Of a DNA stretch of 61,887 bases, positions 1 to 61,887 are shown in pieces. The DNA lies in IMG/VR virus record IMGVR_UViG_3300028392_000003, positions 1 to 61,887 of that record; one strand, 5' to 3'. A model generated the notes under the pieces. It ran no database searches and was not told the origin of the DNA. It saw only the letters and a program-made list of their open reading frames with translations. Within the stretch, counting starts at the first letter, position 1, and every line of letters starts with the position of its first letter. The position numbers were made by a program, and so were the translations under genes. The stretch is from a virus.

Positions 1-256
1 AAGAAGAGCAGTCAATAGCCCAACCATCCATGTGGCTGGATACTTTAGAACCGCCAACAGCAAGATTAACGTCGGGCAGGCGTAACCAAGAATTAACACG
101 CATAGGGCCAGTGACATTACGCACCTCCTCCAAATGCCCTGCCGCCGCTTTCATGTTTGCCAGTTGGCGTTCATCGGGCTGGTTGTTGATCCCCATGCGT
201 ATAGCAGTCTCGCTATACGTGGCTTCGTCTAAGGTGAAATGTTCTGAGAGCTGCAT
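1..256 (-). CDS. Endolysin, M15-family peptidase (N-terminal part; gene split by contig ends)
   Basis: This leftward gene starts with ATG at 256 and runs off the left edge. Bases 1-69 recur at 61819-61887, so the frame continues into the segment ending at 61622 and gives a 150-residue protein. The joined protein carries the zinc-site pattern of Peptidase_M15 enzymes: SSHMDGWAID (H75, D82), then a downstream WMHISF (H116), with E110 as the likely general base. Members of this family cut peptide stems of peptidoglycan, and phages use them as endolysins. It follows the holin gene at 258-719, which completes a lysis cassette. The M15 call is confident; the exact bond cut is not known. Confidence 0.85.
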   Translation of the reverse strand, partial: MQLSEHFTLDEATYSETAIRMGINNQPDERQLANMKAAAGHLEEVRNVTGPMRVNSWLRLPDVNLAVGGSKVSSHMDGWAIDCSS

Positions 257-257
257 A

Positions 258-719
258 TTAGTGTTTGTGACTTGCACCAAAGTAGTAGGACAACACCATA
301 ACCAAAGCGCCGTCCAGCGTACCCAATACACGGATGATAATCTCACGCATTTGGTCTGGCACGATGTGAGTCAATAAGTGATACTGGATGAGTCCCCATG
401 CAATCACCACCACAATAGCCAGAATAGGCGTTACGGACTTATTGAGTAGGGGTGTGTGCTCGCTTGTGGCTAAAGCCTGTTCGTTCTTGCGGGCAGAATC
501 TCTGTCGGCGGCATCTAGTTTTGCGTACTCTAACTCCAGTTCTTGAAGTTTTTGAGCCGCCTGTGGATCACCAGCAATCGCTTTTGCAACGGATTCGACA
601 GAATCGGAGACACCAAACTTAGAAGCCAGAGCGGACACCGCCATGCCACCCAGAGGACCAGCAACAGCAGTTGCCAACGTGGGCGCGATACCTTTGAGTA
701 AGCCGAATAGTTCATTCAT
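258..719 (-). CDS. Holin-like membrane protein (GTA-holin/3TM type)
   Basis: The 153-residue protein has three hydrophobic stretches at about residues 10-31, 96-117 and 128-147. A charged helical segment rich in Glu, Asp and Lys lies between the first and second. This arrangement resembles the three-TM holin family first described in gene transfer agents. Holins form inner-membrane lesions that time lysis. The gene lies directly upstream of the M15 endolysin (1-bp gap) and its start overlaps the stop of the small membrane gene at 716-883, so translation is probably coupled. The function is inferred from architecture and position. Confidence 0.75.
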   Translation of the reverse strand: MNELFGLLKGIAPTLATAVAGPLGGMAVSALASKFGVSDSVESVAKAIAGDPQAAQKLQELELEYAKLDAADRDSARKNEQALATSEHTPLLNKSVTPILAIVVVIAWGLIQYHLLTHIVPDQMREIIIRVLGTLDGALVMVLSYYFGASHKH

Positions 720-883
720 TTTTGCTCCTTTAGTTCCTGTTTAAGCCTACGCAACTCTTTGATTTCTCGTTTAAGCTGCGCTTTCATATATAGGGTTTCT
801 ACGTATGCCATCGAAGTTGTGCCTACAACAATACACAGCGCAACCGCAGTCAAAATCCATCCGACAAGACGCGCAGTTGCCAC
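716..883 (-). CDS. Small single-TM protein of the lysis cassette
   Basis: A 55-codon frame starts with GTG at 883 and ends at 716, overlapping both neighbours (34 bp into the upstream gene, 3 bp into the holin gene). The product has one N-terminal membrane segment (about residues 6-28) followed by a strongly charged Lys/Glu/Arg helix ending in LKQELKEQK. This topology and position fit an inner-membrane spanin or accessory holin, but no family signature is visible. The tight overlaps support that it is real. The start is preceded by GGGTGG, a fair ribosome site. Confidence 0.55.
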   Translation of the reverse strand: MATARLVGWILTAVALCIVVGTTSMAYVETLYMKAQLKREIKELRRLKQELKEQK

Positions 884-1545
884 ATTAGCCACCCAAAAAA
901 TAGAGATACAAACACTGTTGCAATTATCCCACTTGTTGTCTCGATATGCCTAATCTCTTCTTGCTCTCTTGCCCACCTCGCTAACCTAACCCTGCGTATC
1001 GTTTCTGCCCTAGCCCACTCTTGTTCTTGTTCTATTCTGGCGTGCATCTTCAAGAAACGCGTATACAAATCTTTCAACTCAGTCGGCGCATAGACCATCG
1101 CTTCCCTAGTCTGCTCCATCAACTTCTCCATCTGCAGTTCAATCAGCGCTCGCTCTATAGCCTTCTTGCTGGTATTTTGCGTTGGGTCGTAGTTGGTCTT
1201 TGATGTTTCCTCTAGCTCATGGTAGTGGTTGTTAATCTCTTGCTGTGTGTCAAAAAGAACCCCAAGGTTTGCACCAATTTCGCTAATGAGTTTGAGCTCA
1301 AGTTCTTCGTAGGACTGTTGCTTCTTTTGCGACACAGACTTTGGCGCGATTGCGTCTCGTTTTGTCGCAAGTTTGTCGTGAGATGGCGCGAATAATCCAA
1401 CAAACCAGTCAAAGATACCTTTGATTGCCTTGACATCGCCAATGACTCCCTCAACGGTTTTCTTTGCGCCCTCAAGTTCCATACGCCCCTCATGGAGCAT
1501 AGAACATCCCTGCTTAATAAAGCCAACAGCGGCTTGAGCCGCCAT
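850..1545 (-). CDS. Coiled-coil protein with C-terminal membrane anchor
   Basis: The 231-residue product (from ATG 1545) has an N-terminal hydrophobic part, a long Glu/Lys/Arg-rich helical body and one C-terminal membrane segment at about residues 205-224. It lies between the tail-fibre genes and the lysis genes. I do not recognise a family; a virion-associated or lysis-associated role is an inference from position. The ATG at 1545 has no ribosome site. Seven codons upstream in frame, an ATT at 1566 follows GGAG with ideal 6-nt spacing and would add IDPFTLL, so the true start may be this rare codon. Confidence 0.7.
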   Translation of the reverse strand: MAAQAAVGFIKQGCSMLHEGRMELEGAKKTVEGVIGDVKAIKGIFDWFVGLFAPSHDKLATKRDAIAPKSVSQKKQQSYEELELKLISEIGANLGVLFDTQQEINNHYHELEETSKTNYDPTQNTSKKAIERALIELQMEKLMEQTREAMVYAPTELKDLYTRFLKMHARIEQEQEWARAETIRRVRLARWAREQEEIRHIETTSGIIATVFVSLFFGWLMWQLRVLSDGF

Positions 1546-1569
1546 AAGTAGGGTGAATGGGTCAATGGC

Positions 1570-1722
1570 TTACTCCGTAGGTTCGGGCTTGGGGAGCTGC
1601 GCTTCCACTTGTGTTCGTAGTTTTAGATATAGCGGATGAGCGTTGGACTGGGTTGGTAATTGACCGATGATGTTAATAACGTCAACGGCTTCTTGTGCGG
1701 TCAGGGTGATTGTGACTTCCAT
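1570..1722 (-). CDS. Small protein of unknown function in the tail/lysis junction
   Basis: A 50-codon frame runs from ATG 1722 to the stop at 1570, filling the gap between the tail-fibre gene and the coiled-coil gene. The product begins MEVTITLTAQEAVDVINIIG and ends in a Pro/Glu tail. It has a predicted strand followed by a helix and no recognisable motif. The start is a clean ATG that follows the stop of the upstream gene directly, and its last codons carry the GGAG that could serve the next gene. Small proteins at this place in other phages are often fibre-assembly accessories, but that is only a guess here. Confidence 0.6.
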   Translation of the reverse strand: MEVTITLTAQEAVDVINIIGQLPTQSNAHPLYLKLRTQVEAQLPKPEPTE

Positions 1723-3021
1723 TTAGCCCACCTTTGCTTTGAGTTCCGCTATCTCTGCGGCTTGTGCGTCAACGATTGTCTTTAGTTCTTGAATGGCGGC
1801 TGTTAGTGTGGCTACCAAGAAAGATGTGTCAATACCTTGATGGATTGGTTTGCCATCTTCATCAACAGCATCTTTTTTACCAACTACCGCATCAGGCATT
1901 ACTTCTTGTAATTCGTGCGCTATAAAGCCTTGCCCATCAGAGCCATCTTGTTTCCATTTGTAGGTTACTGGCTTTAATTGAGCAACAGTAGCCAATGCGC
2001 CCGTCATAGGTGCAATGTTTTCTTTTAGTCTGTAATCAGATGATGTGGCGTAGGTTGTAGTTGTTGGGTTTATTTGGATACTACCAACTATGGTTGATGC
2101 GTTAGCGTTATAAAAACGCATTGCATTTACTGTTACATCTGATGGTCTTCCGCTAACAATAATCCCATAACTAGCACTAGCGGCTGAATTATTATTACAG
2201 TTAACAGTAACTGTTTCTCCGCTTGCTGGTGCATCTAACATTCCAAAAACAGTAGTGTTTTTTCCTGATGCGGCACTAGCACCAGCAGGGCGGTTATATA
2301 TGGCAGGATTACCATCCCCATCAGATAAAACAATCCAGTTACTTGCTGTACGAATGTCATAGCCACCAATGTTTCCATCGTAGCGACCAATGATTGTGTT
2401 CTTAGTACCACTTGTTATTGCTTCACCAGCACCTTGTCCAAGAAATGTGTTGTAACTTCCAGTTGAGTAATAGCCAGCATTTGTCCCAACAAAGGTTGAC
2501 GAAACTGAAGACACGCCCGAATAACCCGCAGTTTTTCCTATTGCAACAACACTATCGCCTGTTGTTCTTGAATATGAAGCCTGATAACCTACTGCTACTC
2601 CGTTAGATGCTGTGGTGTTGGATTTAAGTGCTTGCGCCCCTAATGCCGTATTAAAATCACCAGTAGTAATTGATGACATGGCTTGATAGCCAACAGCAGT
2701 TGCATAATCTATATCTGCGCCAGCAAGTCCTGCTTGTGAACCAACAAAAGTGCTTTGACCACCAGTAGATTGAGCAAGTCCTGCTTGATACCCGATTGCA
2801 ACATTGTTACCACCAGTTGTGTTTGCAGTTAAAGCACTTGCACCAACAGCAGTTGAAGTAGATACAGCACCACCGCCTTTACCTACTGTTAGACCAGAGA
2901 TAGTTGCGTCAGATGTTGTTGTGATTGTTGTTACAGAGGGCGTACTTGTAAACGCAGTAGTCTGTGTAGTGCTATCGCTAAAGGTAATGGAAGGTGAACT
3001 TCCCGATATTACTGTTGTCAT
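1723..3021 (-). CDS. Tail fibre with YadA-like repeats and C-terminal S74 chaperone domain (copy 2)
   Basis: The 432-residue protein has a low-complexity Thr/Ser N-terminus, then repeated motifs such as AIGYQAG, AVGYQA, TFLGQGAG and TFVGTNAG that resemble the head repeats of trimeric autotransporter adhesins. The last ~105 residues begin with SSDYRLKENI and carry the features of the Peptidase_S74 intramolecular chaperone (conserved Ser, Arg-Leu-Lys, then IAHELQEV), which trimerises the fibre and cuts itself off. A C-terminal coiled coil follows. It overlaps the similar fibre gene upstream by 4 bp. It is probably a host-recognition fibre. Confidence 0.85.
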   Translation of the reverse strand: MTTVISGSSPSITFSDSTTQTTAFTSTPSVTTITTTSDATISGLTVGKGGGAVSTSTAVGASALTANTTGGNNVAIGYQAGLAQSTGGQSTFVGSQAGLAGADIDYATAVGYQAMSSITTGDFNTALGAQALKSNTTASNGVAVGYQASYSRTTGDSVVAIGKTAGYSGVSSVSSTFVGTNAGYYSTGSYNTFLGQGAGEAITSGTKNTIIGRYDGNIGGYDIRTASNWIVLSDGDGNPAIYNRPAGASAASGKNTTVFGMLDAPASGETVTVNCNNNSAASASYGIIVSGRPSDVTVNAMRFYNANASTIVGSIQINPTTTTYATSSDYRLKENIAPMTGALATVAQLKPVTYKWKQDGSDGQGFIAHELQEVMPDAVVGKKDAVDEDGKPIHQGIDTSFLVATLTAAIQELKTIVDAQAAEIAELKAKVG

Positions 3022-4079
3022 GCTTTACTTTCAATCGCCACGATTCGGGCGGTTAGTGCGTTGATTGTTTCGGCTTGTGTGTCGTTTATTGCTTTTAGTT
3101 CTTGGATTGCTTTAATCATTGCTGGTACTAAAGCAGATGTATCAACAGACATCATGTCTTCTTCAGTACAACCTTTTGATACTACTTCTGGGGCTACTGT
3201 TTTTAATTCCTGTGCAATAACTCCAAAATCAGTATGAATTTTATTTTCAATCCAATCAAAAGCACGAATCTTTACATTACTTAATTTTTCTAGACCTGAG
3301 CCAGCATCAACAATATTTTCTTTTAATCTTTGGTCAGATGTAGTGTTATATAAGGTTACAGAACCATTAGAAGTAATAGAACCCCGTTGTGTTCCACCTT
3401 CTTGAATATTAAAATGGTAAAAAGTTCCACCATCAGATAACCCATTTGAAATGTATCTATAACCAGCGGCAGTAGTTGCGGCTTCAGAATAAATACCATT
3501 GCCCGATGTTTTACTTACTCTTAATAAACCACCAGTTGCACCACTACCAGCACTTGTAGTCCCCACCAGCAAGTTACCGCTAGAGTCGATACGAGCGCGT
3601 TCTGTCGCGTTGTTAGTTGCAAACACCAACGGGGTTGTGGTGTCGTTTAAATCTGGCCCAATTTGCATAAAAATACCGGGCGCGTATTTAATACTAGCAA
3701 TGCCATTAGCCCCACTAGACCCAATTCGCAAATCAACACGAACATACCCATTTGATGCCGTGTTATCAAAATAGTTGCCAATGTATCCCGCGGCAGACGA
3801 CCCAGATGTATTAAATTTAGCCGCAGGGCTAGTAGTACCAATCCCCACATTCTGTGAAGTATCAATAGTAATCGCAGTAGTGCCAGCAGACTGCAAAGTT
3901 AGCGCAGTAGATGCCGCACTTGTCAGCGTATTGGTTTTTACGCTTCCTGCAAATGTGGCGTTCTGTGAGGTGTCAAGTGTCAATGCTGTAGTAGAAGCCG
4001 TTTGCAGGGCTAACGACCCCGAAGTATCGGCAGTTTGAACCAGCCCTGCGCTGGTGCTGGCATTTATCGTAGTCGTCAT
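3018..4079 (-). CDS. Tail fibre with C-terminal S74 chaperone domain (copy 1)
   Basis: The 353-residue protein has N-terminal beta-repeat segments (ALQTASTTALTLDTSQNATF and close variants, then NVGIGTTSPAAKF), a variable middle, and a C-terminal S74 domain starting at TSDQRLKENI with GVIAQELK downstream. S74 domains act as trimerisation chaperones and are released by self-cleavage at the Ser. The last 30 residues form a heptad-like helix. The ribosome site AAAGGATAAGAC precedes the ATG at 4079. It is followed, with a 4-bp overlap, by a second S74 fibre that differs outside the chaperone domain. Confidence 0.85.
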   Translation of the reverse strand: MTTTINASTSAGLVQTADTSGSLALQTASTTALTLDTSQNATFAGSVKTNTLTSAASTALTLQSAGTTAITIDTSQNVGIGTTSPAAKFNTSGSSAAGYIGNYFDNTASNGYVRVDLRIGSSGANGIASIKYAPGIFMQIGPDLNDTTTPLVFATNNATERARIDSSGNLLVGTTSAGSGATGGLLRVSKTSGNGIYSEAATTAAGYRYISNGLSDGGTFYHFNIQEGGTQRGSITSNGSVTLYNTTSDQRLKENIVDAGSGLEKLSNVKIRAFDWIENKIHTDFGVIAQELKTVAPEVVSKGCTEEDMMSVDTSALVPAMIKAIQELKAINDTQAETINALTARIVAIESKA

Positions 4080-4082
4080 GTC

Positions 4083-4139
4083 TTATCCTTTCAGAGCCGC
4101 AAGTTCGGCTTTTACTGTATCTAGTTCGGCTTTTATCAT
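4083..4139 (-). CDS. Possible 18-residue coiled-coil peptide
   Basis: A very short frame (ATG at 4139, stop at 4083) gives MIKAELDTVKAELAALKG, an amphipathic helix with heptad spacing. Its start overlaps the stop of the small gene at 4136-4300 (ATGA), and its stop lies inside the ribosome site of the fibre gene at 3018-4079. The peptide resembles the coiled coils that end the two S74 fibres. It could be a real mini-protein, a translational coupler, or chance; nothing beyond the overlaps supports it. Confidence 0.35.
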   Translation of the reverse strand: MIKAELDTVKAELAALKG

Positions 4140-4300
4140 TGTGTGTCCTCTGCGGGTTCAGGCGTGTTGCCAGCCTCAAGCCAGCGAAGATAGGCTTGGT
4201 AGTCGGTGTTGTCTGGGTCAAATGGGATGAATGCGCCATCGCTTGTGCGAATAACCCCCTGTGCAATTTTGTCATGAAAAGTTTTGTATTGTTTATACAT
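4136..4300 (-). CDS. Tail-fibre assembly chaperone-like small protein
   Basis: A 54-codon frame runs from ATG 4300 to the stop at 4136, in the gap between two fibre genes. The core reads GVIRTSDGAFIPFDPDNTDY followed by QAYLRWLEAGNTPEPA. The pattern of IRxSDGAxIP, DPxNxDYxxYLxWL and GNTPxPA is familiar from small phage proteins next to tail-fibre genes, where they are thought to help fold or attach fibres. Its position directly downstream of the fibre at 4303-5352 fits. The role is inferred from family resemblance and context. Confidence 0.7.
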   Translation of the reverse strand: MYKQYKTFHDKIAQGVIRTSDGAFIPFDPDNTDYQAYLRWLEAGNTPEPAEDTQ

Positions 4301-4302
4301 TT

Positions 4303-5352
4303 TTACAACTCCGCTGATGAAGTAAAGTCATAGTTATAACCAAAATTAGTTCCACCATTAGCAGTTGCATACGTAGAATAATAATCCGAACTATTTCTAT
4401 CAATTGTCAAACCTGAGCAATTGTCATAACTTATATTAGAAGTAGTAACTGTAGGTGTCGCTCTTTTTGTAACTTTATAAAACCATACTGAAGTTCTTAC
4501 TGTTCCATTTGCACCAGTTTTATACAAAGTTGGAACATAGATAGTAGTCAGTGTTTCAAAATATCTCTGACACAAAAACAACTCAGTTCCATAGTCGCGG
4601 TAGTCAAACGATGTTGCGGTACTGCCTTTTTCTAGTTGGACATTACCAATAGTCCAAGTGCCAGATGTTTGCGCACCAACATTTAATTGAATCATTAATC
4701 CATTTGATGCACTAGAAGGTAATGATATTTGAGTTGAATAATTTGTTAATGTTGAATTTACAGTAAATGTTCCTGTAGCAATTTGTGTATAACCAGAATA
4801 ATTATCAGAAGCTGTAGGGTAATATGCAGTCCACGTTACTGTTGTAAGTAAACTATTTGCTAAATTACAAGATAATGTAACTGTTGAATTAGCACAATCT
4901 GCAATATTTTTAGCTTCAATACGTTGAATAAGATAAATGCCTGTATTAGATGCTGCACCAGTAAATCTATAAGTGCTAATATTTGCTGATGTTATTTGTT
5001 GACCAGTTACGTTTGCTCCTGTTGGAACCGCATACCATCTATCTACTGTATATTGATTGCCACCACCAGTAGTGATAGTTTGTGCAGCCCCCGCATTACG
5101 CTGGTCAATCACCATCGCACCATTGATGATGCGGTTTTTAAAGCCGTAGTAGCCAGTATTCGTCCCTGTACCGCCATAAGCCTCTGGAACAGTACCAGAA
5201 GATATAGCACTACCACTTATGCCTGTGCTAGATGCTGTAGTCAACATCGTGCCGCTTGTGGCTGGTAGTGTGACTGTGACTGTTCCCGCTACCGCAGGTG
5301 CAGATAGGGTTACTGCCCCAGATGTATCGCCATTTATAACAACTGAACTCAT
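4303..5352 (-). CDS. Tail fibre / receptor-binding protein
   Basis: The 349-residue protein starts with a short beta-rich segment (VVINGDTSGAVTLSAP) of the kind found at the N-termini of phage fibres. It continues with the motif NRIINGAMVIDQRNAG, then TVDRWYAV, and ends the jelly-roll-like region with NVQLEKGSTATSFDYRDYG and a LCQRYF motif. This set of motifs is common in phage tail-fibre and receptor-binding proteins with a carbohydrate-binding-like fold. The gene precedes a small fibre-chaperone-like gene. Confidence is good that it is a fibre; the receptor is unknown. Confidence 0.75.
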   Translation of the reverse strand: MSSVVINGDTSGAVTLSAPAVAGTVTVTLPATSGTMLTTASSTGISGSAISSGTVPEAYGGTGTNTGYYGFKNRIINGAMVIDQRNAGAAQTITTGGGNQYTVDRWYAVPTGANVTGQQITSANISTYRFTGAASNTGIYLIQRIEAKNIADCANSTVTLSCNLANSLLTTVTWTAYYPTASDNYSGYTQIATGTFTVNSTLTNYSTQISLPSSASNGLMIQLNVGAQTSGTWTIGNVQLEKGSTATSFDYRDYGTELFLCQRYFETLTTIYVPTLYKTGANGTVRTSVWFYKVTKRATPTVTTSNISYDNCSGLTIDRNSSDYYSTYATANGGTNFGYNYDFTSSAEL

Positions 5353-5361
5353 ATTTTTTCC

Positions 5362-6042
5362 TTACAAGACAACCCAGCGCTGTCCGCTAGTGATAGTTAC
5401 TGAAACACCAGAATTAACAGTTATAGGGCCAACAGACATGCCGTTAATACCAGAAGGCAAGGTGTAATCTGCCGTCACTACTGTCTTATTTGTTTGGATA
5501 ACGCCATTAGCCTGCGCTCCGCCAATACCACCCCAGTTTGTGCCGTCATAGCCTTCAAACTGTGTATTCGTTGTGTTAAACCGCAACATCCCCGTTGCTG
5601 GAGTTGACGGTCTTTGTGCGGTTGTGCCTACCGAAAGAGTAAGCGTTGTTATCGCTGTAAAGTCAGTCCCATTCCACGCACACAGCATACTCACGCCCGT
5701 GGGGATAATTACTCCCGTGGTAGCAGAACCTTTTAGTATGACTTGAAAGTCAGACTGGTTAACAACTATGTACGCTTTACTTGATGACGGTGCAACGATG
5801 TTTCTACTAACCCCGGGCGTGCCTGTCGGTATGAGAATAGCCATTCGAGCTTGATTGCTCGCACCTGATCCTGTGGTGGTCAGTGTCCAGTTTGCAGATG
5901 TAACACTTTGGGTTGCGTAGTTAGCGACCGAGTCTTCAACCAACTGCGTAATAGCGTCGTTGACTGTGGTGCCCCACGTTCCTGACAGTTCGCCAGTAAC
6001 GGGTAATGCAAATCCTAACAGTGAGGTATATGCTGTGGTCAC
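5362..6042 (-). CDS. Tail fibre-associated structural protein
   Basis: The 226-residue, Thr/Ser/Gly-rich beta protein starts with a GTG at 6042, placed after AGGAG with good spacing. The N-terminus (SLLGFALPVTGELSGTWGTT) is typical of phage tail proteins in similar gene clusters. The last ~30 residues (GPITVNSGVSVTITSGQRWV) share a module with the C-terminus of the neighbouring 6082-6597 product, which suggests a common docking or trimerisation piece. The central TGMLRFNTTNTQFEGYDGTN resembles a short repeat in fibre-shaft proteins. It is probably part of the tail fibre or adsorption apparatus. Confidence 0.65.
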   Translation of the reverse strand: MTTAYTSLLGFALPVTGELSGTWGTTVNDAITQLVEDSVANYATQSVTSANWTLTTTGSGASNQARMAILIPTGTPGVSRNIVAPSSSKAYIVVNQSDFQVILKGSATTGVIIPTGVSMLCAWNGTDFTAITTLTLSVGTTAQRPSTPATGMLRFNTTNTQFEGYDGTNWGGIGGAQANGVIQTNKTVVTADYTLPSGINGMSVGPITVNSGVSVTITSGQRWVVL

Positions 6043-6081
6043 AGTGCGCTCCTATATTCTGTCATTTTATAGCCCTTTTTG

Positions 6082-6597
6082 TTAAAGCACAACCCAGCGA
6101 GCGCCGGAACCTAGTGTTACTGACTGACCGCTTGCAACGGTGATTGGACCTGCTGACATAGCTGAATTTCCAGCGGCTATGGTGTAACTTGCACTTACTG
6201 TCTGACTGTTGACATAAAGACCGTTGCTGGCAATTATGTTGGTTCCAGTGATGCTCCCTGCGTTGGTGACATTTCCACTAGCATCTTGATTTACCGACTT
6301 ACCAGATGGATAGGTGACAAATACGTCTTTTGTTCCAGCCGAGAAGTTGACCAATGAACCTGAGTTGCTGGATGACAAAACTGTCGTGCGGGCTAGGGTT
6401 GTCCCTGATGAAGTGTAAGTTCCAATACCCACTTCCCATTCAGAGCCTGTTTGCCCCGCAATTGTGTAGTAAGTAGTGTTTGCGTTACCTATGGCGGAAA
6501 AAGACTGGAATCCAGTAGAGGCACCAAGCAGAGTCACTGTTCCCGTACCAGTCGTTGTGGTGGTTTCTTTTACTCTGTCTGCTAGTACAAGCGCCAT
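6082..6597 (-). CDS. Tail structural protein sharing a C-terminal module with its neighbour
   Basis: The 171-residue beta-rich protein begins MALVLADRVKETTTTTGTGT, a start seen in many small phage tail proteins. It ends GPITVASGQSVTLGSGARWV, matching the end of the next gene product (5362-6042). It has no Cys and no membrane segment. It lies in the middle of the tail-fibre cluster and is probably a virion adhesin or fibre-connector. No enzymatic motif is visible. Confidence 0.65.
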   Translation of the reverse strand: MALVLADRVKETTTTTGTGTVTLLGASTGFQSFSAIGNANTTYYTIAGQTGSEWEVGIGTYTSSGTTLARTTVLSSSNSGSLVNFSAGTKDVFVTYPSGKSVNQDASGNVTNAGSITGTNIIASNGLYVNSQTVSASYTIAAGNSAMSAGPITVASGQSVTLGSGARWVVL

Positions 6598-6606
6598 ATT
6601 TATTCC

Positions 6607-7632
6607 TTACGATACCGTGTCAATCACTTGCCAGTTTGCTGTTTCGGGGTTATTTATAACCGCCCAGTTTGCAGTTTGGGAATCAACTATATTTTGCCAG
6701 TTTGCCGTCTGGCTGTCGACAATTGTTGTCCAGTAGAACTTACCTAGCGTACCAACAAACCCAGAAGCCGTATTACCTGTCAACGCCACCGATATAGTAA
6801 ACCCAACTGAGCCCCCTACCGCAGTAGCCCCCAAACCTGTTACCGCCGCAGCCTTGCCGGGCAACACAGTACCAACAGAACCAGACGCAACATCACCAGT
6901 CAACGCAACAGAAACGCTTTGCCCAACTGACCCAACAGCACCCGACGCCTCTACACCTGTCAATGCGACAGACATGGTGGGTACTACAGTACCAACAAAT
7001 CCCGACGCTACGTCTCCAGTTTCTGTGGGGGAAGCGCTTGGAGTAACAGTTCCAACAAACCCTGACGCTACAACACCTGTCAAAGCCACCGACATAGTCG
7101 GCGTAACAGTTCCTACGAAGCCTGACGCTACATCCCCTGACAGAGATGGATTGCTACTTACCCCAACTGTGCCTACCGCACCAGAAGCCGTCCTACCACT
7201 TAGAGCCTGAGACGCCGTTGGCGTTACTGTTCCGACAAAACCTGATGCCGCATTACCCGTTAGCGCAACAGACAGGCTAGGGGTAGCCGTTCCGACAAAA
7301 CCAGAAGCCGAGTCCCCAGATAGGGCAACAGTCTCGCTAGTAGTTACAGTACCAACAAACCCAGAACTGACTAGTCCGGTCAGAGCTACAGAAATCGTCG
7401 GTGTTACTGCCCCGACAAAGCCCGATGCGGCATTCCCAGAGACTGCCTGTGTACTACTCGGAGTTACTGTCCCTACAAAACCAGAAGCCAAATCACCCGT
7501 CAGGGCAGGGCTATTACTTACTCCAACTGTACCTACTGCGCCTGATGCTGCGTTACCTGTTAAGGCGACCGCAACCGTTACCCCAGAAAGCGAGGCAAAT
7601 GGCGTTTCAGCAAAAGCGGAGATACCAAACAT
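6607..7632 (-). CDS. Tandem-repeat virion protein (14 x 20 residues plus TANW repeats)
   Basis: The 341-residue protein is almost entirely repeat. From about residue 22, fourteen units of 20 residues follow one another with the consensus SVALTGxxASGFVGTVTPxx. They are followed by three ~11-residue units around DSQTANWQNI. The regular Val/Gly/Ala pattern suggests a beta-solenoid or fibrous shaft. It is in the tail-fibre operon with short gaps to its neighbours. The function is not recognised; a structural tail role is inferred. The 60-bp DNA repeats make unit number prone to change by recombination. Confidence 0.7.
   Translation of the reverse strand: MFGISAFAETPFASLSGVTVAVALTGNAASGAVGTVGVSNSPALTGDLASGFVGTVTPSSTQAVSGNAASGFVGAVTPTISVALTGLVSSGFVGTVTTSETVALSGDSASGFVGTATPSLSVALTGNAASGFVGTVTPTASQALSGRTASGAVGTVGVSSNPSLSGDVASGFVGTVTPTMSVALTGVVASGFVGTVTPSASPTETGDVASGFVGTVVPTMSVALTGVEASGAVGSVGQSVSVALTGDVASGSVGTVLPGKAAAVTGLGATAVGGSVGFTISVALTGNTASGFVGTLGKFYWTTIVDSQTANWQNIVDSQTANWAVINNPETANWQVIDTVS
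6730..7569 (-). repeat. Degenerate 60-bp tandem repeats (14 units) inside a virion gene
   Basis: Fourteen consecutive 60-bp units encode the 20-residue repeats of the 6607-7632 product. Units differ in sequence but keep the core that encodes ASGFVGTVTP. Two units (the first and seventh) share an AVGTVGVS variant, which suggests block duplication of a six-unit segment. Confidence 0.85.
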
Positions 7633-7660
7633 GGTCTAAACGGCCTTAAGCCGCCTCCGC

Positions 7661-8137
7661 TTATGTTGTAGAAATACGCAGTAAAGCGGTAGTCGTTGTG
7701 TTTGAAGGCATTGTTAACGCAAAAGTACCAGCAGTAATCGTTTGATTACCAAAGGTGTATACGCCAACAGCCTTGTTTGACTGGCTTGAGTTATACATAA
7801 GCATCGCATTGAACGAGGTGCTTAAAGTCACGTTGGTATAACTAATACTTGCAGAAGGAGTCCAGTAAGCCACGCCAGCAGTTACAGAACTATTAGTCGA
7901 GGCAGGAGCAGTAGCGTTTGTGATTGTTACACCACCCGCCGTGTAGTTAGTTCCAGTCACTTCACCTGTAGATGAATAGGCTGTAGTGGAAGCGTCAATC
8001 GTTGCGCTAGTCAAATACAAAGCCGCCTTAAAGGTGTCTGCTGTAGTTGCTGCACGGATAGGTGCTACGCCAAAGTTGTGGGTTGCGGTCAGCGCTTCGG
8101 CTAAAAACGAAGTGCATAGGGATGCGGTATTTGCCAT
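7661..8137 (-). CDS. Virion protein, paralogue of 8334-8777
   Basis: The 158-residue product is a beta-rich structural protein. It shares a clear pattern with the 8334-8777 product: FKxALYxxxATxDAxTTAYxSTGEV, then YTAGG, then near the end TAxFxxxxPxNTxTxAxxRIS. The two genes are separated only by a 61-residue gene, so they probably arose by duplication. No known enzyme motif is visible. Position among connector and tail genes suggests a tail or head-surface component. Confidence 0.65.
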   Translation of the reverse strand: MANTASLCTSFLAEALTATHNFGVAPIRAATTADTFKAALYLTSATIDASTTAYSSTGEVTGTNYTAGGVTITNATAPASTNSSVTAGVAYWTPSASISYTNVTLSTSFNAMLMYNSSQSNKAVGVYTFGNQTITAGTFALTMPSNTTTTALLRISTT

Positions 8138-8148
8138 GATGTTTCCTT

Positions 8149-8334
8149 TTAGAAAGTGCCTACTTCACCGCCAATAGGCAGGGAGCGTTTAAGTGTTACA
8201 TGTGCTGAACGATGGACTAACTCTGCGTCTTTCCAATACTCAACCCAAGTGGTCAATTCGTTGTCATCCTCAAAAACCCCTTCTTTCTTTTCAAGAAGAG
8301 ATTCGTCCATATCGCCGTAAATTGTTGTGACCAT
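8149..8334 (-). CDS. Small acidic protein of unknown function
   Basis: A 61-residue protein with an acidic N-terminal half (ESLLEKKEGVFEDDNELTTW) and a basic C-terminal half. It lies between the two paralogous structural genes and its ATG at 8334 overlaps the last base of the upstream gene. No family is recognised. Tight spacing on both sides supports that it is expressed. Confidence 0.55.
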   Translation of the reverse strand: MVTTIYGDMDESLLEKKEGVFEDDNELTTWVEYWKDAELVHRSAHVTLKRSLPIGGEVGTF

Positions 8335-8777
8335 TACGAAATCCTTATGATTGCTGAGGTGTTAGTGTTTGCGGGGAATTGTACGGTGAATGTGGCTGTA
8401 GAGGTCTTATCTGCCCCAAAATCTAATACACAAACTGTTGGGTTTGTTGTACCGTTAGCCAAGTAAATCAATGCACCCCGCGCTGTAACAGAGGTTGACC
8501 ACACGGCATTTGTAAAGGACAAGTAGGTTGTAGCCGCACCTGTCTGGTTACCTATTGTGGGGATTTGGCTAATCACCAATGTTTGTCCACCGGCCGTGTA
8601 ACCTGTTGCAGATACCTCGCCCGTGCTTGTATATGCTGTTGTAGTGGCGTCTAGCGTAGCCGCGTTTGTATACAGGGCGATCTTAAATACCTGCGTTGTG
8701 CCTGTATCAAAATTAAATATCCCGTCAAGTAAACCTGTCTTGAACGTATTGGTTGTCCAGTTGCCAGTAAATGCCAT
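8334..8777 (-). CDS. Virion protein, paralogue of 7661-8137
   Basis: The 147-residue beta-rich protein (MAFTGNWTTNTFKTGLLDGI at the start) contains FKIALYTNAATLDATTTAY and ends NTNTSAIIRIS, matching its paralogue at 7661-8137. It abuts the adaptor gene (8777) with a 1-bp overlap. Proteins of this shape occur beside head-tail connector genes in similar podovirus-like genomes, but their exact role is not known to me. Confidence 0.65.
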   Translation of the reverse strand: MAFTGNWTTNTFKTGLLDGIFNFDTGTTQVFKIALYTNAATLDATTTAYTSTGEVSATGYTAGGQTLVISQIPTIGNQTGAATTYLSFTNAVWSTSVTARGALIYLANGTTNPTVCVLDFGADKTSTATFTVQFPANTNTSAIIRIS

Positions 8778-9499
8778 TACTGAACCCCGTTATTCTGTGG
8801 TAGCGGAGCCACACGAGCCTGACCACTACGATACGCATCACTGCGCTCCAGACCATCTCCAAGGCGTTTAGCCAAGGCAAGTGCTTCCATGTATTTTTGG
8901 TTGTACAACTGGACAAGATCGGCTTCACCCTTCATAAAGGTATACGCCTCAACAAGTGATCCGTATAGCAGAACAGTGTCAAAGTTATCACCTAGCCAAG
9001 TTGTGCTTGCTGTAGTGATTGAATCAGGGTAGTAATAGTAGTGCAGTTCTGCCGTGTAAGCCACATCAGGCGTGGGGCCAAGAATGAAAGACAACTCGTT
9101 AGTAATTGCAGAAGACGTTACTGTCGGACCAAATAAAGCGTAATACTTAGGGGCACCAGTATCTGTAGGGATTGGGTAGGCTTCGCGAATAAAGTTAACA
9201 TCTTTGTTTAACAGATAGGTATACGCCCCTGTGGTTGGATCCACAACTGCCAAAGAATAAGTTGACAAGAAGTCGTTGGGGCACGACAAGTATTTATTGT
9301 TTGCGGTAGTGATACCCGTTGAGTTCTTACGTAACGATGGAAACTGAACCGAGTTGTAGATGCGTTGTTCTGCCTGATTGATGAAACGGTTGATCTGCTG
9401 TGTAGAAGACACAGTAGTAACGCCATCGGCAAGCGTGATCGTCGGAAAATTGTTTTCCGTGTACGTCTGAATTGCAGCTACAAGCTCGGTATAGGTCAT
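8777..9499 (-). CDS. Head-tail adaptor / tail tubular-like protein
   Basis: The 240-residue protein has a helical N-terminus with QQINRFINQAEQRIYNSVQF, then RKNSTG, YLSCPNDFLSTYSLAV, LLNKDVNFIREAYP and PKYYALFG. This succession of motifs is typical of the small adaptor proteins (annotated as phage adaptor or gp11-like) that link the portal to the tail in short-tailed phages. The C-terminal helices (TFMKGEADLVQLYNQKYMEA) also fit. It is followed by structural paralogues. The call rests on motif resemblance and order. Confidence 0.7.
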   Translation of the reverse strand: MTYTELVAAIQTYTENNFPTITLADGVTTVSSTQQINRFINQAEQRIYNSVQFPSLRKNSTGITTANNKYLSCPNDFLSTYSLAVVDPTTGAYTYLLNKDVNFIREAYPIPTDTGAPKYYALFGPTVTSSAITNELSFILGPTPDVAYTAELHYYYYPDSITTASTTWLGDNFDTVLLYGSLVEAYTFMKGEADLVQLYNQKYMEALALAKRLGDGLERSDAYRSGQARVAPLPQNNGVQ

Positions 9500-9738
9500 G
9501 CCATCGGGCCTCGTGCCATCAAGCCTTTAGTGGCTGCGCCAGTACCACGGATTTTAATACCGTCTGTTTTAACAGTCTCATTACCAGCGGATTTGCTGAT
9601 ATTACCGACAGACATATCAACTGTGTCTGCTTTGCTACGGTTTGGCTCTTTGCCGGGGTTCGACTCAACGGTTACGCTTTTGCCCGACATGGTGTGTGGC
9701 TTTGCGTAGGCTGATGCGGGTAGGTTATTTATTGCCAT
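9496..9738 (-). CDS. Small basic virion-region protein
   Basis: An 80-residue hydrophilic protein rich in Lys, Ser, Asn and Gly, with a 4-bp overlap to the adaptor gene downstream. It has no hydrophobic core (examples: TMSGKSVTVESNPGKEPNRS) and is probably disordered. It belongs to a run of small basic proteins between 9496 and 13096. No family is recognised. Confidence 0.6.
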   Translation of the reverse strand: MAINNLPASAYAKPHTMSGKSVTVESNPGKEPNRSKADTVDMSVGNISKSAGNETVKTDGIKIRGTGAATKGLMARGPMA

Positions 9739-9739
9739 A

Positions 9740-9955
9740 TTAGCCTCCGCGTCCAGAACCGCGCTGGTTTACTACTTTAGCCATACCACGACCATAAGAC
9801 TTCATCATCTCATTGGTCTTGCCACCTTTAGCCAGTTTGGCTAAGTTCGTACCTTTGCCGCCTTTGTGTTCTTGCTTGTCGTGCATTTTAAAGGCTTTTT
9901 TAATCATCGCCTTATCTTGCGCCATGTCAGCTTTGCCTGATTCCATTTTTGCCAT
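9740..9955 (-). CDS. Small Lys-rich protein
   Basis: From ATG 9955 the product has 71 residues, nearly a quarter of them Lys (MIKKAFKMHDKQEHKGGKGT). An upstream TTG at 9961 is in frame, but GGAG with 6-nt spacing points to the ATG. Similar short 'HDKQEHKGGKGT' proteins occur in many environmental phages next to connector genes. It may bind packaged DNA, but this is inference from charge alone. Confidence 0.6.
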   Translation of the reverse strand: MAKMESGKADMAQDKAMIKKAFKMHDKQEHKGGKGTNLAKLAKGGKTNEMMKSYGRGMAKVVNQRGSGRGG

Positions 9956-9964
9956 TTTCAACTC

Positions 9965-10354
9965 CTAAGTTGTTACTACTGTGACTGTACCCAATTGCAC
10001 GTTTAATGCCAAGTTATTTGGTGTTAACGCCGCGTCAAACTCGCTTGCACCTCCAACGGGATTCCACCCCCACTGAAATATGCGACTACCGCCTCCAAGA
10101 TACCCATCTGCGCCAAGTCCAGAAACCTGATAGCTTACGTCAGGACGGGGATCACGCACACCTTGCGGGTCATCAACTGGGTACATACCCAACTGCAACT
10201 GTGGTTGATCTGGGTCCCAACATGAGGGGCAGACCAGCAAGTTATACGTCTTTGTCTTAACTACTTCTTTGCGCAATGAGGTCAGTTTGAATCTGAAGCC
10301 GCATCGGTCACATTCAGCAATCGAGTTCTTGCCGGATGAAAACCTGTTACCCAT
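9965..10354 (-). CDS. Zinc-ribbon protein of the connector region
   Basis: The 129-residue protein has an N-terminal Cys pair (CDRCGF, residues 15-20) and a second pair (CPSCW) about 27 residues on, which form a plausible zinc ribbon. The rest is Gly- and Pro-rich with no known motif. Its ATG overlaps the stop of the gp4-like gene by one base. Proteins like this follow gp4-like genes in related podovirus-like genomes; the function is unknown. Confidence 0.65.
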   Translation of the reverse strand: MGNRFSSGKNSIAECDRCGFRFKLTSLRKEVVKTKTYNLLVCPSCWDPDQPQLQLGMYPVDDPQGVRDPRPDVSYQVSGLGADGYLGGGSRIFQWGWNPVGGASEFDAALTPNNLALNVQLGTVTVVTT

Positions 10355-11304
10355 TAGGTGCTACTCCCAATGAACATCTGGCGCGGTACAAGCCGGATTG
10401 ATGCCCGTTCTTGATCTTCGTCCGCAGCCGTCATCCAAGCCTCATCGTATTGCGCTTTAAGTATCTGTATTCTATCCATTCCACCGGGGACTTTAAGTGC
10501 CAAGTAGTAAGCCAGTCCTGCTGTCATGCAATTAATAAACCTAAAAGGTACATCCATGACATTAACACCATTACCGGCATCTTGCACGCGACGCATGCGC
10601 CAGTACACAAACTGATATGTCTGGGAGCCGTCAGGCGTAGGCCAGACTGTGATGCTCTGCTTTTGCACCAAACTGATTGCGTCACCAGTAGCGTGTGTTG
10701 CCGCTGTTGTGCCGTCTTGCCCACGTGTGCAATTCAAAAGGTACGCTGGTGTAGCGCCAGAAGCTACAGAAAACTCGTTGTAGCCAATTAATTCGGTGCC
10801 TATCCGTACAAACCCTGCATTGGGAATACCCACCAAACTAGTGACTGGGATAGATGTTGCTGTGGCTGTTATGGTTGAGGATACGGTGCCCGTCAAGACG
10901 GAAGCCTGCCCCGTTAAGCGCTGAATCCATACTTGGATAGGGCGGCCTTGGGTTAACTTGTTTGGGAGTGTGGCATACGTAGAAACACTAATACGTGTAA
11001 TTGTTAAGTCCGCTTGATTACTTGGGCTATTGGCCTGTGTGCGGATAACGTGTTCCAAAATGTCCGCTGTGTCGTCTGGCAACGCGTAGGTTGGCTGTCC
11101 TTGGGTCAGGGTAATCACATCCTGCTCAAACGTCCACATGTTGACGCCACGATTAGCCCAGTCAGCAAACAACAAATTCAAAGACCTACGCGCTGTGCGC
11201 ATGTCATAGCCAGTGCGCAACTCCGAACCCACGCGTTCAAACGCTTCCTCCACTATTTCAGAGAGGTCTAAGTTAAACGACGAGTTTCCGGAGGTGTTGG
11301 CCAT
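10354..11304 (-). CDS. gp4-like head-tail connector protein
   Basis: The 316-residue protein opens with the helical motif LDLSEIVEEAFERVGSELRT and then RTARRSLNLLFADWANRGVN, close to the start of P22 gp4-type tail accessory factors and similar connector proteins. A beta-rich insert (about residues 130-215, with GYNEF and CTRGQDGT) interrupts the helical part, and helices resume with FRFINCMTAGLAYYLALKVP. Proteins of this type sit under the portal and extend the DNA channel. Placement between small basic genes and the adaptor gene fits. Confidence 0.75.
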   Translation of the reverse strand: MANTSGNSSFNLDLSEIVEEAFERVGSELRTGYDMRTARRSLNLLFADWANRGVNMWTFEQDVITLTQGQPTYALPDDTADILEHVIRTQANSPSNQADLTITRISVSTYATLPNKLTQGRPIQVWIQRLTGQASVLTGTVSSTITATATSIPVTSLVGIPNAGFVRIGTELIGYNEFSVASGATPAYLLNCTRGQDGTTAATHATGDAISLVQKQSITVWPTPDGSQTYQFVYWRMRRVQDAGNGVNVMDVPFRFINCMTAGLAYYLALKVPGGMDRIQILKAQYDEAWMTAADEDQERASIRLVPRQMFIGSST

Positions 11305-11305
11305 G

Positions 11306-11479
11306 TTACTTTAGCTTCTTTAGCGTCTGTGCCAGTCGTGCACGTTGGCCCATTTTTCCGGGGGCTTTGGCTGCTTTTGCCAACTTCGCGGCGGGAATCT
11401 TTTTCCCTTCTTTCACACCAAGCTCTGACCGCAGAGCCCCGGGCTTCTTGATTGCTTTTTGAATCCATTTTTCAGCCAT
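11306..11479 (-). CDS. Small basic protein (MAEKWIQKAIKKPGAL type)
   Basis: From ATG 11479 the product has 57 residues, strongly basic, beginning MAEKWIQKAIKKPGALRSEL and containing GQRARLAQTLKK at the end. A longer in-frame form exists upstream, but this ATG overlaps the stop region of the preceding gene and matches the usual start of this phage mini-protein type. Such proteins are frequent in environmental phage genomes near structural genes. The role is unknown; DNA binding is plausible. Confidence 0.7.
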   Translation of the reverse strand: MAEKWIQKAIKKPGALRSELGVKEGKKIPAAKLAKAAKAPGKMGQRARLAQTLKKLK

Positions 11480-11688
11480 TATAAGTTCTCCACAGTTTGA
11501 TAAGCTTTTAAAAGACCTTGCAAACGCTCGATCTCTTCGTCGCGTTCTTTGAGTTTGTTTATAAGGCTTTCGTTCATGTCGGCCCAAACTAGTACCTGAC
11601 CCATGCGCTCTTTGTGGTCGCGGCGCATCATCTCAAATAGTTGTTCACTAATATCAAGTTGCTTTTGAATGTGGCTTGCTATGGTCAT
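11479..11688 (-). CDS. Small coiled-coil protein
   Basis: The 69-residue product is almost wholly helical with a heptad-like segment (INKLKERDEEIERLQGLLKA). It overlaps the gene upstream by 4 bp and the gene downstream by 1 bp. There is no membrane segment. No family is recognised. It could oligomerise as a small structural or chaperone protein. Confidence 0.6.
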   Translation of the reverse strand: MTIASHIQKQLDISEQLFEMMRRDHKERMGQVLVWADMNESLINKLKERDEEIERLQGLLKAYQTVENL

Positions 11689-12023
11689 CTGTAACTCGCT
11701 GTTTTCTTTGCTATGCTTTTAGGCTGGGCTACGAATTGCTTCCCGGCTTTTTTGCCAGCACGCTTTGCACGTGTTGTAGCAGCGTACTCAGCAGGGCTGA
11801 GACTTTTGATCGCAGCTTTTGGAAGGTATCGTTCACCTGTGTCAGAAGATTTTTTACCACTTTTAGTCGTCCAATCTTGTTTGCCCCAGTCCTTGAGAGA
11901 CTGTTGCGGTTTAGCTAACCCGCCACCCGCCATTTTTTTCTTACCCGCACAGTGCGCCTTCTGCGAAAAACCTTTTGGGTTATCACAATCTATTGACGCT
12001 TTGTACTTTTTTGACCAAGTCAT
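11685..12023 (-). CDS. Small basic protein with SIDCDNPKGFSQKAHC motif
   Basis: The 112-residue protein begins MTWSKKYKASIDCDNPKGFS and continues QKAHCAGKKK. This motif with two Cys occurs at the N-terminus of small proteins in many marine and freshwater viruses. The rest is Lys/Ala-rich and probably disordered. It overlaps both neighbours by 4 bp. Its abundance of Lys and its position among connector genes suggest a virion or DNA-associated role, but no function is established. Confidence 0.7.
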   Translation of the reverse strand: MTWSKKYKASIDCDNPKGFSQKAHCAGKKKMAGGGLAKPQQSLKDWGKQDWTTKSGKKSSDTGERYLPKAAIKSLSPAEYAATTRAKRAGKKAGKQFVAQPKSIAKKTASYR

Positions 12024-12304
12024 TTGTATCCGCCACCCGCGGCTTTATAGCGCTTAGCCATGACCTGAGCTTTGCGTGCTGACCACTGACCTGCACCCGT
12101 GCCGACAATTGCCGCAGCTTTTACGCTGTTAAAAATACGTTTGCGTAACTCGGGTTTGGTGTAGTTACCAGCCGCATTTACTTTGGATTTTACCTTGCCA
12201 CCTTCTTTATACTGAGTAAAGTCGGTGTCATCACGGCGTGCTTTTTTCACGCCTTTAGGCATTTTGCTGGGGACTACCGCCCCCATTCCACGACTGGGCA
12301 TCAT
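12020..12304 (-). CDS. Small basic protein, DUF5872-like C-terminus
   Basis: A 94-residue protein with a Lys-rich N-terminal half and a C-terminal block QWSARKAQVMAKRYKAAGGG. That block, preceded by NYTKPELRKRIFNSVKA, resembles the DUF5872-type motif found in small viral proteins. Two adjacent ATG codons (12304, 12301) could start it. It overlaps the next gene by 4 bp. Function unknown; the strong positive charge is shared with its neighbours. Confidence 0.65.
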   Translation of the reverse strand: MMPSRGMGAVVPSKMPKGVKKARRDDTDFTQYKEGGKVKSKVNAAGNYTKPELRKRIFNSVKAAAIVGTGAGQWSARKAQVMAKRYKAAGGGYK

Positions 12305-12308
12305 GGTT

Positions 12309-12662
12309 TTAGCAGGCTTTGCCGCCCATGTTCATGCGAACTTGTTTAGCCTTGGTTTTGCCTTTTGAAGCAATTCCGTCAGCAGAACGTGTAAAGCCGC
12401 CTGATGCCATTTTCTTAGCAGTGCCGCCTTTTTTCATTGGCATTTCTGCTTTAGCTCCGGCTTTTTTCTTAGCCATCATTGCCATAAATCCGGGGTTCAT
12501 TTTAGAAGCCATAGTATCACCACCTTTTTTAAAAGATTTGCCTTTGTCGGCGTTGTTGAAATCCTTGCCCACAGACTGCGGGACTCCTACTTTCTTAGCA
12601 AACGAAGGCGAGTGCGCTATCGCGGCCATGAAATTGTGCTGTTTTTTACTCGTGCTTGGCAT
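12309..12662 (-). CDS. Small basic protein, DUF3008-like N-terminus
   Basis: The 117-residue protein starts MPSTSKKQHNFMAAIAHSPS and continues with FAKKVGVPQSVGKDF, which resembles the N-terminus of DUF3008-type phage proteins. The second half is Met/Lys/Gly-rich and disordered. It overlaps the end of the holin-like gene upstream by 17 bp. The product belongs to the run of basic mini-proteins of this region. Function unknown. Confidence 0.65.
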   Translation of the reverse strand: MPSTSKKQHNFMAAIAHSPSFAKKVGVPQSVGKDFNNADKGKSFKKGGDTMASKMNPGFMAMMAKKKAGAKAEMPMKKGGTAKKMASGGFTRSADGIASKGKTKAKQVRMNMGGKAC

Positions 12663-12840
12663 ATTTGGCTATCAAGTTTTTAACAGTTTCGGTTTCGTAT
12701 ATACGAATAATCATCCACACAATGGTCAATATTCCACCACATAAAGCAACTACGGGTGGGAACCACTCCATAAAGCCACCGAGGCCGACTACAACGGCAG
12801 CGCCGTCAGCCATTACTTTTGCATCATGTGTGTTAGTCAT
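12646..12840 (-). CDS. Small membrane protein, holin-like
   Basis: The 64-residue protein has one or two membrane segments: a weak one at about residues 11-23 and a strong one at about 28-46 (VVALCGGILTIVWMIIRIY), followed by a short charged tail ending AKYAKHE. Size and topology fit a small class II or class III holin. It is far from the endolysin gene, where a different holin-like gene lies, so it may be an antiholin, a second holin, or a virion membrane protein. Confidence 0.5.
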   Translation of the reverse strand: MTNTHDAKVMADGAAVVVGLGGFMEWFPPVVALCGGILTIVWMIIRIYETETVKNLIAKYAKHE

Positions 12841-12841
12841 A

Positions 12842-13096
12842 TCAGCAGTTCCAAGCCCGTAGGCTCTTGTTAATTCGGGAGTTCGGGTCTTTCGCTGTCT
12901 TCGCGGAAGTGAGTTTCTTCTTCATGCCACTCATCCTTGCGCAAAAAGAGTCTCGCCGTGAGCCGCCTTCTGGTTGTGGGGCTTTTAACCCCGGCTTGCC
13001 CGGATTGGCTTTGTTGTAGGAAGCCCGCCCTTTGGCGTTCAACCCACCCTTCTCTGATTTGCCTTCTTTGCGAGTCCATGCTGGTGATTTAGCCAT
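12842..13096 (-). CDS. DUF6321-like small protein
   Basis: The 84-residue basic protein shows the pattern AWTRKEGKSEKGGLNAKGRA, then RRDSFCARMSGMKKKL and DPNSRINKSLRAWNC. This is the pattern of the DUF6321-type proteins shared by many aquatic phages and some large eukaryotic viruses. No function is known for the family. It overlaps the glycosyltransferase gene upstream by 8 bp. Confidence 0.75.
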   Translation of the reverse strand: MAKSPAWTRKEGKSEKGGLNAKGRASYNKANPGKPGLKAPQPEGGSRRDSFCARMSGMKKKLTSAKTAKDPNSRINKSLRAWNC

Positions 13097-13832
13097 TTAC
13101 AACTTTCAAGCGTGATTCCCGAATGCTATCCAGCAACGGGATAACAACTTCCTCGCGGAAGTTTCTGGTGAACGATTCACTACCAATATGGGGCAGACTA
13201 ATGTCTACATCAACGTGAACTGTAAACCCCATATCCGTCGCTCTGTCGCAGAACAAATAGTCTTCGCCAATATATTGGTCATCCTTGATGTCAAAATCAA
13301 ACAGTGCGTACATTCTCTCGCCTGTAGGCTTGTTCTTGTAAGACCACTCAGGGTGCGCTTCCACCATTTCTTCAATCACATGGCGTTGAATCAGCATGAA
13401 CCCTGTGCCGATACGCTTAACCCGCATGAGAGAACCGTCAAACTCAAGGTTTTCGTTCTTGTCCCAATACAGGTCTGTAAAGAATTTCTTGTCATGCGCT
13501 CTGCGTGGGTATGTGCCCGCAGTGATGTCTTTGCCGCTACTTTGCGCCATCAAACGCAAGATGTCATTGGGTGTTACCACAACGTCTGAATCAATAAACA
13601 ACAGTTCTGTGCAATCGGTCTTTAAAAATTCATGCACAAGCGAGTTACGCGCCATCGTAATGATGGAGCAGTTTGAAATATCAGATAGCGTTACAGAAAC
13701 GCCAAGGCGCATAGCTTCTGGCATTAACTGCGCAATAGCATATGCGGTCTTGACGTTCAAACGTCCATCATGGCAGGGTATGCCGATAAACAGCTTACGC
13801 CCTGTCAAAACTGCTTGCTTGGTATCAGCCAT
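13089..13832 (-). CDS. Glycosyltransferase-like protein (GT-A fold)
   Basis: From ATG 13832 the product has 247 residues. It starts with KLFIGIPCHDGR (residues 13-24), continues with ARNSLVHEFL, and carries LLFIDSDVVV (D81-x-D83), the nucleotide-sugar and metal-binding motif of GT-A glycosyltransferases. A later segment GEDYLFCDRA resembles the acceptor-side ED motif of family 2 enzymes. A longer form from 13871 would overlap the upstream gene more and has no ribosome site. Its place among structural genes suggests it glycosylates a virion protein or a host surface polymer; the substrate is unknown. Confidence 0.75.
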   Translation of the reverse strand: MADTKQAVLTGRKLFIGIPCHDGRLNVKTAYAIAQLMPEAMRLGVSVTLSDISNCSIITMARNSLVHEFLKTDCTELLFIDSDVVVTPNDILRLMAQSSGKDITAGTYPRRAHDKKFFTDLYWDKNENLEFDGSLMRVKRIGTGFMLIQRHVIEEMVEAHPEWSYKNKPTGERMYALFDFDIKDDQYIGEDYLFCDRATDMGFTVHVDVDISLPHIGSESFTRNFREEVVIPLLDSIRESRLKVVNG

Positions 13833-14331
13833 AGTAAATATTACACGCCGATACGTTAGACAGGTAAGCATATATGCCGTTTACAGCCAATACGCCATCA
13901 TCCGCAATAATTGGTGAGTTATTAAAAGTGTCACTTGCCGCTACGTCATAACTCAAAAGCCATTTGCTTGCATACACCATTGTTGGAGAAGCAGTAATAG
14001 TTCCCGAATTAATGTCTGTAACTGTAAATGTGCTTGAGTTTGTAACGGTTACTACATAGTTTCCGTTAGTGGCTGTTCCGCCCGTACCTGCGGCAAAGTC
14101 AATACCAATCGTGTCGCCAGTTGTAAATCCGTGTGCGGATTGTGTGACGGTTACAGTATTTCCAGAGCGCCCGTAGGTAGCCGTAGTTACAGGTGCCGTA
14201 GTAGTATCAAACAAAGCCAAAAACCCAGCACTTGATGTGCCAGTAAATGAGATGCCTTTGATTCGGTTCCTACCAAGAACTAAAAAACCACTGCCGTTTA
14301 GGTGCGCTTGTTTTACATTGGTTTGATTCAT
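13825..14331 (-). CDS. Structural protein with FCCH-like beta domain
   Basis: The 168-residue protein holds a beta domain with VTVTQSAHGFTTGDTIGIDF, then NGNYVVTVTNSSTFTVTD. This pattern occurs in phage structural proteins and is sometimes labelled as an FCCH-like domain. The flanking parts resemble the small head or tail decoration proteins seen next to capsid genes. It overlaps the glycosyltransferase gene by 8 bp, so the two may be translated together; it could be the enzyme's substrate, which is only a guess. Confidence 0.65.
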   Translation of the reverse strand: MNQTNVKQAHLNGSGFLVLGRNRIKGISFTGTSSAGFLALFDTTTAPVTTATYGRSGNTVTVTQSAHGFTTGDTIGIDFAAGTGGTATNGNYVVTVTNSSTFTVTDINSGTITASPTMVYASKWLLSYDVAASDTFNNSPIIADDGVLAVNGIYAYLSNVSACNIYYG

Positions 14332-14350
14332 AATTAATCTCCTGTTATGA

Positions 14351-14366
14351 GGGGGCCGAAGCCCCC
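14351..14366 (-). terminator. GC-rich hairpin between structural genes
   Basis: GGGGGC and GCCCCC flank a CGAA tetraloop between the genes starting at 14331 and ending at 14375. No T-run follows in the leftward direction (TCATAACAGG), so it may attenuate transcription or protect the mRNA end rather than stop polymerase. Confidence 0.45.
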
Positions 14367-14374
14367 GTGATTAA

Positions 14375-14839
14375 TTACTGTTGTAAAGCAGGTTGTGCTT
14401 GGTTACCGCTTGAATCACGCACAGCGTAACTGATGATGATTGTTGCAGCACCAGTAGACAGGGAAGTGCCTGCCATTGTGTAAGTGATGAATACATCAGT
14501 AGAACCAGTGTTCAACCACAATGCTGGGGTACTTGAATTAGCACCCAAAGCAACGCTACCAACGCTGGTAATCGTTCCTGTAGTGGTGAAGTCTGTTCCA
14601 CCGTTAGATAGTTTAAGAGTTGTTGCCGCACTAAATACGGTAGTCGTTACGACTTTGATATCAACGATCTGTGAGCCAGCAGGAATGGAAATAGCATTTC
14701 CAGTCAATGTACCGTACACGACGTCAACAGATTGAGAAACAACGGTACAACCAGTGTTACGGGTTGTAGCGGCAGTAGTGCCAGTTGTGTTTTTTGTGGT
14801 GCCCAATAACCAAGGGCCTAGGTGAGTTGCGAATCCCAT
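14375..14839 (-). CDS. Beta-rich virion protein, first gene of the leftward tail module
   Basis: The 154-residue protein is Thr/Ser/Gly-rich and predicted to be beta-sheet, with no Lys-rich tail or membrane segment. It starts MGFATHLGPWLLGTTKNTTG, a type found among decoration or minor structural proteins of aquatic phages. It is the first gene after a strong leftward promoter (14929-14956) and its ribosome site is AGGAGAT. It probably forms part of the virion surface; no specific function can be given. Confidence 0.6.
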   Translation of the reverse strand: MGFATHLGPWLLGTTKNTTGTTAATTRNTGCTVVSQSVDVVYGTLTGNAISIPAGSQIVDIKVVTTTVFSAATTLKLSNGGTDFTTTGTITSVGSVALGANSSTPALWLNTGSTDVFITYTMAGTSLSTGAATIIISYAVRDSSGNQAQPALQQ

Positions 14840-14928
14840 GAGGATCTCCTATACATGCGTTGGGGCGTATCAATCTGCATGAGGTCAGCCGAGCCTGTTT
14901 GATACACCGATGGATCTCGGATGCGTTT

Positions 14929-14956
14929 AATATACACTATTTTCAAAAGATGTCAA
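14929..14956 (-). promoter_or_regulatory. Leftward sigma70-type promoter for the tail module
   Basis: On the minus strand, a perfect TTGACA (14956-14951) is followed after 16 bp by TATATT (14934-14929). Transcription would start near 14922 and read the gene at 14375-14839 and those beyond. It lies in the divergent gap with the rightward acetyltransferase gene. Confidence 0.75.
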
Positions 14957-14995
14957 CGCCATATTTATGTCACGATAATCGAAAATAATGCAACT

Positions 14996-15424
14996 ATGAC
15001 ATACAAAGTCCGCCTCGTAAATCACCAAGACCCCAAGTGGCGGGCTACCCTCAAATCTTTGCAAAAAGAATGCTTACCCGGAGACACTGTTTATGCGCCC
15101 AACAACGGATACTGGCACTTGGCTTTTGGACAAGATATGGTACCTGTTGGTTTCTCCGGTCTTGTTCCTTCTCAGCGCTGGGGTGATTGCATGTATCTGT
15201 GCCGTTCAGGTGTGCTACCTAGTCATCGTGGACAAGGACTGCAGAAGAGACTTATTAGAGCCCGTATACAAGTGGCTAAAGAAAAAGGTATGGCGTGGCT
15301 AGTAACAGACACGCACTCTAACCCAGCATCAGCAAACAGCTTGATTGCTTGTGGTTTTAAAATGTTTGACCCCTCTGTGCCGTGGGCTGCAAAAGGTGCG
15401 GTCTATTGGCGGCTAAAACTGTAA
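14996..15424 (+). CDS. GNAT-family N-acetyltransferase
   Basis: From ATG 14996 the product has 142 residues. The acetyl-CoA-binding motif appears as SHRGQGLQKRLIRARI (about residues 76-91), preceded by the strand MYLCRSGVLP and followed by NPASANSLIACGFKMF, the usual end of the GNAT fold. The gene is rightward inside a leftward structural operon, together with the HNH gene downstream, so it looks like an inserted cargo unit. The ribosome site is weak. The substrate is unknown; candidates are host proteins, small molecules or DNA modifications. Confidence 0.75.
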   Translation: MTYKVRLVNHQDPKWRATLKSLQKECLPGDTVYAPNNGYWHLAFGQDMVPVGFSGLVPSQRWGDCMYLCRSGVLPSHRGQGLQKRLIRARIQVAKEKGMAWLVTDTHSNPASANSLIACGFKMFDPSVPWAAKGAVYWRLKL

Positions 15425-15482
15425 TGGTTCATATATAGCCCATTAAGCCCCTTAATGACACATTAATGGATCATATATGCCC
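15425..15482 (+). repeat. Direct and inverted repeats between acetyltransferase and HNH genes
   Basis: The 52-bp gap contains two near-identical direct copies (GGTTCATATATAGCCC and GGATCATATATGCCC) that flank inverted repeats built from CATTAA and TTAATG. The second copy ends at the start codon of the HNH gene. It could be an operator or the scar of an insertion. Confidence 0.5.
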
Positions 15483-15866
15483 TATAAAGACAAAGAAAAA
15501 CGCAAAGCCGCTTCTAAAAAAGGGTCAGCAACCTATTACGAAAAAAACAAAGACGCTGTAAAAGCTAGGACTGACAAGAAAAGAAAGCAACAAAATGCAG
15601 AATGGCGGGCCTTTAAAGCAACGCTAAGTTGTAGCCAGTGCGGGTTTAGCCACCCAGCGGCTATGGACTTTCACCACACAAACAAAGACGACAAAGAAGG
15701 CGGAGTGCACGAATTTGCCCGTATGCGTAACTACAAAAAAGCCTACGAAGAAATAAAAAAATGTATCGTATTATGCGCAAACTGCCACAGAATTGTTCAT
15801 TATACTGACCATTATCAAAAGAAAGCTGCCAAAAAGGCAAAGAAAAACGGGGCCGAAGCCCCGTAA
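15477..15866 (+). CDS. HNH endonuclease
   Basis: The 129-residue protein has a Lys-rich N-terminal helix, then zinc-binding CSQC (52-55), a central FHH (65-67) that supplies the catalytic His, and LCANCHRIVHY (99-109) with the second Cys pair and the last His. This is the layout of small HNH nucleases with a structural zinc. It may be a free-standing homing enzyme or DNA-processing nuclease. Its rightward placement among leftward genes, next to repeats, suggests mobility. The last codons form a terminator hairpin. Confidence 0.8.
   Translation: MPYKDKEKRKAASKKGSATYYEKNKDAVKARTDKKRKQQNAEWRAFKATLSCSQCGFSHPAAMDFHHTNKDDKEGGVHEFARMRNYKKAYEEIKKCIVLCANCHRIVHYTDHYQKKAAKKAKKNGAEAP
15847..15864 (+). 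terminator. Terminator-like hairpin overlapping the end of the HNH gene
   Basis: ACGGGGC and GCCCCGT enclose a CGAA tetraloop within the final codons and stop of the HNH gene. The downstream AAAATC has no T-run on the plus strand; on the minus strand the hairpin is followed by TTTTTCTTT, so it may also stop leftward transcription coming from the acidic-protein gene. Confidence 0.55.
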
Positions 15867-15886
15867 AATCCGGAAACTAAACCCGA

Positions 15887-16267
15887 TTATTTTTCTTCAG
15901 GGGCTTGAGTAATGTTGAAAATGTATGTATTTCCAGCATCTTCTCCGACGGTTTCGTCAGATTCATCTTCATCCTCTTCTGGATCGACTTCAAACCACTC
16001 GTCAGTTTCTGCATCGTATTGATACCATGCGTCATTTTCTGCATCATAGAAATAATCGCCGTCTTCGTCTTCGTACTCTTCGTCTTCGGCTTCTTCTTCG
16101 TCTTCGTCTTCGTCTTCTACGACGTCGTAGTCTACAGCCCAGCCGTAATCTTTTTGGAATTCAATGAACTCGCGGATGATTTCAATCTTTTCAAAATCAA
16201 AGGTCTCAATAGTCATTACTTCGTCGTCGGTACCCCAAGCGCTGAGGTCAATAGTGATTTTATACAT
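15887..16267 (-). CDS. Highly acidic small protein next to the capsid gene
   Basis: From ATG 16267 (preceded by GGAG with 7-nt spacing) the product has 126 residues. After an ordinary beta-alpha N-terminus (MYKITIDLSAWGTDDEVMTI) it becomes extremely acidic (EDEDEDEEEAEDEEYEDEDG), then shows tyrosine/tryptophan-bearing acidic repeats (AENDAWYQYDAETDEWFEVD). No family is recognised. It may be a DNA mimic, a capsid-binding protein or a charge-balancing virion component. It lies beyond the terminator of the capsid gene, so it is probably transcribed on its own. Confidence 0.65.
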   Translation of the reverse strand: MYKITIDLSAWGTDDEVMTIETFDFEKIEIIREFIEFQKDYGWAVDYDVVEDEDEDEEEAEDEEYEDEDGDYFYDAENDAWYQYDAETDEWFEVDPEEDEDESDETVGEDAGNTYIFNITQAPEEK

Positions 16268-16341
16268 AGGTGCTCCAAGGTTAAAAAGGATACAGCGTCG
16301 GGGCTGTAACTCCATGCTAGACGACCTTTATTACTTACACA

Positions 16342-16373
16342 AGACAATAAAAAAGGCCCCTTGTGGGGGCCTT
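16342..16373 (-). terminator. Intrinsic terminator after the major capsid gene
   Basis: Read leftward, AAGGCCCC and GGGGCCTT arms enclose a short loop and are followed by a T-run (TTTTTTATTG). This is a complete factor-independent terminator 24 bp after the capsid stop codon and should end the head-gene transcript. Confidence 0.85.
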
Positions 16374-16396
16374 CCGTTGGAACCAAAGTTTTACTT

Positions 16397-17308
16397 TTAG
16401 GTAGAACCGGGTGAACCAAACACACCTAAAGGATCAGACCAGCCGAAGCTGTAACGCTCACGAGACTTGTAACGGACGTTGCCGGTATCAAAGTCACCGT
16501 CCATTGAATTGCTCAATGGTGTGCGCTCAAAATGCTTCAAGCCGTTAGGTACATCAGTAGTCAAGAACCAACCGTTTGTGTCGGTCAAGAAGTGATTAAC
16601 TGTGTAGCCTTCAGGGATTGCACCGTTGTTCTTCAATGCGTTGATATCGTTATCAGTAGTACCAACACGGAGGTTAGTCTCTAACAAACGGGTAGCAACG
16701 AACATCAAAGCTGGCGGAATAATCAACTTGCGTGGTTTAGCAGCGATCAACAGACCACGCTCATCAGTCCAAGCGGCGATTTGAATGACGGCATTCTCAA
16801 GAGAAGTTTCGTTCAAGTCAGCGTTGGTAGAAGGACGATTGCTGTTGGTGCCACCAGAAACCAAGGGGTGTGCTGTAGAGAACAATGCAACGCCGTCGCC
16901 ACCGAGGTAGCTAGAAGAGAAGCCGTTGTTCAAAACAGAAGCTGCCTTGACTTGCTTGGTGTAAGACATAGCACGAGCCAAAGCCTTGGTGTAACGTGCA
17001 GACAAGGAGTCATACAAGTTATCTTCCACAGCTTCTTCAGTGATGGAGAAGCCAAGAGCGATAGTTTCGTGGTTGTAACGTGCGGTAAATGCTTCCTGTG
17101 CGTTGTCGTACTGGATTGCAGAACCTTCGTTCTTAACAGGAGCAGCAGAGAAACCAGAAAGTTTGGTCTCTTCTTCAAAGCTACGCTCAGATTTCTCTGT
17201 TTCGTAGATTTCTTTGTGCTCTTCGCCGTAACGGGCGTACTCAAGACCGAACAATGCGTTCAGGCCGGGGAGCAGTTCTTTAAGTAGTTGTGCGCGTGAA
17301 ATAGCCAT
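16397..17308 (-). CDS. Major capsid protein (HK97-fold, Mu gpT-like)
   Basis: The 303-residue protein shows the features of HK97-type capsids of the Mu-like family: an N-terminal helix (AQLLKELLPGLNALFGLEYA), the segment YNHETIALGFSITEEAVEDN, a central FSTAHPLVSGG, LIIPPALMFVATRLL in the spine region, and TDVPNGLKHFERTPL near the end. It has the right size and lies downstream of scaffold and decoration-type genes, with a strong AAGGAGT ribosome site and its own terminator. It forms the shell of the head. Motifs and position make this call firm. Confidence 0.88.
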   Translation of the reverse strand: MAISRAQLLKELLPGLNALFGLEYARYGEEHKEIYETEKSERSFEEETKLSGFSAAPVKNEGSAIQYDNAQEAFTARYNHETIALGFSITEEAVEDNLYDSLSARYTKALARAMSYTKQVKAASVLNNGFSSSYLGGDGVALFSTAHPLVSGGTNSNRPSTNADLNETSLENAVIQIAAWTDERGLLIAAKPRKLIIPPALMFVATRLLETNLRVGTTDNDINALKNNGAIPEGYTVNHFLTDTNGWFLTTDVPNGLKHFERTPLSNSMDGDFDTGNVRYKSRERYSFGWSDPLGVFGSPGST

Positions 17309-17321
17309 GATTAATTACTCC

Positions 17322-17936
17322 TTAGATACCGGTGGTATCGGTGTACTGGTGCAAGTTGAACTTGACCAAGAACTCGTAATAGGTCGTAGCTGCAACACCG
17401 GCAGGGCCAGTGGCGGTATCAGGCACAACGTCAATTACACGAACGGGCAATGTGTTAGTGGTAGCAGCGGCAGTGCCGTCAATACCATAGTACGAATCGC
17501 CTGTGACAGTATTACCAGTAGTAACGGAAATTGGCACGTTAGCGCCAACGATTGCACGGGTAAACGCGGTAGGAACCGTAGTTTGACCGCTAGTTGCTAC
17601 AACTCTAAACACTGCGTTTGGATCATCCACAACATAGCCGAAAGCCATTGCTGTAGAAGTAGACACGCCTGCTGGGTAGTACTGTCCTTGAACAGTCTGG
17701 CTTTGGCTATTAAGATACTGGCAACCAACCAACACACCAACACTGTCGCCAGTGGCAGTAGCTGTTTTGGCAACCAAGTAGCCGCTAGTGTCCACCTGTA
17801 CGGTGTCACCATTTAAAATTGCAGTAGCGTAAGCTGGTGCAATAGGGATTTGACGGATCGCTCCGGCGTATGGAAGCCCATCCAGTCGGTTGACTGGTTT
17901 GAACCCGTACGTCTTATCAACGGTGGGATAAGCCAT
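17322..17936 (-). CDS. Head-associated structural protein
   Basis: The 204-residue protein is beta-rich (Thr/Val/Gly) with repeated short strands and starts MAYPTVDKTYGFKPVNRLDG. The motif YAGAIRQIPIAPAYATAILN and later AFGYVVDDPNAVFRVV resemble small head proteins that lie directly upstream of capsid genes in related genomes; they may decorate the capsid. The gap to the capsid gene is 13 bp. Function is inferred from place and fold. Confidence 0.7.
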   Translation of the reverse strand: MAYPTVDKTYGFKPVNRLDGLPYAGAIRQIPIAPAYATAILNGDTVQVDTSGYLVAKTATATGDSVGVLVGCQYLNSQSQTVQGQYYPAGVSTSTAMAFGYVVDDPNAVFRVVATSGQTTVPTAFTRAIVGANVPISVTTGNTVTGDSYYGIDGTAAATTNTLPVRVIDVVPDTATGPAGVAATTYYEFLVKFNLHQYTDTTGI

Positions 17937-17947
17937 TTAAGACTCCT

Positions 17948-18400
17948 TTATTTAGAACCTGAACCAAATCCGCTTCCTCTGCTGGTCGTTGACTTTCGGT
18001 CTGAAAACAGCGGCATACGCGGGTCGTTATTTTTCATGAAGTGGTTGTCCACTGAATCCATCTGGTTCTGAGCTTGCTCGTTATAGTAATCTTTCATGGC
18101 CATGAGTCTTTCGGTTGGAATTTTGCAAAGCATCAATCCACCAATTTCCACATTACCATTTGCATTACCCGGAAGCATCAGTTCTGGATGGTCTGCTGCC
18201 TTCACTGGTTCCCAACCGTCGCGCATCTTGTGAGATACGTTTGTAGGATGGGCCTGACCTAAGATATGAGTCGCTATATAGCGGAACTCCCATCCGGGTT
18301 CAGGGGTAGGATCGGGCAACGAGCTCGAAGGTTTATACACCATTCGGACTGCTTTTTCGCGTGTCAAATTGTCACGAGGGGTGGTACGGTTTTCAGCCAT
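17948..18400 (-). CDS. Conserved head-module protein of unknown function
   Basis: The 150-residue protein has a charged N-terminus and the segment WEFRYIATHILGQAHPTNVS. It continues with DGWEPVKAADHPELML and ends in a Ser/Gly-rich tail. It overlaps the scaffold gene by 8 bp, so it is translated in step with it. No enzyme motif is visible. Proteins of this pattern occur at the same place in other podovirus-like genomes, which suggests a head assembly role. Confidence 0.6.
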   Translation of the reverse strand: MAENRTTPRDNLTREKAVRMVYKPSSSLPDPTPEPGWEFRYIATHILGQAHPTNVSHKMRDGWEPVKAADHPELMLPGNANGNVEIGGLMLCKIPTERLMAMKDYYNEQAQNQMDSVDNHFMKNNDPRMPLFSDRKSTTSRGSGFGSGSK

Positions 18401-19352
18401 TTTGATTCTCCAATATCAATACTTGTTCAGCATACTGCTTAGGGGTTAATTTGAATTTTTGTGCTAACGCTAACTGTGTTCTCGTTAACTCAATCTTTCT
18501 CTTGCCTGACGAACGCGTCGCAGGCGCAACCACGGAAGCAGGTTTTTTTGGAGCATCACCGGACCTTGGCTTGTCTTCGTTACCACCGAAAACTTCAGGG
18601 AACTTCGACTTCACGCGAGCATCAATTTGCTCGAAGTATTCATTTGACCGCGGGTCCATGCCCGAATTGACTAGTTTTTGATGCAGCCCTAGTGCAAAGC
18701 TGGTAACTTCTTCGAACCCATCGCTTCCAAACCACTGGTTTTTTGCTTGCCAGCGCAAGGTTTTTTCGTCCGGTTGAACGCGTTGGGGTTCTTGATAGCC
18801 CGTTTGTACCTCAAAATTTTCATCTTGTAAAGGGGTTGGACGAATATTTTTCGTCGTCTCCAACTTCATCTTGGCATCAAGCAGGGCTTCCTGTGCAGCA
18901 AGTATAGCATCAGAGTCAAATGCTTCTTGTGCCGCTTTGTATTCTCGGCGTGCTTTGTCCAACTCAGCTTCGGCAGCGGTTTTAGCCATCTGCGTGTACT
19001 GTTCGGAACCGGTGTTGACGTTTTGACGTAGCTTCTTGTTCTCGTCTAGCAAACGTTGTGCAAGAACTTCGAGTTCTTGTTTCTCACGCAAAGTAGCTTC
19101 TTTGGCTCTACGTTCGTCGTGACGAGCGTGTGTTAACTCCTTGATACGCTTTTGCGCACCTTGGGTATACGACTCGATCTCTTCCTCTGATGGGTCTTCA
19201 ACGTCCCTGTCTAGTGGTCGACGACCACGGTCTTGTTCAGGGGTATCGTCAATAACTTCAACTTCAATATCTTCGTCGTTACTTGTAACAACTTCAATAT
19301 CTATGTTTTTGTCTTCTACTTCATCAGGGAACTTAAATTGTTCTCCAGCCAT
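18393..19352 (-). CDS. Head scaffolding protein
   Basis: The 319-residue protein has an acidic, disordered N-terminus (residues 1-60), a long charged coiled coil (KRIKELTHARHDERRAKEAT onward, about 70-170) and a basic C-terminal helix (LTRTQLALAQKFKLTPKQYA). This acidic/coiled/basic layout and its position between portal and capsid genes are typical of scaffolding proteins, which guide capsid assembly and then leave. There is no sign of a protease domain. Confidence 0.75.
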   Translation of the reverse strand: MAGEQFKFPDEVEDKNIDIEVVTSNDEDIEVEVIDDTPEQDRGRRPLDRDVEDPSEEEIESYTQGAQKRIKELTHARHDERRAKEATLREKQELEVLAQRLLDENKKLRQNVNTGSEQYTQMAKTAAEAELDKARREYKAAQEAFDSDAILAAQEALLDAKMKLETTKNIRPTPLQDENFEVQTGYQEPQRVQPDEKTLRWQAKNQWFGSDGFEEVTSFALGLHQKLVNSGMDPRSNEYFEQIDARVKSKFPEVFGGNEDKPRSGDAPKKPASVVAPATRSSGKRKIELTRTQLALAQKFKLTPKQYAEQVLILENQNG

Positions 19353-19362
19353 ATCTGCTCCT

Positions 19363-19797
19363 TTAAGCGCGGGTTATCCCACGAGGGTCTTGCACAACAC
19401 AGTCCACTTGGTCATCGTTGATGACACGGAACTCCTTACCAAATATCTTTACACGCGTACCGGAGTACGTACGTACCAAGACGAAGTCGCCTTCTTGACA
19501 CCAAGGACCTGATGGGAACTTAGCGGTATCTTTGTACGCATCTGGTCCCATACGCATAACAAACAACACGGTTGTGCCGTGCTCTTCTTGGCGCATAGAA
19601 GCCGTATCTCGAATTAAATCGAGGTCTGTCCCAGCAATCTTCTCGTCTACGGGCGGAACCGCACATAAGAGTTTGTATCCTGTGGGAGTAGGAAGTGCTG
19701 AGGCTTTTGTTTCCTCTGACGCTTCCGGTTCTGGGGCATCCATTTGTTGGATGGTAGGCGGCACTAATATGCCGGGGGGTAGGAGTAGTTCACTCAT
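19363..19797 (-). CDS. GroES-like co-chaperonin
   Basis: After a Pro/Glu-rich leader of about 40 residues the 144-residue protein shows a Cpn10-like barrel: GYKLLCAVPPVDEKIAGTD, a loop region, TTVLFVMRMGPDAY, then EGDFVLVRTYSGTRVKIFGK and EFRVINDDQVDCVV. This resembles GroES and phage-encoded equivalents such as T4 gp31, which cap host GroEL to fold capsid proteins. The gene lies beside scaffold and capsid genes, which fits. No GroEL gene is in the genome. The match is by pattern, so moderate confidence. Confidence 0.65.
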   Translation of the reverse strand: MSELLLPPGILVPPTIQQMDAPEPEASEETKASALPTPTGYKLLCAVPPVDEKIAGTDLDLIRDTASMRQEEHGTTVLFVMRMGPDAYKDTAKFPSGPWCQEGDFVLVRTYSGTRVKIFGKEFRVINDDQVDCVVQDPRGITRA

Positions 19798-19984
19798 CTA
19801 TGTCTTCAACTTTCTTTGCAAGGTCGAGTAAGTAACCCTCTGCGATGGCTAGACCATGAATCACCCCACAGAGTTTTTGATATTGTTCAAACGACTGGCA
19901 AGTACCTGCGGCTAGGTCATCTGCGTAGTTGTTCATATCAGTACGTATTTTTTCGCGCAATACGCGTGCGAAGTCTTGGATCAT
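19790..19984 (-). CDS. Small helical protein between portal and GroES-like genes
   Basis: A 64-residue helical protein (RTDMNNYADDLAAGTCQSFE in the middle). It overlaps the portal gene by 4 bp and the GroES-like gene by 8 bp, which supports translational coupling. Proteins of this size and sequence type follow portal genes in related phage genomes. No function is known. Confidence 0.65.
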   Translation of the reverse strand: MIQDFARVLREKIRTDMNNYADDLAAGTCQSFEQYQKLCGVIHGLAIAEGYLLDLAKKVEDIDE

Positions 19985-22452
19985 TTGTTAGTTTTACCCC
20001 TAGTTTGGTTTTGCATTTCTGCCCTGTGTTTGGCTACATCTATTCCTAAACGTAGCCCCTCTTGCTCTTGTTGCGCCGCTTGTTTGGCTTGGCTGTCTTT
20101 AATTTGTGCGCCAACTTTCAAGCCTGCGATTTGCTGTTCTCCGCTTACTTTCTTCTCATCTAACATGAGGCGTGCTTGTGCAAGCTGTGCGTCAGCTTGG
20201 GCTTTTTGCGCTTTAATTTGCACTTCTTGTTGTCTGACCTGCAACTCTTGTTGTTGCATTTGTAGCACTGGGTCTTGTGCATTTTGTTGGGCTTGCATCT
20301 GTGCGGCTTGGCCTTGGCTTTGCTGAAGCACTTGTTGTGCGGCTTGCGCCATCATGCCTGACAAGGCCAACTCAATCTCTGGTGGCAACTTCTCGTCTTC
20401 TGGGGGCAGTGGCATACCCAACTGCTGCTCGATCTTTTGGCGGTATGCGTAACCAACGTGCTCCGTAACGTGCGCCATGATAGCGGCTTGGATTCTTGCG
20501 GCGTTTGGACTTTGTCCTACCAACTGTTGCACGATCGGGTCTTGTAACAGGGACATGTGCACTTTAATATGCGCCTCATGGTCTTGGAACAAGAACGCTT
20601 TAGCCGCACTACCTTTTAACAACGCCATGTTTTCGGACACGGGGTCTTTGGGCTTCTCGTCGTCTGGCAGTGGTATTAACTTATCTGGGTTTTTAATGCC
20701 CAGAACCTCAAGCATCCTGCGATGTAACTGCGGTAAGTCATAAATGTCCGGAGCCATCTGCGCCATCTGAATGACCGCTTGGTACTGCACAACCCGCTGG
20801 CTCATAGTTGCCGCGTTGGGGTCGCTCACAGGAATAATGTCTACGTACGAATAGTCGCCTTGTTTAGCAGAGCGGCTACCAGAGTCTGGGTCATAGTCGT
20901 AGTCTGGGTCGGTATTGTCGCGGATGATGGTTGCAAGGAGCCCTAGTTCTTGTTTGAATGTGTAGTGCAAACGGGCTTGAACAGCCGTCATCACCTTTAG
21001 CTGGCGCTCTAGGAGAGCCAACGTGGTGCCCACAGGAGCCTGTGCCGACATGTCGGACACTTTCATATCCGCTGTAGCCGCAAAGCGCCGGCCTTCTTCC
21101 ACGATTTTGTCGAGGAGTCCAGCCAGTACCGCCGACGGTTCCTTATAGGGAAGGGGGAGGATATTCTCGCGCAGTGCGCCTGAACCAATATCTACATCGC
21201 GGAACTCGCCGGGGGCGATCGGTGTGTCATCACCCTTAATGCGAAGTCCACGAGATTTAAGCCCACCGGGGAGGTTAGACAACGTGCCTGCGTCAACCAA
21301 CTGCCGCATGATGCTTGTGGCTGATTTAGCAAACCCACCGATAAGGTGGAAGAGTCCGAAGCCGTAGGCTCCAAAGCCGGGAATGTATTGGTAGTGCACA
21401 AAGTGCTGGCGCTTGAGTCGTAGGTCATCTTCTTGTTTCCAATTGCGTCGGATGGCTAGTACTTCGTTTGTGCCTTTTATTAGGGTAACTACGTATGGTA
21501 GTGCTATGCCCGTTTCTTCCCCGTCTTCATCTTTGTCTTCGTACCCCTTGATATCCAAGTCAGCATGCACTTCATACAACACATAACGGTCGTCGTTTAA
21601 GTCAGAAAATCCCGTTTCTTTATCTTTGGCTTTTTTGATGTCGTCTTGCGAAGCCTGCATGGGGTCAGGCAAATCCATTTCGCGGTAGAACCCGACTTGT
21701 TGCAGTTTTAATATTTCGTTTTTGGTCTTACGCATGACGTGCGTCACGCGGTAGCAACTATCCATATCTGTCGCGCCATACGGCAAGATGATGTCTTCTG
21801 CTGGGATAAACATCGAGACCTGACGTCCCAAGTTGGGATCATCGTAGACCTTCTTAAAGGCTGAACCTGTGGCTGGCAAACTCCACAACATGCGTTCTTG
21901 TTCTGGGCGGAACTCCTTCATGACCTCAGTCAGTTCGTAGTTCATGTCGTTTTCAACACGTTGCGCGGCTTCTTTTTTCTCTGGCGTTTCTTTACCAATA
22001 ATTTTGGTACGTACCGGTCCCTGCGCAGGGAACATCTCCGTGATTGTCTCGCTCTGGAAGCGTACCACAGCTTCTGTAATCATTGGATGGAACACGCCTG
22101 ACGCGCCGTTCCAAGGTTCTGTACGCTCTTCATACTGGAGGCCAAGCAACTTCAAGCCCTGTGTGTAGGCTTTCTCCCAGTCCTTGCGGGAGTTCTTGTC
22201 GTTTTCAATATCGCCAACCAACTCGCTAGCAAACGAATCCATCGCGCTCTCATCCATCTCTTCCGCCAAGTTAGCGTTAAAGTCTTCTCCATCTTCCTCG
22301 CCCGGCTTAATGCTGATGTCCAGATCACCTGCATGGATGTTGACTTCTTCGGGATCAATGATCTCAATCTCGAAATCATTTGGCTGGTCTTGCGCTAAGT
22401 CTTCAATGCCTTGGGGTTGTGTGTATAGCGCTTTGTCGATATTGGTTGCCAT
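19981..22452 (-). CDS. Portal protein (P22-like, long form)
   Basis: The 823-residue protein has an acidic N-terminus, then NSRKDWEKAYTQGLKLLGLQ and YEERTEPWNGASGVFHPMIT, typical for portals of P22-like and related podoviruses. The body contains MLWSLPATGSAFKKVYDDPN, GFGAYGFGLFHLIGG and TLALLERQLKVMTAVQARLH. The last ~150 residues form a Gln-rich helix (VLQMQQQELQVRQQEVQIKA), like the coiled-coil barrel at the top of the P22 portal. It forms the twelve-subunit ring for DNA entry. It follows the terminase large-subunit gene. Confidence 0.88.
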   Translation of the reverse strand: MATNIDKALYTQPQGIEDLAQDQPNDFEIEIIDPEEVNIHAGDLDISIKPGEEDGEDFNANLAEEMDESAMDSFASELVGDIENDKNSRKDWEKAYTQGLKLLGLQYEERTEPWNGASGVFHPMITEAVVRFQSETITEMFPAQGPVRTKIIGKETPEKKEAAQRVENDMNYELTEVMKEFRPEQERMLWSLPATGSAFKKVYDDPNLGRQVSMFIPAEDIILPYGATDMDSCYRVTHVMRKTKNEILKLQQVGFYREMDLPDPMQASQDDIKKAKDKETGFSDLNDDRYVLYEVHADLDIKGYEDKDEDGEETGIALPYVVTLIKGTNEVLAIRRNWKQEDDLRLKRQHFVHYQYIPGFGAYGFGLFHLIGGFAKSATSIMRQLVDAGTLSNLPGGLKSRGLRIKGDDTPIAPGEFRDVDIGSGALRENILPLPYKEPSAVLAGLLDKIVEEGRRFAATADMKVSDMSAQAPVGTTLALLERQLKVMTAVQARLHYTFKQELGLLATIIRDNTDPDYDYDPDSGSRSAKQGDYSYVDIIPVSDPNAATMSQRVVQYQAVIQMAQMAPDIYDLPQLHRRMLEVLGIKNPDKLIPLPDDEKPKDPVSENMALLKGSAAKAFLFQDHEAHIKVHMSLLQDPIVQQLVGQSPNAARIQAAIMAHVTEHVGYAYRQKIEQQLGMPLPPEDEKLPPEIELALSGMMAQAAQQVLQQSQGQAAQMQAQQNAQDPVLQMQQQELQVRQQEVQIKAQKAQADAQLAQARLMLDEKKVSGEQQIAGLKVGAQIKDSQAKQAAQQEQEGLRLGIDVAKHRAEMQNQTRGKTNK

Positions 22453-22460
22453 GTTGGTCC

Positions 22461-23996
22461 TCAGTAGTAAGCGTGTTGCTTACGTTTAAAAATTATTGGT
22501 TCATCTTTCTCGTCTGTGTCTAACGATATGAACCCGCCTTGTCTGAACCGCATCAGTGCTTGGGATGTAGTATCCACGAAGTCGTCATGCTCTCCAACTG
22601 GGAACGCCGCAACTTCCTCAATCACTTCACGCGCCCAGCGCGTATCCGGTGCCCATACCATGCCTGACGCAAATAAATCCGCAATCGCGTTCAATCGTAC
22701 CATTTTGTCGTTGCCACGGCTAGGGTTTGTCTCCCACGCAGGGATACCCATCGCTCTAAACTCTTGTATAAGTGGCGCTCCCGCAGACTTCTTCTCCACA
22801 ATAAACGCATCAGGCTCCCATTCTCTGTAATGCTTGAGCGCTGTAGCCTTTAACTCTGGGAATGTCATCCTGTCTTTAAACGCATCGAGCAAAATAATCT
22901 GCGCTTTGTGCCCTTCTTCCTCGTTGTAGAACACCCCCCACGTTGTGCATGCCGAATAGTCCGAGTTTGTCTTGACTTCGTGCGCCGTATCCCATGACTG
23001 AATTACATAATCACATACTGGCGGCTCATCTGACTCCCATATACGCCACATTTTGCGAGAAATAACCGCGCTGTTGTCCGAAGTGGGCTGCTGCATGTAC
23101 TGCGCGTTCCAATATCGGGGGTCAATACTGGCTTTGGTAGCCTTTAACGCTTGGAGTGCCCATTGTTCTGGCCATAACGACTTCTCGTTGTCCGTGCCCT
23201 CGTTCAATATGGCGGGTAACTCAACGATTTCCCACGGTACGGACTCAGGATTCTTAGTCTGGTAGTCAATTAGGCGTCCTGTAAGGTCAAGAAGCGACCA
23301 ACGGGTCATGATTACGATGATTGCACCACCTGGCATCAAACGCTGCAAAGGGCCTGTTTGAAACCAAGACCAAGCTGTGTCAAATGCTAGACGGCTGTTT
23401 ACTTTAACGTCTTGTTCCGAATGCGGGTCATCAATAACGAATAGATCAGCGCCGCGCCCAGCAAGCGCTCCGCCGACACCTGCCGCGTAGTACTGTCCGC
23501 CGGCAGAGGTAGACCATTTTCCAGCGGCTTTTTGGTCGTCAGCCACATGCGTTGAGGGGAAGATTTCACGATACTCCTCCGTGTCGATCAAGTTACGAAC
23601 TCTACGTCCAAAGTCTTCAGACAAACCTGCGGTGTGCGTACCCATGATAATCTTCTTATTAGGGTATTTACCTAGGAAGTATGCTGGAAACAAGTAACTA
23701 GAGAACTCAGACTTACCCATACGCGGTGCAATATTAATAATCACACGCTTTTTCTTGCCTTCAATCACATCTTCAAATATTTTGGCTAACTTCTTGTGTT
23801 GCGGTCCAACCTTAAAGCCCGGATACACATGCTTGGCAAAATCTAATATGTCTTCTCTGGCGTTATAGAGAGAGGAGCGGCGTTCGCGCTCCTCAAGCAT
23901 GTCCATAAGCTCAATCTTTTCCTGCACTGTCATGTTAGGCAGCGCTAGTTGGAGTGCTTTTATTTCACTCGGGCTTAGGTTCAGCTTGGCTGTCAT
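22461..23996 (-). CDS. terL: Terminase large subunit
   Basis: The 511-residue protein has an N-terminal packaging ATPase with a Walker A variant APRMGKSE (residues 90-97), Walker B LFVIDD (185-190) and a coupling-motif-like MTRW (230-233). The C-terminal RNase H-like nuclease holds SWDTA (D336), FIVEKK (E401) and HDDFVD (D471/D472). It powers DNA packaging and cuts concatemers. The layout resembles the P22/psiM2-type large terminases. It overlaps the small-subunit candidate by 32 bp and is followed by the portal gene. Confidence 0.93.
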   Translation of the reverse strand: MTAKLNLSPSEIKALQLALPNMTVQEKIELMDMLEERERRSSLYNAREDILDFAKHVYPGFKVGPQHKKLAKIFEDVIEGKKKRVIINIAPRMGKSEFSSYLFPAYFLGKYPNKKIIMGTHTAGLSEDFGRRVRNLIDTEEYREIFPSTHVADDQKAAGKWSTSAGGQYYAAGVGGALAGRGADLFVIDDPHSEQDVKVNSRLAFDTAWSWFQTGPLQRLMPGGAIIVIMTRWSLLDLTGRLIDYQTKNPESVPWEIVELPAILNEGTDNEKSLWPEQWALQALKATKASIDPRYWNAQYMQQPTSDNSAVISRKMWRIWESDEPPVCDYVIQSWDTAHEVKTNSDYSACTTWGVFYNEEEGHKAQIILLDAFKDRMTFPELKATALKHYREWEPDAFIVEKKSAGAPLIQEFRAMGIPAWETNPSRGNDKMVRLNAIADLFASGMVWAPDTRWAREVIEEVAAFPVGEHDDFVDTTSQALMRFRQGGFISLDTDEKDEPIIFKRKQHAYY

Positions 23997-24591
23997 GCGT
24001 ATTTACTTCATCCACTTGCTTTACATCTTCGACCTGCTTTACATCTTCTACGTCGACTACTCCCATGAACTTGTTTAGCTTTTCCTTGATCTTTTTGTCA
24101 ATCTCTGAGTCTGACATGTCCGCCTTCTTAATCTCCACCCGTTCCGTAAACAGTGCCACTTCCGTGATGCGTCCCAGCATGTCTAATGCTTTAAGTCTCA
24201 CTCTGGCGTCTGGGTGATTTGTCTCCTCCAGAATTTTGGCTACCGCCATACCGCGTAAATGTTTAGCTTGTTCAACAAACTCCCAGTCATACGCAGCCAG
24301 CATCGCTACTAAATGCCTTACTGCCTCTGGGGTCTTTATTTGGGTGAGTTGGTGTTTTGTTTCTGCAACAGGCGTATTAGTTGAAAGTGCAGTAAATACT
24401 TTTTGCGCTGCTTTGGCGTTGGCTTCCTTGAGCGCCTTGTCATCGTCGTCTACGCCTAGCTTCTCTAGCCATGCCGTGGTATTTACTTGGGCATTGAGTG
24501 TTTGCTCCGGAGAAACTTTATCCAGAGGGATGGCCGCCTTCGCCTTGTGCTCTTGCACAGGGGGTTCAAAATCAATCAAATGTTCGAGCAT
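23965..24591 (-). CDS. terS: Terminase small subunit (candidate)
   Basis: The 208-residue acidic protein lies directly upstream of the large subunit, overlapping it by 32 bp. It has helical repeats (EAVRHLVAMLAAYDWEFVEQ, DARVRLKALDMLGRITEVAL) and a C-terminal internal duplication VEDVKQVEDVKQVDEV. Size and location fit a DNA-recognition subunit of the terminase, but I do not see a clear HTH motif. It is the first gene of the leftward late operon. Confidence 0.65.
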   Translation of the reverse strand: MLEHLIDFEPPVQEHKAKAAIPLDKVSPEQTLNAQVNTTAWLEKLGVDDDDKALKEANAKAAQKVFTALSTNTPVAETKHQLTQIKTPEAVRHLVAMLAAYDWEFVEQAKHLRGMAVAKILEETNHPDARVRLKALDMLGRITEVALFTERVEIKKADMSDSEIDKKIKEKLNKFMGVVDVEDVKQVEDVKQVDEVNTHDSQAEPKPE

Positions 24592-24612
24592 TTACACCTA
24601 AAGGTTTGCGGG

Positions 24613-24641
24613 TTGCGTTCCCGATTGGGCTGAAGTATACT
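24613..24641 (+). promoter_or_regulatory. Rightward promoter candidate upstream of a short terminated RNA
   Basis: TTGCGT (24613-24618) and TATACT (24636-24641) are separated by 17 bp. The -10 box matches consensus at five of six positions; the -35 box matches only TTG. Transcription would start near 24648 and meet the terminator at 24703-24735. Confidence 0.55.
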
Positions 24642-24646
24642 ACTTT

Positions 24647-24673
24647 CTAGTAGGTGTGCAAGCAGTTGCGCAT
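24647..24673 (-). CDS. Possible 8-codon leader minigene
   Basis: On the minus strand, GGAG lies six bases before an ATG (24673) that opens an 8-codon frame, MRNCLHTY, ending at TAG 24647. It precedes the first leftward late gene (24591) by 55 bp. The strong ribosome site suggests that it is translated, as a leader peptide or minigene, if a leftward transcript begins upstream. The same DNA is also part of the candidate rightward small RNA. Confidence 0.35.
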   Translation of the reverse strand: MRNCLHTY

Positions 24674-24735
24674 TTGCTTCTCCTGATGGATGAAACCATC
24701 TTAAGCCCCCTGTGGAAACACCGGGGGCTTTTTTT
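24648..24735 (+). ncRNA. Candidate small RNA (~88 nt) with intrinsic terminator
   Basis: Between a promoter-like pair (24613-24641) and a complete terminator (24703-24735) there is no rightward frame with a ribosome site. The RNA would contain a GATGG/CCATC stem at about 24685-24700 and a final stem-loop with a seven-T tail. It also contains TTCTCCTGAT (24678-24687), the exact complement of ATCAGGAGAA, the ribosome-site leader of several early genes. A regulatory RNA is possible; a leftward minigene on the same DNA is the alternative. Confidence 0.45.
24703..24735 (+). terminator. Strong rightward intrinsic terminator
   Basis: AAGCCCCC and GGGGGCTT form the outer stem, GTG and CAC extend it around a GAAA tetraloop, and seven T follow on the plus strand. 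There is no T-run on the other side, so it acts on rightward transcripts although no rightward gene lies upstream for 8.7 kb. Confidence 0.85.
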
Positions 24736-24754
24736 ATCTAGGGGTGTCTAGAGT

Positions 24755-24784
24755 TAGACAGGGTATTGCTGGATTTTTTATAAA
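24755..24784 (+). promoter_or_regulatory. Early rightward promoter candidate
   Basis: TAGACA (24755-24760) and TATAAA (24779-24784) are separated by 18 bp; each differs from consensus by one base. It lies 20 bp beyond the small-RNA terminator and would produce a structured ~250-nt leader before the gene at 25046. The leader holds hairpins at 24851-24867 and 24904-24920. Confidence 0.6.
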
Positions 24785-24945
24785 ATTTATGGGGTGCGGT
24801 ATTTAGTACTACAGAAAAGTGAAATGTGGTTACGAAACAGTGTTCATGTCCATGCCAATGACGGCATCGTATAAGGGGTGATGGGGGTAGGGTGGGGTCT
24901 AAAGGATACAGATTGTGTCCCTGAGTAATACCAAATACTCCGTCA

Positions 24946-24954
24946 TGCTATAAT
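24946..24954 (+). promoter_or_regulatory. Extended -10 promoter upstream of the first early gene
   Basis: TGCTATAAT gives a perfect TATAAT box with the TG extension that can replace a -35 element. No good -35 box is visible. Transcription would begin near 24961, just before the first copy of the repeated hairpin. Confidence 0.6.
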
Positions 24955-24991
24955 CGGTGCATCGGTTGGGGATTCGCTCTAGCCGATAGAT

Positions 24992-25007
24992 GGGGAGGTT
25001 TCTCCCC
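24992..25007 (+). repeat. Palindromic hairpin repeat, copy 1 of 6
   Basis: GGGGAGGTTTCTCCCC forms a 6-bp GC-rich stem with a short loop. It is the first of six near-identical copies, all between early genes. It lies 26 bp before the ribosome site of the gene at 25046. Confidence 0.85.
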
Positions 25008-25045
25008 ATTTGTATTTCTATCATTCATTCAATCAGGAGTTAATC

Positions 25046-25504
25046 ATGCTAGTTTCACACAATACTTTTTTCCACAAACTCGGTGGCTCTGACCGCCTTA
25101 CGCTCGAAGCGAGCAAGCCTTTGCACGATGCCTACACCAAGGCTACGCCCGAACAACAAAAGGACTTGTTCTCTCGTGCCGTGTTCAACTACACGCTTGG
25201 CAACATGGGCTTTGATGAGACTGATGCCAAGGGTATCAAGACTGTCGAGGGCATCATCGCCAAGACACGCACAGCACGCACCAAGGAGCAAGAACGCATT
25301 GTCAACAGTGCGGGTCAAAAGGCACGCTATCACTTGGTCAATCGTGGCAAGCCGATGCCCGCTAAGAAAGCATCGAGTGGCAAGCAACACTTCACAGTCG
25401 AGCAACGCCACGCCGTTGACAACGCTTTGGCTTCCTTTGAAGCCGAGACACTTGCGGAGCAAGTCAAGATGCTTCGTGCTTACTTGGCTACTTTGGAAGT
25501 TTGA
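25046..25504 (+). CDS. First early protein, unknown function
   Basis: From ATG 25046, preceded by CAGGAG, the product has 152 residues. It is helical and charged (GGSDRLTLEASKPLHDAYTK; TVEGIIAKTRTARTKEQERI) and has no Cys and no membrane segment. It is the first gene after the early promoters and is isolated by hairpins on both sides, and so is probably made early and in quantity. I do not recognise a family; early phage proteins in this place often act on host processes, but that is inference. Confidence 0.7.
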   Translation: MLVSHNTFFHKLGGSDRLTLEASKPLHDAYTKATPEQQKDLFSRAVFNYTLGNMGFDETDAKGIKTVEGIIAKTRTARTKEQERIVNSAGQKARYHLVNRGKPMPAKKASSGKQHFTVEQRHAVDNALASFEAETLAEQVKMLRAYLATLEV

Positions 25505-25506
25505 TT

Positions 25507-25522
25507 GGGGAGATTTCTCCCC
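25507..25522 (+). repeat. Palindromic hairpin repeat, copy 2 of 6
   Basis: GGGGAGATTTCTCCCC lies two bases after the stop of the gene at 25046-25504 and just before the terminator at 25533. Confidence 0.85.
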
Positions 25523-25532
25523 GATTGTTCAT

Positions 25533-25570
25533 GGCGGTGCGGGCGCGAGTCTTCACCGCCGTTTCTTTTT
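25533..25570 (+). terminator. Intrinsic terminator after the first early gene
   Basis: GGCGGTG (25533-25539) pairs with CACCGCC (25554-25560) and is followed by GTTTCTTTTT. It should end or attenuate the first early transcript before the next small gene. Confidence 0.7.
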
Positions 25571-25593
25571 GTGTCTAACCTTTGGAGTTCATC

Positions 25594-25737
25594 ATGTATT
25601 ACAAAAGCAAAGTCTTGCGCCTTGGCGCATTTTGGAAGGTTCAAATCCACTTCTTGGGTAACTGGGAAACCATGCCCGACAACTTCTGCACTCGTGCCGA
25701 AGCCCGCAACGCTCAACAATACTGGAGAAACAAATGA
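25594..25737 (+). CDS. Small early protein, unknown function
   Basis: A 47-codon frame with ribosome site TTGGAG before ATG 25594. The product starts MYYKSKVLRLGAFWKVQIHF and has an aromatic, basic character. It overlaps the next small gene by 4 bp (ATGA). No family is recognised. Tight coupling and a good ribosome site support expression. Confidence 0.6.
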   Translation: MYYKSKVLRLGAFWKVQIHFLGNWETMPDNFCTRAEARNAQQYWRNK

Positions 25738-25847
25738 AACTACGCCACATCAAACGCACTCTAAACACACGCCCTGTCTCTGTTTGGGAATGGGCAAGCA
25801 CTTACTACTCTCTGCGCTTCGAGCGCAAGATGTATCGTCTTCGGTAG
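25734..25847 (+). CDS. Small basic early protein, unknown function
   Basis: A 37-codon frame starts at 25734, overlapping the previous stop, with GGAGAAACAA as ribosome site inside the previous gene. The product (MKLRHIKRTLNTRPVSVWEW at the start) is very basic and contains Trp and Tyr residues. Two stem-loops follow at once. No family is recognised. Confidence 0.55.
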   Translation: MKLRHIKRTLNTRPVSVWEWASTYYSLRFERKMYRLR

Positions 25848-25855
25848 GAGATTCT

Positions 25856-25898
25856 GCAAGCCTAGCGTGCTAGGTTTGCGGGGCAATCTTGCCCTTTT
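25856..25898 (+). terminator. Double stem-loop between small early genes
   Basis: A long hairpin (25856-25879, GCAAGCCTAGC paired with GCTAGGTTTGC) is followed by GGGCAA/TTGCCC (25881-25894) with a four-T tail. The second looks like a weak terminator or attenuator before the membrane-protein gene at 25914. Confidence 0.6.
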
Positions 25899-25913
25899 CA
25901 TCAGGAGAAAATC

Positions 25914-26093
25914 ATGAAAGCAGCAGTCATCATCTCTCACATGGCACTGGCGCAAATGCTCGTGCTATCCACTCTCGTGGGCATCTTTGCACTACAAGAC
26001 CAAGGCGGGTATCTCTCCATGTTCTTGTGTGTCGCTTCACCCTTTGTTCTCGGTCTTCAAATCATGTTCATCGTCAGTTCATTCAAGGAGTAA
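25914..26093 (+). CDS. Small early membrane protein with two TM segments
   Basis: A 59-codon frame from ATG 25914 with ribosome site CAGGAGAAAATC. The product has two hydrophobic segments (about residues 4-26 and 34-55) joined by a short polar turn (ALQDQGGYLS), a hairpin topology. Small early membrane proteins of phages often alter the host envelope or exclude other phages, but nothing here identifies the target. Confidence 0.65.
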   Translation: MKAAVIISHMALAQMLVLSTLVGIFALQDQGGYLSMFLCVASPFVLGLQIMFIVSSFKE

Positions 26094-26098
26094 TCATC

Positions 26099-26332
26099 AT
26101 GCGTAAATTCCAACAACTCAAGACAGTAGCCAACATTCCTACACCCAAGGGCACACTCGTAGTCCAAGACTACTACCCAAGCAAGCCACACGATAAGAAG
26201 TGGCGTGAGTATGTCCTCCACTGTGCTGGCTTCATAGGTGGCAAGGGCTTAGTCTTCACAAGCGAAGACGCACGCAACAAATGGGTAGCCCAACAAGGCG
26301 TAAGCATGGTTCAACAGCCCCTTGCTTGGTAA
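26099..26332 (+). CDS. Small early protein, unknown function
   Basis: From ATG 26099, 5 bp after the previous stop and preceded by AAGGAG, the product has 77 residues (MRKFQQLKTVANIPTPKGTL). It is basic, with strand and helix parts (LVVQDYYPSKPHDKKW; SEDARNKWVAQQGVSM). A longer frame upstream overlaps the membrane-protein gene and is not used. No family is recognised. It is followed by a hairpin repeat copy and the origin-like region. Confidence 0.65.
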   Translation: MRKFQQLKTVANIPTPKGTLVVQDYYPSKPHDKKWREYVLHCAGFIGGKGLVFTSEDARNKWVAQQGVSMVQQPLAW

Positions 26333-26337
26333 ATATC

Positions 26338-26353
26338 GGGGAGATTCCTCCCC
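26338..26353 (+). repeat. Palindromic hairpin repeat, copy 3 of 6
   Basis: GGGGAGATTCCTCCCC directly follows the stop of the gene at 26099-26332 and marks the left edge of the origin-like region. Confidence 0.85.
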
Positions 26354-26390
26354 ATTTGTTATTTCTACTGCGAAATTACATTTAAAAAAA

Positions 26391-26432
26391 TACCTATCCG
26401 TAATTTCGCACACTATCCAAAAGTTCGGACAC
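26391..26432 (+). repeat. Left arm of 42-bp imperfect inverted repeat
   Basis: Starts TACCTATCCGTAATTTCGCA and ends AAAAGTTCGGACAC. The reverse complement of 26661-26702 matches it at 36 of 42 positions. It contains one GTAATTTCGCA copy. Confidence 0.85.
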
Positions 26433-26660
26433 CGAATTCGTGGCGTCAATGCTGGCGTTCCGACAAAACCGTCCTATATATATATCTATTTATTTATTTA
26501 TATATATAAGGAGGGGAGTATTTATATATGTGCATATTTTCTTGCTTGTAATTTCGCAGGTTTTTATACACCTTTGTATGCTTTGGTTAGTGTCTCCACA
26601 ATTTTGGATAGATACCACGGACACTTTTGCTCCATCGTCAAGGCTCATGCGGGCTACCGA

Positions 26661-26702
26661 GTGTCGCAACTCTTGGATAGTGTAAGAAATAACGGATAGG
26701 TA
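26661..26702 (-). repeat. Right arm of 42-bp imperfect inverted repeat
   Basis: On the minus strand it starts TACCTATCCGTTATTTCTTA and ends AGAGTTGCGACAC. It stops 3 bp before the TATAAT box of the gene at 26736, so a protein bound here would sit over the -35 region of that promoter. Confidence 0.85.
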
Positions 26703-26705
26703 GGA

Positions 26706-26711
26706 TATAAT
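26706..26711 (+). promoter_or_regulatory. -10 box next to the inverted-repeat arm
   Basis: A perfect TATAAT lies 24 bp before the ATG at 26736. No clear -35 box is present; the inverted-repeat arm occupies that place, which suggests an activator or repressor site. Confidence 0.55.
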
Positions 26712-26735
26712 TTCTAATTTCTCTGGAGAAATAAC

Positions 26736-27431
26736 ATGACTTTCGCATACCCCAAATACATAAAACTCACGCTCAATCAAGTGATGACAGATTTATCAAC
26801 GCAAGACCTACCATCACACATCAAACAAGAAATCATCGAAAGCGTGAGAAATGAGAAGCAACGCTTGCGCTCCATCAAGTCGCAGAAGAATCAGCACACA
26901 CGCCTTTGGGCAGAACTACGCCAACCCCTTGAATACGAAATGCGTTTGGTTCGGCGAATGGTTGCCTACAAAAATGGCGAAACCCTGAGAAATGATGCGC
27001 TCAATGGGTATCTTTTGGTGCTTGGGAAATTACACGAGCGACTACACAAACTGTCGCAAGATGGCGCAACCATGCCAAGTGAGGTAGCCAAGGACAAGCA
27101 GTATCCCAACAATGGTGTGCATTGGTCTGACTGGGTTAAGCGTGAGGTCAAAGATGCCGTGCTCGAACTGTTCGATGCGATACCCAAACAAGGGCAGAAG
27201 GTGAAAGTCCCATTCGAGCGCAAGATACCCAAGGCACTACACGCACAACTCAAGTCAAGGCTTAGACAACGCACCGAGAAGGAACTTGTCAACGAGCAAC
27301 GCAAGCAAACAGTGGACTACACCGAGGGGCGGGCGTCCACCATCACCAAGATAACGCAAGCCCTCGCATGGGTAGACGCTAGTGCGGAGGGCGAAGCCTT
27401 GCCAACAACATGGCATGGCTTCTTTAAATGA
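26736..27431 (+). CDS. Basic helical protein downstream of the origin-like region (initiator candidate)
   Basis: The 231-residue protein starts after TCTGGAG and is rich in Lys, Arg and Glu. It contains helical stretches (NEKQRLRSIKSQKNQHTRLW; RKIPKALHAQLKSRLRQRTE) and a segment WSDWVKREVKDAVLELFDAI. I do not recognise a domain. Its location beside the inverted repeats and its charge would suit a DNA-binding protein that acts at those repeats and controls its own promoter, but this is inference. It is bounded by hairpin repeats on both sides. Confidence 0.65.
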   Translation: MTFAYPKYIKLTLNQVMTDLSTQDLPSHIKQEIIESVRNEKQRLRSIKSQKNQHTRLWAELRQPLEYEMRLVRRMVAYKNGETLRNDALNGYLLVLGKLHERLHKLSQDGATMPSEVAKDKQYPNNGVHWSDWVKREVKDAVLELFDAIPKQGQKVKVPFERKIPKALHAQLKSRLRQRTEKELVNEQRKQTVDYTEGRASTITKITQALAWVDASAEGEALPTTWHGFFK

Positions 27432-27449
27432 CCAATGTTTGTAGATTTC

Positions 27450-27465
27450 GGGGAGATTTCTCCCC
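27450..27465 (+). repeat. Palindromic hairpin repeat, copy 4 of 6
   Basis: GGGGAGATTTCTCCCC lies 19 bp after the stop of the gene at 26736-27431. A longer stem (TGGGCTA with TAGCCCA, about 27488-27520) follows before the next ribosome site. Confidence 0.85.
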
Positions 27466-27537
27466 AAAAGTGTTCGGCAGTTTCGTTGGGCTATGCCGTG
27501 CACCATCCCGTTAGTAGCCCACATCAGGAGAAATGAA

Positions 27538-27777
27538 ATGTTAAGAGTAATCGTAGTTCTTGAGTTCAATGGCATCAACGATGCCGATAGTGAGAAAGCC
27601 AGCAACATCACAGACAGCATCACCGATGAGTGTCTGATTCTGCAACACGAGTTGGGTGCGGATGCTTGCTATGTCGATGATGTAGTAGTGGAGATAGAAG
27701 AGGAAGAAGAGACATACGACGAGTTCGGTGTCAACACCAAGAACAGTTTCAACACACCACCAAAGGAAGAAGCATGA
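27538..27777 (+). CDS. Small acidic protein, paralogue of 31228-31395
   Basis: From ATG 27538 (ribosome site CAGGAGAAATGAA) the product has 79 residues. The first 53 residues (MLRVIVVLEFNGINDADSEK; LGADACYVDDVVVEI) match the pattern of the protein at 31228-31395 (IVxFEFxxIxDxxSxxA and the CxVDD end). The rest is an acidic tail (EEEEETYDEFG). It overlaps the next gene by 4 bp. No outside family is recognised. It lies just upstream of the amidoligase genes. Confidence 0.65.
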   Translation: MLRVIVVLEFNGINDADSEKASNITDSITDECLILQHELGADACYVDDVVVEIEEEEETYDEFGVNTKNSFNTPPKEEA

Positions 27778-28001
27778 GAACAGTATCAATCGGTTTCTAT
27801 AAAGACAACGGCGACTTTGCCATCGTATCTACGCTCAACAACAACGAGGGGCGTATGAGTGACCAAGCGTTTGACGCATTGGTAAAGCAAGTGTCGGCGT
27901 TACTTGTTCCGCATTTAGGTATGTGGCACACCTTTGTGCTCGAGCGTCAAGACACGCCCGACTATGTAACTTTAGAAGAAGGAGATTACCAAGGCACATA
28001 A
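27774..28001 (+). CDS. Small protein upstream of the amidoligase, unknown function
   Basis: The 75-residue protein starts MRTVSIGFYKDNGDFAIVST with its ATG overlapping the previous stop. It has a strand-turn-helix appearance (GRMSDQAFDALVKQVSALLV) and an acidic C-terminus. No family is recognised. It closes a short transcription unit before the hairpin copy at 28029. Confidence 0.6.
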   Translation: MRTVSIGFYKDNGDFAIVSTLNNNEGRMSDQAFDALVKQVSALLVPHLGMWHTFVLERQDTPDYVTLEEGDYQGT

Positions 28002-28028
28002 CCAAGGGACTAGCGTATCCCATTCATC

Positions 28029-28044
28029 GGGGAGGAATCTCCCC
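28029..28044 (+). repeat. Palindromic hairpin repeat, copy 5 of 6
   Basis: GGGGAGGAATCTCCCC lies 25 bp before the start codon of the amidoligase gene; the ribosome site TCAGGAG lies between them. Confidence 0.85.
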
Positions 28045-28068
28045 ATTCATTCAATCAGGAGAATCAAA

Positions 28069-29790
28069 ATGAAATTATTCTTTGTCACTTATCGTGATGT
28101 CAATTCAAACTTTTCGCGTGCAATCGTTGGTCAAATCGGCACTAAGTATGCAGTCGCTCGTATCTTTGCAGGTGTTCAGCACAGTGTGTTCAGTGAGGCT
28201 ATGTTCGCAACCTCTCGTTACTCTCGTAACTATGAGACACGCTCTCGTGCCATTCTTGGTGCTCGGCATATCGAAGATGTCCTCAATATTATTGACGATG
28301 TAACTGAGGTGCACATAGCACCGATGACTGCGTATCAACGCAAAATCATCAAGACCTTTGGGCGTGTGATGTATCGAGAGATGCTTAATTCGTTCTACAT
28401 GGTGTCCGATACCGTTAGTCAAAACAGAGTCTACTCACGCTTGGTCAACGAGTATTACAGCACCGATACCAAGCAGGGGTATTTCCAATGGCGTGGCTGT
28501 TCTGTGTATCCCAACAAATACAAACAGGTGCGTCAGTTATATGCTGACCTCGGCAAGTTAGTTGCTCAAGCGGTTCACGATGGCGATACTAGCCCAGTCG
28601 CTGAGTTCATCATGAACGAGTGCACTGGCTCAGGTGTCGACAACATAGCGTTGTATCAGAAGATTAGTGAGGTGCTTGAACTAGACATCACGCACTGCGA
28701 CTGCGGGCATCTTGAACACAACGACAACACGCATGAGGTTGGGCGTCGTAACTCTGACACATGGTGTGACAACTGCTTCTCTGAGGACGCTGTGTATGTT
28801 GAGAATCGTGACGAGTATTGGTCACGAGACGATGCGTATTACCACGAGAGCGATGGCTGTTACTACTCGTATGAGGAAGAAGACGAGTATGACGATGATG
28901 ACGACAGCGACCAAGACAGCGATATGCTCATGTCTTACAGCACCAATGTGCTCAACTTCTTATCCAAGGACACCACCATCAACTCTTCTCCGCATGGCGA
29001 GTTCCTCATGGGTATTGAGTTCGAGATGGAGACCAAGGAGGGTTGCTCAGTCAATGCTGCGGTGTCCGATGTGCGTAGCCAACTCGGTGAGGAGTATTGC
29101 GTGTGTAAGTCAGACGGCTCGCTTGGCTCGTATGGCTTGGAGATTGTGACTGCGCCCCGTGGTCTTGCCGAGCACATCAAACGCTTCAAGAGTTGGGAGG
29201 TTGACTCGAGCTATCGTGCGTGGGATACCAAGCGTTGCGGTCTTCATGTGCACATCGACTCTCATGCGTTCACGCAGATGACTCTCGGCAAGTTTCTTAT
29301 GCTTATCAACAGCGAGAGCAATGTCGAGTTCATACGCAAGATTGCAGGTCGCCATCCCAACACCGATGACCAAGCCCGTAGTTACTGTGCGTCTGAGCAT
29401 CAGTCCATCCTCGTCAACCCCAAGAAGGCAGTCAAGGACAAGTCGCATGAACGCTATCGCATGGTCAATCTACAGAACCTCGGTTGCAAGGAGTCCAAGC
29501 GTCTGACTGGTATGTCCGCATACGAGGGCAAGTATGACACTGTCGAGTTGCGTATCTTCCGTGCGTCTCTCAACAAGCCTCGTATGTTGGCGCAGATTGA
29601 GTTCACTCATGCGTGTGTCAACTTCTGTCGTGTCGCATCGTGGCGTGACTTGAACCAAGTCAGCTTCGTCAAGTGGCTCAAGACTGTATCGAGTCTGTAT
29701 CCCAACCTTGCCGATTGGTATGGCGTGCGTCGTCGCAACACCAAGGTTACTGCTGAGTCGCAATGTCGTGACACAGTTGAGTCAGTTTAA
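28069..29790 (+). CDS. Amidoligase (glutamine-synthetase-like COOH-NH2 ligase) with zinc-finger and acidic linker
   Basis: The 573-residue protein has an N-terminal ~200-residue part of unknown fold, then a probable zinc site (C210, C212, C233, C236) with aromatic/acidic repeats, and a very acidic linker (residues 268-285). The C-terminal half, about 312-560, carries the amidoligase signature: MGIEFEME (314-321), KSDGSL (347-352), LEIVTAP (357-363), CGLHVHID (390-397), RYRMVNLQ (463-470 region) and TVELRIFRAS (491-500). Members of this family are predicted to join amino groups or ammonia to carboxylates using ATP. The next gene is a class II glutamine amidotransferase, a natural ammonia source. 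The substrate is unknown. Confidence 0.8.
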   Translation: MKLFFVTYRDVNSNFSRAIVGQIGTKYAVARIFAGVQHSVFSEAMFATSRYSRNYETRSRAILGARHIEDVLNIIDDVTEVHIAPMTAYQRKIIKTFGRVMYREMLNSFYMVSDTVSQNRVYSRLVNEYYSTDTKQGYFQWRGCSVYPNKYKQVRQLYADLGKLVAQAVHDGDTSPVAEFIMNECTGSGVDNIALYQKISEVLELDITHCDCGHLEHNDNTHEVGRRNSDTWCDNCFSEDAVYVENRDEYWSRDDAYYHESDGCYYSYEEEDEYDDDDDSDQDSDMLMSYSTNVLNFLSKDTTINSSPHGEFLMGIEFEMETKEGCSVNAAVSDVRSQLGEEYCVCKSDGSLGSYGLEIVTAPRGLAEHIKRFKSWEVDSSYRAWDTKRCGLHVHIDSHAFTQMTLGKFLMLINSESNVEFIRKIAGRHPNTDDQARSYCASEHQSILVNPKKAVKDKSHERYRMVNLQNLGCKESKRLTGMSAYEGKYDTVELRIFRASLNKPRMLAQIEFTHACVNFCRVASWRDLNQVSFVKWLKTVSSLYPNLADWYGVRRRNTKVTAESQCRDTVESV

Positions 29791-29817
29791 TTTTTACAAT
29801 CATCAGGAGTATTTAAT

Positions 29818-30900
29818 ATGTGTTTAATCATTACAGGTCAGTCATCCAAAGTTCGTTCAACATTACTCAACACCAAGGGTATGCTCAACGAGATTTATTC
29901 ATCCAACCCCGATGGCATCGGCATCATGTATTCAACAGCCAAGGGGCTCAAGGTCGTCAAGACATTGCCTAAGAACATCAACGATGCCAATGCGTTCATC
30001 ACCAAGTTACCCACAGATGACCGCGAGATTGCTATCCACTTCCGTTGGACTACGCATGGCGACACCGACTTAATCAACTGCCATCCATACGATGTCGTTA
30101 CTGGCTATGTGGCGATGATGCACAACGGCGTGTTGCATACAGGCAATGACGCTGACAAGACCAAGTCCGACACATGGCACTTCATCAATGACTATCTCAA
30201 GGAGGCGGTGCATGACGCACCCAATCTCGTGCATACCAAGGGCTTCTTGACTATGCTCGCTGACTTCATCGGTGACAACCGCTTCGTGTTCATGGATGGT
30301 GAGGGGCGTATGTCTCATGTCAACTATGACCAAGGCATCGAGCACGATGGGCTATGGTTCAGCAACACCTATGCGTGGAAGCCCGCGACTCTCATACCCA
30401 ACTACTACACGTCCACCAAGCATTACAACTATGCCAACTACAACAAGGCATTCAACAACTACATGGACGACGACGAGTATGAGATGGAAGCATGGAACAA
30501 CTCATGGGCGAGCAAGCCCTTGCGTGCATCCGCACACAGCGCAGATTGGAAGGACGATGACTATGAAGACGCTGTGACTATGGACGATATGTGTGGTGCA
30601 CTCAGCGAGTGCGATGTCGATACAGTGGAGTCTTACCTTGAGACATTCCCTATCACATTCATCAACACTATCTTCGGCGAGATGTCGCCTGTAGCCACAC
30701 GACACACAACCATCAAAGACTTACCAAGTTATGAGCAAGACATCTACAAAGCGCTGCTTGACTGTGACCTCGCTGCGTTGCATGACTTCGTGCGTGATGG
30801 TAAGTCGGCGTCTCTCGTGGCGGAGGTGATGTGCTTCTATATAGATTGGTATGCCAAGATGGAAGAGCCTACCCGCCCTCTGTTGCCAGCCATGCTGTAA
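29818..30900 (+). CDS. Class II glutamine amidotransferase-like protein
   Basis: The 360-residue protein starts MCLI, so removal of Met exposes Cys2, the Ntn-type nucleophile. Further motifs match the class II glutaminase fold: NPDGIGI (30-36), IHFRWTTHGDT (73-83), INCHPY (86-91), MMHNGVL (100-106) and KSDTWHF (116-122), then GLWFSNTYAW (178-187). These make a good case for release of ammonia from glutamine. The last ~170 residues are an acidic, aromatic extension of unknown role. It follows the amidoligase gene by 27 bp with ribosome site CATCAGGAG, so the two probably act together. Confidence 0.8.
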   Translation: MCLIITGQSSKVRSTLLNTKGMLNEIYSSNPDGIGIMYSTAKGLKVVKTLPKNINDANAFITKLPTDDREIAIHFRWTTHGDTDLINCHPYDVVTGYVAMMHNGVLHTGNDADKTKSDTWHFINDYLKEAVHDAPNLVHTKGFLTMLADFIGDNRFVFMDGEGRMSHVNYDQGIEHDGLWFSNTYAWKPATLIPNYYTSTKHYNYANYNKAFNNYMDDDEYEMEAWNNSWASKPLRASAHSADWKDDDYEDAVTMDDMCGALSECDVDTVESYLETFPITFINTIFGEMSPVATRHTTIKDLPSYEQDIYKALLDCDLAALHDFVRDGKSASLVAEVMCFYIDWYAKMEEPTRPLLPAML

Positions 30901-30917
30901 CAACCAGTGTTAGTCGC

Positions 30918-30933
30918 GGGGAGGTTTCTCCCC
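30918..30933 (+). repeat. Palindromic hairpin repeat, copy 6 of 6
   Basis: GGGGAGGTTTCTCCCC, extended by C and G to a 7-bp stem, follows the amidotransferase gene and is followed by GCATTTTTT, so this copy looks like a working terminator. Confidence 0.85.
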
Positions 30934-30960
30934 GCATTTTTTAAACCAAAGGAGAAGTAA

Positions 30961-31071
30961 ATGAAAAATGCAATGAATGAAGGTATAGCACCGTGGCACG
31001 AATTGCAATCGGTATTTATTGATGACTGGGATTTGTATAACTATTGGTTGTGCATAGCAACCATGCCATGA
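30961..31071 (+). CDS. Very small acidic/aromatic protein
   Basis: A 36-codon frame with an excellent ribosome site (AAAGGAGAAGTAA) before ATG 30961. The product is MKNAMNEGIAPWHELQSVFI plus an acidic, aromatic tail (DDWDLYNYW). No family is recognised. It opens the dense cluster of tiny genes. Confidence 0.5.
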   Translation: MKNAMNEGIAPWHELQSVFIDDWDLYNYWLCIATMP

Positions 31072-31084
31072 AAGGAGAAAGCAA

Positions 31085-31231
31085 ATGGAAGATTTAACAA
31101 CAGTGCTTGAGATAGCAAGGGTAGGTTTGGCTATGGTGTTTGATGAGATAGCAGAAGAACTAGATATATCAGATGCTGAACTAAAACGCATTCAATTAAA
31201 CATACTTAAAACTTTAGGAGAAAACAAATGA
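31085..31231 (+). CDS. Small helical protein
   Basis: A 48-codon frame after AAAGGAGAAAGCAA. The product is a single acidic amphipathic helix or helix pair (VLEIARVGLAMVFDEIAEEL). It overlaps the next gene by 4 bp. Unknown function. Confidence 0.6.
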   Translation: MEDLTTVLEIARVGLAMVFDEIAEELDISDAELKRIQLNILKTLGENK

Positions 31232-31395
31232 AAGTAATCGTATCGTTCGAGTTCGAGAACATCAAAGACCCCAACAGTCCTGAAGCCACGCAGAAGGTGC
31301 AAGAGATAGCCGAGGCGTGCGAGACGATGGGTATAGCGTTCGACGCTAACTCATGTTGGGTGGATGATTGTGTAATTAGTTTTGCCGACTGGTAA
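31228..31395 (+). CDS. Small protein, paralogue of 27538-27777
   Basis: The 55-residue product (MKVIVSFEFENIKDPNSPEA; FDANSCWVDDCVISF) matches the N-terminal part of the protein at 27538-27777 and lacks its acidic tail. The ribosome site TTAGGAGAAAACAA lies in the previous gene. The alternation of strand-helix-strand suggests a small ferredoxin-like fold. Unknown function. Confidence 0.65.
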   Translation: MKVIVSFEFENIKDPNSPEATQKVQEIAEACETMGIAFDANSCWVDDCVISFADW

Positions 31396-31410
31396 ATAAG
31401 GAGAAAACAA

Positions 31411-31752
31411 ATGAGTGACTTAGACATAAATGAATTATTAGCAGGGATGCAAGCATCGGGCTTGCGAACCATTGTCATAACCGATGAGGAGATACCTACG
31501 AAAGAAGACCGCTTGTCGCGTATGTGCGACTTACTTTTTGAACTTAACAGAGAAGCCATCTTGCGAGACGGGGACTGGTGGTATGGCACAGATGACTATG
31601 ACATTAACTTCTTTGATTGGGAAGATAAGCCAGACCACATGAGTGTGGTCGTGTATGACATGACAAAAGGGGAGTATTTTGAATACTCAGAAGAGCAAAC
31701 AATTTTCAGTAAGCATATTTATACAGGAGAAACAAATGGCGCTAACGCATAG
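31411..31752 (+). CDS. Small acidic protein, unknown function
   Basis: The 113-residue acidic protein starts MSDLDINELLAGMQASGLRT after AAGGAGAAAACAA. It contains WWYGTDDYDINFFDWEDKPD, a Tyr/Trp/Asp-rich stretch, and VVVYDMTKGEYFEYSEEQ. No family is recognised. It overlaps the next gene by 17 bp. Confidence 0.6.
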   Translation: MSDLDINELLAGMQASGLRTIVITDEEIPTKEDRLSRMCDLLFELNREAILRDGDWWYGTDDYDINFFDWEDKPDHMSVVVYDMTKGEYFEYSEEQTIFSKHIYTGETNGANA

Positions 31753-31909
31753 ACAAAACGAAAGACTACGCGAGTGGTTCAATGACTCAGAAATTGCGTA
31801 TCTTATTGATTGGATTATGGATAACTCGTACGATTCCAAACTAGAAGACCTTGCAAGCCAACTACTAAAGTTTGATAGCGAAAATTACCCTGAAGGAGAA
31901 GAAGTATGA
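31736..31909 (+). CDS. Small acidic helical protein
   Basis: From ATG 31736 with ribosome site CAGGAGAAACAA, the product has 57 residues (MALTHRQNERLREWFNDSEI; LIDWIMDNSYDSKLEDLASQ). Overlaps the next gene by 4 bp. No family is recognised. Confidence 0.6.
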   Translation: MALTHRQNERLREWFNDSEIAYLIDWIMDNSYDSKLEDLASQLLKFDSENYPEGEEV

Positions 31910-32118
31910 AACGATTGATTGAGATGATTGGACGCGCATATGACTTGAGTATGCAAGCGCAAGACAACAAGGTAGACCTAGCCCTAGCCGAAGAGGTGTC
32001 GGGTGAGTGTGCCGAGTTTCTTGCTATATGGGACGAGGACTGGGGTGCGTATGACTCTATGGATAGCGTAGACCAGGAGTTGTGGCGCATGATTACACAG
32101 ATAAAACAAGGAGAATGA
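31906..32118 (+). CDS. Small acidic helical protein
   Basis: The 70-residue product (MKRLIEMIGRAYDLSMQAQD; CAEFLAIWDEDWGAYDSMDS) starts after GAAGGAGAAGAAGT. Mostly helical and acidic. Its end overlaps the next ribosome site. Unknown function. Confidence 0.6.
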   Translation: MKRLIEMIGRAYDLSMQAQDNKVDLALAEEVSGECAEFLAIWDEDWGAYDSMDSVDQELWRMITQIKQGE

Positions 32119-32120
32119 GT

Positions 32121-32273
32121 ATGTGGATAGTTTGTAATGGTGACTTGCTAAAGGGTCACACTTTCTATGGTGTATTCGACACAATAGAAGAAGCGTATCA
32201 ATGGGGGAGCGACAACTTCGATGTAAGTGGGTTCTATGTAACAGAGTTAAAACCACGAAAGGAAACAGTATGA
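32121..32273 (+). CDS. Small protein, unknown function
   Basis: A 50-codon frame from ATG 32121, which has AAGGAG at 7-nt spacing; an ATG at 32115 is too close to the ribosome site. Product MWIVCNGDLLKGHTFYGVFD then TIEEAYQWGSDN, with a compact beta-alpha look (WIVxxG...FDTIEEA...) typical of small phage accessory proteins. Overlaps the next gene by 4 bp. Confidence 0.6.
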   Translation: MWIVCNGDLLKGHTFYGVFDTIEEAYQWGSDNFDVSGFYVTELKPRKETV

Positions 32274-32452
32274 AGATAACTAAATGCCTATTGGCTTTTC
32301 AATGGAGTGATGGCGAGCACGAAGCAATGTATGAGGGCTTGCCTGAGTATTTGCGTGAAGAAATCAACCGATACATACAAGAGCTGGAAGAACTCCGAGA
32401 GCGAGACCCAGATGAGTATTCAATGTTCAATGACGAAGGAGAAGTGAAATGA
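32270..32452 (+). CDS. Small acidic protein, unknown function
   Basis: From ATG 32270 the product has 60 residues (MKITKCLLAFQWSDGEHEAM; LREEINRYIQELEELRERDP). The C-terminal half is a charged helix. Coupled on both sides by 4-bp overlaps. No family is recognised. Confidence 0.6.
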   Translation: MKITKCLLAFQWSDGEHEAMYEGLPEYLREEINRYIQELEELRERDPDEYSMFNDEGEVK

Positions 32453-32838
32453 CAAACGAACAAGCAATCAAAGAGATATACAAACTGATTCACTCTGATA
32501 CAACGCCCCCTGCGGAAGAAGTATCAGACGGGGGAATCATCGACATGATTTTTCAAATCGTTGCGCCAATAGTGGAAGGAGCAAAGCCTTTTAGTAACGC
32601 AATACGCATGAGAGATGACCTTGCCGAAGAAGGCTTGGCTGTGCCCGCATCTAAATCTTTTAAGGACTACGACACGCAAGTCGATGTTGTTTATATTGGC
32701 GCAGAAGAACTGCAAGGTGCGACATATGGTGATGACCCCGCGCATCCTGACGAGCATCCGTTTTGCTATGTTGAATTGAAAGATGGACGCTCGTTGTATT
32801 TCTTAAGCGTTGATTTAGATTTTGGAGAAACAGCATGA
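32449..32838 (+). CDS. Acidic protein, unknown function
   Basis: The 129-residue acidic protein starts MTNEQAIKEIYKLIHSDTTP, has a helix (IIDMIFQIVAPIVEGAKPFS) and a C-terminal beta region (FCYVELKDGRSLYFLSVDLD). The ribosome site GAAGGAGAAGTGAA lies in the gene before. No family is recognised. Confidence 0.6.
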   Translation: MTNEQAIKEIYKLIHSDTTPPAEEVSDGGIIDMIFQIVAPIVEGAKPFSNAIRMRDDLAEEGLAVPASKSFKDYDTQVDVVYIGAEELQGATYGDDPAHPDEHPFCYVELKDGRSLYFLSVDLDFGETA

Positions 32839-33140
32839 CAGACAAGACATACAACGGATGGACTAACTACGCCACATGGCGTGTGAACCTAGAGATTTTT
32901 GATGGGCATCAACTGTCGGATTTTCCGTTCGATCAAGGTGCGTCTGCTGACGCTGAACTCATAGACCCGTATGAGTTATCGCTTGCACTACAAAACTATG
33001 TGGAGGACTACATCTACGAGGCGGGAGGTGGCGAGAACAACATCGCTGTGTCATACGCACTTGCGTTCTTATCCGATGTGAATTGGTTTGAGATTGCAGG
33101 GCACATGATTGAAGACGCTATCGAGGAGAGTAGCCACTAA
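32835..33140 (+). CDS. Conserved phage protein of the YNGWTNYATW type
   Basis: The 101-residue protein has the striking motif YNGWTNYATWRVNLEIFDG (residues 5-23), which opens a widespread phage family of unknown function (DUF7249-type by my recollection). The middle contains LQNYVEDYIYEAGGG and the end NWFEIAGHMIEDAIEE. It is the last gene before the promoter at 33153-33181. Confidence 0.7.
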   Translation: MTDKTYNGWTNYATWRVNLEIFDGHQLSDFPFDQGASADAELIDPYELSLALQNYVEDYIYEAGGGENNIAVSYALAFLSDVNWFEIAGHMIEDAIEESSH

Positions 33141-33152
33141 CTTGTCTATCGT

Positions 33153-33181
33153 TTGACAGAAAGTGAGATTCGAGATATGCT
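33153..33181 (+). promoter_or_regulatory. Rightward promoter within the early cluster
   Basis: A perfect TTGACA (33153-33158) is followed after 17 bp by TATGCT (33176-33181), four of six matches. Transcription would start near 33188 and read the winged-helix gene at 33203 and the replication genes beyond. Confidence 0.7.
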
Positions 33182-33202
33182 TAACACACAAGGAGAGGCA
33201 TC

Positions 33203-33772
33203 ATGCCAGATATGAAAACTGCACTATCAACAGTTCTTAATCAATGGGAACAAGACGAACAAAAACAAATCACACAACAACAGGAGAAGCCCGTGGGCAA
33301 ACAACTATTTAAAGCCACTAACAATGTGACACGCGAGACTTTCAACTACATCAGAGACAACCCCAACAAGACCACCGCAGAGGTGGCGCAAGCCTTAGAG
33401 CAACGCGGGTTCAAGGAAGGCTCAGTCACATCCATCTGTGCTCAGATGTCCAAGCAAGGCATGGTTACGAAGGACATATATACAAAGCGTTTGGTGGCGA
33501 TAGTGCCTGAGTATCAGCCACTGAAAGCGGCATCAGCGTTCAAAACGGAGAAACCCACCGCTAAGGTAGTAAAAATAACCAAGCGCCCGCAACCACAGAA
33601 TGCTCCGCAAGACGCGGGCATTGCCGCTATTGCCCCGAAAGAAGAAGCCGTGCGCAAAGCAGCACTGGTATTCTTGAACGCAGACTTTGACCCGAACGAC
33701 TTACTAAACAAACTCTCTGTTGTGCAAGCCCGTGCGTTGTATGACGCACTCAAACAAATCTTTGGAGGTTAA
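33203..33772 (+). CDS. Winged-helix DNA-binding protein
   Basis: The 189-residue protein has a winged-helix-like domain at about residues 40-95: TRETFNYIRDNPNKTTAEVA, then QALEQRGFKEGSVTSICAQM and a wing (MVTKDIYTKRLVAIV). A basic, Pro-rich linker leads to a second helical domain (LLNKLSVVQARALYDALKQI). It is the first gene after a promoter, so it may control middle genes or act in replication. The start may also be the ATG four codons downstream. Confidence 0.65.
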   Translation: MPDMKTALSTVLNQWEQDEQKQITQQQEKPVGKQLFKATNNVTRETFNYIRDNPNKTTAEVAQALEQRGFKEGSVTSICAQMSKQGMVTKDIYTKRLVAIVPEYQPLKAASAFKTEKPTAKVVKITKRPQPQNAPQDAGIAAIAPKEEAVRKAALVFLNADFDPNDLLNKLSVVQARALYDALKQIFGG

Positions 33773-33774
33773 AC

Positions 33775-33954
33775 ATGGGCAAGATGAAACAAATGGCCAT
33801 CGAGATGATGGAAGACGATGACGATATACAAACATACAAACAACCTTGGCAGGGGTTGAACTGGGGCGATATGCCTGTCGGTCAGGTAAATAACCTCGAC
33901 TTCATGGAAGGCGCACGCTGGGCAGAGAAGTGGCTCAAGGAGAGGAACGCATGA
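33775..33954 (+). CDS. Small acidic protein with DDDDIQTYKQPWQGL motif
   Basis: A 59-codon frame follows TTGGAGGTTAAAC. The segment DDDDIQTYKQPWQGLNWGD is shared with the protein at 35002-35232 (DDDDIQEYKKPWVGLTDEE). The C-terminal half (MEGARWAEKWLKERNA) is helical. Proteins with this PWxGL motif are frequent among small phage genes; no function is known. Overlaps the next gene by 4 bp. Confidence 0.65.
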   Translation: MGKMKQMAIEMMEDDDDIQTYKQPWQGLNWGDMPVGQVNNLDFMEGARWAEKWLKERNA

Positions 33955-34505
33955 AAGAAACAACTAGCGACACACTCGCGCAATTTGCCCGCCATGATGG
34001 ACAAAACACACCTAAATTGCCCAAAATGACCGCCGTAACGGACAACGATTTAAGTATCAAGTCGCAAGATTTAAGTATCAAGTCGAAAAAAATATGGGTT
34101 GACCCACCTGAGGGCTGGAAGTTTGGCTTTCCTGCTATCTATGACCCTGATACCGATGGTCAATTAAGCGAATGGATAATTAGTAAAGGTTATCCAGTAC
34201 AGATAATTAAAGAATATGGTGAGCAGTGGCACATCCGTTGTTGGCCTGCTGAAGAGCCCGAAAAATATCCCGATCAGGTCATAAATGCACAAAAACACTC
34301 TGAAGTGATAAAAAATGCCCCGATCGGGACAAAAATGCGCAAAACCACACGCGAGGAAAAGATAAGTAAGCCCGCCGTGTATGAAGTGCCAGAAGAGACT
34401 CATCGGAAGGTTACAGTTTCTGAGCTTATGGAAGAGCTAGCAATCGCAAGGATGCTGATACGCGAGTTGGGTGACCGACTGGCTAGGTTGGAGAAGAACA
34501 CATGA
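33951..34505 (+). CDS. Protein of unknown function with short internal duplication
   Basis: From ATG 33951 (overlapping the previous stop) the product has 184 residues. A 21-bp tandem duplication at 34047-34085 gives DLSIKSQDLSIKSK. It continues with WVDPPEGWKFGFPAIYDPDT and ends with a charged helix (VSELMEELAIARMLIRELGD). No family is recognised. The end ggagaagaacacatga is shared with two later gene junctions. Confidence 0.6.
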   Translation: MKETTSDTLAQFARHDGQNTPKLPKMTAVTDNDLSIKSQDLSIKSKKIWVDPPEGWKFGFPAIYDPDTDGQLSEWIISKGYPVQIIKEYGEQWHIRCWPAEEPEKYPDQVINAQKHSEVIKNAPIGTKMRKTTREEKISKPAVYEVPEETHRKVTVSELMEELAIARMLIRELGDRLARLEKNT

Positions 34506-34714
34506 GCGAAGGACTGTTTGATGATGTGCCGTTGATGAACAAAGAGCGGGATGCATCGTGGGAAGCGTTTATCAAACGCAAAGATGTGAAGGCTATGTTT
34601 TCAGAGGAGGGTTTTGGCTTTCCTCTTAACCGTGGCTACTACGACCTATGGTGTATTGCTTGGGCAAAGGCATGGGACAAAGGCTTTATGGCAGGAAGGG
34701 AGAAAAACACATGA
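34502..34714 (+). CDS. Small protein, unknown function
   Basis: A 70-residue protein (MSEGLFDDVPLMNKERDASW; YYDLWCIAWAKAWDKGFMAG) coupled to both neighbours by ATGA overlaps. Aromatic, helical C-terminal half. No family is recognised. Confidence 0.6.
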   Translation: MSEGLFDDVPLMNKERDASWEAFIKRKDVKAMFSEEGFGFPLNRGYYDLWCIAWAKAWDKGFMAGREKNT

Positions 34715-34902
34715 AGATGCGAGAACGTAAACATTTATTTTGGTGGTTGCCCCGTGCAAAGATGTTTGTGCGTAGCCATAACAGGAAAGTCAAACCGTAT
34801 CCGCAAACCTATTGGGTTGGCAAAGGTAGCCACGCGTACTTGAAAGATAAAAAGAATTGCAAACTGGGTGGAATTGAATGGTATGAGGAGATGAGAAAAT
34901 GA
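34711..34902 (+). CDS. Small basic protein, unknown function
   Basis: From ATG 34711 the product has 63 residues, very basic and aromatic (MKMRERKHLFWWLPRAKMFV; NRKVKPYPQTYWVGKGSHAY). The ribosome site GGAGAAAAACAC lies in the previous gene. Coupled downstream to a membrane mini-protein gene. No family is recognised. Confidence 0.6.
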   Translation: MKMRERKHLFWWLPRAKMFVRSHNRKVKPYPQTYWVGKGSHAYLKDKKNCKLGGIEWYEEMRK

Positions 34903-35009
34903 CACCAGACCAATTAAATTATTTTGTGGGCGGTTTTTTTGTTGGGGCTTTAACTGCTTTGCTCTTTTGCATTCTTCATGATGCTGTGAAAGGGGACAAG
35001 CATGACTAA
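34899..35009 (+). CDS. Single-TM mini-protein
   Basis: A 36-codon frame with ribosome site GAGGAGATGAGAAA. The product has one membrane segment at about residues 8-28 (YFVGGFFVGALTALLFCILH) and a short charged tail. The start overlaps the previous stop and the end overlaps the next start. Unknown role. Confidence 0.6.
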   Translation: MTPDQLNYFVGGFFVGALTALLFCILHDAVKGDKHD

Positions 35010-35232
35010 GCGCATAGAAATAGAGTACGAATTAAAAGCAGAAGATGACGATGACATCCAAGAATACAAAAAGCCTTGGGTAGGGCTGACGGATGAAGAG
35101 CGGTTGTTTGTTTTGGTTACTGCACCACCAACTTTTATAAATCATAAAGGTGATGTAAGAGAAACAGCGTACACCTTTGCGGAGGTTGTGCAAAAACTAA
35201 CAGAGAAAAAACTCAAGGAGAAGAACACATGA
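35002..35232 (+). CDS. Small acidic protein with DDDDIQEYKKPWVGL motif
   Basis: The 76-residue protein carries EDDDDIQEYKKPWVGLTDEE, related to the protein at 33775-33954, then a helical tail (YTFAEVVQKLTEKKLKEKNT). The PWxGLTxEE motif is common in small phage genes. Its ATG overlaps the previous stop (8 bp shared). Function unknown. Confidence 0.65.
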   Translation: MTKRIEIEYELKAEDDDDIQEYKKPWVGLTDEERLFVLVTAPPTFINHKGDVRETAYTFAEVVQKLTEKKLKEKNT

Positions 35233-35468
35233 AAGGAAAAGGACAGTACAGTGTATTTGCACAAAACAAACTTGCAACCGACGCATTTTTTCAACACAAA
35301 GTTGACACCAAAACTAAACCTAAGTTGTGTTGGAAGTGCCAAAAAGAATCGAGTTACGAAGACGGCGCTTATTTGCGGTTTGCGTCAGGTATACACCAAT
35401 ACATATGCAAGCCTTGCATGGACATAAAACGAGAGAAACAGAAACTTAAGGAGGAATCAAATGCTTGA
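35229..35468 (+). CDS. Small zinc-ribbon protein
   Basis: The 79-residue basic protein has two Cys pairs, CWKC (34-37) and CKPC (about 60-63), a likely zinc ribbon. It begins MKGKGQYSVFAQNKLATDAF. DNA- or RNA-binding, or interference with host transcription, is possible. The gene is coupled to both neighbours. Confidence 0.65.
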   Translation: MKGKGQYSVFAQNKLATDAFFQHKVDTKTKPKLCWKCQKESSYEDGAYLRFASGIHQYICKPCMDIKREKQKLKEESNA

Positions 35469-35562
35469 AACAATCGCTTGGATAGTTTTACTACTGTGTA
35501 GTGGTGGGGTGGTAGTTGTCACAGTTGCTGTAGCAATTTTTATGTTGAGCAGCGAAGAATGA
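35461..35562 (+). CDS. Single-TM mini-protein
   Basis: A 33-codon frame with ribosome site AAGGAGGAATCAA. Nearly the whole product is a membrane segment (AWIVLLLCSGGVVVVTVAVA) followed by a short polar end (SSEE). It overlaps both neighbours. It could be a small envelope-acting peptide. Confidence 0.6.
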   Translation: MLETIAWIVLLLCSGGVVVVTVAVAIFMLSSEE

Positions 35563-35804
35563 AGTGCCCCACCTGTGGCACATGGTCGCTAGTAAAACAA
35601 ACCAAGAAATCGCCCACATTTGGGTATACCAGAAGGAGAGAATGTGCAAATGAACACCGATTCACAACCCAAGAAGTCGTTGTCCCGCAAGAGGCAATTG
35701 ATGAAGAAAGAAGAACTCATATCGAGAATAACCTCAAACGATTGGAACCCATTCGAAAGAGCGACCCCAAGCGTTTTAAAAACACTACATACCGAGAATA
35801 CTAA
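35559..35804 (+). CDS. NrdR-type zinc-ribbon protein
   Basis: The 81-residue protein starts MKCPTCGTWSLVKQTKKSPT and continues FGYTRRRECANEHRFTTQEVV. The order CPTCG, RRRxC, HRFTT is that of the N-terminal zinc ribbon of the NrdR repressor of ribonucleotide reductase genes, although the ATP-cone domain is missing. It could bind DNA as a trimmed regulator. It overlaps a second plausible frame (35620-35841). Confidence 0.65.
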   Translation: MKCPTCGTWSLVKQTKKSPTFGYTRRRECANEHRFTTQEVVVPQEAIDEERRTHIENNLKRLEPIRKSDPKRFKNTTYREY

Positions 35805-35841
35805 ACAACGAATCAACAACTACGGAGAAGCACTACTATGA
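35650..35841 (+). CDS. Possible overlapping gene in another frame
   Basis: A frame starting ATG 35650 (MNTDSQPKKSLSRKRQLMKK; SNDWNPFERATPSVLKTL) follows AAGGAGAG and ends at 35841, where its TGA overlaps the ATG of the next gene. It shares 155 bp with the zinc-ribbon gene but in a different frame. The ATGA coupling and natural-looking sequence support it, but I cannot decide without comparison to relatives. Confidence 0.4.
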   Translation: MNTDSQPKKSLSRKRQLMKKEELISRITSNDWNPFERATPSVLKTLHTENTKQRINNYGEALL

Positions 35842-36086
35842 CCACACCAGCCGATGACATGCAAGTTAGTGGTAACCACTACAAGGAGATGCCCATACAG
35901 CCTTGGGCTGTGATGGAAGCTGTGCTTACGCACGAAGAGTTTGTGGGCTTTCTCAAAGGTAACATACTCAAGTACAGCCTACGGGCTGGACACAAAGAGG
36001 GTAGTGATGACGTAAACAAAGCGTGGCACTACAAACAAAAACTCATGGAGGTAACCGATGGTCACAACACCAGAAGCACGGGTTAA
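35838..36086 (+). CDS. DUF3310 protein
   Basis: The 82-residue protein shows the DUF3310 pattern: VSGNHYKEMPIQPWAVMEAV, then FLKGNILKYSLRAGHKEGSD and AWHYKQKLMEV. The family is widespread in phages and has been proposed to be related to nucleotide metabolism or to accompany replication genes; no firm function is known. It overlaps the next gene by 29 bp. Confidence 0.8.
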   Translation: MTTPADDMQVSGNHYKEMPIQPWAVMEAVLTHEEFVGFLKGNILKYSLRAGHKEGSDDVNKAWHYKQKLMEVTDGHNTRSTG

Positions 36087-36363
36087 GAAAGTAGTCAAGA
36101 ACACGCTAGACCTGTTGAACATATACCACTTCTCCCCTGCCGCTAATGGCTTCGGGCGGGCGGGTATCCCAGACATCATTGCTTGCTCTAACGGACGCTT
36201 CATCGCTTTCGAGTGCAAGGCGGGCAAGAATACAACGACCGCTCTACAAGAACGCGAACTCAACAAGATACGTTCAGCCAAGGGGCTAGCGTTTGTAATC
36301 AACGAAGACAATATGCACAACATAGAGGAGCTATTAACATGGAGCCGACAAGACACACACTAG
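36058..36363 (+). CDS. VRR-NUC endonuclease
   Basis: The 101-residue protein has the compact VRR-NUC core: GFGRAGIPDIIACSNGRFIA (D39), then FECKAGKNT (E52-x-K54), then LNKIRSAKGLAFVINED. This is a PD-(D/E)XK nuclease seen in phages and in proteins such as FAN1. It probably trims or resolves branched DNA during replication and packaging. ATG 36058 follows GGAGGTAACCG. Confidence 0.85.
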   Translation: MVTTPEARVKKVVKNTLDLLNIYHFSPAANGFGRAGIPDIIACSNGRFIAFECKAGKNTTTALQERELNKIRSAKGLAFVINEDNMHNIEELLTWSRQDTH

Positions 36364-36638
36364 GACAAACCAAAGAAGCCTTGGAGTTCATGACAAAACT
36401 TGACCAGCTATCAGAAGAGAAACGCGATCACTTGCGCCTGATCTTCAAAGGGTTGGTTGACTGTTGCTTGGACGACAAGATGCACGGGGTCGTGGTACTG
36501 GGGCACGAGGACAGCCACGCGGGTATCTTCACCCTTAACTGCAACGAGATGGAAGCAGCGTTCATACTGAACCAAGTCACGGGTAGTTTCAACGATATGA
36601 ACATGGCGGGTGCGCCAGCCAAGGAGATGTTTAATTGA
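36339..36638 (+). CDS. Protein of unknown function next to DNA polymerase
   Basis: From ATG 36339 (ribosome site GAGGAG) the product has 99 residues (KEALEFMTKLDQLSEEKRDH; IFTLNCNEMEAAFILNQVTG). Its TTGA end overlaps the TTG start of the polymerase gene. No family is recognised; the position suggests a replication accessory protein. Confidence 0.65.
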   Translation: MEPTRHTLGQTKEALEFMTKLDQLSEEKRDHLRLIFKGLVDCCLDDKMHGVVVLGHEDSHAGIFTLNCNEMEAAFILNQVTGSFNDMNMAGAPAKEMFN

Positions 36639-38599
36639 AACCATTCGACAGAATAATAACGATTGACTTTGAGACCCGATGGGCTAAGAAGGACTACACA
36701 TTATCAAAACTAACAACAGAGGAGTACATACGTGACCAACGATTCAAGGCATTTGGACTATGCGCCCATGAGTACGGGAGTGATGAACCAATTAGATGGG
36801 TTAGCGGAAGAGACTTACCTGAATTCTTTTCTGGAATCGACTGGGGACGAACCGCCGTGCTTGCGCATAACGCACAGTTCGATATATCCATCTGTGAGTG
36901 GGTCTACGATATTCACCCAGCCTTTATCTTCGACACGCTATCAATGGCGCGAGCTTTACGTGGCGTGGAAGTTGGCAATAGTCTCGCCAGACTCGCAGCG
37001 GATTTTGGACTACCAGCAAAAGGCACCGCCGTTTATTCAACTGATGGAGTTCACGAGCTACACCCCACGCTCGAAGGAGAACTCGCTGAGTACTGCAAAC
37101 ATGATGTGTTTCTGTGCGAAGAAATATTCAAACGGTTGGTTGTATCCTATCCACAGAAGGAGCTAAGACTCATAGACATGACGCTCAAGATGTACACGCA
37201 ACCAATGTTAATTCTTGATCCCAATATGTTGACCGATGCCATACTAGAAGAAAAGGAGAAGCGTGATGAATTATTACAAAGGCTCGGCGTGGAGGAAACT
37301 TCGCTCGCGTCGAATCCAAAGTTTGCGACCTTACTTGACGCGCTTGGGGTGGCTGTCCCCACCAAAGTCAGTAAAACTACTGGCAAGCAAACGCTTGCGT
37401 TGGCTAAGAACGATGCGATGTTCCAAGCGTTACTCAACGGTGAACGTGAAGACGTTGCCCTCCTTTGTGAAGCGCGCCTTCGGGTTAAATCTACCACCGA
37501 GCGCACAAGGGCTCAGAGATTCCTCGACATTAGTCAACGCGGTGCCTTACCAGTTCCTCTCTCCTACTACGGTGCGGCGACGGGTCGTTGGACGGCAGCC
37601 AAAGGCTCGGCCATCAACATGCAAAACCTCAAGCGTGGTTCATTCTTACGCAAAGCGGTTATGGCTCCCCAAGGTAGCCAGCTTGTCGTTGGTGACTTAT
37701 CGCAGATTGAACCGCGAGTACTCGCGTGGCTTTCGGATTACTCAGAGATGCTTGAAATCTTCCGGTCAGGAGGTGACCCTTACGCAGCGTTCGGTGCGCA
37801 GATGTTTAACATACCCGGACTTAGTAAGGAATCGCACCCAGATTTACGGCAGTCTGCGAAGAGCGCACTCTTGGGTTGCGGATACGGTTTGGGCTGGGCT
37901 TCATTTGCGTCCCAACTCCTTACTGGCTTCCTTGGTGCTCCGCCAGTCAGGTACGACATGGCTTTCGCGAAAAAGCTGGGTGTCACGAAGGAAGTTGTTG
38001 AGCGTTTCATAGACTGGGACGAGAACGTCGAGAAGATGCGGGAGATTCCCCACACTTGTAGCGAGAAAGAATTGCTCATCCACTGCGTGGCTTCCAAGAA
38101 GATCATCGACATCTACCGCTCGACTGCTACGCCTGTGGTTGACTTTTGGGGGATGCTTGGACAACTCATTGAGACGAGCCTGTACGGGGGCAAGGAGTAC
38201 ACCTACAAATGCCTGACGTTTAAGAAGGAGGCAATCGTTCTGCCCTCTGGTATGAGCCTGCTGTATCCTGACTTAAAGCGCACCAAGGACGACAAGGGTA
38301 GGCCGCAGTGGACATACGGACAGGATTCGACTAAACTGTATGCAGGTAAGATAACAAACAACATCACGCAAGGCGTAGCAAGATGCGTGATGACAGACGG
38401 GATGCTCCGCGTAGCAAAGAGATATCCAGTCAAAGGCACGGTACATGACGAGTTGATCGCCGTTGTGCCAGATGCAGAGGTTGATGACGCTAAGACTTGG
38501 GTCTTGGCGCAGATGACTATGGAGCCACGGTATATGCCGAGGATTCCACTAGACGCTGACGGTGGCGCGCACCGTAGATACGGGTTAGCAAAACAATAG
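36635..38599 (+). CDS. Family A DNA polymerase with 3'-5' exonuclease
   Basis: The 654-residue protein starts with TTG (36635) after AAGGAG. The N-terminal DnaQ-like exonuclease has DFETR (D11, E13), AHNAQFD (D83) and YCKHDV (D157). The polymerase part shows motif A VGDLSQIEPR (D354), motif B RQSAKSALLGCGYG (R405, K409, Y417) and motif C VHDELIA (H604-D605-E606). No 5'-nuclease domain is present. It should be the replicative polymerase of the phage. Confidence 0.93.
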   Translation: MKPFDRIITIDFETRWAKKDYTLSKLTTEEYIRDQRFKAFGLCAHEYGSDEPIRWVSGRDLPEFFSGIDWGRTAVLAHNAQFDISICEWVYDIHPAFIFDTLSMARALRGVEVGNSLARLAADFGLPAKGTAVYSTDGVHELHPTLEGELAEYCKHDVFLCEEIFKRLVVSYPQKELRLIDMTLKMYTQPMLILDPNMLTDAILEEKEKRDELLQRLGVEETSLASNPKFATLLDALGVAVPTKVSKTTGKQTLALAKNDAMFQALLNGEREDVALLCEARLRVKSTTERTRAQRFLDISQRGALPVPLSYYGAATGRWTAAKGSAINMQNLKRGSFLRKAVMAPQGSQLVVGDLSQIEPRVLAWLSDYSEMLEIFRSGGDPYAAFGAQMFNIPGLSKESHPDLRQSAKSALLGCGYGLGWASFASQLLTGFLGAPPVRYDMAFAKKLGVTKEVVERFIDWDENVEKMREIPHTCSEKELLIHCVASKKIIDIYRSTATPVVDFWGMLGQLIETSLYGGKEYTYKCLTFKKEAIVLPSGMSLLYPDLKRTKDDKGRPQWTYGQDSTKLYAGKITNNITQGVARCVMTDGMLRVAKRYPVKGTVHDELIAVVPDAEVDDAKTWVLAQMTMEPRYMPRIPLDADGGAHRRYGLAKQ

Positions 38600-38606
38600 G
38601 AGAAGC

Positions 38607-38915
38607 ATGCAGATACCAAAGAAAATTAGAGTCGGTCATAAATGGTACAGCGTGGAAGTTGTCGAGGCTATGGCCGAGAAAGGTTACATGGGCAAGGTTT
38701 ACTACCCTGAACAAAAAATCCGAATCGGTTTAGCCAACACACAGACAGGCCAGAAATTTAAACAAACCGATGTAAACGATACGTTCTGGCATGAGTTAGT
38801 GCACGCAATACTTGACGACATGGGGTATGACACCTTAAATCGTAATGAGCGATTCGTGACGGGTTTTGCCAAGAGATTAACCAAAGCAATAGAGACTGCG
38901 AAATTCAATGACTAA
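38607..38915 (+). CDS. HExxH-motif phage protein (minigluzincin-like)
   Basis: The 102-residue protein contains FWHELVHAILDDMG (H62-E63-xx-H66), with a downstream Glu (E81) as a possible third zinc ligand. Small phage proteins with this motif are common next to replication genes; some are annotated as ImmA/IrrE-like or SprT-like. It may be a metalloprotease that degrades a host regulator. Starts after AGGAGAAGC. Confidence 0.7.
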   Translation: MQIPKKIRVGHKWYSVEVVEAMAEKGYMGKVYYPEQKIRIGLANTQTGQKFKQTDVNDTFWHELVHAILDDMGYDTLNRNERFVTGFAKRLTKAIETAKFND

Positions 38916-39573
38916 AGTTGTTTGGAGCCACAGCTCCCTTAAAGACTATGAAGGCTGCGCTCGTCGCTACCACGAAGTAAAGATTCTTAAGAAGTACCCC
39001 TTCAAAGAAACCGAAGCCGTGTTGTATGGCAAAGAGCTACACAAAGCAGCCGAAGATTATGTTGGTAAAGGGGAGCCGTTGCCCCAACAATTTGAGTTCA
39101 TTAAAACTACGCTAGACGCGTTGATGGCTAAGCCCGGTCGCAAGTTGGTCGAGTACCAAATGGCGTTAACCGAAGACCTACAGCCCACAGGTTGGTTTGA
39201 TAAGGACGTGTGGGTTCGGGGTGTGGCTGACTTGTTGATACTAGATGACGAGAACATGACTGCATGGGTGGTTGACTACAAGACGGGCAACAACAAATAC
39301 CCTGATCGTGAGCAACTCAAACTCATGTCTCTCATGGTCTTCGCCAACTTCCCACACATTCGAGAAATCAAATCCGCCTTGCTATTCGTAGTTAAAAACG
39401 ATATGGTTAAGCACGCCATGACCGTTGACCAAACCGATGCAGAGTGGTGGAGATACAGAGAACGCGTCGGACGCATAGCGGCCTCGATGGACGCTGATGT
39501 GTGGAACCCAACACGCACCCCGTTATGCGGATGGTGCCCAGTTAAATCATGCGAATTTCATAAGGAGCACTAG
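38908..39573 (+). CDS. PD-(D/E)XK exonuclease, RecB/Cas4-like with probable Fe-S cluster
   Basis: The 221-residue protein has SHSSLKDYEGCARRYHEVKI at the N-terminus (C17), GKELHKAAED (H45), VWVRGVADLLIL (D108) and WVVDYKTG (D123-x-K125), the RecB-family catalytic core. The C-terminus has CGWCPVKSC (C207, C210, C215). One N-terminal and three C-terminal Cys match the 4Fe-4S staple of Cas4/AddB-type nucleases. It probably acts in recombination or end processing. No CRISPR locus is present. Confidence 0.8.
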   Translation: MTKVVWSHSSLKDYEGCARRYHEVKILKKYPFKETEAVLYGKELHKAAEDYVGKGEPLPQQFEFIKTTLDALMAKPGRKLVEYQMALTEDLQPTGWFDKDVWVRGVADLLILDDENMTAWVVDYKTGNNKYPDREQLKLMSLMVFANFPHIREIKSALLFVVKNDMVKHAMTVDQTDAEWWRYRERVGRIAASMDADVWNPTRTPLCGWCPVKSCEFHKEH

Positions 39574-39574
39574 C

Positions 39575-39811
39575 ATGACACAAGTAAATGGCAAACGTGA
39601 TTACAAACACGCATACAAACTACAAAAGAAAACAGGTGAAACAGACGATCAACTTGAGCGCCAAAAGGCCAGGCAGTTGTATGACAAGAAAAAGATTGAT
39701 CGCTCTAGCAAAGACATCGACCACAAAACACCACTGCGCAAAGGCGGCAAGACCACAGCAGGTAACTTAAGACTACGTAATAGAAGCGCCAACCAAGGCG
39801 ACAACAAATAA
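39575..39811 (+). CDS. HNH-fold nuclease-like protein
   Basis: From ATG 39575 the product has 78 residues: a charged helical N-terminus, then DIDHKTPLRKGGKTTAGNLR followed by LRNRSANQGDN. This is the DH...N...N pattern of the HNH fold, without zinc-binding Cys. It lies between the RecB-like nuclease and the helicase. It may nick DNA in replication or packaging, or be degenerate. Confidence 0.65.
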   Translation: MTQVNGKRDYKHAYKLQKKTGETDDQLERQKARQLYDKKKIDRSSKDIDHKTPLRKGGKTTAGNLRLRNRSANQGDNK

Positions 39812-39825
39812 CATCAGAGAAGCAA

Positions 39826-41388
39826 ATGGAAATAATCGAAGACAAAGCACTCTTACTACGAACCAGAACCCCAGAAAAATACAGCATCATTCCACGCAGT
39901 CAGATCGTTGAGCAATACGATGATGGGTCTGCGGATGTTGCTGTCTTCTGGGGACTGGATGAAGCACGCGTGCTTAAAAACATGGGCGTTAAAAACGTAC
40001 CATCCCCCATCACGAAACGCTACAACTGGCCGGGCAAGTACAAGCCTATGGAGCACCAAGTTACAACGTCTTCGTTCCTCACACTACATCGCAAAGCGTT
40101 TGTGTTCTCCGAACCCGGCACAGGCAAGACATTGTCGGCGCTATGGGCAGCAGACTACCTGATGCAACGCGGTGAGGTTCGTAGGTGTTTGATACTGTGC
40201 CCGCTCTCCATCATGCAGTCAGCGTGGATGCAAGACTTAAACGCCAGCATCATTCACCGTAGCGCAGTCATCGCACACCACCCACAAGCATCTCGTCGCA
40301 TCGAGATGGTTCAACAAAAATACGACTTTGTCATCACCAACTACGAGGGCTTGAACCTTATAGCGGACGAGATAAATTCCAACGGCAAGTTTGATTTGGT
40401 TATTGTGGATGAGGCAAACGCGTACAAGACCGTTACTACTCGGAGATGGAAATCACTGCAATCCATCATCAAACCCGATACCCTGTTGTGGATGATGACT
40501 GGCACGCCAGCATCGCAATCTCCTGCGGATGCTTATGGCTTAGCGAAGTTGGTAAACCCAAGCGGAGTCCCGAAGTTCTACACAGCGTGGCGGGATCAGG
40601 TAATGAATAAGGTGACGCTGTTTAAGTGGGCACCGAAAGCAAATGCGGCGGAGCAAGTGCACGAAGCGCTTCAACCCGCTATACGCTTTACCAAGGAAGA
40701 GTGCTTGGATTTACCACCTGTTATAACGATGACCCGCGAGATTATGTTGACACCGCAACAAAGAAAGTATTACGACTTACTCAAAGAACGTATGCTCATT
40801 CAAGCGGCGGGCGAAACAATCAGTGCGGTCAACGCGGCGGCAGGTGTCTCCAAACTATTACAGATTTCATGTGGTGCTGCTTACACCGACGACGGTGAGG
40901 TGGTTGAGTTTGATGCTGCGCCCCGCTTGTCGGTACTGGAAGAGATACTGACAGAGACCTCAAGGAAAGTAATTGTGTTTGCTATGTTCACTAGCAGTAT
41001 CGACGCCATCATCAAACACCTTGCCAAACAAAACATACCAGCAGAAATGATTCGTGGAGACGTGCCGGCATCCAAGCGTGGTGACATCATCCGCCGATTC
41101 CAAACTGACCCAGAACCCCGCATCCTCGTGATGCAACCACAAGCAACCGCACACGGCATCACATTGACCGCCGCTGATACAGTTGTTTTCTACGGCCCAC
41201 TGATGTCTGTTGAACAGTACATCCAGTGTATTGCCCGCGCTGACCGGAAAGGTCAGACTTCCGACAAGGTTACAGTTCTTCACATAGAAGGTAGCCCGAT
41301 AGAGAAGAAGATGTTTAAAGCATTGACTTCCAAAGTGAGTGACCACTCACTCTTAACACAGTTGTTCGAGAATGAAATTAAATCTTGA
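39826..41388 (+). CDS. SNF2-type helicase / translocase
   Basis: The 520-residue protein has helicase superfamily 2 motifs: SEPGTGKT (95-102, Walker A), LVIVDEANAY (191-200, DExx box), MMTGTPAS (223-230), a VIVFAMFTSSID strand and motif VI ARADRKGQTS near residue 470. This is the pattern of compact phage SNF2 translocases. It could remodel replication or recombination intermediates. It lies in the replication gene cluster. Confidence 0.88.
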   Translation: MEIIEDKALLLRTRTPEKYSIIPRSQIVEQYDDGSADVAVFWGLDEARVLKNMGVKNVPSPITKRYNWPGKYKPMEHQVTTSSFLTLHRKAFVFSEPGTGKTLSALWAADYLMQRGEVRRCLILCPLSIMQSAWMQDLNASIIHRSAVIAHHPQASRRIEMVQQKYDFVITNYEGLNLIADEINSNGKFDLVIVDEANAYKTVTTRRWKSLQSIIKPDTLLWMMTGTPASQSPADAYGLAKLVNPSGVPKFYTAWRDQVMNKVTLFKWAPKANAAEQVHEALQPAIRFTKEECLDLPPVITMTREIMLTPQQRKYYDLLKERMLIQAAGETISAVNAAAGVSKLLQISCGAAYTDDGEVVEFDAAPRLSVLEEILTETSRKVIVFAMFTSSIDAIIKHLAKQNIPAEMIRGDVPASKRGDIIRRFQTDPEPRILVMQPQATAHGITLTAADTVVFYGPLMSVEQYIQCIARADRKGQTSDKVTVLHIEGSPIEKKMFKALTSKVSDHSLLTQLFENEIKS

Positions 41389-41395
41389 AAGGAGT

Positions 41396-41423
41396 TTGCA
41401 AACAAATTAATTTCGTGTACACT
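41396..41423 (+). promoter_or_regulatory. Promoter candidate upstream of the 41459 gene
   Basis: TTGCAA (41396-41401) and TACACT (41418-41423) are separated by 16 bp. Both boxes match consensus at four positions. The next ribosome site (CATCAGGAGAAAAC) lies 20 bp downstream. Confidence 0.4.
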
Positions 41424-41458
41424 GTCAAACCTTAGACAAAACATCAGGAGAAAACAAA

Positions 41459-41866
41459 ATGAGTGACCAACCAATTCCACTCGACAAATTAGCAAAAGTC
41501 TATCGTAGAATGCGCGACCAAATCTCTGAACTGACCAAGGAGTACGACACGAAAGTCGAAGTACTTAAGGCACAACAGGAAGAGGTAGCAAACGCTATGA
41601 AAGAGCAAATGCAAGCGCTCGGCGTAACATCCGTTCGCACTGACCAAGGCACCGTAGTCCTGTCTGTCAAGACTCGCTACTCAACCGCCGACTGGGACTC
41701 ATTCAAGAAGTTTGTGACCGAGCACGATGCACTCGACTTGTTCGAGAAGCGGATTGCCCAGACAAACATGAAGCAGTTCCTCGAAGAAAACCCCGGTGTC
41801 GTACCCCCGGGACTGAATTCAAATTCAGAGTATGACGTATCGGTACGCAAACCTTCAGCAAAGTGA
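41459..41866 (+). CDS. Coiled-coil protein next to the ssDNA-binding-like gene
   Basis: The 135-residue protein has an N-terminal coiled coil (KVYRRMRDQISELTKEYDTK; EVLKAQQEEVANAMKEQMQA) and a C-terminal compact part (VRTDQGTVVLSVKTRYSTAD; FEKRIAQTNMKQFLEENPG). Small proteins of this pattern often neighbour ssDNA-binding genes in phages. A role as a recombination or replication mediator is possible but unproven. Confidence 0.65.
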   Translation: MSDQPIPLDKLAKVYRRMRDQISELTKEYDTKVEVLKAQQEEVANAMKEQMQALGVTSVRTDQGTVVLSVKTRYSTADWDSFKKFVTEHDALDLFEKRIAQTNMKQFLEENPGVVPPGLNSNSEYDVSVRKPSAK

Positions 41867-41874
41867 GAAACTAA

Positions 41875-42834
41875 ATGAGTAACGTAGCAGTATTTAATCC
41901 CGCCCAACTCCCAGCGTTTGCACGCACGGGCGAACTCTCTGACATAGCACGAGCCCTAGCGGGTGGCGGTGGTGCTAACAACGCTGGCAAGCGTATCTCC
42001 ATCAAGGGCGGTGTGTTCCGTCTCTTGTCCGGTGGTAAGGAAGTTGCCGCTATCGACGAGCGCTTCCTTGATGTGGTGATTGTTAAAGCCGCCCCTAAAG
42101 TGGCACGCACCTTCTATGCCAAGGCATACGACGGTGAAACAGTTTCTGCCCCTGACTGCTGGTCAAACGATGGCGACAAGCCAGATGCCAAGTCCAAGAA
42201 CGCGCAGTCTGATACCTGTGCAAGCTGTCCACAAAACGTGGCTGGTTCCGGTACTGGACAAAGCCGTGCTTGCCGTTACCAACAGCGCCTTGCTGTTGTC
42301 TTGGCTAACAATGTTGAAGGTGACGTAATGCAGTTGGCTTTGCCCGCTACATCCATCTTTGGCAAGGAAGACGGCGAGAACCGCCCACTCCAAGCGTATG
42401 CCCGTTGGTTGGTTGCCCAGTCAGTTGACCCTAGCATGGTCGTGACCCGCATGAAGTTTGATACTAAAGCCGAAGCGCCCAAGTTGCACTTCAAGGCTAT
42501 GCGTTGGTTGACTGATGAGGAGTATGCGCAAGCCGCCGATCAAGGCGCGACAGACGATGCGGCTAAAGCCGTTGTGTTGAATGTGTCTTCACAGGACAGC
42601 AAACCTGCTGACGCCATCAAGGGACTTGCTCCTAAGAAGAGCGTTGCTCAGTTAGCCGACGACGAGGCAGATGAGCCACCAGCACCAGCACCGAAAGCCA
42701 AGGCTAAGCCCAAGGCAGTTGAGGTTGAGGCGGAAGACGAGCCAACCGTACGCAAGGAAGAGAAGAAGCCTAGCGCCGTGCCCGGCAAGAAGTCACTCGC
42801 TGACGTAGTCGGTGCGTGGGACGACGAAGACTAA
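41875..42834 (+). CDS. ssDNA-binding-like protein
   Basis: The 319-residue protein starts MSNVAVFNPAQLPAFARTGE and has an OB-like central region with a Cys cluster (C95, C115, C118, C133) that could bind zinc. The last ~90 residues are low-complexity Ala/Lys/Pro/Glu and end in an acidic tip (VGAWDDED), like the protein-docking tails of ssDNA-binding proteins. The family is common beside phage replication genes. The SSB call rests on layout and neighbourhood. Confidence 0.7.
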   Translation: MSNVAVFNPAQLPAFARTGELSDIARALAGGGGANNAGKRISIKGGVFRLLSGGKEVAAIDERFLDVVIVKAAPKVARTFYAKAYDGETVSAPDCWSNDGDKPDAKSKNAQSDTCASCPQNVAGSGTGQSRACRYQQRLAVVLANNVEGDVMQLALPATSIFGKEDGENRPLQAYARWLVAQSVDPSMVVTRMKFDTKAEAPKLHFKAMRWLTDEEYAQAADQGATDDAAKAVVLNVSSQDSKPADAIKGLAPKKSVAQLADDEADEPPAPAPKAKAKPKAVEVEAEDEPTVRKEEKKPSAVPGKKSLADVVGAWDDED

Positions 42835-42842
42835 GTAGGAAC

Positions 42843-42859
42843 GGGGGCTTCGTGCCCCC
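42843..42859 (+). terminator. GC-rich hairpin between ssDNA-binding-like and HTH genes
   Basis: GGGGGC and GCCCCC enclose TTCGT. Only weak T content follows (TCTTCAACC). It lies 9 bp before the start of the HTH gene, so it may end the previous transcript or mask or shape the next ribosome site. Confidence 0.6.
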
Positions 42860-42868
42860 TCTTCAACC

Positions 42869-43147
42869 ATGCCATATTCACAAAAAATTATTGACGAGAT
42901 TGCGAAGACGCCTAAGTCTTTAGGGACACAGCTAGGGCGTTGGGCAATCCACCATGACTTTTCGGTGGTGCGTATATCAAAAGCATTGGGTGTTACACGC
43001 CAAACAGTTTACAACTGGTTCTTGGGCAAAGACATCTTCCCCGCTTATGAGTACCGCGCCGAAGTCCTTCTTGAAATATTACAAAAAACAAAATCAGCCG
43101 ATGAGGCTTGGAGAGAAACATGCAAAGTATTCAACCTAAAAACCTAA
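42869..43147 (+). CDS. HTH DNA-binding regulator
   Basis: The 92-residue protein contains FSVVRISKALGVTRQTVYNW (31-50), a clear helix-turn-helix of the Cro/Xre or YdaS-like type, followed by FLGKDIFPAYEYR and a helical tail. It probably represses or activates phage promoters. The start lacks a good ribosome site; a GC hairpin lies just upstream. It overlaps the next gene by 28 bp. Confidence 0.75.
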   Translation: MPYSQKIIDEIAKTPKSLGTQLGRWAIHHDFSVVRISKALGVTRQTVYNWFLGKDIFPAYEYRAEVLLEILQKTKSADEAWRETCKVFNLKT

Positions 43148-43305
43148 GTAACACAGAACTAATCCGTATTGCAGCGGATGAACTTGACATGTACGGCACA
43201 TTGCCGGACACATGGCAGAAGGAATTGTTGCGCCGTTTTACTGCACTAGCGCCAGCCAATGAGTTCCCACCCATTGACGAAAAACAACTAAGCCTCTTCT
43301 ACTAA
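43120..43305 (+). CDS. Small helical protein, unknown function
   Basis: From ATG 43120 (ribosome site TTGGAGAG) the product has 61 residues (NTELIRIAADELDMYGTLPD; TWQKELLRRFTAL). It is helical and acidic. It lies between the regulator and the primase-helicase. No family is recognised. Confidence 0.6.
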   Translation: MQSIQPKNLSNTELIRIAADELDMYGTLPDTWQKELLRRFTALAPANEFPPIDEKQLSLFY

Positions 43306-43323
43306 GCAAAACCAAGGACTTTC

Positions 43324-46221
43324 ATGAACCCGCTTGAATTCCTAGCGGTGGTTTTGCCGTCTCCGGGTCACGGGGCGTATTGCACGGCGGAACTGTCTAA
43401 GAAAAAAGAACATCTATTCTCGGAGAACTTGGATGACTTTTACCCCAAGGTTGACACTTGGGTGGAGCAGAAGGCTGATGTATTTTTTGCATTGGCTACA
43501 TTCGATGACGCAAAGAAACGCAAGGCAGAGAACGCCCGTTTCATCAAAGCGCTGTTCATCGATATGGATGGGTATGACACCAAGAAGCAAGCTGCATACG
43601 CGCTTAAAGCATTCCTTGCCGAGACTGGCTTGGACTTACTTGGCACGCCGTGGATTGTTGGCTCTGGTGGAGGGCTGCATTGTTACTGGCCGTTCAATGA
43701 AACAGTAGAGATTGCTGAATGGAAACCGCTTGCAGAGAACTTCAAACGCTTGTGCAAGCAACAAAAACTCAGCATCGACATGACTGTGACGGCGGACGCC
43801 GCTCGTGTGCTACGCATACCTGAGACGTTTAACTTCAAAGCCAAGTACGAAACCCCACGCCCAGTCAAGTTACTGGCAGAGGGCGACACATTTAACTTTG
43901 AAGATTTGAAAGCTCACGTAGTGAGCCAGTTAAAGAGTATTGCCCCAGTCTCTGCACTGACGGCTCTGCCCGGCAAACGCCCAACCAACGCCCCCACCAC
44001 GCCCCTGTCTACGACTGCCGTGACCCTGTTCGAGAACAGCACGACTAAGTTTGGCAACATCTTTAAGAAGACTAAGGCGGGTACAGGCTGTGCCCAGTTG
44101 CGCCACTACGCAGAGAACGCTAGTGATGACGGCATGGAGCCCTTGTGGCGTGGGTGGTTGAGTATTGCTAAGCCCTGTTCGGATGCAGAGAAAGCGACAA
44201 TATGGTTAACGGAACTGCACCCCTACACGCATGAGCGTATGCAACAAAAGCTGGCCGAGATAAAGGGTCCCTATCCATGTGTCAAGTTCGATAGTGAAAA
44301 CCCCGGCATCTGTGATGGCTGTCAGCACTTTGGAAAGATAACAAACCCACTGGCGCTTGGACGCGAGATCATGCTCGATACCTCCCCTAAAGAGATTGAA
44401 GTGCATGTACCGACTACGAGCCCATCGCTCCATGAAGAAGTGCGTAAAGTACTTCGCCCTACCCCACCTAAAGGATACGCATACGGTGCGCGTGGTGGTG
44501 TATTCATGGAGAAAGAAGACGAGGATAGCCAAGGCAACAAGACCAAGCGACAGATCATGATCTTGCCGTACGAGTTGTTTGTCGTGGACATTCTTCGTCA
44601 CAACGGAGAGCACACAGTGCACATGCTTTGCATGCGCCCTGAAGGTGTTGAGACAGTCACCATGTCCCAAAAGGCTGTGGTGAGTAAAGACGAAACGGTC
44701 AAAGCGCTTGCGCTTCAGAACGTAATTGCCTCTTATGGTTCGGGCAACGACAAGAACCTATTTGATTATGTAAGGGCGAGTGTGGAACAAGCAAGTACTG
44801 GGAAGGCCCCCGTTAGAGTGCCTACAAACTATGGCTGGCAAGAAAACGATACGTTCGTTTTTGCTGGGAAGATTTTTTCTAAGGGTATGCCGCCTGTAAG
44901 CGTGCCGATGCCGGGTCTGGAGAACATTGTCTCCAACACCAAACCAACAGGAACGATTGAGGCATGGCGCACATTTGTGCAGATGCTTATTAAGAAGGGG
45001 ATGTGGGAGCACCTAACAATCATGTTGGCTGGAGCAAGCGCTCCGCTGATGCGCTTCACGGGTATCTATGGCATCACATACCATTGTGGTTCGACTGAGT
45101 CGGGTACAGGCAAGTCGCTTGCGCTAGAAGCCGCCGCTTCCATCTGGGGTCACCCAGTCCACTACCGCACGGGTAAGAGCACATCGCCTGTTGCCATGCA
45201 ACAGCGTCTTGGTTTGCTTTGCAGCATGCCTTTGATTACTGATGAGTTGACTAGTAAGAACCGCGCTAACTTTGAATGGTTGCCTGAGTTCCTACTGGAT
45301 ATGACTGAGGGTCGGGGCAAGGAGCGCATGGAGTCAGGCGCTAACAAGGAACGTATCAACTTGTCGACATGGATGACCAACGCGATCATGTCATCTAATA
45401 CCCACGTCGTAGACGGCTTAACTGGTGGACGCAAGCACTCATCTGAGGGCGAGTTGCGACGCTTGCTGGAATTCATCCTGACCCAAGAGTTAGCGTGGGA
45501 GCCATACGAGATCGAGGTCATCAAGTCGTTGCATAGCAACTACGCAGTAGCAGGCCACATGTTGTCGCAGTACATGGTGGACAACTTAGACCGCCTACAT
45601 AAAGATGTACCTGATTCTGTCGTGCAGATGTACAAAGAGTTTGGCGCTACTAACGATGAGCGTTTCTGGATGGCTGGCATCGGCACCATCATCATGGCGG
45701 CAGTGCTTATGAAAGACGCGGGCGTTGTGAATATCCCAGTCAAGCCTGTGATTGCTTGCTTGAAGAAGGTGGTGCACTCGATGCGGGGCAACATCAAGGC
45801 CAATGTGCGTAGCGCGGAAGATGTGTTGAATTCCTATGTGCGTGAGAGTTATGGACACTTTATTGTCATCCGCAACATGGAGTCAGGCATCTTGGCAGAA
45901 CTTGGCGGTGGCGGAGAAGTTGACAAGGCTACAACACGTTCAGAAATTATGGGTCGCGTTGAGCACGGATTCACGCCAGACCACGTAGACTTCTATATTG
46001 AGGAACAACTGCTTAAAGCCTACTGCTCGTCAATGAGTTTTGGTTATGCGGACTTTAAGCGTCAGTTGGCAGGGCAGTTCACCGTGTCGCATATGGCTAA
46101 GAAGGACATGACTGCTAAGACTCAAGGCCCCCAGATGCGCGTGTCAGTGCTCAAGATAAGCCGTCGAATTTCTGATATGGACAATGAAGCTAAAAATACA
46201 CTATCCGTGGGATCAGACTGA
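43324..46221 (+). CDS. Primase-helicase: AEP-like primase fused to DUF927-type ATPase
   Basis: The 965-residue protein has an N-terminal archaeo-eukaryotic primase-like domain: LFIDMDGYD (D80, D82), VGSGGGLHCYWPF (112-124) and DMTVTADAARVLRIPETFNF (152-171). A Cys-bearing linker (CVKF...CDGC, near 320-337) may bind zinc. The C-terminal ATPase has GSTESGTGKS (about 589-598) as Walker A and LITDEL (about 637) as Walker B, then NAIMSSN, in the DUF927/primase-helicase style. It should prime and unwind DNA at the phage fork. Confidence 0.85.
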   Translation: MNPLEFLAVVLPSPGHGAYCTAELSKKKEHLFSENLDDFYPKVDTWVEQKADVFFALATFDDAKKRKAENARFIKALFIDMDGYDTKKQAAYALKAFLAETGLDLLGTPWIVGSGGGLHCYWPFNETVEIAEWKPLAENFKRLCKQQKLSIDMTVTADAARVLRIPETFNFKAKYETPRPVKLLAEGDTFNFEDLKAHVVSQLKSIAPVSALTALPGKRPTNAPTTPLSTTAVTLFENSTTKFGNIFKKTKAGTGCAQLRHYAENASDDGMEPLWRGWLSIAKPCSDAEKATIWLTELHPYTHERMQQKLAEIKGPYPCVKFDSENPGICDGCQHFGKITNPLALGREIMLDTSPKEIEVHVPTTSPSLHEEVRKVLRPTPPKGYAYGARGGVFMEKEDEDSQGNKTKRQIMILPYELFVVDILRHNGEHTVHMLCMRPEGVETVTMSQKAVVSKDETVKALALQNVIASYGSGNDKNLFDYVRASVEQASTGKAPVRVPTNYGWQENDTFVFAGKIFSKGMPPVSVPMPGLENIVSNTKPTGTIEAWRTFVQMLIKKGMWEHLTIMLAGASAPLMRFTGIYGITYHCGSTESGTGKSLALEAAASIWGHPVHYRTGKSTSPVAMQQRLGLLCSMPLITDELTSKNRANFEWLPEFLLDMTEGRGKERMESGANKERINLSTWMTNAIMSSNTHVVDGLTGGRKHSSEGELRRLLEFILTQELAWEPYEIEVIKSLHSNYAVAGHMLSQYMVDNLDRLHKDVPDSVVQMYKEFGATNDERFWMAGIGTIIMAAVLMKDAGVVNIPVKPVIACLKKVVHSMRGNIKANVRSAEDVLNSYVRESYGHFIVIRNMESGILAELGGGGEVDKATTRSEIMGRVEHGFTPDHVDFYIEEQLLKAYCSSMSFGYADFKRQLAGQFTVSHMAKKDMTAKTQGPQMRVSVLKISRRISDMDNEAKNTLSVGSD

Positions 46222-46384
46222 GAAGGGGCAGGGGTTCTTTGTCCCCTGCCTTGATACGGATGCCGTGCGCGAAGAAGGATTAAAGCAAGCAGTACGCCTG
46301 CGTATCCTTGACGCCAAAGCCTACCCCTCAATCCGCAACGAACTTATCGGGGTGTGGTTTCACCGAGTCGGGGTAAAGACCTAA
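46184..46384 (+). CDS. Small conserved protein at the end of the rightward operon
   Basis: The 66-residue protein (MKLKIHYPWDQTEKGQGFFV; PCLDTDAVREEGLKQAVRLR) overlaps the primase-helicase gene by 38 bp. The pattern of PWD, GxGFFVPCLD and a basic helix occurs in small phage genes after replication modules. The function is unknown. Its last 41 bp overlap the end of the convergent giant gene. Confidence 0.6.
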   Translation: MKLKIHYPWDQTEKGQGFFVPCLDTDAVREEGLKQAVRLRILDAKAYPSIRNELIGVWFHRVGVKT

Positions 46385-49300
46385 TGTCTGACGCCCTTTC
46401 AACCATACGAGCAAACTGAATTTTGGCTTGGCGCACATCATCGAGTTTTTTACGTTGCACTTCTGGCGTCATGTTAGAAGCTCTAATAGCTTGCTCCATC
46501 TGAGTCAAGTCCTTCATAGTAGAGGTGTACATATCTGCAACTTCTGCTGCTACATACTCGTTACCGCGGGTGTTAATAAGCTCCATCGCTCTGGCTCTAT
46601 CACCTTTGTTTATGGCTTCATTTACAGATGCCTCTACTTGCTTATACTGCCCCATGCGGTCGTACACACGGTTAATAATGGCACCAGCGTCATTTGGTTG
46701 GAACGCTCCACCGACAACAGGCATTTCAGACAGACGCTTATACGCGCCTTCTGGCCCTTCTCTTTTTGGCACGCCCGTGCTTACGGCTTGTAAGAAAGCC
46801 AACCCCATCGTACCGGTATAGCCTTGAACCAATTGCTCTAGCACAATAGGCGATACACCCGCTACTTTACCAACAAGTTTAGCGGCTTCGGTTGTGTTAG
46901 CACGGAACTGATCTTCTGGCAGTAGTTGCTTTTCATGCGCTGACAAAATGTCGCGCCCTGTGTAAAACGATTTGCCAAGTCCTGCTTCAATAGCGGGACG
47001 CAACGCTTGCGGTATACCATAGGAAGAGCCTCCGGGAATTGTGTTTTGCATAATGCTGCCAAACGCTTTAACTGCTTCCTCACCGCCGTGCTCATTTACC
47101 ATGGTGTTGTACAACGCTTCGGGTAAAGCCTTAAAGATGTAACCAATTTCAAACGGTATTGGGATGCGAATAGGCTCATCCACACCGGGCAAACGCATAA
47201 ACCAGTTGCCGTATTTTTGTTCTGGTGTAGCGTTCTTATAGGCTTCGTCGTCTTGCATCATTGCGGTGTACGCTAGCGTACCGGCGGCTAACATCATGCC
47301 CCGCGTCATTAACTTCTCTTGTATTTTAAGTTTCTCGTTGAACGGCAGTTTGCCAGTCAACGCTTTGTATAAAACATTCAAGCCTTGAATTTGTGAGTTA
47401 AAGAACGGGATAAGCGAGTTAATAACATGGATGCTTGGAGATGCGCCACGTTTGTTAAAGTTCATAGATTCCAACGACATCAGCGTGGCTTCCATCTCGG
47501 ACAAACCCTGTTTGATATAGCTGTTGTACTGAGCACGGCGAGTCAACGCATCCGCTTCCATAGAGATAGCTTCAAACTTAGACACCAGTGAAGACCAGTT
47601 GGACTTGCCAGCCGTAATGTCACGCAGGATGTTTGTTAAATCTTCGCTTGTTCCAGTAAATACTTGGCCGCCTGTGATACCACGGCTCTCCAATGTGCCC
47701 TTGGCAGCGCCACCTATTTCTTTAAGTGCGCCCATAACAGGTGTAAAGTCTGCGCCAGAAATTAAAGGTGCGGCTAACGAGTCACGAAATAACTGCTTAG
47801 CGGCATATAACGGTGTAGCAGTAACAAGTTTGCGTAATAATCTTGCAGGAGCACCAAGCACACGCAAAGCAAACGGCATCTGGGTAGGAATACCTTCCAT
47901 GCCTTTAACTAAGATGTCTGCGGGTATACCAACTTGGTCAGTATCAATCAACGCAAACCGGTCTTCTCCGTCTACTTTAAATTTAACAACGTCAGGACCA
48001 GCTACTTTAGCTTTGCTAATCTTTGCCAAGTCTAGGTTGACCAACTCCAACACAGCGTTCTTCGTGGCTATATTGCGCAAGCCCATGTCGGTCAAGATGT
48101 TTGTGTTCTGTACCGAACTGGTTAAGAAATCAATGATTGGTTCATCGCCACCCACTAATTCTTTTAGATAAGGTTGTTCAGCAATACTGCCAACACGGAT
48201 TGGATTTTCACCACCAATCATTAATTCAGCTACACCCCCACGCTGACGATAAAACGGTATGTAGTCGTTGGACTCAGACAAACGCGTAGCAACTTCTTTA
48301 GAAATAGCGCCAGTCTGTGCAAGGAAACTAATCAGTCCCTTGTTGTACTCGTTGTACTCCATGCGCGCACGCTCAAAATTTTCTTTTAATCCGGGCGTGT
48401 CTTCAATAGCCTTCATGGCTTTGTTCAAGTCTGCTTGAGTTATACGACCATTAAAGTTTAGTTTATCTAAGCCAACACGTTCAGCACGCTTAGCAGCTAA
48501 GAACATGGTAAACAACCGATTTGCAGCATCTGGACTACCAGCGGGAGCATCTTTCAAAATGTCCACTACGCCTTTGAGGCTTGGCCCTTTCTTGCTTTCA
48601 ATCAAATACTCAGTCTTGCCGTCTGCACGTTTCTTTTCCACGATTTGCAGAGCGCCGTTGCCAACAGATTGAGCCGTAAAATTCATGCGTTGGTCGTACA
48701 TGCGCAAGTAGTACATCATCTGTGAACCCTTGAGCGAGTCCATTAATTTAGACAAACGCTCAAAACCAGCAAAACGATCAACTAACTGCGTCTCAAAGGC
48801 TAAGCCACTAGAGTTAGCGCGTATGGTGTCAATGACCCCTTTTTGTTTAGCAACAAGTTTGTCCGCAATATCACCCGCCGCCGCAAGATCAGGGTTTGCG
48901 TACTTAGGAACTGTTCTGTATAAGATGCCAGACGTATCAACTTCGCCGCCTAGACCGCCTTCGCCTTTTTGTACATAGCGTCTAGCGTTAGCTACGATTT
49001 GACGTACAGCGTTATCGCTAACAGTCTTGGTACCAAACGTACGGCTAAACCAGTTCTTAATGGTATCGAATATGCGGCGCAAAGCGCTGCGTGTATCTGG
49101 AGTCGGCTCGACGCCAGTCTCTGCCATTTCAGCCAAAACTTCTTCCACCGCAACTTCACGGCTCAAATTAGGTTCGGCTTTCATCTTGGCATCGGCTTGG
49201 TTGCGCACCGTTTCGTTGCCGTTGTAGATGTTGTTCATGGCGCGGTTGTAGCTGTCGCCTAGCATCTCACGCAAACCAAAGTGACCGGCAATCTCGTGGG

Positions 49301-52300
49301 CAATAGTCAACGCTACATCTTCGCCTGTGTGCAAGTTAGACGCCACCATGTACACGGTGTTGGTCTTTGGGTCATACAGACCGGGGATCATGCCAGTCTT
49401 ATTATCGCGTGCAGCCTGATCTTGGATGCGTTGAGGCAAACCAGTCTCGTCGTCTACCACCACAACTTCTGGCGTAATTTTCCAATCAGCAATGATGCGG
49501 TCAACAAGACGCGTAACCTCTGCCGCCTTCATACCGGTGCCACCTTGTGTGGCTGTACGGAACAGGCTGTTTAAATCTGTGTCGCCAGCCTCAAGTTCAC
49601 CAACCGGAGTGCCAACATCCATTGTGTCCATGCGGACAATCTCTTTACCGACTGTGCGTACCTGTTTCTTTTCTTTCTTAGTCTGTTTACTTTCTGTAAC
49701 TGCGGCAGTTTGCGCTATAGACAAGTCTTTAAGTTCTGCGCGCAAGTCCGCTTTACGTTGGGTAGCCGTAGCCTTTGCGGCTTTCTGTTTGGCTTTGCCT
49801 TCTTTGGTTGCAGACGGATTGTTCTTGATGTACTCAAGTTGGTTCTCAATAGTCTGTAACTCGTTGCGTACTTTGGCAATCTTCTCCAGCACAGACATTT
49901 GTGCTTTAGCGGCGGCTTTTTCCTGTTGCGCTACGCTTGGCTCTTTGATAGTGGATACAACCGCGCCGCGCTGTGTACGTGCCACAGCGCCCATCTTACG
50001 TTCGGTCAACTTCAATGATGGCAAGTCAAGACGCATGCGCAGTCTTGTAACGTCTGCTTCCAACGCCGCTTGCTGTGCACGCTCGTATTCCTCAAAGGCT
50101 TTAGTCTCCGCCGCGTTCTCTGGCGTAATGCTCTTGAATGGGGCGTTGTTCAGTATGTCATTGATCTTGTCGTAGTGCCCTTGAATGCGATCTGCAATTT
50201 TCTCTGCCGCTTCCATGTTGTCTGCTTCAACTGCTTTGGTATAAGCGCTTTCGTCTTTACCGATAATCCCGCGCAGGCCTTTAACTTGGCGTTGTATAGC
50301 AGGGTCAGACGTATCGCGGTAACCGCGAGTAACACGTTCGACAGGAGCGGCTTCCGCCATCTCACGCAAAGTTTGTTCTTTAGGCTGTTTGGGTATCTCA
50401 AGTCGTGCTTTTTCTAATGCGTTCTGTGCCCTGACTTCTGCGGCTTGCGCTTCGGTTACGCGGTCTTTGGCGCGTTGGTATTCACGATCGGCTTTCTCGC
50501 CTTCTCTGACCAACGAGTTGCTAATAGTGTCGTCGGCTTGATCTTTAATAATACGCTCTTGCGTAGCTTTGGCAGCATCTAAAGCCTTTTGCGTAGACGC
50601 TACGCGCTTCTCGGCTTTCTTAAGTTCTTTTTCGTAGAAGTCCAGACCAACACTAACCTTGGTATTTTTTGGTTTTAACAAGAACTGTTGCACGATGTAG
50701 TCGTACAAACCTTGAATTTCGTCTAACTGTTTTTGTGCTTTTCTATGAGAAGAATCAATTTGCTCAACCATTGTGGCAATACGTATACGAGCCCCCATAC
50801 GTTGCTTGCGTATAGCATCGGCTGTCTTGATCGCCATCTGTACATTAGAGTCTGCGGCGTTTACCTTAGCAAATGCAGCTCTGGCTTTTTCCAACGGTGT
50901 CTTGTTGTTAGCCGCTTCAACTTTCTTAGCAAACTCATCGGCTTTACGGGCTTCATCTTCAACCTTGGCGGCAATCGTTGCGGCACGCTTGGCTTGGAAC
51001 TCTGCTTGTTTCGCTTCCTCGGCAATAGTAAGGCGTAGTTTTTGTACCTCACCGCTATCCAAGAAGTTCATGAAGCGTTTGGATGTGGTTCGGGTTACGC
51101 CTTTCTCTGACTCACCGGGGAACAGTTCGTTCTGTCCTGTGTCGCTCACACCTGCTTGGCGCAAGTCCGCCAACTCGTCGGTAAGTTGACGCGGCATATC
51201 TAAATCACGGCCTGTCTCAACTCTACGCAACTGCTCCCGCGCCATGTCCTGTGCTTCGGGGGATAAGTTTTTGTATTTAGCTTGTAAGTCTTCTAACGTT
51301 TTTGTCTCTGCTTCGTCGGCACGAGCCAGCGCGGCTTTAAATTGTTCATCAAGTGAACGCTCTTGTCCTTGGAACTGCGTACGCAAATCTGGTTCGACGC
51401 GCTTTGGTTCTGCCGGAGCTTTACGTTCTACAGGCGTTGCTTGTGCGCCAGACGCTTCATCAATAGTGTCACGCACCTGTGTGCGTAATGAATCAATTGC
51501 CGCAGAAAAATTATTAAATACCCGTTTTCCTAATGGCGCACGGCGTAGTTCTTCTGTAGAACCCCGCACAACCTTGTTGGCACGCATCTGGGCTTTCTCG
51601 CCCACCATTACAGGCTTTTCAAACAGCCCAGCACCGCGCTCAATGAGTTCTGTATAAAGTTGTTCTAACTTACCGACAGCTTCTACTTGCTCCTGCGTAG
51701 TTAGTGGGGGCTTACCGGCTTGAGCACGTCGTGCTTGCATTTCAGTCAGCGCCATGCCGATAGAAGTATCTTTAACGCGTTCGGCTACATCACGCAACGC
51801 TTGCTGACGCTCTGATGAAACGTCTTGGTTACTCTCCCGCACATTGTTAACAAAGTTGGCTAAACGATCAAATGAACCAATTTGCTTTTGCATCACGCGT
51901 TGCACGCGGTTAGCTGCCATAGCTTCGGGAGTCAGGCGTCCTTCAATACCAGCAGCACGGGCGGTATCTTTAATATCTAAGTCTCCGCCAGTCTCTGTCT
52001 CAGGCACACCCAGATCATCCAAACGCTTACGGATTTCTTGTGCGCGAACTTTGTTGTTTGTAATGTCTGCGTGGGCAAGTTGTGCCCTTAACGCATCAAT
52101 CTCGTCAACCTTGTTAAGTTTTGTTGTAGATGCGCCAAGCACCACACGCCCAGAAATAGGTGTGTCTTTCTTAAACAGTGTGTCTACTAATTGATCGACT
52201 TGTGTTGATACTTGCCCTTGTCCTACTGTACCAGCGGGTCTTTCAGCAATACGTTGTAGGGCGTTCTTCTCTGGGGCCAGCATGCGGTTACGTTCTGCAT

Positions 52301-54227
52301 CGGCTGCTGCTTGTCTGTCTTGCTCATCACGCAAAGCAAACAAATCTTGCTCTTGTCCTTCAATAGCCTCAGCACCGGGTTTGTATACACGCGCACCAAA
52401 TGAACTTTTGCTCTCAGACACGCCACCTGCGGGGCGGTAATCTTCTTTAGCAAACCCTGTTGGAACACCACCATACTCGGACAATGCTTTCTCAAGGGCT
52501 TTAATTTCTTCGCGCTTCTTTCTAACTTTGACAGGATCAATACCTTCGCCGGCCATATTGGTCAGGTCTGCTTTTGCCTTGTCTAACTTAGCGGCAATAC
52601 GCTGTGCTTCTTGCTCTTGGACGATTGGATGACCAGTGTCTTTTAATAACGACGTAACTTTGTCTTGTTCTTTTTGCAACATGTCACGCTCATTGAGCGT
52701 GCGATCAAGAGCGTCATAATCTTGTTTAGCGGCTGCTTCTGATAGACGCGTCTGGTTATCCTCCAACAACCCCTGCATTTCTTTTTGTTGTTGGAACAAC
52801 GCTAAGGCTTTGGCGTTCTTATCTTCTTCGATTGGGGGCGCTGGGTTAATTGTTTCTGTTTGAGCAAAACCGGGAAGCCCTTGCTGTACGCCGGGGGCTT
52901 GTTTCATCTTCTCCAAGTCCGCTTGGATTTGTGTTTGTCTATCGGCGTTCTCTTGAGCAACGCGTTGCTGTTCTATTAAAGGTTTGATGCGGCGATACTC
53001 CGGAGCCATCTCCGCAAGTTGTTTACCTAATTCTTTGCGTTTAGCTTGGGCTTCTTTATACGCATCTTTTTGATCAAATGTGGCGTCAGCACCGGGCTTT
53101 GGCATTTTTAGCGCGGTGTACTGCGCTTGTAAGTCATTAAATTTTTTACCAAAATCAACCGCGTACTCGGGGGTTTGTTTTTGCGCCTCAGCCGCGGCTT
53201 CTTCAGCCGCTTTCTTTGTTGCCGCTTCTTCGTCTAAACCCATCTGCTCAAGTTGAGCCTTACGTTTTTCTTCGGCTTCCTTGGCGGCAACTTCTTGTCT
53301 TGCCGCACCCTTGTCAAATGTCCTACCCGCCGCACCTAACGGAGCCAACAACCCTACTTGATATGCTGTTTCGCCATATTCTTTAAGAGCATCTGGGCTA
53401 GACAATGACAAACCTGCTTGTGCCCGCTCCAACATTTGTTGGGCAACTTCTGTTGGAATTTCTGCGGCAAAACCTGTGGCGGTGCCTTTAGTTAAAGTTT
53501 TTAATAGTGTTTCGTTAGCCAGTTTCTCAGCATTAGCGCCTCCTGCCAACAACAGTTTCTCGGGCAAACCGGTCATCTTACTGACTAGTCGTCCACCAAG
53601 CGGAATAAATGTACCCGCAACATCAAGCGCGGCTTGTGGAACAGCGGCTGCGGCGGCGGCACTACGACTAACAGGAGCGCCTTCTTGAACTTGACGTTCA
53701 ACGTTTCCACCAAACTGGGTTAGCAATGAGGGCACTAACGCTCCGCCAACACCACCAACTACCGCACCGACAGGACCGGCCAAAGAACCAAGCGCGGCAC
53801 CAGCACGAGCACTGCCTACCGTAGCGGCAATATTAGGGGCTTGTTCTGCTAAAGCGGCAGGGATTTGGCTTAACGCTTCTCCAGCCGCGGGTAAGATGCC
53901 ACGTTTTTTGTACGTGTCAATAACTTTGTCAAGACTCACCTGTTCGGCATAACGCGAACTTATGTCGCGTCCGCGTTCTATTCCTTCACGGCCTGCTTCT
54001 TCTGGAGCACCTAGTAAAGAACTTACACCCGTGCGGGCTTGGGATAATAAAGACTCCGCACCTTTACTAAGCGCTGCGCCAAGGCCTTCTTTAGCTAATC
54101 CAACACGCTCGTAAAAGTCGGAGATTGGCATCTCCGGATAAAACTTGTTATGTAGTGCATTTGCCAGTTCCTTATCGCTTAACTCGTCATACTGCGGGTA
54201 TTGCTGGCGTATTTCACTAATTTTCAT
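46344..54227 (-). CDS. Giant ejection protein (2,627 aa) with zincin motif and LPD38-like region
   Basis: It starts MKISEIRQQYPQYDELSDKE, an N-terminal domain found on large phage injected proteins. A hydrophobic Gly/Ala region (about 105-200, QIPAALAEQAPNIAATVGSA) could cross membranes. Long Lys/Glu/Ala coiled coils fill about residues 305-1560. HEIAGH (1644-1649) with downstream EVAVEEVLAEM suggests a zinc metallopeptidase. The C-terminal part, with NFNKRGASPSIHVINSLIPF and NWFMRLPGVDEPIRIP, resembles the LPD38 domain of polyvalent proteins. It is the last gene of an ejection module and is probably injected with the DNA; the exact activities are not known. Confidence 0.8.
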   Translation of the reverse strand: MKISEIRQQYPQYDELSDKELANALHNKFYPEMPISDFYERVGLAKEGLGAALSKGAESLLSQARTGVSSLLGAPEEAGREGIERGRDISSRYAEQVSLDKVIDTYKKRGILPAAGEALSQIPAALAEQAPNIAATVGSARAGAALGSLAGPVGAVVGGVGGALVPSLLTQFGGNVERQVQEGAPVSRSAAAAAAVPQAALDVAGTFIPLGGRLVSKMTGLPEKLLLAGGANAEKLANETLLKTLTKGTATGFAAEIPTEVAQQMLERAQAGLSLSSPDALKEYGETAYQVGLLAPLGAAGRTFDKGAARQEVAAKEAEEKRKAQLEQMGLDEEAATKKAAEEAAAEAQKQTPEYAVDFGKKFNDLQAQYTALKMPKPGADATFDQKDAYKEAQAKRKELGKQLAEMAPEYRRIKPLIEQQRVAQENADRQTQIQADLEKMKQAPGVQQGLPGFAQTETINPAPPIEEDKNAKALALFQQQKEMQGLLEDNQTRLSEAAAKQDYDALDRTLNERDMLQKEQDKVTSLLKDTGHPIVQEQEAQRIAAKLDKAKADLTNMAGEGIDPVKVRKKREEIKALEKALSEYGGVPTGFAKEDYRPAGGVSESKSSFGARVYKPGAEAIEGQEQDLFALRDEQDRQAAADAERNRMLAPEKNALQRIAERPAGTVGQGQVSTQVDQLVDTLFKKDTPISGRVVLGASTTKLNKVDEIDALRAQLAHADITNNKVRAQEIRKRLDDLGVPETETGGDLDIKDTARAAGIEGRLTPEAMAANRVQRVMQKQIGSFDRLANFVNNVRESNQDVSSERQQALRDVAERVKDTSIGMALTEMQARRAQAGKPPLTTQEQVEAVGKLEQLYTELIERGAGLFEKPVMVGEKAQMRANKVVRGSTEELRRAPLGKRVFNNFSAAIDSLRTQVRDTIDEASGAQATPVERKAPAEPKRVEPDLRTQFQGQERSLDEQFKAALARADEAETKTLEDLQAKYKNLSPEAQDMAREQLRRVETGRDLDMPRQLTDELADLRQAGVSDTGQNELFPGESEKGVTRTTSKRFMNFLDSGEVQKLRLTIAEEAKQAEFQAKRAATIAAKVEDEARKADEFAKKVEAANNKTPLEKARAAFAKVNAADSNVQMAIKTADAIRKQRMGARIRIATMVEQIDSSHRKAQKQLDEIQGLYDYIVQQFLLKPKNTKVSVGLDFYEKELKKAEKRVASTQKALDAAKATQERIIKDQADDTISNSLVREGEKADREYQRAKDRVTEAQAAEVRAQNALEKARLEIPKQPKEQTLREMAEAAPVERVTRGYRDTSDPAIQRQVKGLRGIIGKDESAYTKAVEADNMEAAEKIADRIQGHYDKINDILNNAPFKSITPENAAETKAFEEYERAQQAALEADVTRLRMRLDLPSLKLTERKMGAVARTQRGAVVSTIKEPSVAQQEKAAAKAQMSVLEKIAKVRNELQTIENQLEYIKNNPSATKEGKAKQKAAKATATQRKADLRAELKDLSIAQTAAVTESKQTKKEKKQVRTVGKEIVRMDTMDVGTPVGELEAGDTDLNSLFRTATQGGTGMKAAEVTRLVDRIIADWKITPEVVVVDDETGLPQRIQDQAARDNKTGMIPGLYDPKTNTVYMVASNLHTGEDVALTIAHEIAGHFGLREMLGDSYNRAMNNIYNGNETVRNQADAKMKAEPNLSREVAVEEVLAEMAETGVEPTPDTRSALRRIFDTIKNWFSRTFGTKTVSDNAVRQIVANARRYVQKGEGGLGGEVDTSGILYRTVPKYANPDLAAAGDIADKLVAKQKGVIDTIRANSSGLAFETQLVDRFAGFERLSKLMDSLKGSQMMYYLRMYDQRMNFTAQSVGNGALQIVEKKRADGKTEYLIESKKGPSLKGVVDILKDAPAGSPDAANRLFTMFLAAKRAERVGLDKLNFNGRITQADLNKAMKAIEDTPGLKENFERARMEYNEYNKGLISFLAQTGAISKEVATRLSESNDYIPFYRQRGGVAELMIGGENPIRVGSIAEQPYLKELVGGDEPIIDFLTSSVQNTNILTDMGLRNIATKNAVLELVNLDLAKISKAKVAGPDVVKFKVDGEDRFALIDTDQVGIPADILVKGMEGIPTQMPFALRVLGAPARLLRKLVTATPLYAAKQLFRDSLAAPLISGADFTPVMGALKEIGGAAKGTLESRGITGGQVFTGTSEDLTNILRDITAGKSNWSSLVSKFEAISMEADALTRRAQYNSYIKQGLSEMEATLMSLESMNFNKRGASPSIHVINSLIPFFNSQIQGLNVLYKALTGKLPFNEKLKIQEKLMTRGMMLAAGTLAYTAMMQDDEAYKNATPEQKYGNWFMRLPGVDEPIRIPIPFEIGYIFKALPEALYNTMVNEHGGEEAVKAFGSIMQNTIPGGSSYGIPQALRPAIEAGLGKSFYTGRDILSAHEKQLLPEDQFRANTTEAAKLVGKVAGVSPIVLEQLVQGYTGTMGLAFLQAVSTGVPKREGPEGAYKRLSEMPVVGGAFQPNDAGAIINRVYDRMGQYKQVEASVNEAINKGDRARAMELINTRGNEYVAAEVADMYTSTMKDLTQMEQAIRASNMTPEVQRKKLDDVRQAKIQFARMVERASDIRSLPRLGETTPR

Positions 54228-54229
54228 AA

Positions 54230-56140
54230 CTAGCCTTTACCTAGGATTCCTAGTGGGTCATTTCGTGGCGCCCCTTGCTGTGCTATGGCTTGAGGCATTT
54301 TTATACCGAAGGCGCTATACGCATCCATACGGTATTTATCTCGCATCTGATCGTACAGACCCGGAGATTGTAACAACGCCATTTTATTGTTTTTTGACCA
54401 ATTATCAAGTGCTTCTTGTGCAGCTTTTTCCGCCGATTGAACTTCGTTCTTTTCTTTGGCTCCACGTTCGATTGCGTCTGCGTAAGCGCCGTAGTATTTA
54501 CCCATTGCTTTACGGTACTCGGATTCGCTTGACGCTTTTTCTGCCGCAGCAAGATCGCCAACTGTACCAATACCGGCTTCGCCTGCAGCCCCAAGGAATC
54601 GTGGGTCCTTGCTTGCCATCAAACGCATACCCATCAAGAACGCTGGGTCTTTAAACAAACTAGCTAATCCACCACTTGTGGTCTTTTCACCAGTTGCTGG
54701 CGCGGCAGCCACCGGTTCTGGTGGTTTAACTTGGACATCTTCAGCAGCGCTACGTTGTGCGGATTCAATACGTTTAAGTTCATCAGGAACTTGTGGGGAC
54801 AAACGATCTGTTGATGCGGGTACTTCTTCTTTTGGTTTTTCGCCTGTTGGGTAGCTAACAATACGTTTACCCAGTTCTGTCATTTGTTGCCCGTACGGCA
54901 TCTGATTTGGCTGTGGTCCACGATTAGCGGGATTCATGATAGCGGCGGCTAATCCAGTATCGCTTCCAACCTCGTTTTGCAACATTTCCAATTGTTCTGG
55001 CGTAGCATTAGATAGGGCATTAGCTGCGCCTTGCGCAAGAGTTGCGCCTCCCATACCAACAGCAGAAACTGGAAGCGCGGTAGCCGCAGCACCTTCAGCC
55101 GCAATACCCAGTTGTGTTGCTGGACGTAAATTACGGAACATAGACCCCGTACGTGTAGTAGGGCCATACGTGTTATACAGTCCGCGAATTTTATCTAACG
55201 CTCCTATGCCAGCGCCTGCCAGTTGCGAAGCCGGAATAATTGCGCCGGTTCTTTGGCTGGTTGGTACGTTTTCTGTAGCGGTTGTATCTGACGCGGCTTC
55301 GGGTTTCGTTGCTTGTGTGTTTCCAACAATTTTTTGTACTTCCGCCGCTTCGGCAGACCCAACAGGCAAAAACTTTACCATGCGCTCAGCCACGGATTTA
55401 CCGTAACCTTCAGTTGTAGGAGCTTTTGGATTTTGTGGGTCGCTGACGGCTTTGCCCTCCATAAGCTTTTTCATGCCCCCCGGACCACCATAATAGTAAG
55501 CGCCAGCCAACACGGGGTTGCCGTTAGATGCGTCAAAACCTTTCATGGCATAGCGAATACCGGCACGCATATTGTCAAACGGATTTTTAGGACTCATGTC
55601 AGCTGTGGCCACGTCTTTCCATGCCGCGCCTCTAACTTGCATTGGACCAGCAGCACCACGATTTGACGTTGGGGCGTCTGCTCTACCACTAGATTCTTGG
55701 CCGTGAACAGCTTTGGCAAACGCTCTACGTAGTGGGTCAGTAATGCCTTCTTCGTTTAAAGCTTTTTCAAACAAGTCAGCGCCAGACATGCGAGTTACGC
55801 TACCTTCATCGCCTGCAAAACCAACAATCCCACCGTCAGCCATGCGCTTTAAGTTAGGAGCCGCTAACTTGCCAATGCCCATATCTTCTGGAAGTGCGCC
55901 TATGACGTTGCCCATTGGGTCAACTGCGGCCATACCTGCAATATCTTGGTCAACCACTTTAGGTGGTTGCATGCCAGCCGTTTTTGCTTGTTGGCTGGTT
56001 CGTACCTGTTTGCGGGTATTGGCTTCGGACAACGCTAACGACACCGTATATGGGTCGTTTTTATTTTGCATGGCGTACTGTTGAAGTTGTTGATCCGGCA
56101 TCATCCGGAGTTTTGACGTGATTTGTTGGACGTTAATCAT
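54230..56140 (-). CDS. Ejection protein with lytic transglycosylase (SLT) domain
   Basis: The 636-residue protein has a disordered N-terminus, then an SLT-type domain at about residues 136-260: AFAKAVHGQESSGRADAPTS (catalytic Glu149), RGAAGPMQV (161-169), NPFDNMRAGIRYAM and LAGAYYYGGPGG. Such virion enzymes cut peptidoglycan glycan strands locally during DNA entry, like T7 gp16. The C-terminal half has hydrophobic Gly/Ala segments and a helical end. It is 2 bp from the giant gene. Confidence 0.85.
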   Translation of the reverse strand: MINVQQITSKLRMMPDQQLQQYAMQNKNDPYTVSLALSEANTRKQVRTSQQAKTAGMQPPKVVDQDIAGMAAVDPMGNVIGALPEDMGIGKLAAPNLKRMADGGIVGFAGDEGSVTRMSGADLFEKALNEEGITDPLRRAFAKAVHGQESSGRADAPTSNRGAAGPMQVRGAAWKDVATADMSPKNPFDNMRAGIRYAMKGFDASNGNPVLAGAYYYGGPGGMKKLMEGKAVSDPQNPKAPTTEGYGKSVAERMVKFLPVGSAEAAEVQKIVGNTQATKPEAASDTTATENVPTSQRTGAIIPASQLAGAGIGALDKIRGLYNTYGPTTRTGSMFRNLRPATQLGIAAEGAAATALPVSAVGMGGATLAQGAANALSNATPEQLEMLQNEVGSDTGLAAAIMNPANRGPQPNQMPYGQQMTELGKRIVSYPTGEKPKEEVPASTDRLSPQVPDELKRIESAQRSAAEDVQVKPPEPVAAAPATGEKTTSGGLASLFKDPAFLMGMRLMASKDPRFLGAAGEAGIGTVGDLAAAEKASSESEYRKAMGKYYGAYADAIERGAKEKNEVQSAEKAAQEALDNWSKNNKMALLQSPGLYDQMRDKYRMDAYSAFGIKMPQAIAQQGAPRNDPLGILGKG

Positions 56141-56148
56141 GTTAATCC

Positions 56149-57156
56149 TTATGCCATTTGGTGAATTGCTAACTCAGCCAAACCTGCTGGGCGCTGGTCT
56201 TTAATTGCGCCACCGTCAGCTTTAAACAAAGTGGGGAACGCATTACCAACCGCGGCTCCAGTTAAACCAAGACCCGCCACTTGAGACAACATGCTGGGGT
56301 TCGAGTACACAGACTGTGTTGTTTGGGACAAAGGTAACCCGCGCAACATGTCAGACATGTAAGACAACTGTTGATATGGATATTGTTTTTGCGCAAGGAA
56401 GTCTTGATACTGCTGGTTAAGGATGTTTTGCTGTTGTTGCTGTTGCTGAACACCCATCTGCCCTTGAATACCAAGAGTCTGTGCTTGCTGACCGAACTGC
56501 GTAGCACCAAGATTGCCCAATGCCCCCGCGCTTTGCAAAGCCGTTTGTAATCCTTGCAATCCAAGACCCGCGCCAAACTGGCGAGACTGTTCACCAAGTT
56601 GTGCATTCTGTTGATATTGATTAGCCGCTTGTCCGTAGGCGTTGTTGTAGCCTTGACCAATAATGTTTGCCAAGCCCATGTTGCGATTGCGTTCGTTCTC
56701 GGCTTGCATCAGTGCTTGCCTACTTCCTCCAAACGCCCCAGCGCCAACAGATTGGCCTTTTGCTTGGTTACCACTAATGTCATATGCACGGTTGGCTTCA
56801 GCAATCTGCGGAGCCAAAGACATCTGCAAGTAGGGGTTCATGTACCCGCCTACTTGGTTCTGGAATTGCTGGGGTCCAAACTGACCCGGCTGATAGTTTG
56901 TATTTAAAGCACCCGCACCCGCATACCCAGCCAAGTCTGTAGCCGCGCCTATCTGCCTTGCAGGACCTAAGTTTTGTGCGCCTTGAAATGCTTGTTGGCT
57001 AAGCGGAGTAAAGTCCGCAGTGCGTTGACCGGGATACGCCTGATAAGGGTTCTGGCTTGTAATCGCTTCCGTTTTACCTAATAGCGTTTCTACATAAGGC
57101 CGCGCATAGTCGGGTATCGTGGTTTGCGATATATTGGTTTGGGTTGGATCTGCCAT
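56149..57156 (-). CDS. Ejection / internal virion protein, Gln/Asn-rich
   Basis: The 335-residue protein starts MADPTQTNISQTTIPDYARP and is rich in Gln, Ala, Asn and Gly (QGLQTALQSAGALGNLGATQ), with a seven-Gln run. It contains PYVETLLGKTEAITSQNPYQ and GSRQALMQAENERNRNMGLA, as in the mid-size injected proteins of podoviruses with similar gene order. It ends with a hydrophobic segment (AGLGLTGAAVGNAFPTLF). It probably forms part of the ejection channel. Confidence 0.7.
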   Translation of the reverse strand: MADPTQTNISQTTIPDYARPYVETLLGKTEAITSQNPYQAYPGQRTADFTPLSQQAFQGAQNLGPARQIGAATDLAGYAGAGALNTNYQPGQFGPQQFQNQVGGYMNPYLQMSLAPQIAEANRAYDISGNQAKGQSVGAGAFGGSRQALMQAENERNRNMGLANIIGQGYNNAYGQAANQYQQNAQLGEQSRQFGAGLGLQGLQTALQSAGALGNLGATQFGQQAQTLGIQGQMGVQQQQQQQNILNQQYQDFLAQKQYPYQQLSYMSDMLRGLPLSQTTQSVYSNPSMLSQVAGLGLTGAAVGNAFPTLFKADGGAIKDQRPAGLAELAIHQMA

Positions 57157-57165
57157 TTCTTTTCC

Positions 57166-59121
57166 TTATGCGGGTAAATACTTAGCCGCGTTAGTGTTCT
57201 TAGCCAGTTTCTGTTTGCCTGTTGTTTTTGCGCGGGCTTTTTGAACTCTGTCCATCATCTTGTACAACTGTCTAGCACCGGCTTCAGTCGAACCGTTACC
57301 CAACTCAGAGACGATACGGGCGGGTACTACAAACTCACCATCGGCAAGTCGTGCGGGTTGATGGTTACCAATCTGCGCTGGGATGGAATCAGATACGCCA
57401 TCACCGGGGCCGCGCAATAAACGACCACCATCAGAGTAGCCGCCAAGCGAACCTAGTCCACCACTTGCAAGCATTGCAAGACCGCCGTAGGCCATGTGTG
57501 GATGGTAATTAAATTGACCGTTATGGTAAAAACCCCCACGAGCGTCGCCACCACTACCGCCACCATCGCCACCAGAACCAGAGCCAGAGCCACCATCACC
57601 ACTGCTACCGCTAGAGCCAGAGCCACCATCACCTGCGGCTCCGCCACCTCCACCACCGGTTGCTCCGCTATCACCGGCTGCACCCCCGCCAGTTGCTGCA
57701 CCAGCAGAAGCACCTTCGCCACCTGTATCGCTACCCATACCAGTAGAACCAGCGCCAGCAGGGCCGTCAGCGCCAGCGGCTGTACTTGCACCAGCGGCAG
57801 TAGCCGCATCACTTTCTACGTCCATACCGTTTGTAGCATTAACTGAATTTACGCTGGTAGAAGACATTGCATCCATCATTGCAGAAGCAATCGCTGCTGC
57901 CATAGGAGAAATAGATTGGTTAGATATGGCGTAGCCAATATCACCCATAGTAGAACCTGTTGGGGAGCCCGTGCTGTTTGAAGAACTGCTACTGTCTGTG
58001 TTTCCGCCACCCCCGTTGCTACCTGTGTCCGAACTACTTACATTACCGCCACCAGTATCACCACCCATACCACTGCCATCAGAAGCCGTAGAAGAATCCG
58101 TTACTGAAGCGGGGAGAAGTTCAAAGCGGCCTGTAGCTGGATTAAATCTATAGCGTGGTAATTTGCCATAGTTAACTGAACCGGCTGATGGGTCAAAACC
58201 AACGGTTGAGGGGTTGTATGCGTATTTTTGTAAGTTGCCGTACAGATCAGGTACACCACCCTCCGCCATTTTTATAACGCCGCCTTCTGCGGCATACTCG
58301 GGACCGGGCGCTTTGTAAGGAGTCTGGGCAGTAAAGTTACCCGTCATCCAGTTGCGTTCGCTTGTGTCTTCGCCGGGACGGTACTGTGTACCCACCATGT
58401 TTGTAGGTGTAGTAGGGCGGGCTGTGTATGTGTATGGTCTTATCAATGAAGGTGTTTGTGCAGGCGGTTGGGTCGTAGTTTTGACCATTTTTGCTGCCAA
58501 TATAGGAGCTGTCGCGGCACCTAAAATACCCGCCCCTTTCATTAAACTACCGCTACCAAGGGCGGCTAAAGCATCTTTGGGATTACTTGCGGCATAACTA
58601 GCACCCGCGCCTAACTTATCTACGGCAGACATGTTATTGGTCAACGCACTTGCTTCGGATAAAGGCGTACCCGCCGCTATTTCTGGGGTATACCCTGCAT
58701 TAGATAGAAGCGATGCTTGCCCCATATTAGACAACCCAGCAGCCAAACCTGCGCCACCATACGCGCCAAGACCGGCCATTAGTCCTTTACCTAAATCACC
58801 AGAAGACAGTGCAGAGATGCCGCCGTACGCTAAGCCCGCTTCTGCCGCAGTCAACCCAAACCCTGCTGGACCCAAAGCCGCACCTACTAACAGAGGGGCT
58901 ACACCCGTTTTACTAATAGCACTGTTGGGGTTTAGTGGGTTTAAATCACTAAAAAAGTTGGCTTCAGGGAGACCCGTATCTGGGTTAACAGTTAATGAAC
59001 CACCTTGTGCTCGTGCAACGCGTTGTAACTTATCGACTTCGTCGGGTGTTACGTGCATAAGCATAGTGTCGCCGTGTCGACCATGCTCGGCTAAGTGTCG
59101 TGCTAAATGGGATAGGCTCAT
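57166..59121 (-). CDS. Gly/Ser-rich internal virion protein
   Basis: The 651-residue protein starts MSLSHLARHLAEHGRHGDTM and then VTPDEVDKLQRVARAQGGSL, and has hydrophobic Gly/Ala segments at about residues 75-200. A very long Gly/Ser/Ala linker (about 350-555) follows. The C-terminus carries RGPGDGVSDSIPAQIGNHQP, then ADGEFVVPARIVSELGNGST and GARQLYKMMDRVQKARAKTT, a conserved pattern in phage virion proteins of the same gene order. It probably enters the host with the DNA. Confidence 0.7.
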   Translation of the reverse strand: MSLSHLARHLAEHGRHGDTMLMHVTPDEVDKLQRVARAQGGSLTVNPDTGLPEANFFSDLNPLNPNSAISKTGVAPLLVGAALGPAGFGLTAAEAGLAYGGISALSSGDLGKGLMAGLGAYGGAGLAAGLSNMGQASLLSNAGYTPEIAAGTPLSEASALTNNMSAVDKLGAGASYAASNPKDALAALGSGSLMKGAGILGAATAPILAAKMVKTTTQPPAQTPSLIRPYTYTARPTTPTNMVGTQYRPGEDTSERNWMTGNFTAQTPYKAPGPEYAAEGGVIKMAEGGVPDLYGNLQKYAYNPSTVGFDPSAGSVNYGKLPRYRFNPATGRFELLPASVTDSSTASDGSGMGGDTGGGNVSSSDTGSNGGGGNTDSSSSSNSTGSPTGSTMGDIGYAISNQSISPMAAAIASAMMDAMSSTSVNSVNATNGMDVESDAATAAGASTAAGADGPAGAGSTGMGSDTGGEGASAGAATGGGAAGDSGATGGGGGGAAGDGGSGSSGSSGDGGSGSGSGGDGGGSGGDARGGFYHNGQFNYHPHMAYGGLAMLASGGLGSLGGYSDGGRLLRGPGDGVSDSIPAQIGNHQPARLADGEFVVPARIVSELGNGSTEAGARQLYKMMDRVQKARAKTTGKQKLAKNTNAAKYLPA

Positions 59122-59161
59122 TTTTGCCTCGTAAATAGGGGGTTAATCGAGTTTATCATGT

Positions 59162-59512
59162 TCACCCAACTTTCCAAACAGTCCCGTCAGAATAAACAGG
59201 CACCTTTACAGCGCCTCCAGTAACTACCGTTGAGCCAAATGCGGGAGCCAAAGCGTCCGATACAAAGGCTCTAGCCCCCACACCAGAAGTTGCCGCGCTG
59301 GGTAGCGTAGCTACTGTATACACAGTAAGCGCTGGGATTACTCCACTAGCCGTACTAAGTTGTCCTAAGATATTGTCAATCTGGTTGAAGTACAACCGCA
59401 AGACGTTGTTTAATTGGTTTATGTAGTTAATGTCGTACTCAGGCGTAGCCGCAGGTAGGCGCGGTTGAACTGCGCGGTTGAGTTCAAATTTTGATGTGAC
59501 GATATAACTCAT
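59162..59512 (-). CDS. Small virion protein with fibre-type end motif
   Basis: The 116-residue protein has an N-terminal helical part (DINYINQLNNVLRLYFNQID) and a C-terminal beta part (VATLPSAATSGVGARAFVSD; KVPVYSDGTVWKVG). This end motif is common on phage tail proteins. It lies between the gp10-like gene (4-bp overlap) and the ejection genes. Structural; detailed role unknown. Confidence 0.65.
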   Translation of the reverse strand: MSYIVTSKFELNRAVQPRLPAATPEYDINYINQLNNVLRLYFNQIDNILGQLSTASGVIPALTVYTVATLPSAATSGVGARAFVSDALAPAFGSTVVTGGAVKVPVYSDGTVWKVG

Positions 59513-61620
59513 CTACGTCCGTCCGGTCTGATGTCGATACGAGGAGCGCCAAGTTGCCACTGCACACCAATAATGTTAGAGGTAATCTTCATCTGCATTT
59601 GACGCCCGCGTATACGGATATACAACTGCCCCGTGAATTGATCAACGTTAATAACGGCTGGAGCCGTCCCTGTATACGTCACATTGGCGTTGCCTGTCTG
59701 CGTTATGCCTGAGCCAGAGTTGTTTAGCCCCTGTAAATACATAGTTACTTGGGGAGTCGTACCGCTTGTGGAGCCACGGAATGTCATATCAGGAATCATG
59801 CGATAGACAAACGCAAAGTTATGCCCATCCCCAATATCAAACTGAGCGGAAGTTATAGACGCCTCTATAGGCAAAGTTGTACCTGTCTCGTTGTCATCAA
59901 CGCCGTATTCTTGGTTGACGACGTTGTAGCTGTATGTTGCCGCCAACGGGTAGTTGCGCAGCCCAGTATCGAGCCATGCGGTTCTAGCCATTGTGCCGTA
60001 GTACCAGACATCTTCAAAGTAGTTATACACCACATACCTGTCTACTGTCGTAGAAGTTTCAGAACAATAGAAGAACCACACCTCATTAAAGCCTTCATTG
60101 GTGCTGGCAAATACTTGGTCGTATTGTTGGGGGTTGATGTCGCTATAAATAAATTGGCGCAAGTCGCAACGCAGAGTTTGAATCCGTCCATCGTATTTGT
60201 AAAACTTATCCACGCCCATCCAGTAAGTAACCCCCGATGCAAGCGTTGCAGCATTTGGCCCAGCAATAGATACGTTGTCGCCAAGAAGCTGAGTCCCCCA
60301 CACATATGGAGGTCCAAGGTATTGCAAAGAATAAACTGATTGGTCTGTATAAACCAAAATTTCCTGACGGCTTTGTACAGTGGTAACTATTTTGGAGCCG
60401 TGAGATAACCGCACACTACCTGCTTGGTTGGTGACTGCGGGATACCATGTAGTCAAAGATTCTTGGTCTGACCAACGAATTAACATCGGATCAAGCACCG
60501 TGCTTCCATAGTCATTTGTACCAAAGACAAGCACAAACCGACTGGCGTCTGACACAGTAAATGCGTTTTGAAAGAGTGGCGCGTACCCATCCGAGCCTGT
60601 TAAAGAAGACAGCAATACCCCACGCTGGGTTATTTTTTGCGTACCACTTTGCGTACCAGTTGTGTTTATGGATGCCCCACCTGATGTAGCCGCAAGATTA
60701 AATGTGTAGGTTGAAACATACTTGGTGTAATAAGTAACGCCCGGAACTAACCCCGTTGGTAACCAACCCGTTGTAGAAAACGTAATGGGCGTTCCATCCG
60801 TAAAAGCTACAGTAGAAGTCACTACGCAAGGGGTAGCAATCGTCATTGTTACGGACTGTCCAGTTACGCCTTGTATAGCGTCCCAGTAATACAGTGGTGC
60901 GCCGCGAGGTCCGTACAGCAGGTTCTGCCCCCAGTTTATTTGGTTCCATATACGAAGAGCGTCTGTTGTCGCAGTGCCGATACCCCAAGAGCCTGACCCC
61001 CAAGTGCTAGACCCCCAGCCCGTTAGTGGCACGGCGTATGAGGGGCCAGTATTAACTTGATAGACCGCGTAAATTGTTCCGCCACCAGCGGAACTAGCGC
61101 TGGCTGTACCTGTAACGGATATGGTGTATGTAGTAGCACTTACATAGGTAAGTTGGTATTGGGTGTTACTTGTAATAGTTATCCCGTTAAACGTAACGGA
61201 TGCCGCCCCCGGAATGTAGTAGGTGACGTAGTCATTGTTAACAAACCCGCCATTGGTATCTTGTACTGTTACTGTAGTCGTTGTGCCTGTATTAGTTGCC
61301 GTGTTTGTTGTGAACTTGTTTACCAGCGTGTTGGTGGTCCGGACCGGTGTGATGTCGTTATATGCACCGCCACTCTCGATGTAGAACTTTAAGTTAGTGC
61401 CTACTCCCAGCAGATTCAAAGAAGCCAGCGTAATCCAGTTCCACAAAGAACGACAGACGCCCAAAAAAGAAGCAGAAGAAATACGTTGCCACCCACCAAT
61501 TTTCTCAGGCGTGCCTTGACGAAAGCGTACCTTGTCGGATTCATACCAACCACCTTCATTTGTATAGCGCGTGTTTTCACGATTGACGCCGGGTTTTAGT
61601 TGAAGTTTACTTAGTGGCAT
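59509..61620 (-). CDS. P22 gp10-like tail hub / DNA stabilisation protein
   Basis: The 703-residue protein starts MPLSKLQLKPGVNRENTRYT then NEGGWYESDKVRFRQGTPEK, typical of gp10-type DNA-stabilisation or tail nozzle proteins. It is a beta-propeller-like protein with repeated blades (VLVFGTNDYGSTVLDPMLIR; YWMGVDKFYKYDGRIQTLR; YVVYNYFEDVWYYGTMARTA) and contains inserted beta domains at about residues 100-190 and 270-330. It closes the tail and, with the gp4-like protein, completes the connector. It follows the endolysin gene by 1 bp across the circle. Confidence 0.82.
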   Translation of the reverse strand: MPLSKLQLKPGVNRENTRYTNEGGWYESDKVRFRQGTPEKIGGWQRISSASFLGVCRSLWNWITLASLNLLGVGTNLKFYIESGGAYNDITPVRTTNTLVNKFTTNTATNTGTTTTVTVQDTNGGFVNNDYVTYYIPGAASVTFNGITITSNTQYQLTYVSATTYTISVTGTASASSAGGGTIYAVYQVNTGPSYAVPLTGWGSSTWGSGSWGIGTATTDALRIWNQINWGQNLLYGPRGAPLYYWDAIQGVTGQSVTMTIATPCVVTSTVAFTDGTPITFSTTGWLPTGLVPGVTYYTKYVSTYTFNLAATSGGASINTTGTQSGTQKITQRGVLLSSLTGSDGYAPLFQNAFTVSDASRFVLVFGTNDYGSTVLDPMLIRWSDQESLTTWYPAVTNQAGSVRLSHGSKIVTTVQSRQEILVYTDQSVYSLQYLGPPYVWGTQLLGDNVSIAGPNAATLASGVTYWMGVDKFYKYDGRIQTLRCDLRQFIYSDINPQQYDQVFASTNEGFNEVWFFYCSETSTTVDRYVVYNYFEDVWYYGTMARTAWLDTGLRNYPLAATYSYNVVNQEYGVDDNETGTTLPIEASITSAQFDIGDGHNFAFVYRMIPDMTFRGSTSGTTPQVTMYLQGLNNSGSGITQTGNANVTYTGTAPAVINVDQFTGQLYIRIRGRQMQMKITSNIIGVQWQLGAPRIDIRPDGRR

Positions 61621-61621
61621 A

Positions 61622-61887
61622 TTACTTTGTATGGTATTGGGCTTCTGTCCAGATGCCTGACTTGTATTTACCTTCTGGTTTAAAAATTGTCAACTCTTGC
61701 TGACGCATCTCAGGCGCAAAGGAAATGTGCATCCAACGTCCATACTCGTGAATCATCTGGTCAAACTTAATACCAGCCTTCAAAACAAGCTGACATAGTT
61801 CGTGAGGAGTATGAGCAGAAGAAGAGCAGTCAATAGCCCAACCATCCATGTGGCTGGATACTTTAGAACCGCCAACAGCAAGATTAA
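61622..61887 (-). CDS. Endolysin, M15-family peptidase (C-terminal part; gene split by contig ends)
   Basis: This fragment continues the gene that starts at 256. It covers residues of about 64 to 150, including SSHMDGWAID, FDQMIHEYGRWMHISF and the C-terminal FKPEGKYKSGIWTEAQYHTK. The first 69 bases on this side (61887-61819) duplicate positions 69-1, so the frame joins exactly to the left end. It is not a separate gene. Confidence 0.85.
   Translation of the reverse strand, partial: NLAVGGSKVSSHMDGWAIDCSSSAHTPHELCQLVLKAGIKFDQMIHEYGRWMHISFAPEMRQQELTIFKPEGKYKSGIWTEAQYHTK
61819..61887. repeat. 69-bp terminal redundancy (same as 1-69)
   Basis: Positions 61819-61887 and 1-69 are identical. The overlap lies inside the endolysin gene, so it is best explained as the closing overlap of a circular or circularly permuted assembly, not as a biological end repeat. 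Confidence 0.95.

Follow-up and report, generated by a model that had tools for sequence, protein, structure and literature searches.

An approximately 380-base non-coding stretch of an uncultured phage genome is a real, conserved DNA element, whose long inverted arms enclose an A/T core. The same mirror layout recurs in dozens of related phages even though the sequence of the arms changes, and it is therefore probably where these phages start to copy their DNA. We consider it fairly probable, from the sequence comparisons described below, that the region is a palindromic replication origin with a central unwinding element, which would work in a similar way to OriS and OriL of herpesviruses. 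Three findings make this the best-supported reading: relatives share the layout, no duplex in the genome is softer than the core, and the skew, once corrected for strand, agrees with it.

The window (the whole stretch of DNA analysed here, a 61,887-bp IMG/VR virus record) belongs to a large family of uncultured freshwater phages. The element lies near the switch between late and early gene orientations, after a small gene that ends in a hairpin and before an open reading frame of unassigned family, which we label P0001. Its parts and the main genes are listed in Table 1. Searches of phage and plasmid records found no similar DNA, and a search of bacterial genomes returned a short match to a single MAG contig, so that no prophage and no host was identified. 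A scan of viral contigs with the pattern GCGAAATTACATTT returned mostly unrelated contigs.

Table 1. Parts of the element and main genes, with positions in the window.
Feature	Position	Strand or direction	Basis or remark
GGGGAGATTCCTCCCC hairpin ending upstream gene; left border of element	26338–26353	+	similar hairpins after several neighbouring genes
Left arm; its outer part is variable, with CTATCC at 26394 and 26413	26357–26432	+	relatives too have a matched pair
Left copy of inner motif B, in degenerate form: CGTCAATGCTGGCG; family consensus AACCCGCATGAACACTAGCG	26444–26457	+	sequence, family alignment
Left inner motif C: AAAACCGTCC; family AAAACTGTCC	26465–26474	+	family alignment
A/T core, candidate DNA unwinding element	26475–26509	.	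34/35 A/T; inside genome's least stable 60-bp duplex; best conserved segment across relatives
Conserved right flank of core (GGAGGGGAGTATTTATATATGTGCATATTTTC), then T-rich stretch	26510–26545	+	consensus of relatives
Mirror copies, on the right, of TATCTATC and motif C (plus strand reads GGATAGATACCACGGACACTTTT)	26606–26628	-	family alignment
Right mirror of motif B (AGCCCGCATGAGCCTTGACG on minus strand)	26636–26655	-	family alignment, motif search
Right arm, up to start codon of next gene	26661–26736	-	inverted-repeat search
TATAAT, likely -10 of downstream gene promoter	26706–26711	+	sequence; -10-like boxes here in relatives
P0001, fast-evolving all-helical protein, family unassigned; candidate arm-binding protein	26736–27431	+	adjoins element in every relative with both genes
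Portal	19981–22452	leftward	late gene
Terminase large subunit (TerL)	22461–23996	leftward	late gene
PolA-type DNA polymerase	36635–38599	rightward	early gene
PD-(D/E)XK exonuclease	38908–39573	rightward	early gene
SNF2-type helicase (SF2)	39826–41388	rightward	early gene
Primase/helicase with DUF927	43324–46221	+	early gene; alternative candidate initiator; divergence tracks that of element

Some further features of these genomes were seen. The GGGGAGA-TCTCCCC hairpin is repeated at 24992–25007, 25507–25522, 26338–26353, 27450–27465, 28029–28044 and 30918–30933, and sits after several small genes, resembling a standard short terminator; relatives have different stems at the hairpin site (GGGGACA..TGTCCCC, CGGGTCA..TGACCCG). 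An amidoligase-like protein is encoded among the early genes at 28069–29790 (PF12224, E 5e-7), and a minus-strand open reading frame at 46344–54227 (2627 aa) spans one eighth of the genome. One related contig (G007) has terminase sequence at both ends (1–306 and 60416–61939), which suggests that this genome is circularly permuted and nearly complete at about 62 kb.

The initial annotation had described two 42-bp inverted arms with 36 matches, and the alignment of 26391–26432 with 26661–26702 gives exactly this number. No other inverted pair of 42 nt occurs in the window (at least 32 matches, arms within 640 bp). The full repeat is longer than first noted, with arms of 76 bp (78%, E 7e-12, about 1e-11) that run from just past the GGGGAG..CTCCCC hairpin to the A of the P0001 start codon. 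The third, partial copy of the arm is present though weak (26592–26611, 20 nt, 80%), and the A/T stretch and the TATAAT box adjoining the right arm are also as described. The absence of a supported gene from the gap likewise holds up, because in one relative (L006) a 10-nt deletion falls within the gap's longest open reading frame. The second motif family fared less well: TGCGAAATTAC does occur in three exact copies, at 26369–26379 (+), 26400–26410 (-) and 26548–26558 (-), and nowhere else in the window, but it belongs to the variable region and does not qualify as a conserved iteron; L006 lacks the third copy through a deletion.

Conservation was analysed using the homologous upstream regions of relatives, comprising 86 unique regions in 50 sequence clusters, of which 25 clusters could be anchored on both sides and were used for analysis by zone. 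An A/T core flanked by long inverted arms lies upstream of a P0001-type gene in nearly all of the 86 regions, and in 11 of 14 long contigs no other close inverted repeat is as strong as this one. The outer arms (zone A) are nearly unrelated in sequence between different phages, yet within one phage the left arm equals the right at 61% of positions, as against 36% for permuted partners (z 11.6; 25 clusters). The inner parts behave differently. Two inner motif pairs (CCGCATGAA..CTAGCG and AAAACTGTCC) and the A/T core are conserved across phages. Motif B (zone B, AACCCGCATGAACACTAGCG) is conserved in both arms, with little covariation at its variable positions (z 2.8, against z -0.4 for the invariant part); zone C, AAAA[C/G]TGTCC, covaries weakly (z 4.4); and the core (zone D) has the consensus GTCCTATATATATATCTATTTA..TATATATATAGG. 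The motifs conserved in the family are CCGCATGAAcaCTAGCG, AAAACTGTCC, TATCTATC and TRTCC, and not TGCGAAATTAC. In two of the genomes (G004 and G022), high-scoring copies of motif B in both arms occur only at the element. In another relative (L387) the right half of the element contains two tandem copies of part of the right arm (CGCCCATATAAATCAA.GACTTA), which looks like an arm duplication. The initial annotation had tied its reading to arms conserved along with the flanking genes; the arm sequence is not conserved, whereas the matched mirror pair is.

Arms that differ between phages and yet stay matched are what would be expected of an RNA stem, and the region could in principle be a large structured RNA whose arms form the long stem of a transcript of about 380 nt, either a leader or a free RNA. 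The transcript folds far better than shuffled sequences (RNA z -9.0), and the arms compensate for each other between phages. However, a mismatch-tolerant RNA stem should contain G-U pairs far in excess of A-C pairs. The mismatches in zone A comprise 61 of G-U type, 80 of A-C type and 208 transversions (900 cells); isolated mismatches comprise 26, 40 and 59 respectively, and neither strand is strongly favoured. There is no G-U excess, and we therefore conclude that the arms are matched as DNA and not as an RNA stem. Because G-U is not favoured, the strong fold reflects the inverted repeat itself, and any inverted repeat gives such a score. The conserved inner pair, motif B, covaries little, and a search of Rfam gave no match to the region. 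A structured RNA is on these grounds decidedly unlikely. We infer that the arms may be kept alike by a DNA-binding protein that reads both of them, by mutual DNA conversion, possibly through a single-strand hairpin, or by both. A two-base CG/GC difference that is swapped between the arms in the window and L006 hints at exchange between arms.

The case for a replication origin begins with the layout and with the stability of the duplex, calculated from nearest-neighbour energies. In 13 of 14 long contigs no 60-bp duplex of the genome is less stable than the one at the A/T core, and in the other contig it ranks second least stable, as would be expected of the unwinding element of a theta-type origin. 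The mirrored motifs B and C and the matched arms could supply the conserved inverted initiator sites that such an origin has beside its unwinding element. Against this reading, the polymerase and primase genes are 10–17 kb away, and neither the structure search with P0001 nor the count of DnaA boxes pointed to a known initiator family. The initial annotation had proposed an origin layout with iterons, to be checked by the cumulative GC skew; of this proposal the conserved layout and the soft core stand, while the supposed iteron TGCGAAATTAC and the raw skew do not. The raw minimum at 26–27 kb and the maximum at 46 kb are explained by gene orientation: the skew turns exactly where the orientation flips and so says nothing about replication, and we did not use it as evidence.

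Skew was also calculated with strand correction, using fourfold-degenerate sites and a bidirectional fork model with gene strand as a covariate. For each of the six exploratory genomes the fork model peaks no further than 0.1 genome from the element, and the pooled likelihood ratio for these is 40 at the element with a maximum of 52 at 0.04. A gene-by-gene analysis with shuffles gave z 2.9 for the six exploratory genomes and z 1.5, in the same direction, for eight held-out genomes, three of which are not positive. The corrected skew points weakly to the element and is suggestive only, the genomes being related and some contigs perhaps incomplete. With TerL held constant, similarity of the element correlates with that of the primase-helicase (partial r 0.48, p 0.008) and of P0001 (0.46, p 0.008), and not with that of the portal (0.03). 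These correlations are compatible with a role in replication without proving contact.

Two other types of origin do not fit. DnaA boxes (TTWTNCACA) are not enriched (2 observed against 2.6 expected in 47 elements), making DnaA an unlikely initiator. An iteron origin has multiple direct repeats of one site of about 20 bp; here the repeats are mirrored, TGCGAAATTAC is not conserved, and TRTCC, although enriched, is short. TRTCC is also not a genome-unique initiator site, since it is 3.5-fold enriched over shuffles but has its densest window at the element in only 6 of 14 genomes.

Candidates for the protein that reads the arms are the P0001 product and the primase-helicase. P0001 has more than 300 relatives in viral contigs and is present within a few kb of the terminase in all 15 terminase-bearing contigs, while no homologue was found in the annotated phage collection. 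Searches of Pfam, PHROGs and PDB gave no family or structure match, and only models from uncultured phages match. AlphaFold predicts confidently (pLDDT 94) an all-helical structure, whose viral structural matches are likewise confined to uncultured phages; P0001 is a candidate for a new protein family with a novel all-helical fold. It carries a conserved NxGxHWTDW motif. Among the proteins compared it evolves fastest, with a mean identity of 33% as against 63–80%, as would be expected for the reader of changing arms, and its arm binding is putative. For the DUF927 primase-helicase no solved relative was detected.

If the element is an origin, the candidate phage initiator would bind both arms head to head, the A/T core would then melt, and the phage replisome (PolA-type polymerase, DUF927 primase-helicase and SNF2 helicase) would load and depart in both directions. 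The outer arms and their reader protein would change together from phage to phage. In many members the right arm holds the promoter of P0001, and binding to the arm could therefore autoregulate that gene.

The promoter also lends itself to a different explanation, already raised in the initial annotation: a large operator, in which a phage regulator, perhaps the P0001 protein, would loop the DNA by binding both arms and would control an early promoter at the edge of the right arm. The TATAAT box adjoins this arm, and 30 of 50 clusters have a -10-like box at that edge where 8.7 would be expected; many of these boxes belong to the extended TGnTA type. Moreover the same gene is always directly downstream, and the similarities of the element and the gene product are correlated. 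The operator survives as a rival on this evidence, but the origin is better supported: the other 20 clusters lack such a box and most of them still keep the arms, and an operator has no need of two inner motif pairs far from the promoter, or of a conserved core softer than any other duplex in the genome. We regard an operator as unlikely. A site for packaging, recombination or resolution, with the palindrome read by a terminase, recombinase or resolvase, appears very unlikely. Long inverted repeats are typical recombinase substrates, the TerL gene is only some 2–3 kb away, and the swapped two-base variant is what arm conversion would produce; however, no aligned relative has the segment between the arms inverted, the element has no identified recombinase gene next to it, and packaging sites do not need the softest duplex. 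Finally, template switching or conversion alone can make arms match within a phage, so that an unconstrained intergenic gap might be kept palindromic by replication and repair errors (quasi-palindrome correction) and have no function of its own. To this we give scarcely any credence, since motifs B and C, the A/T core, and their order and spacing are conserved across phages in which the neighbouring protein averages 33% identity.

Origins of lytic phages have been mapped in few model systems, and our literature search found none described for this abundant freshwater group. If the reading as an origin is true, many uncultured genomes would reveal by their sequence where replication starts, and arms that match each other but differ between lineages offer a testable case of co-evolution between origin and initiator, which perhaps lets co-infecting phages keep their replication apart. 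Counting G-U against A-C mismatches tells a matched DNA palindrome from an RNA stem.

Several known systems can be compared with the element. Phage DSL-LC04 from Dishui Lake (L417), one of the nearest annotated relatives by TerL (about 51%), has a 45-bp inverted repeat (84%; 13469–13513 and 13645–13688, with 131 bp between the arms) in a gap between genes that precedes a rightward operon; its sequence is not homologous, and it has no long A/T core and no P0001 homologue, so that it serves as a lead only. P4-type replicons have a phage primase-helicase (alpha) together with ori and crr, and a primase-helicase is a possible initiator here too, but P4 has two distant sites rather than one compact palindrome, and an origin-binding role for the DUF927 protein is putative. 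Lambda-type origins, with O protein iterons and an AT-rich region, share the repeated sites beside an AT-rich stretch and the link to early genes; the lambda iterons are repeats inside the initiator gene, whereas the sites here are mirrored and outside the gene, and no O-like protein was found. The layout resembles that of herpes simplex OriS and OriL, where dimers of the origin-binding protein UL9 on inverted boxes flanking an AT-rich spacer bend and destabilise the spacer (PMC12543377). The likeness is one of layout only, in the inverted boxes around an AT-rich spacer. The herpes origins belong to another virus realm with another initiator and have fixed short boxes, whereas these phage-specific arms exceed such boxes by tens of bp; and the helicase seen in the window, as compared with UL9, is an unlinked SNF2-type SF2 protein. 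We do not assign the element to the herpes-type origins, because a homologous initiator is hypothetical and the arms are long and lineage-specific. It may instead represent a new class of phage replicator, a tentative and rather doubtful proposal, in which long phage-specific arms would be read by a fast-evolving initiator of a new family (P0001), giving each lineage a private pair of origin and initiator around a fixed core and fixed inner motifs.
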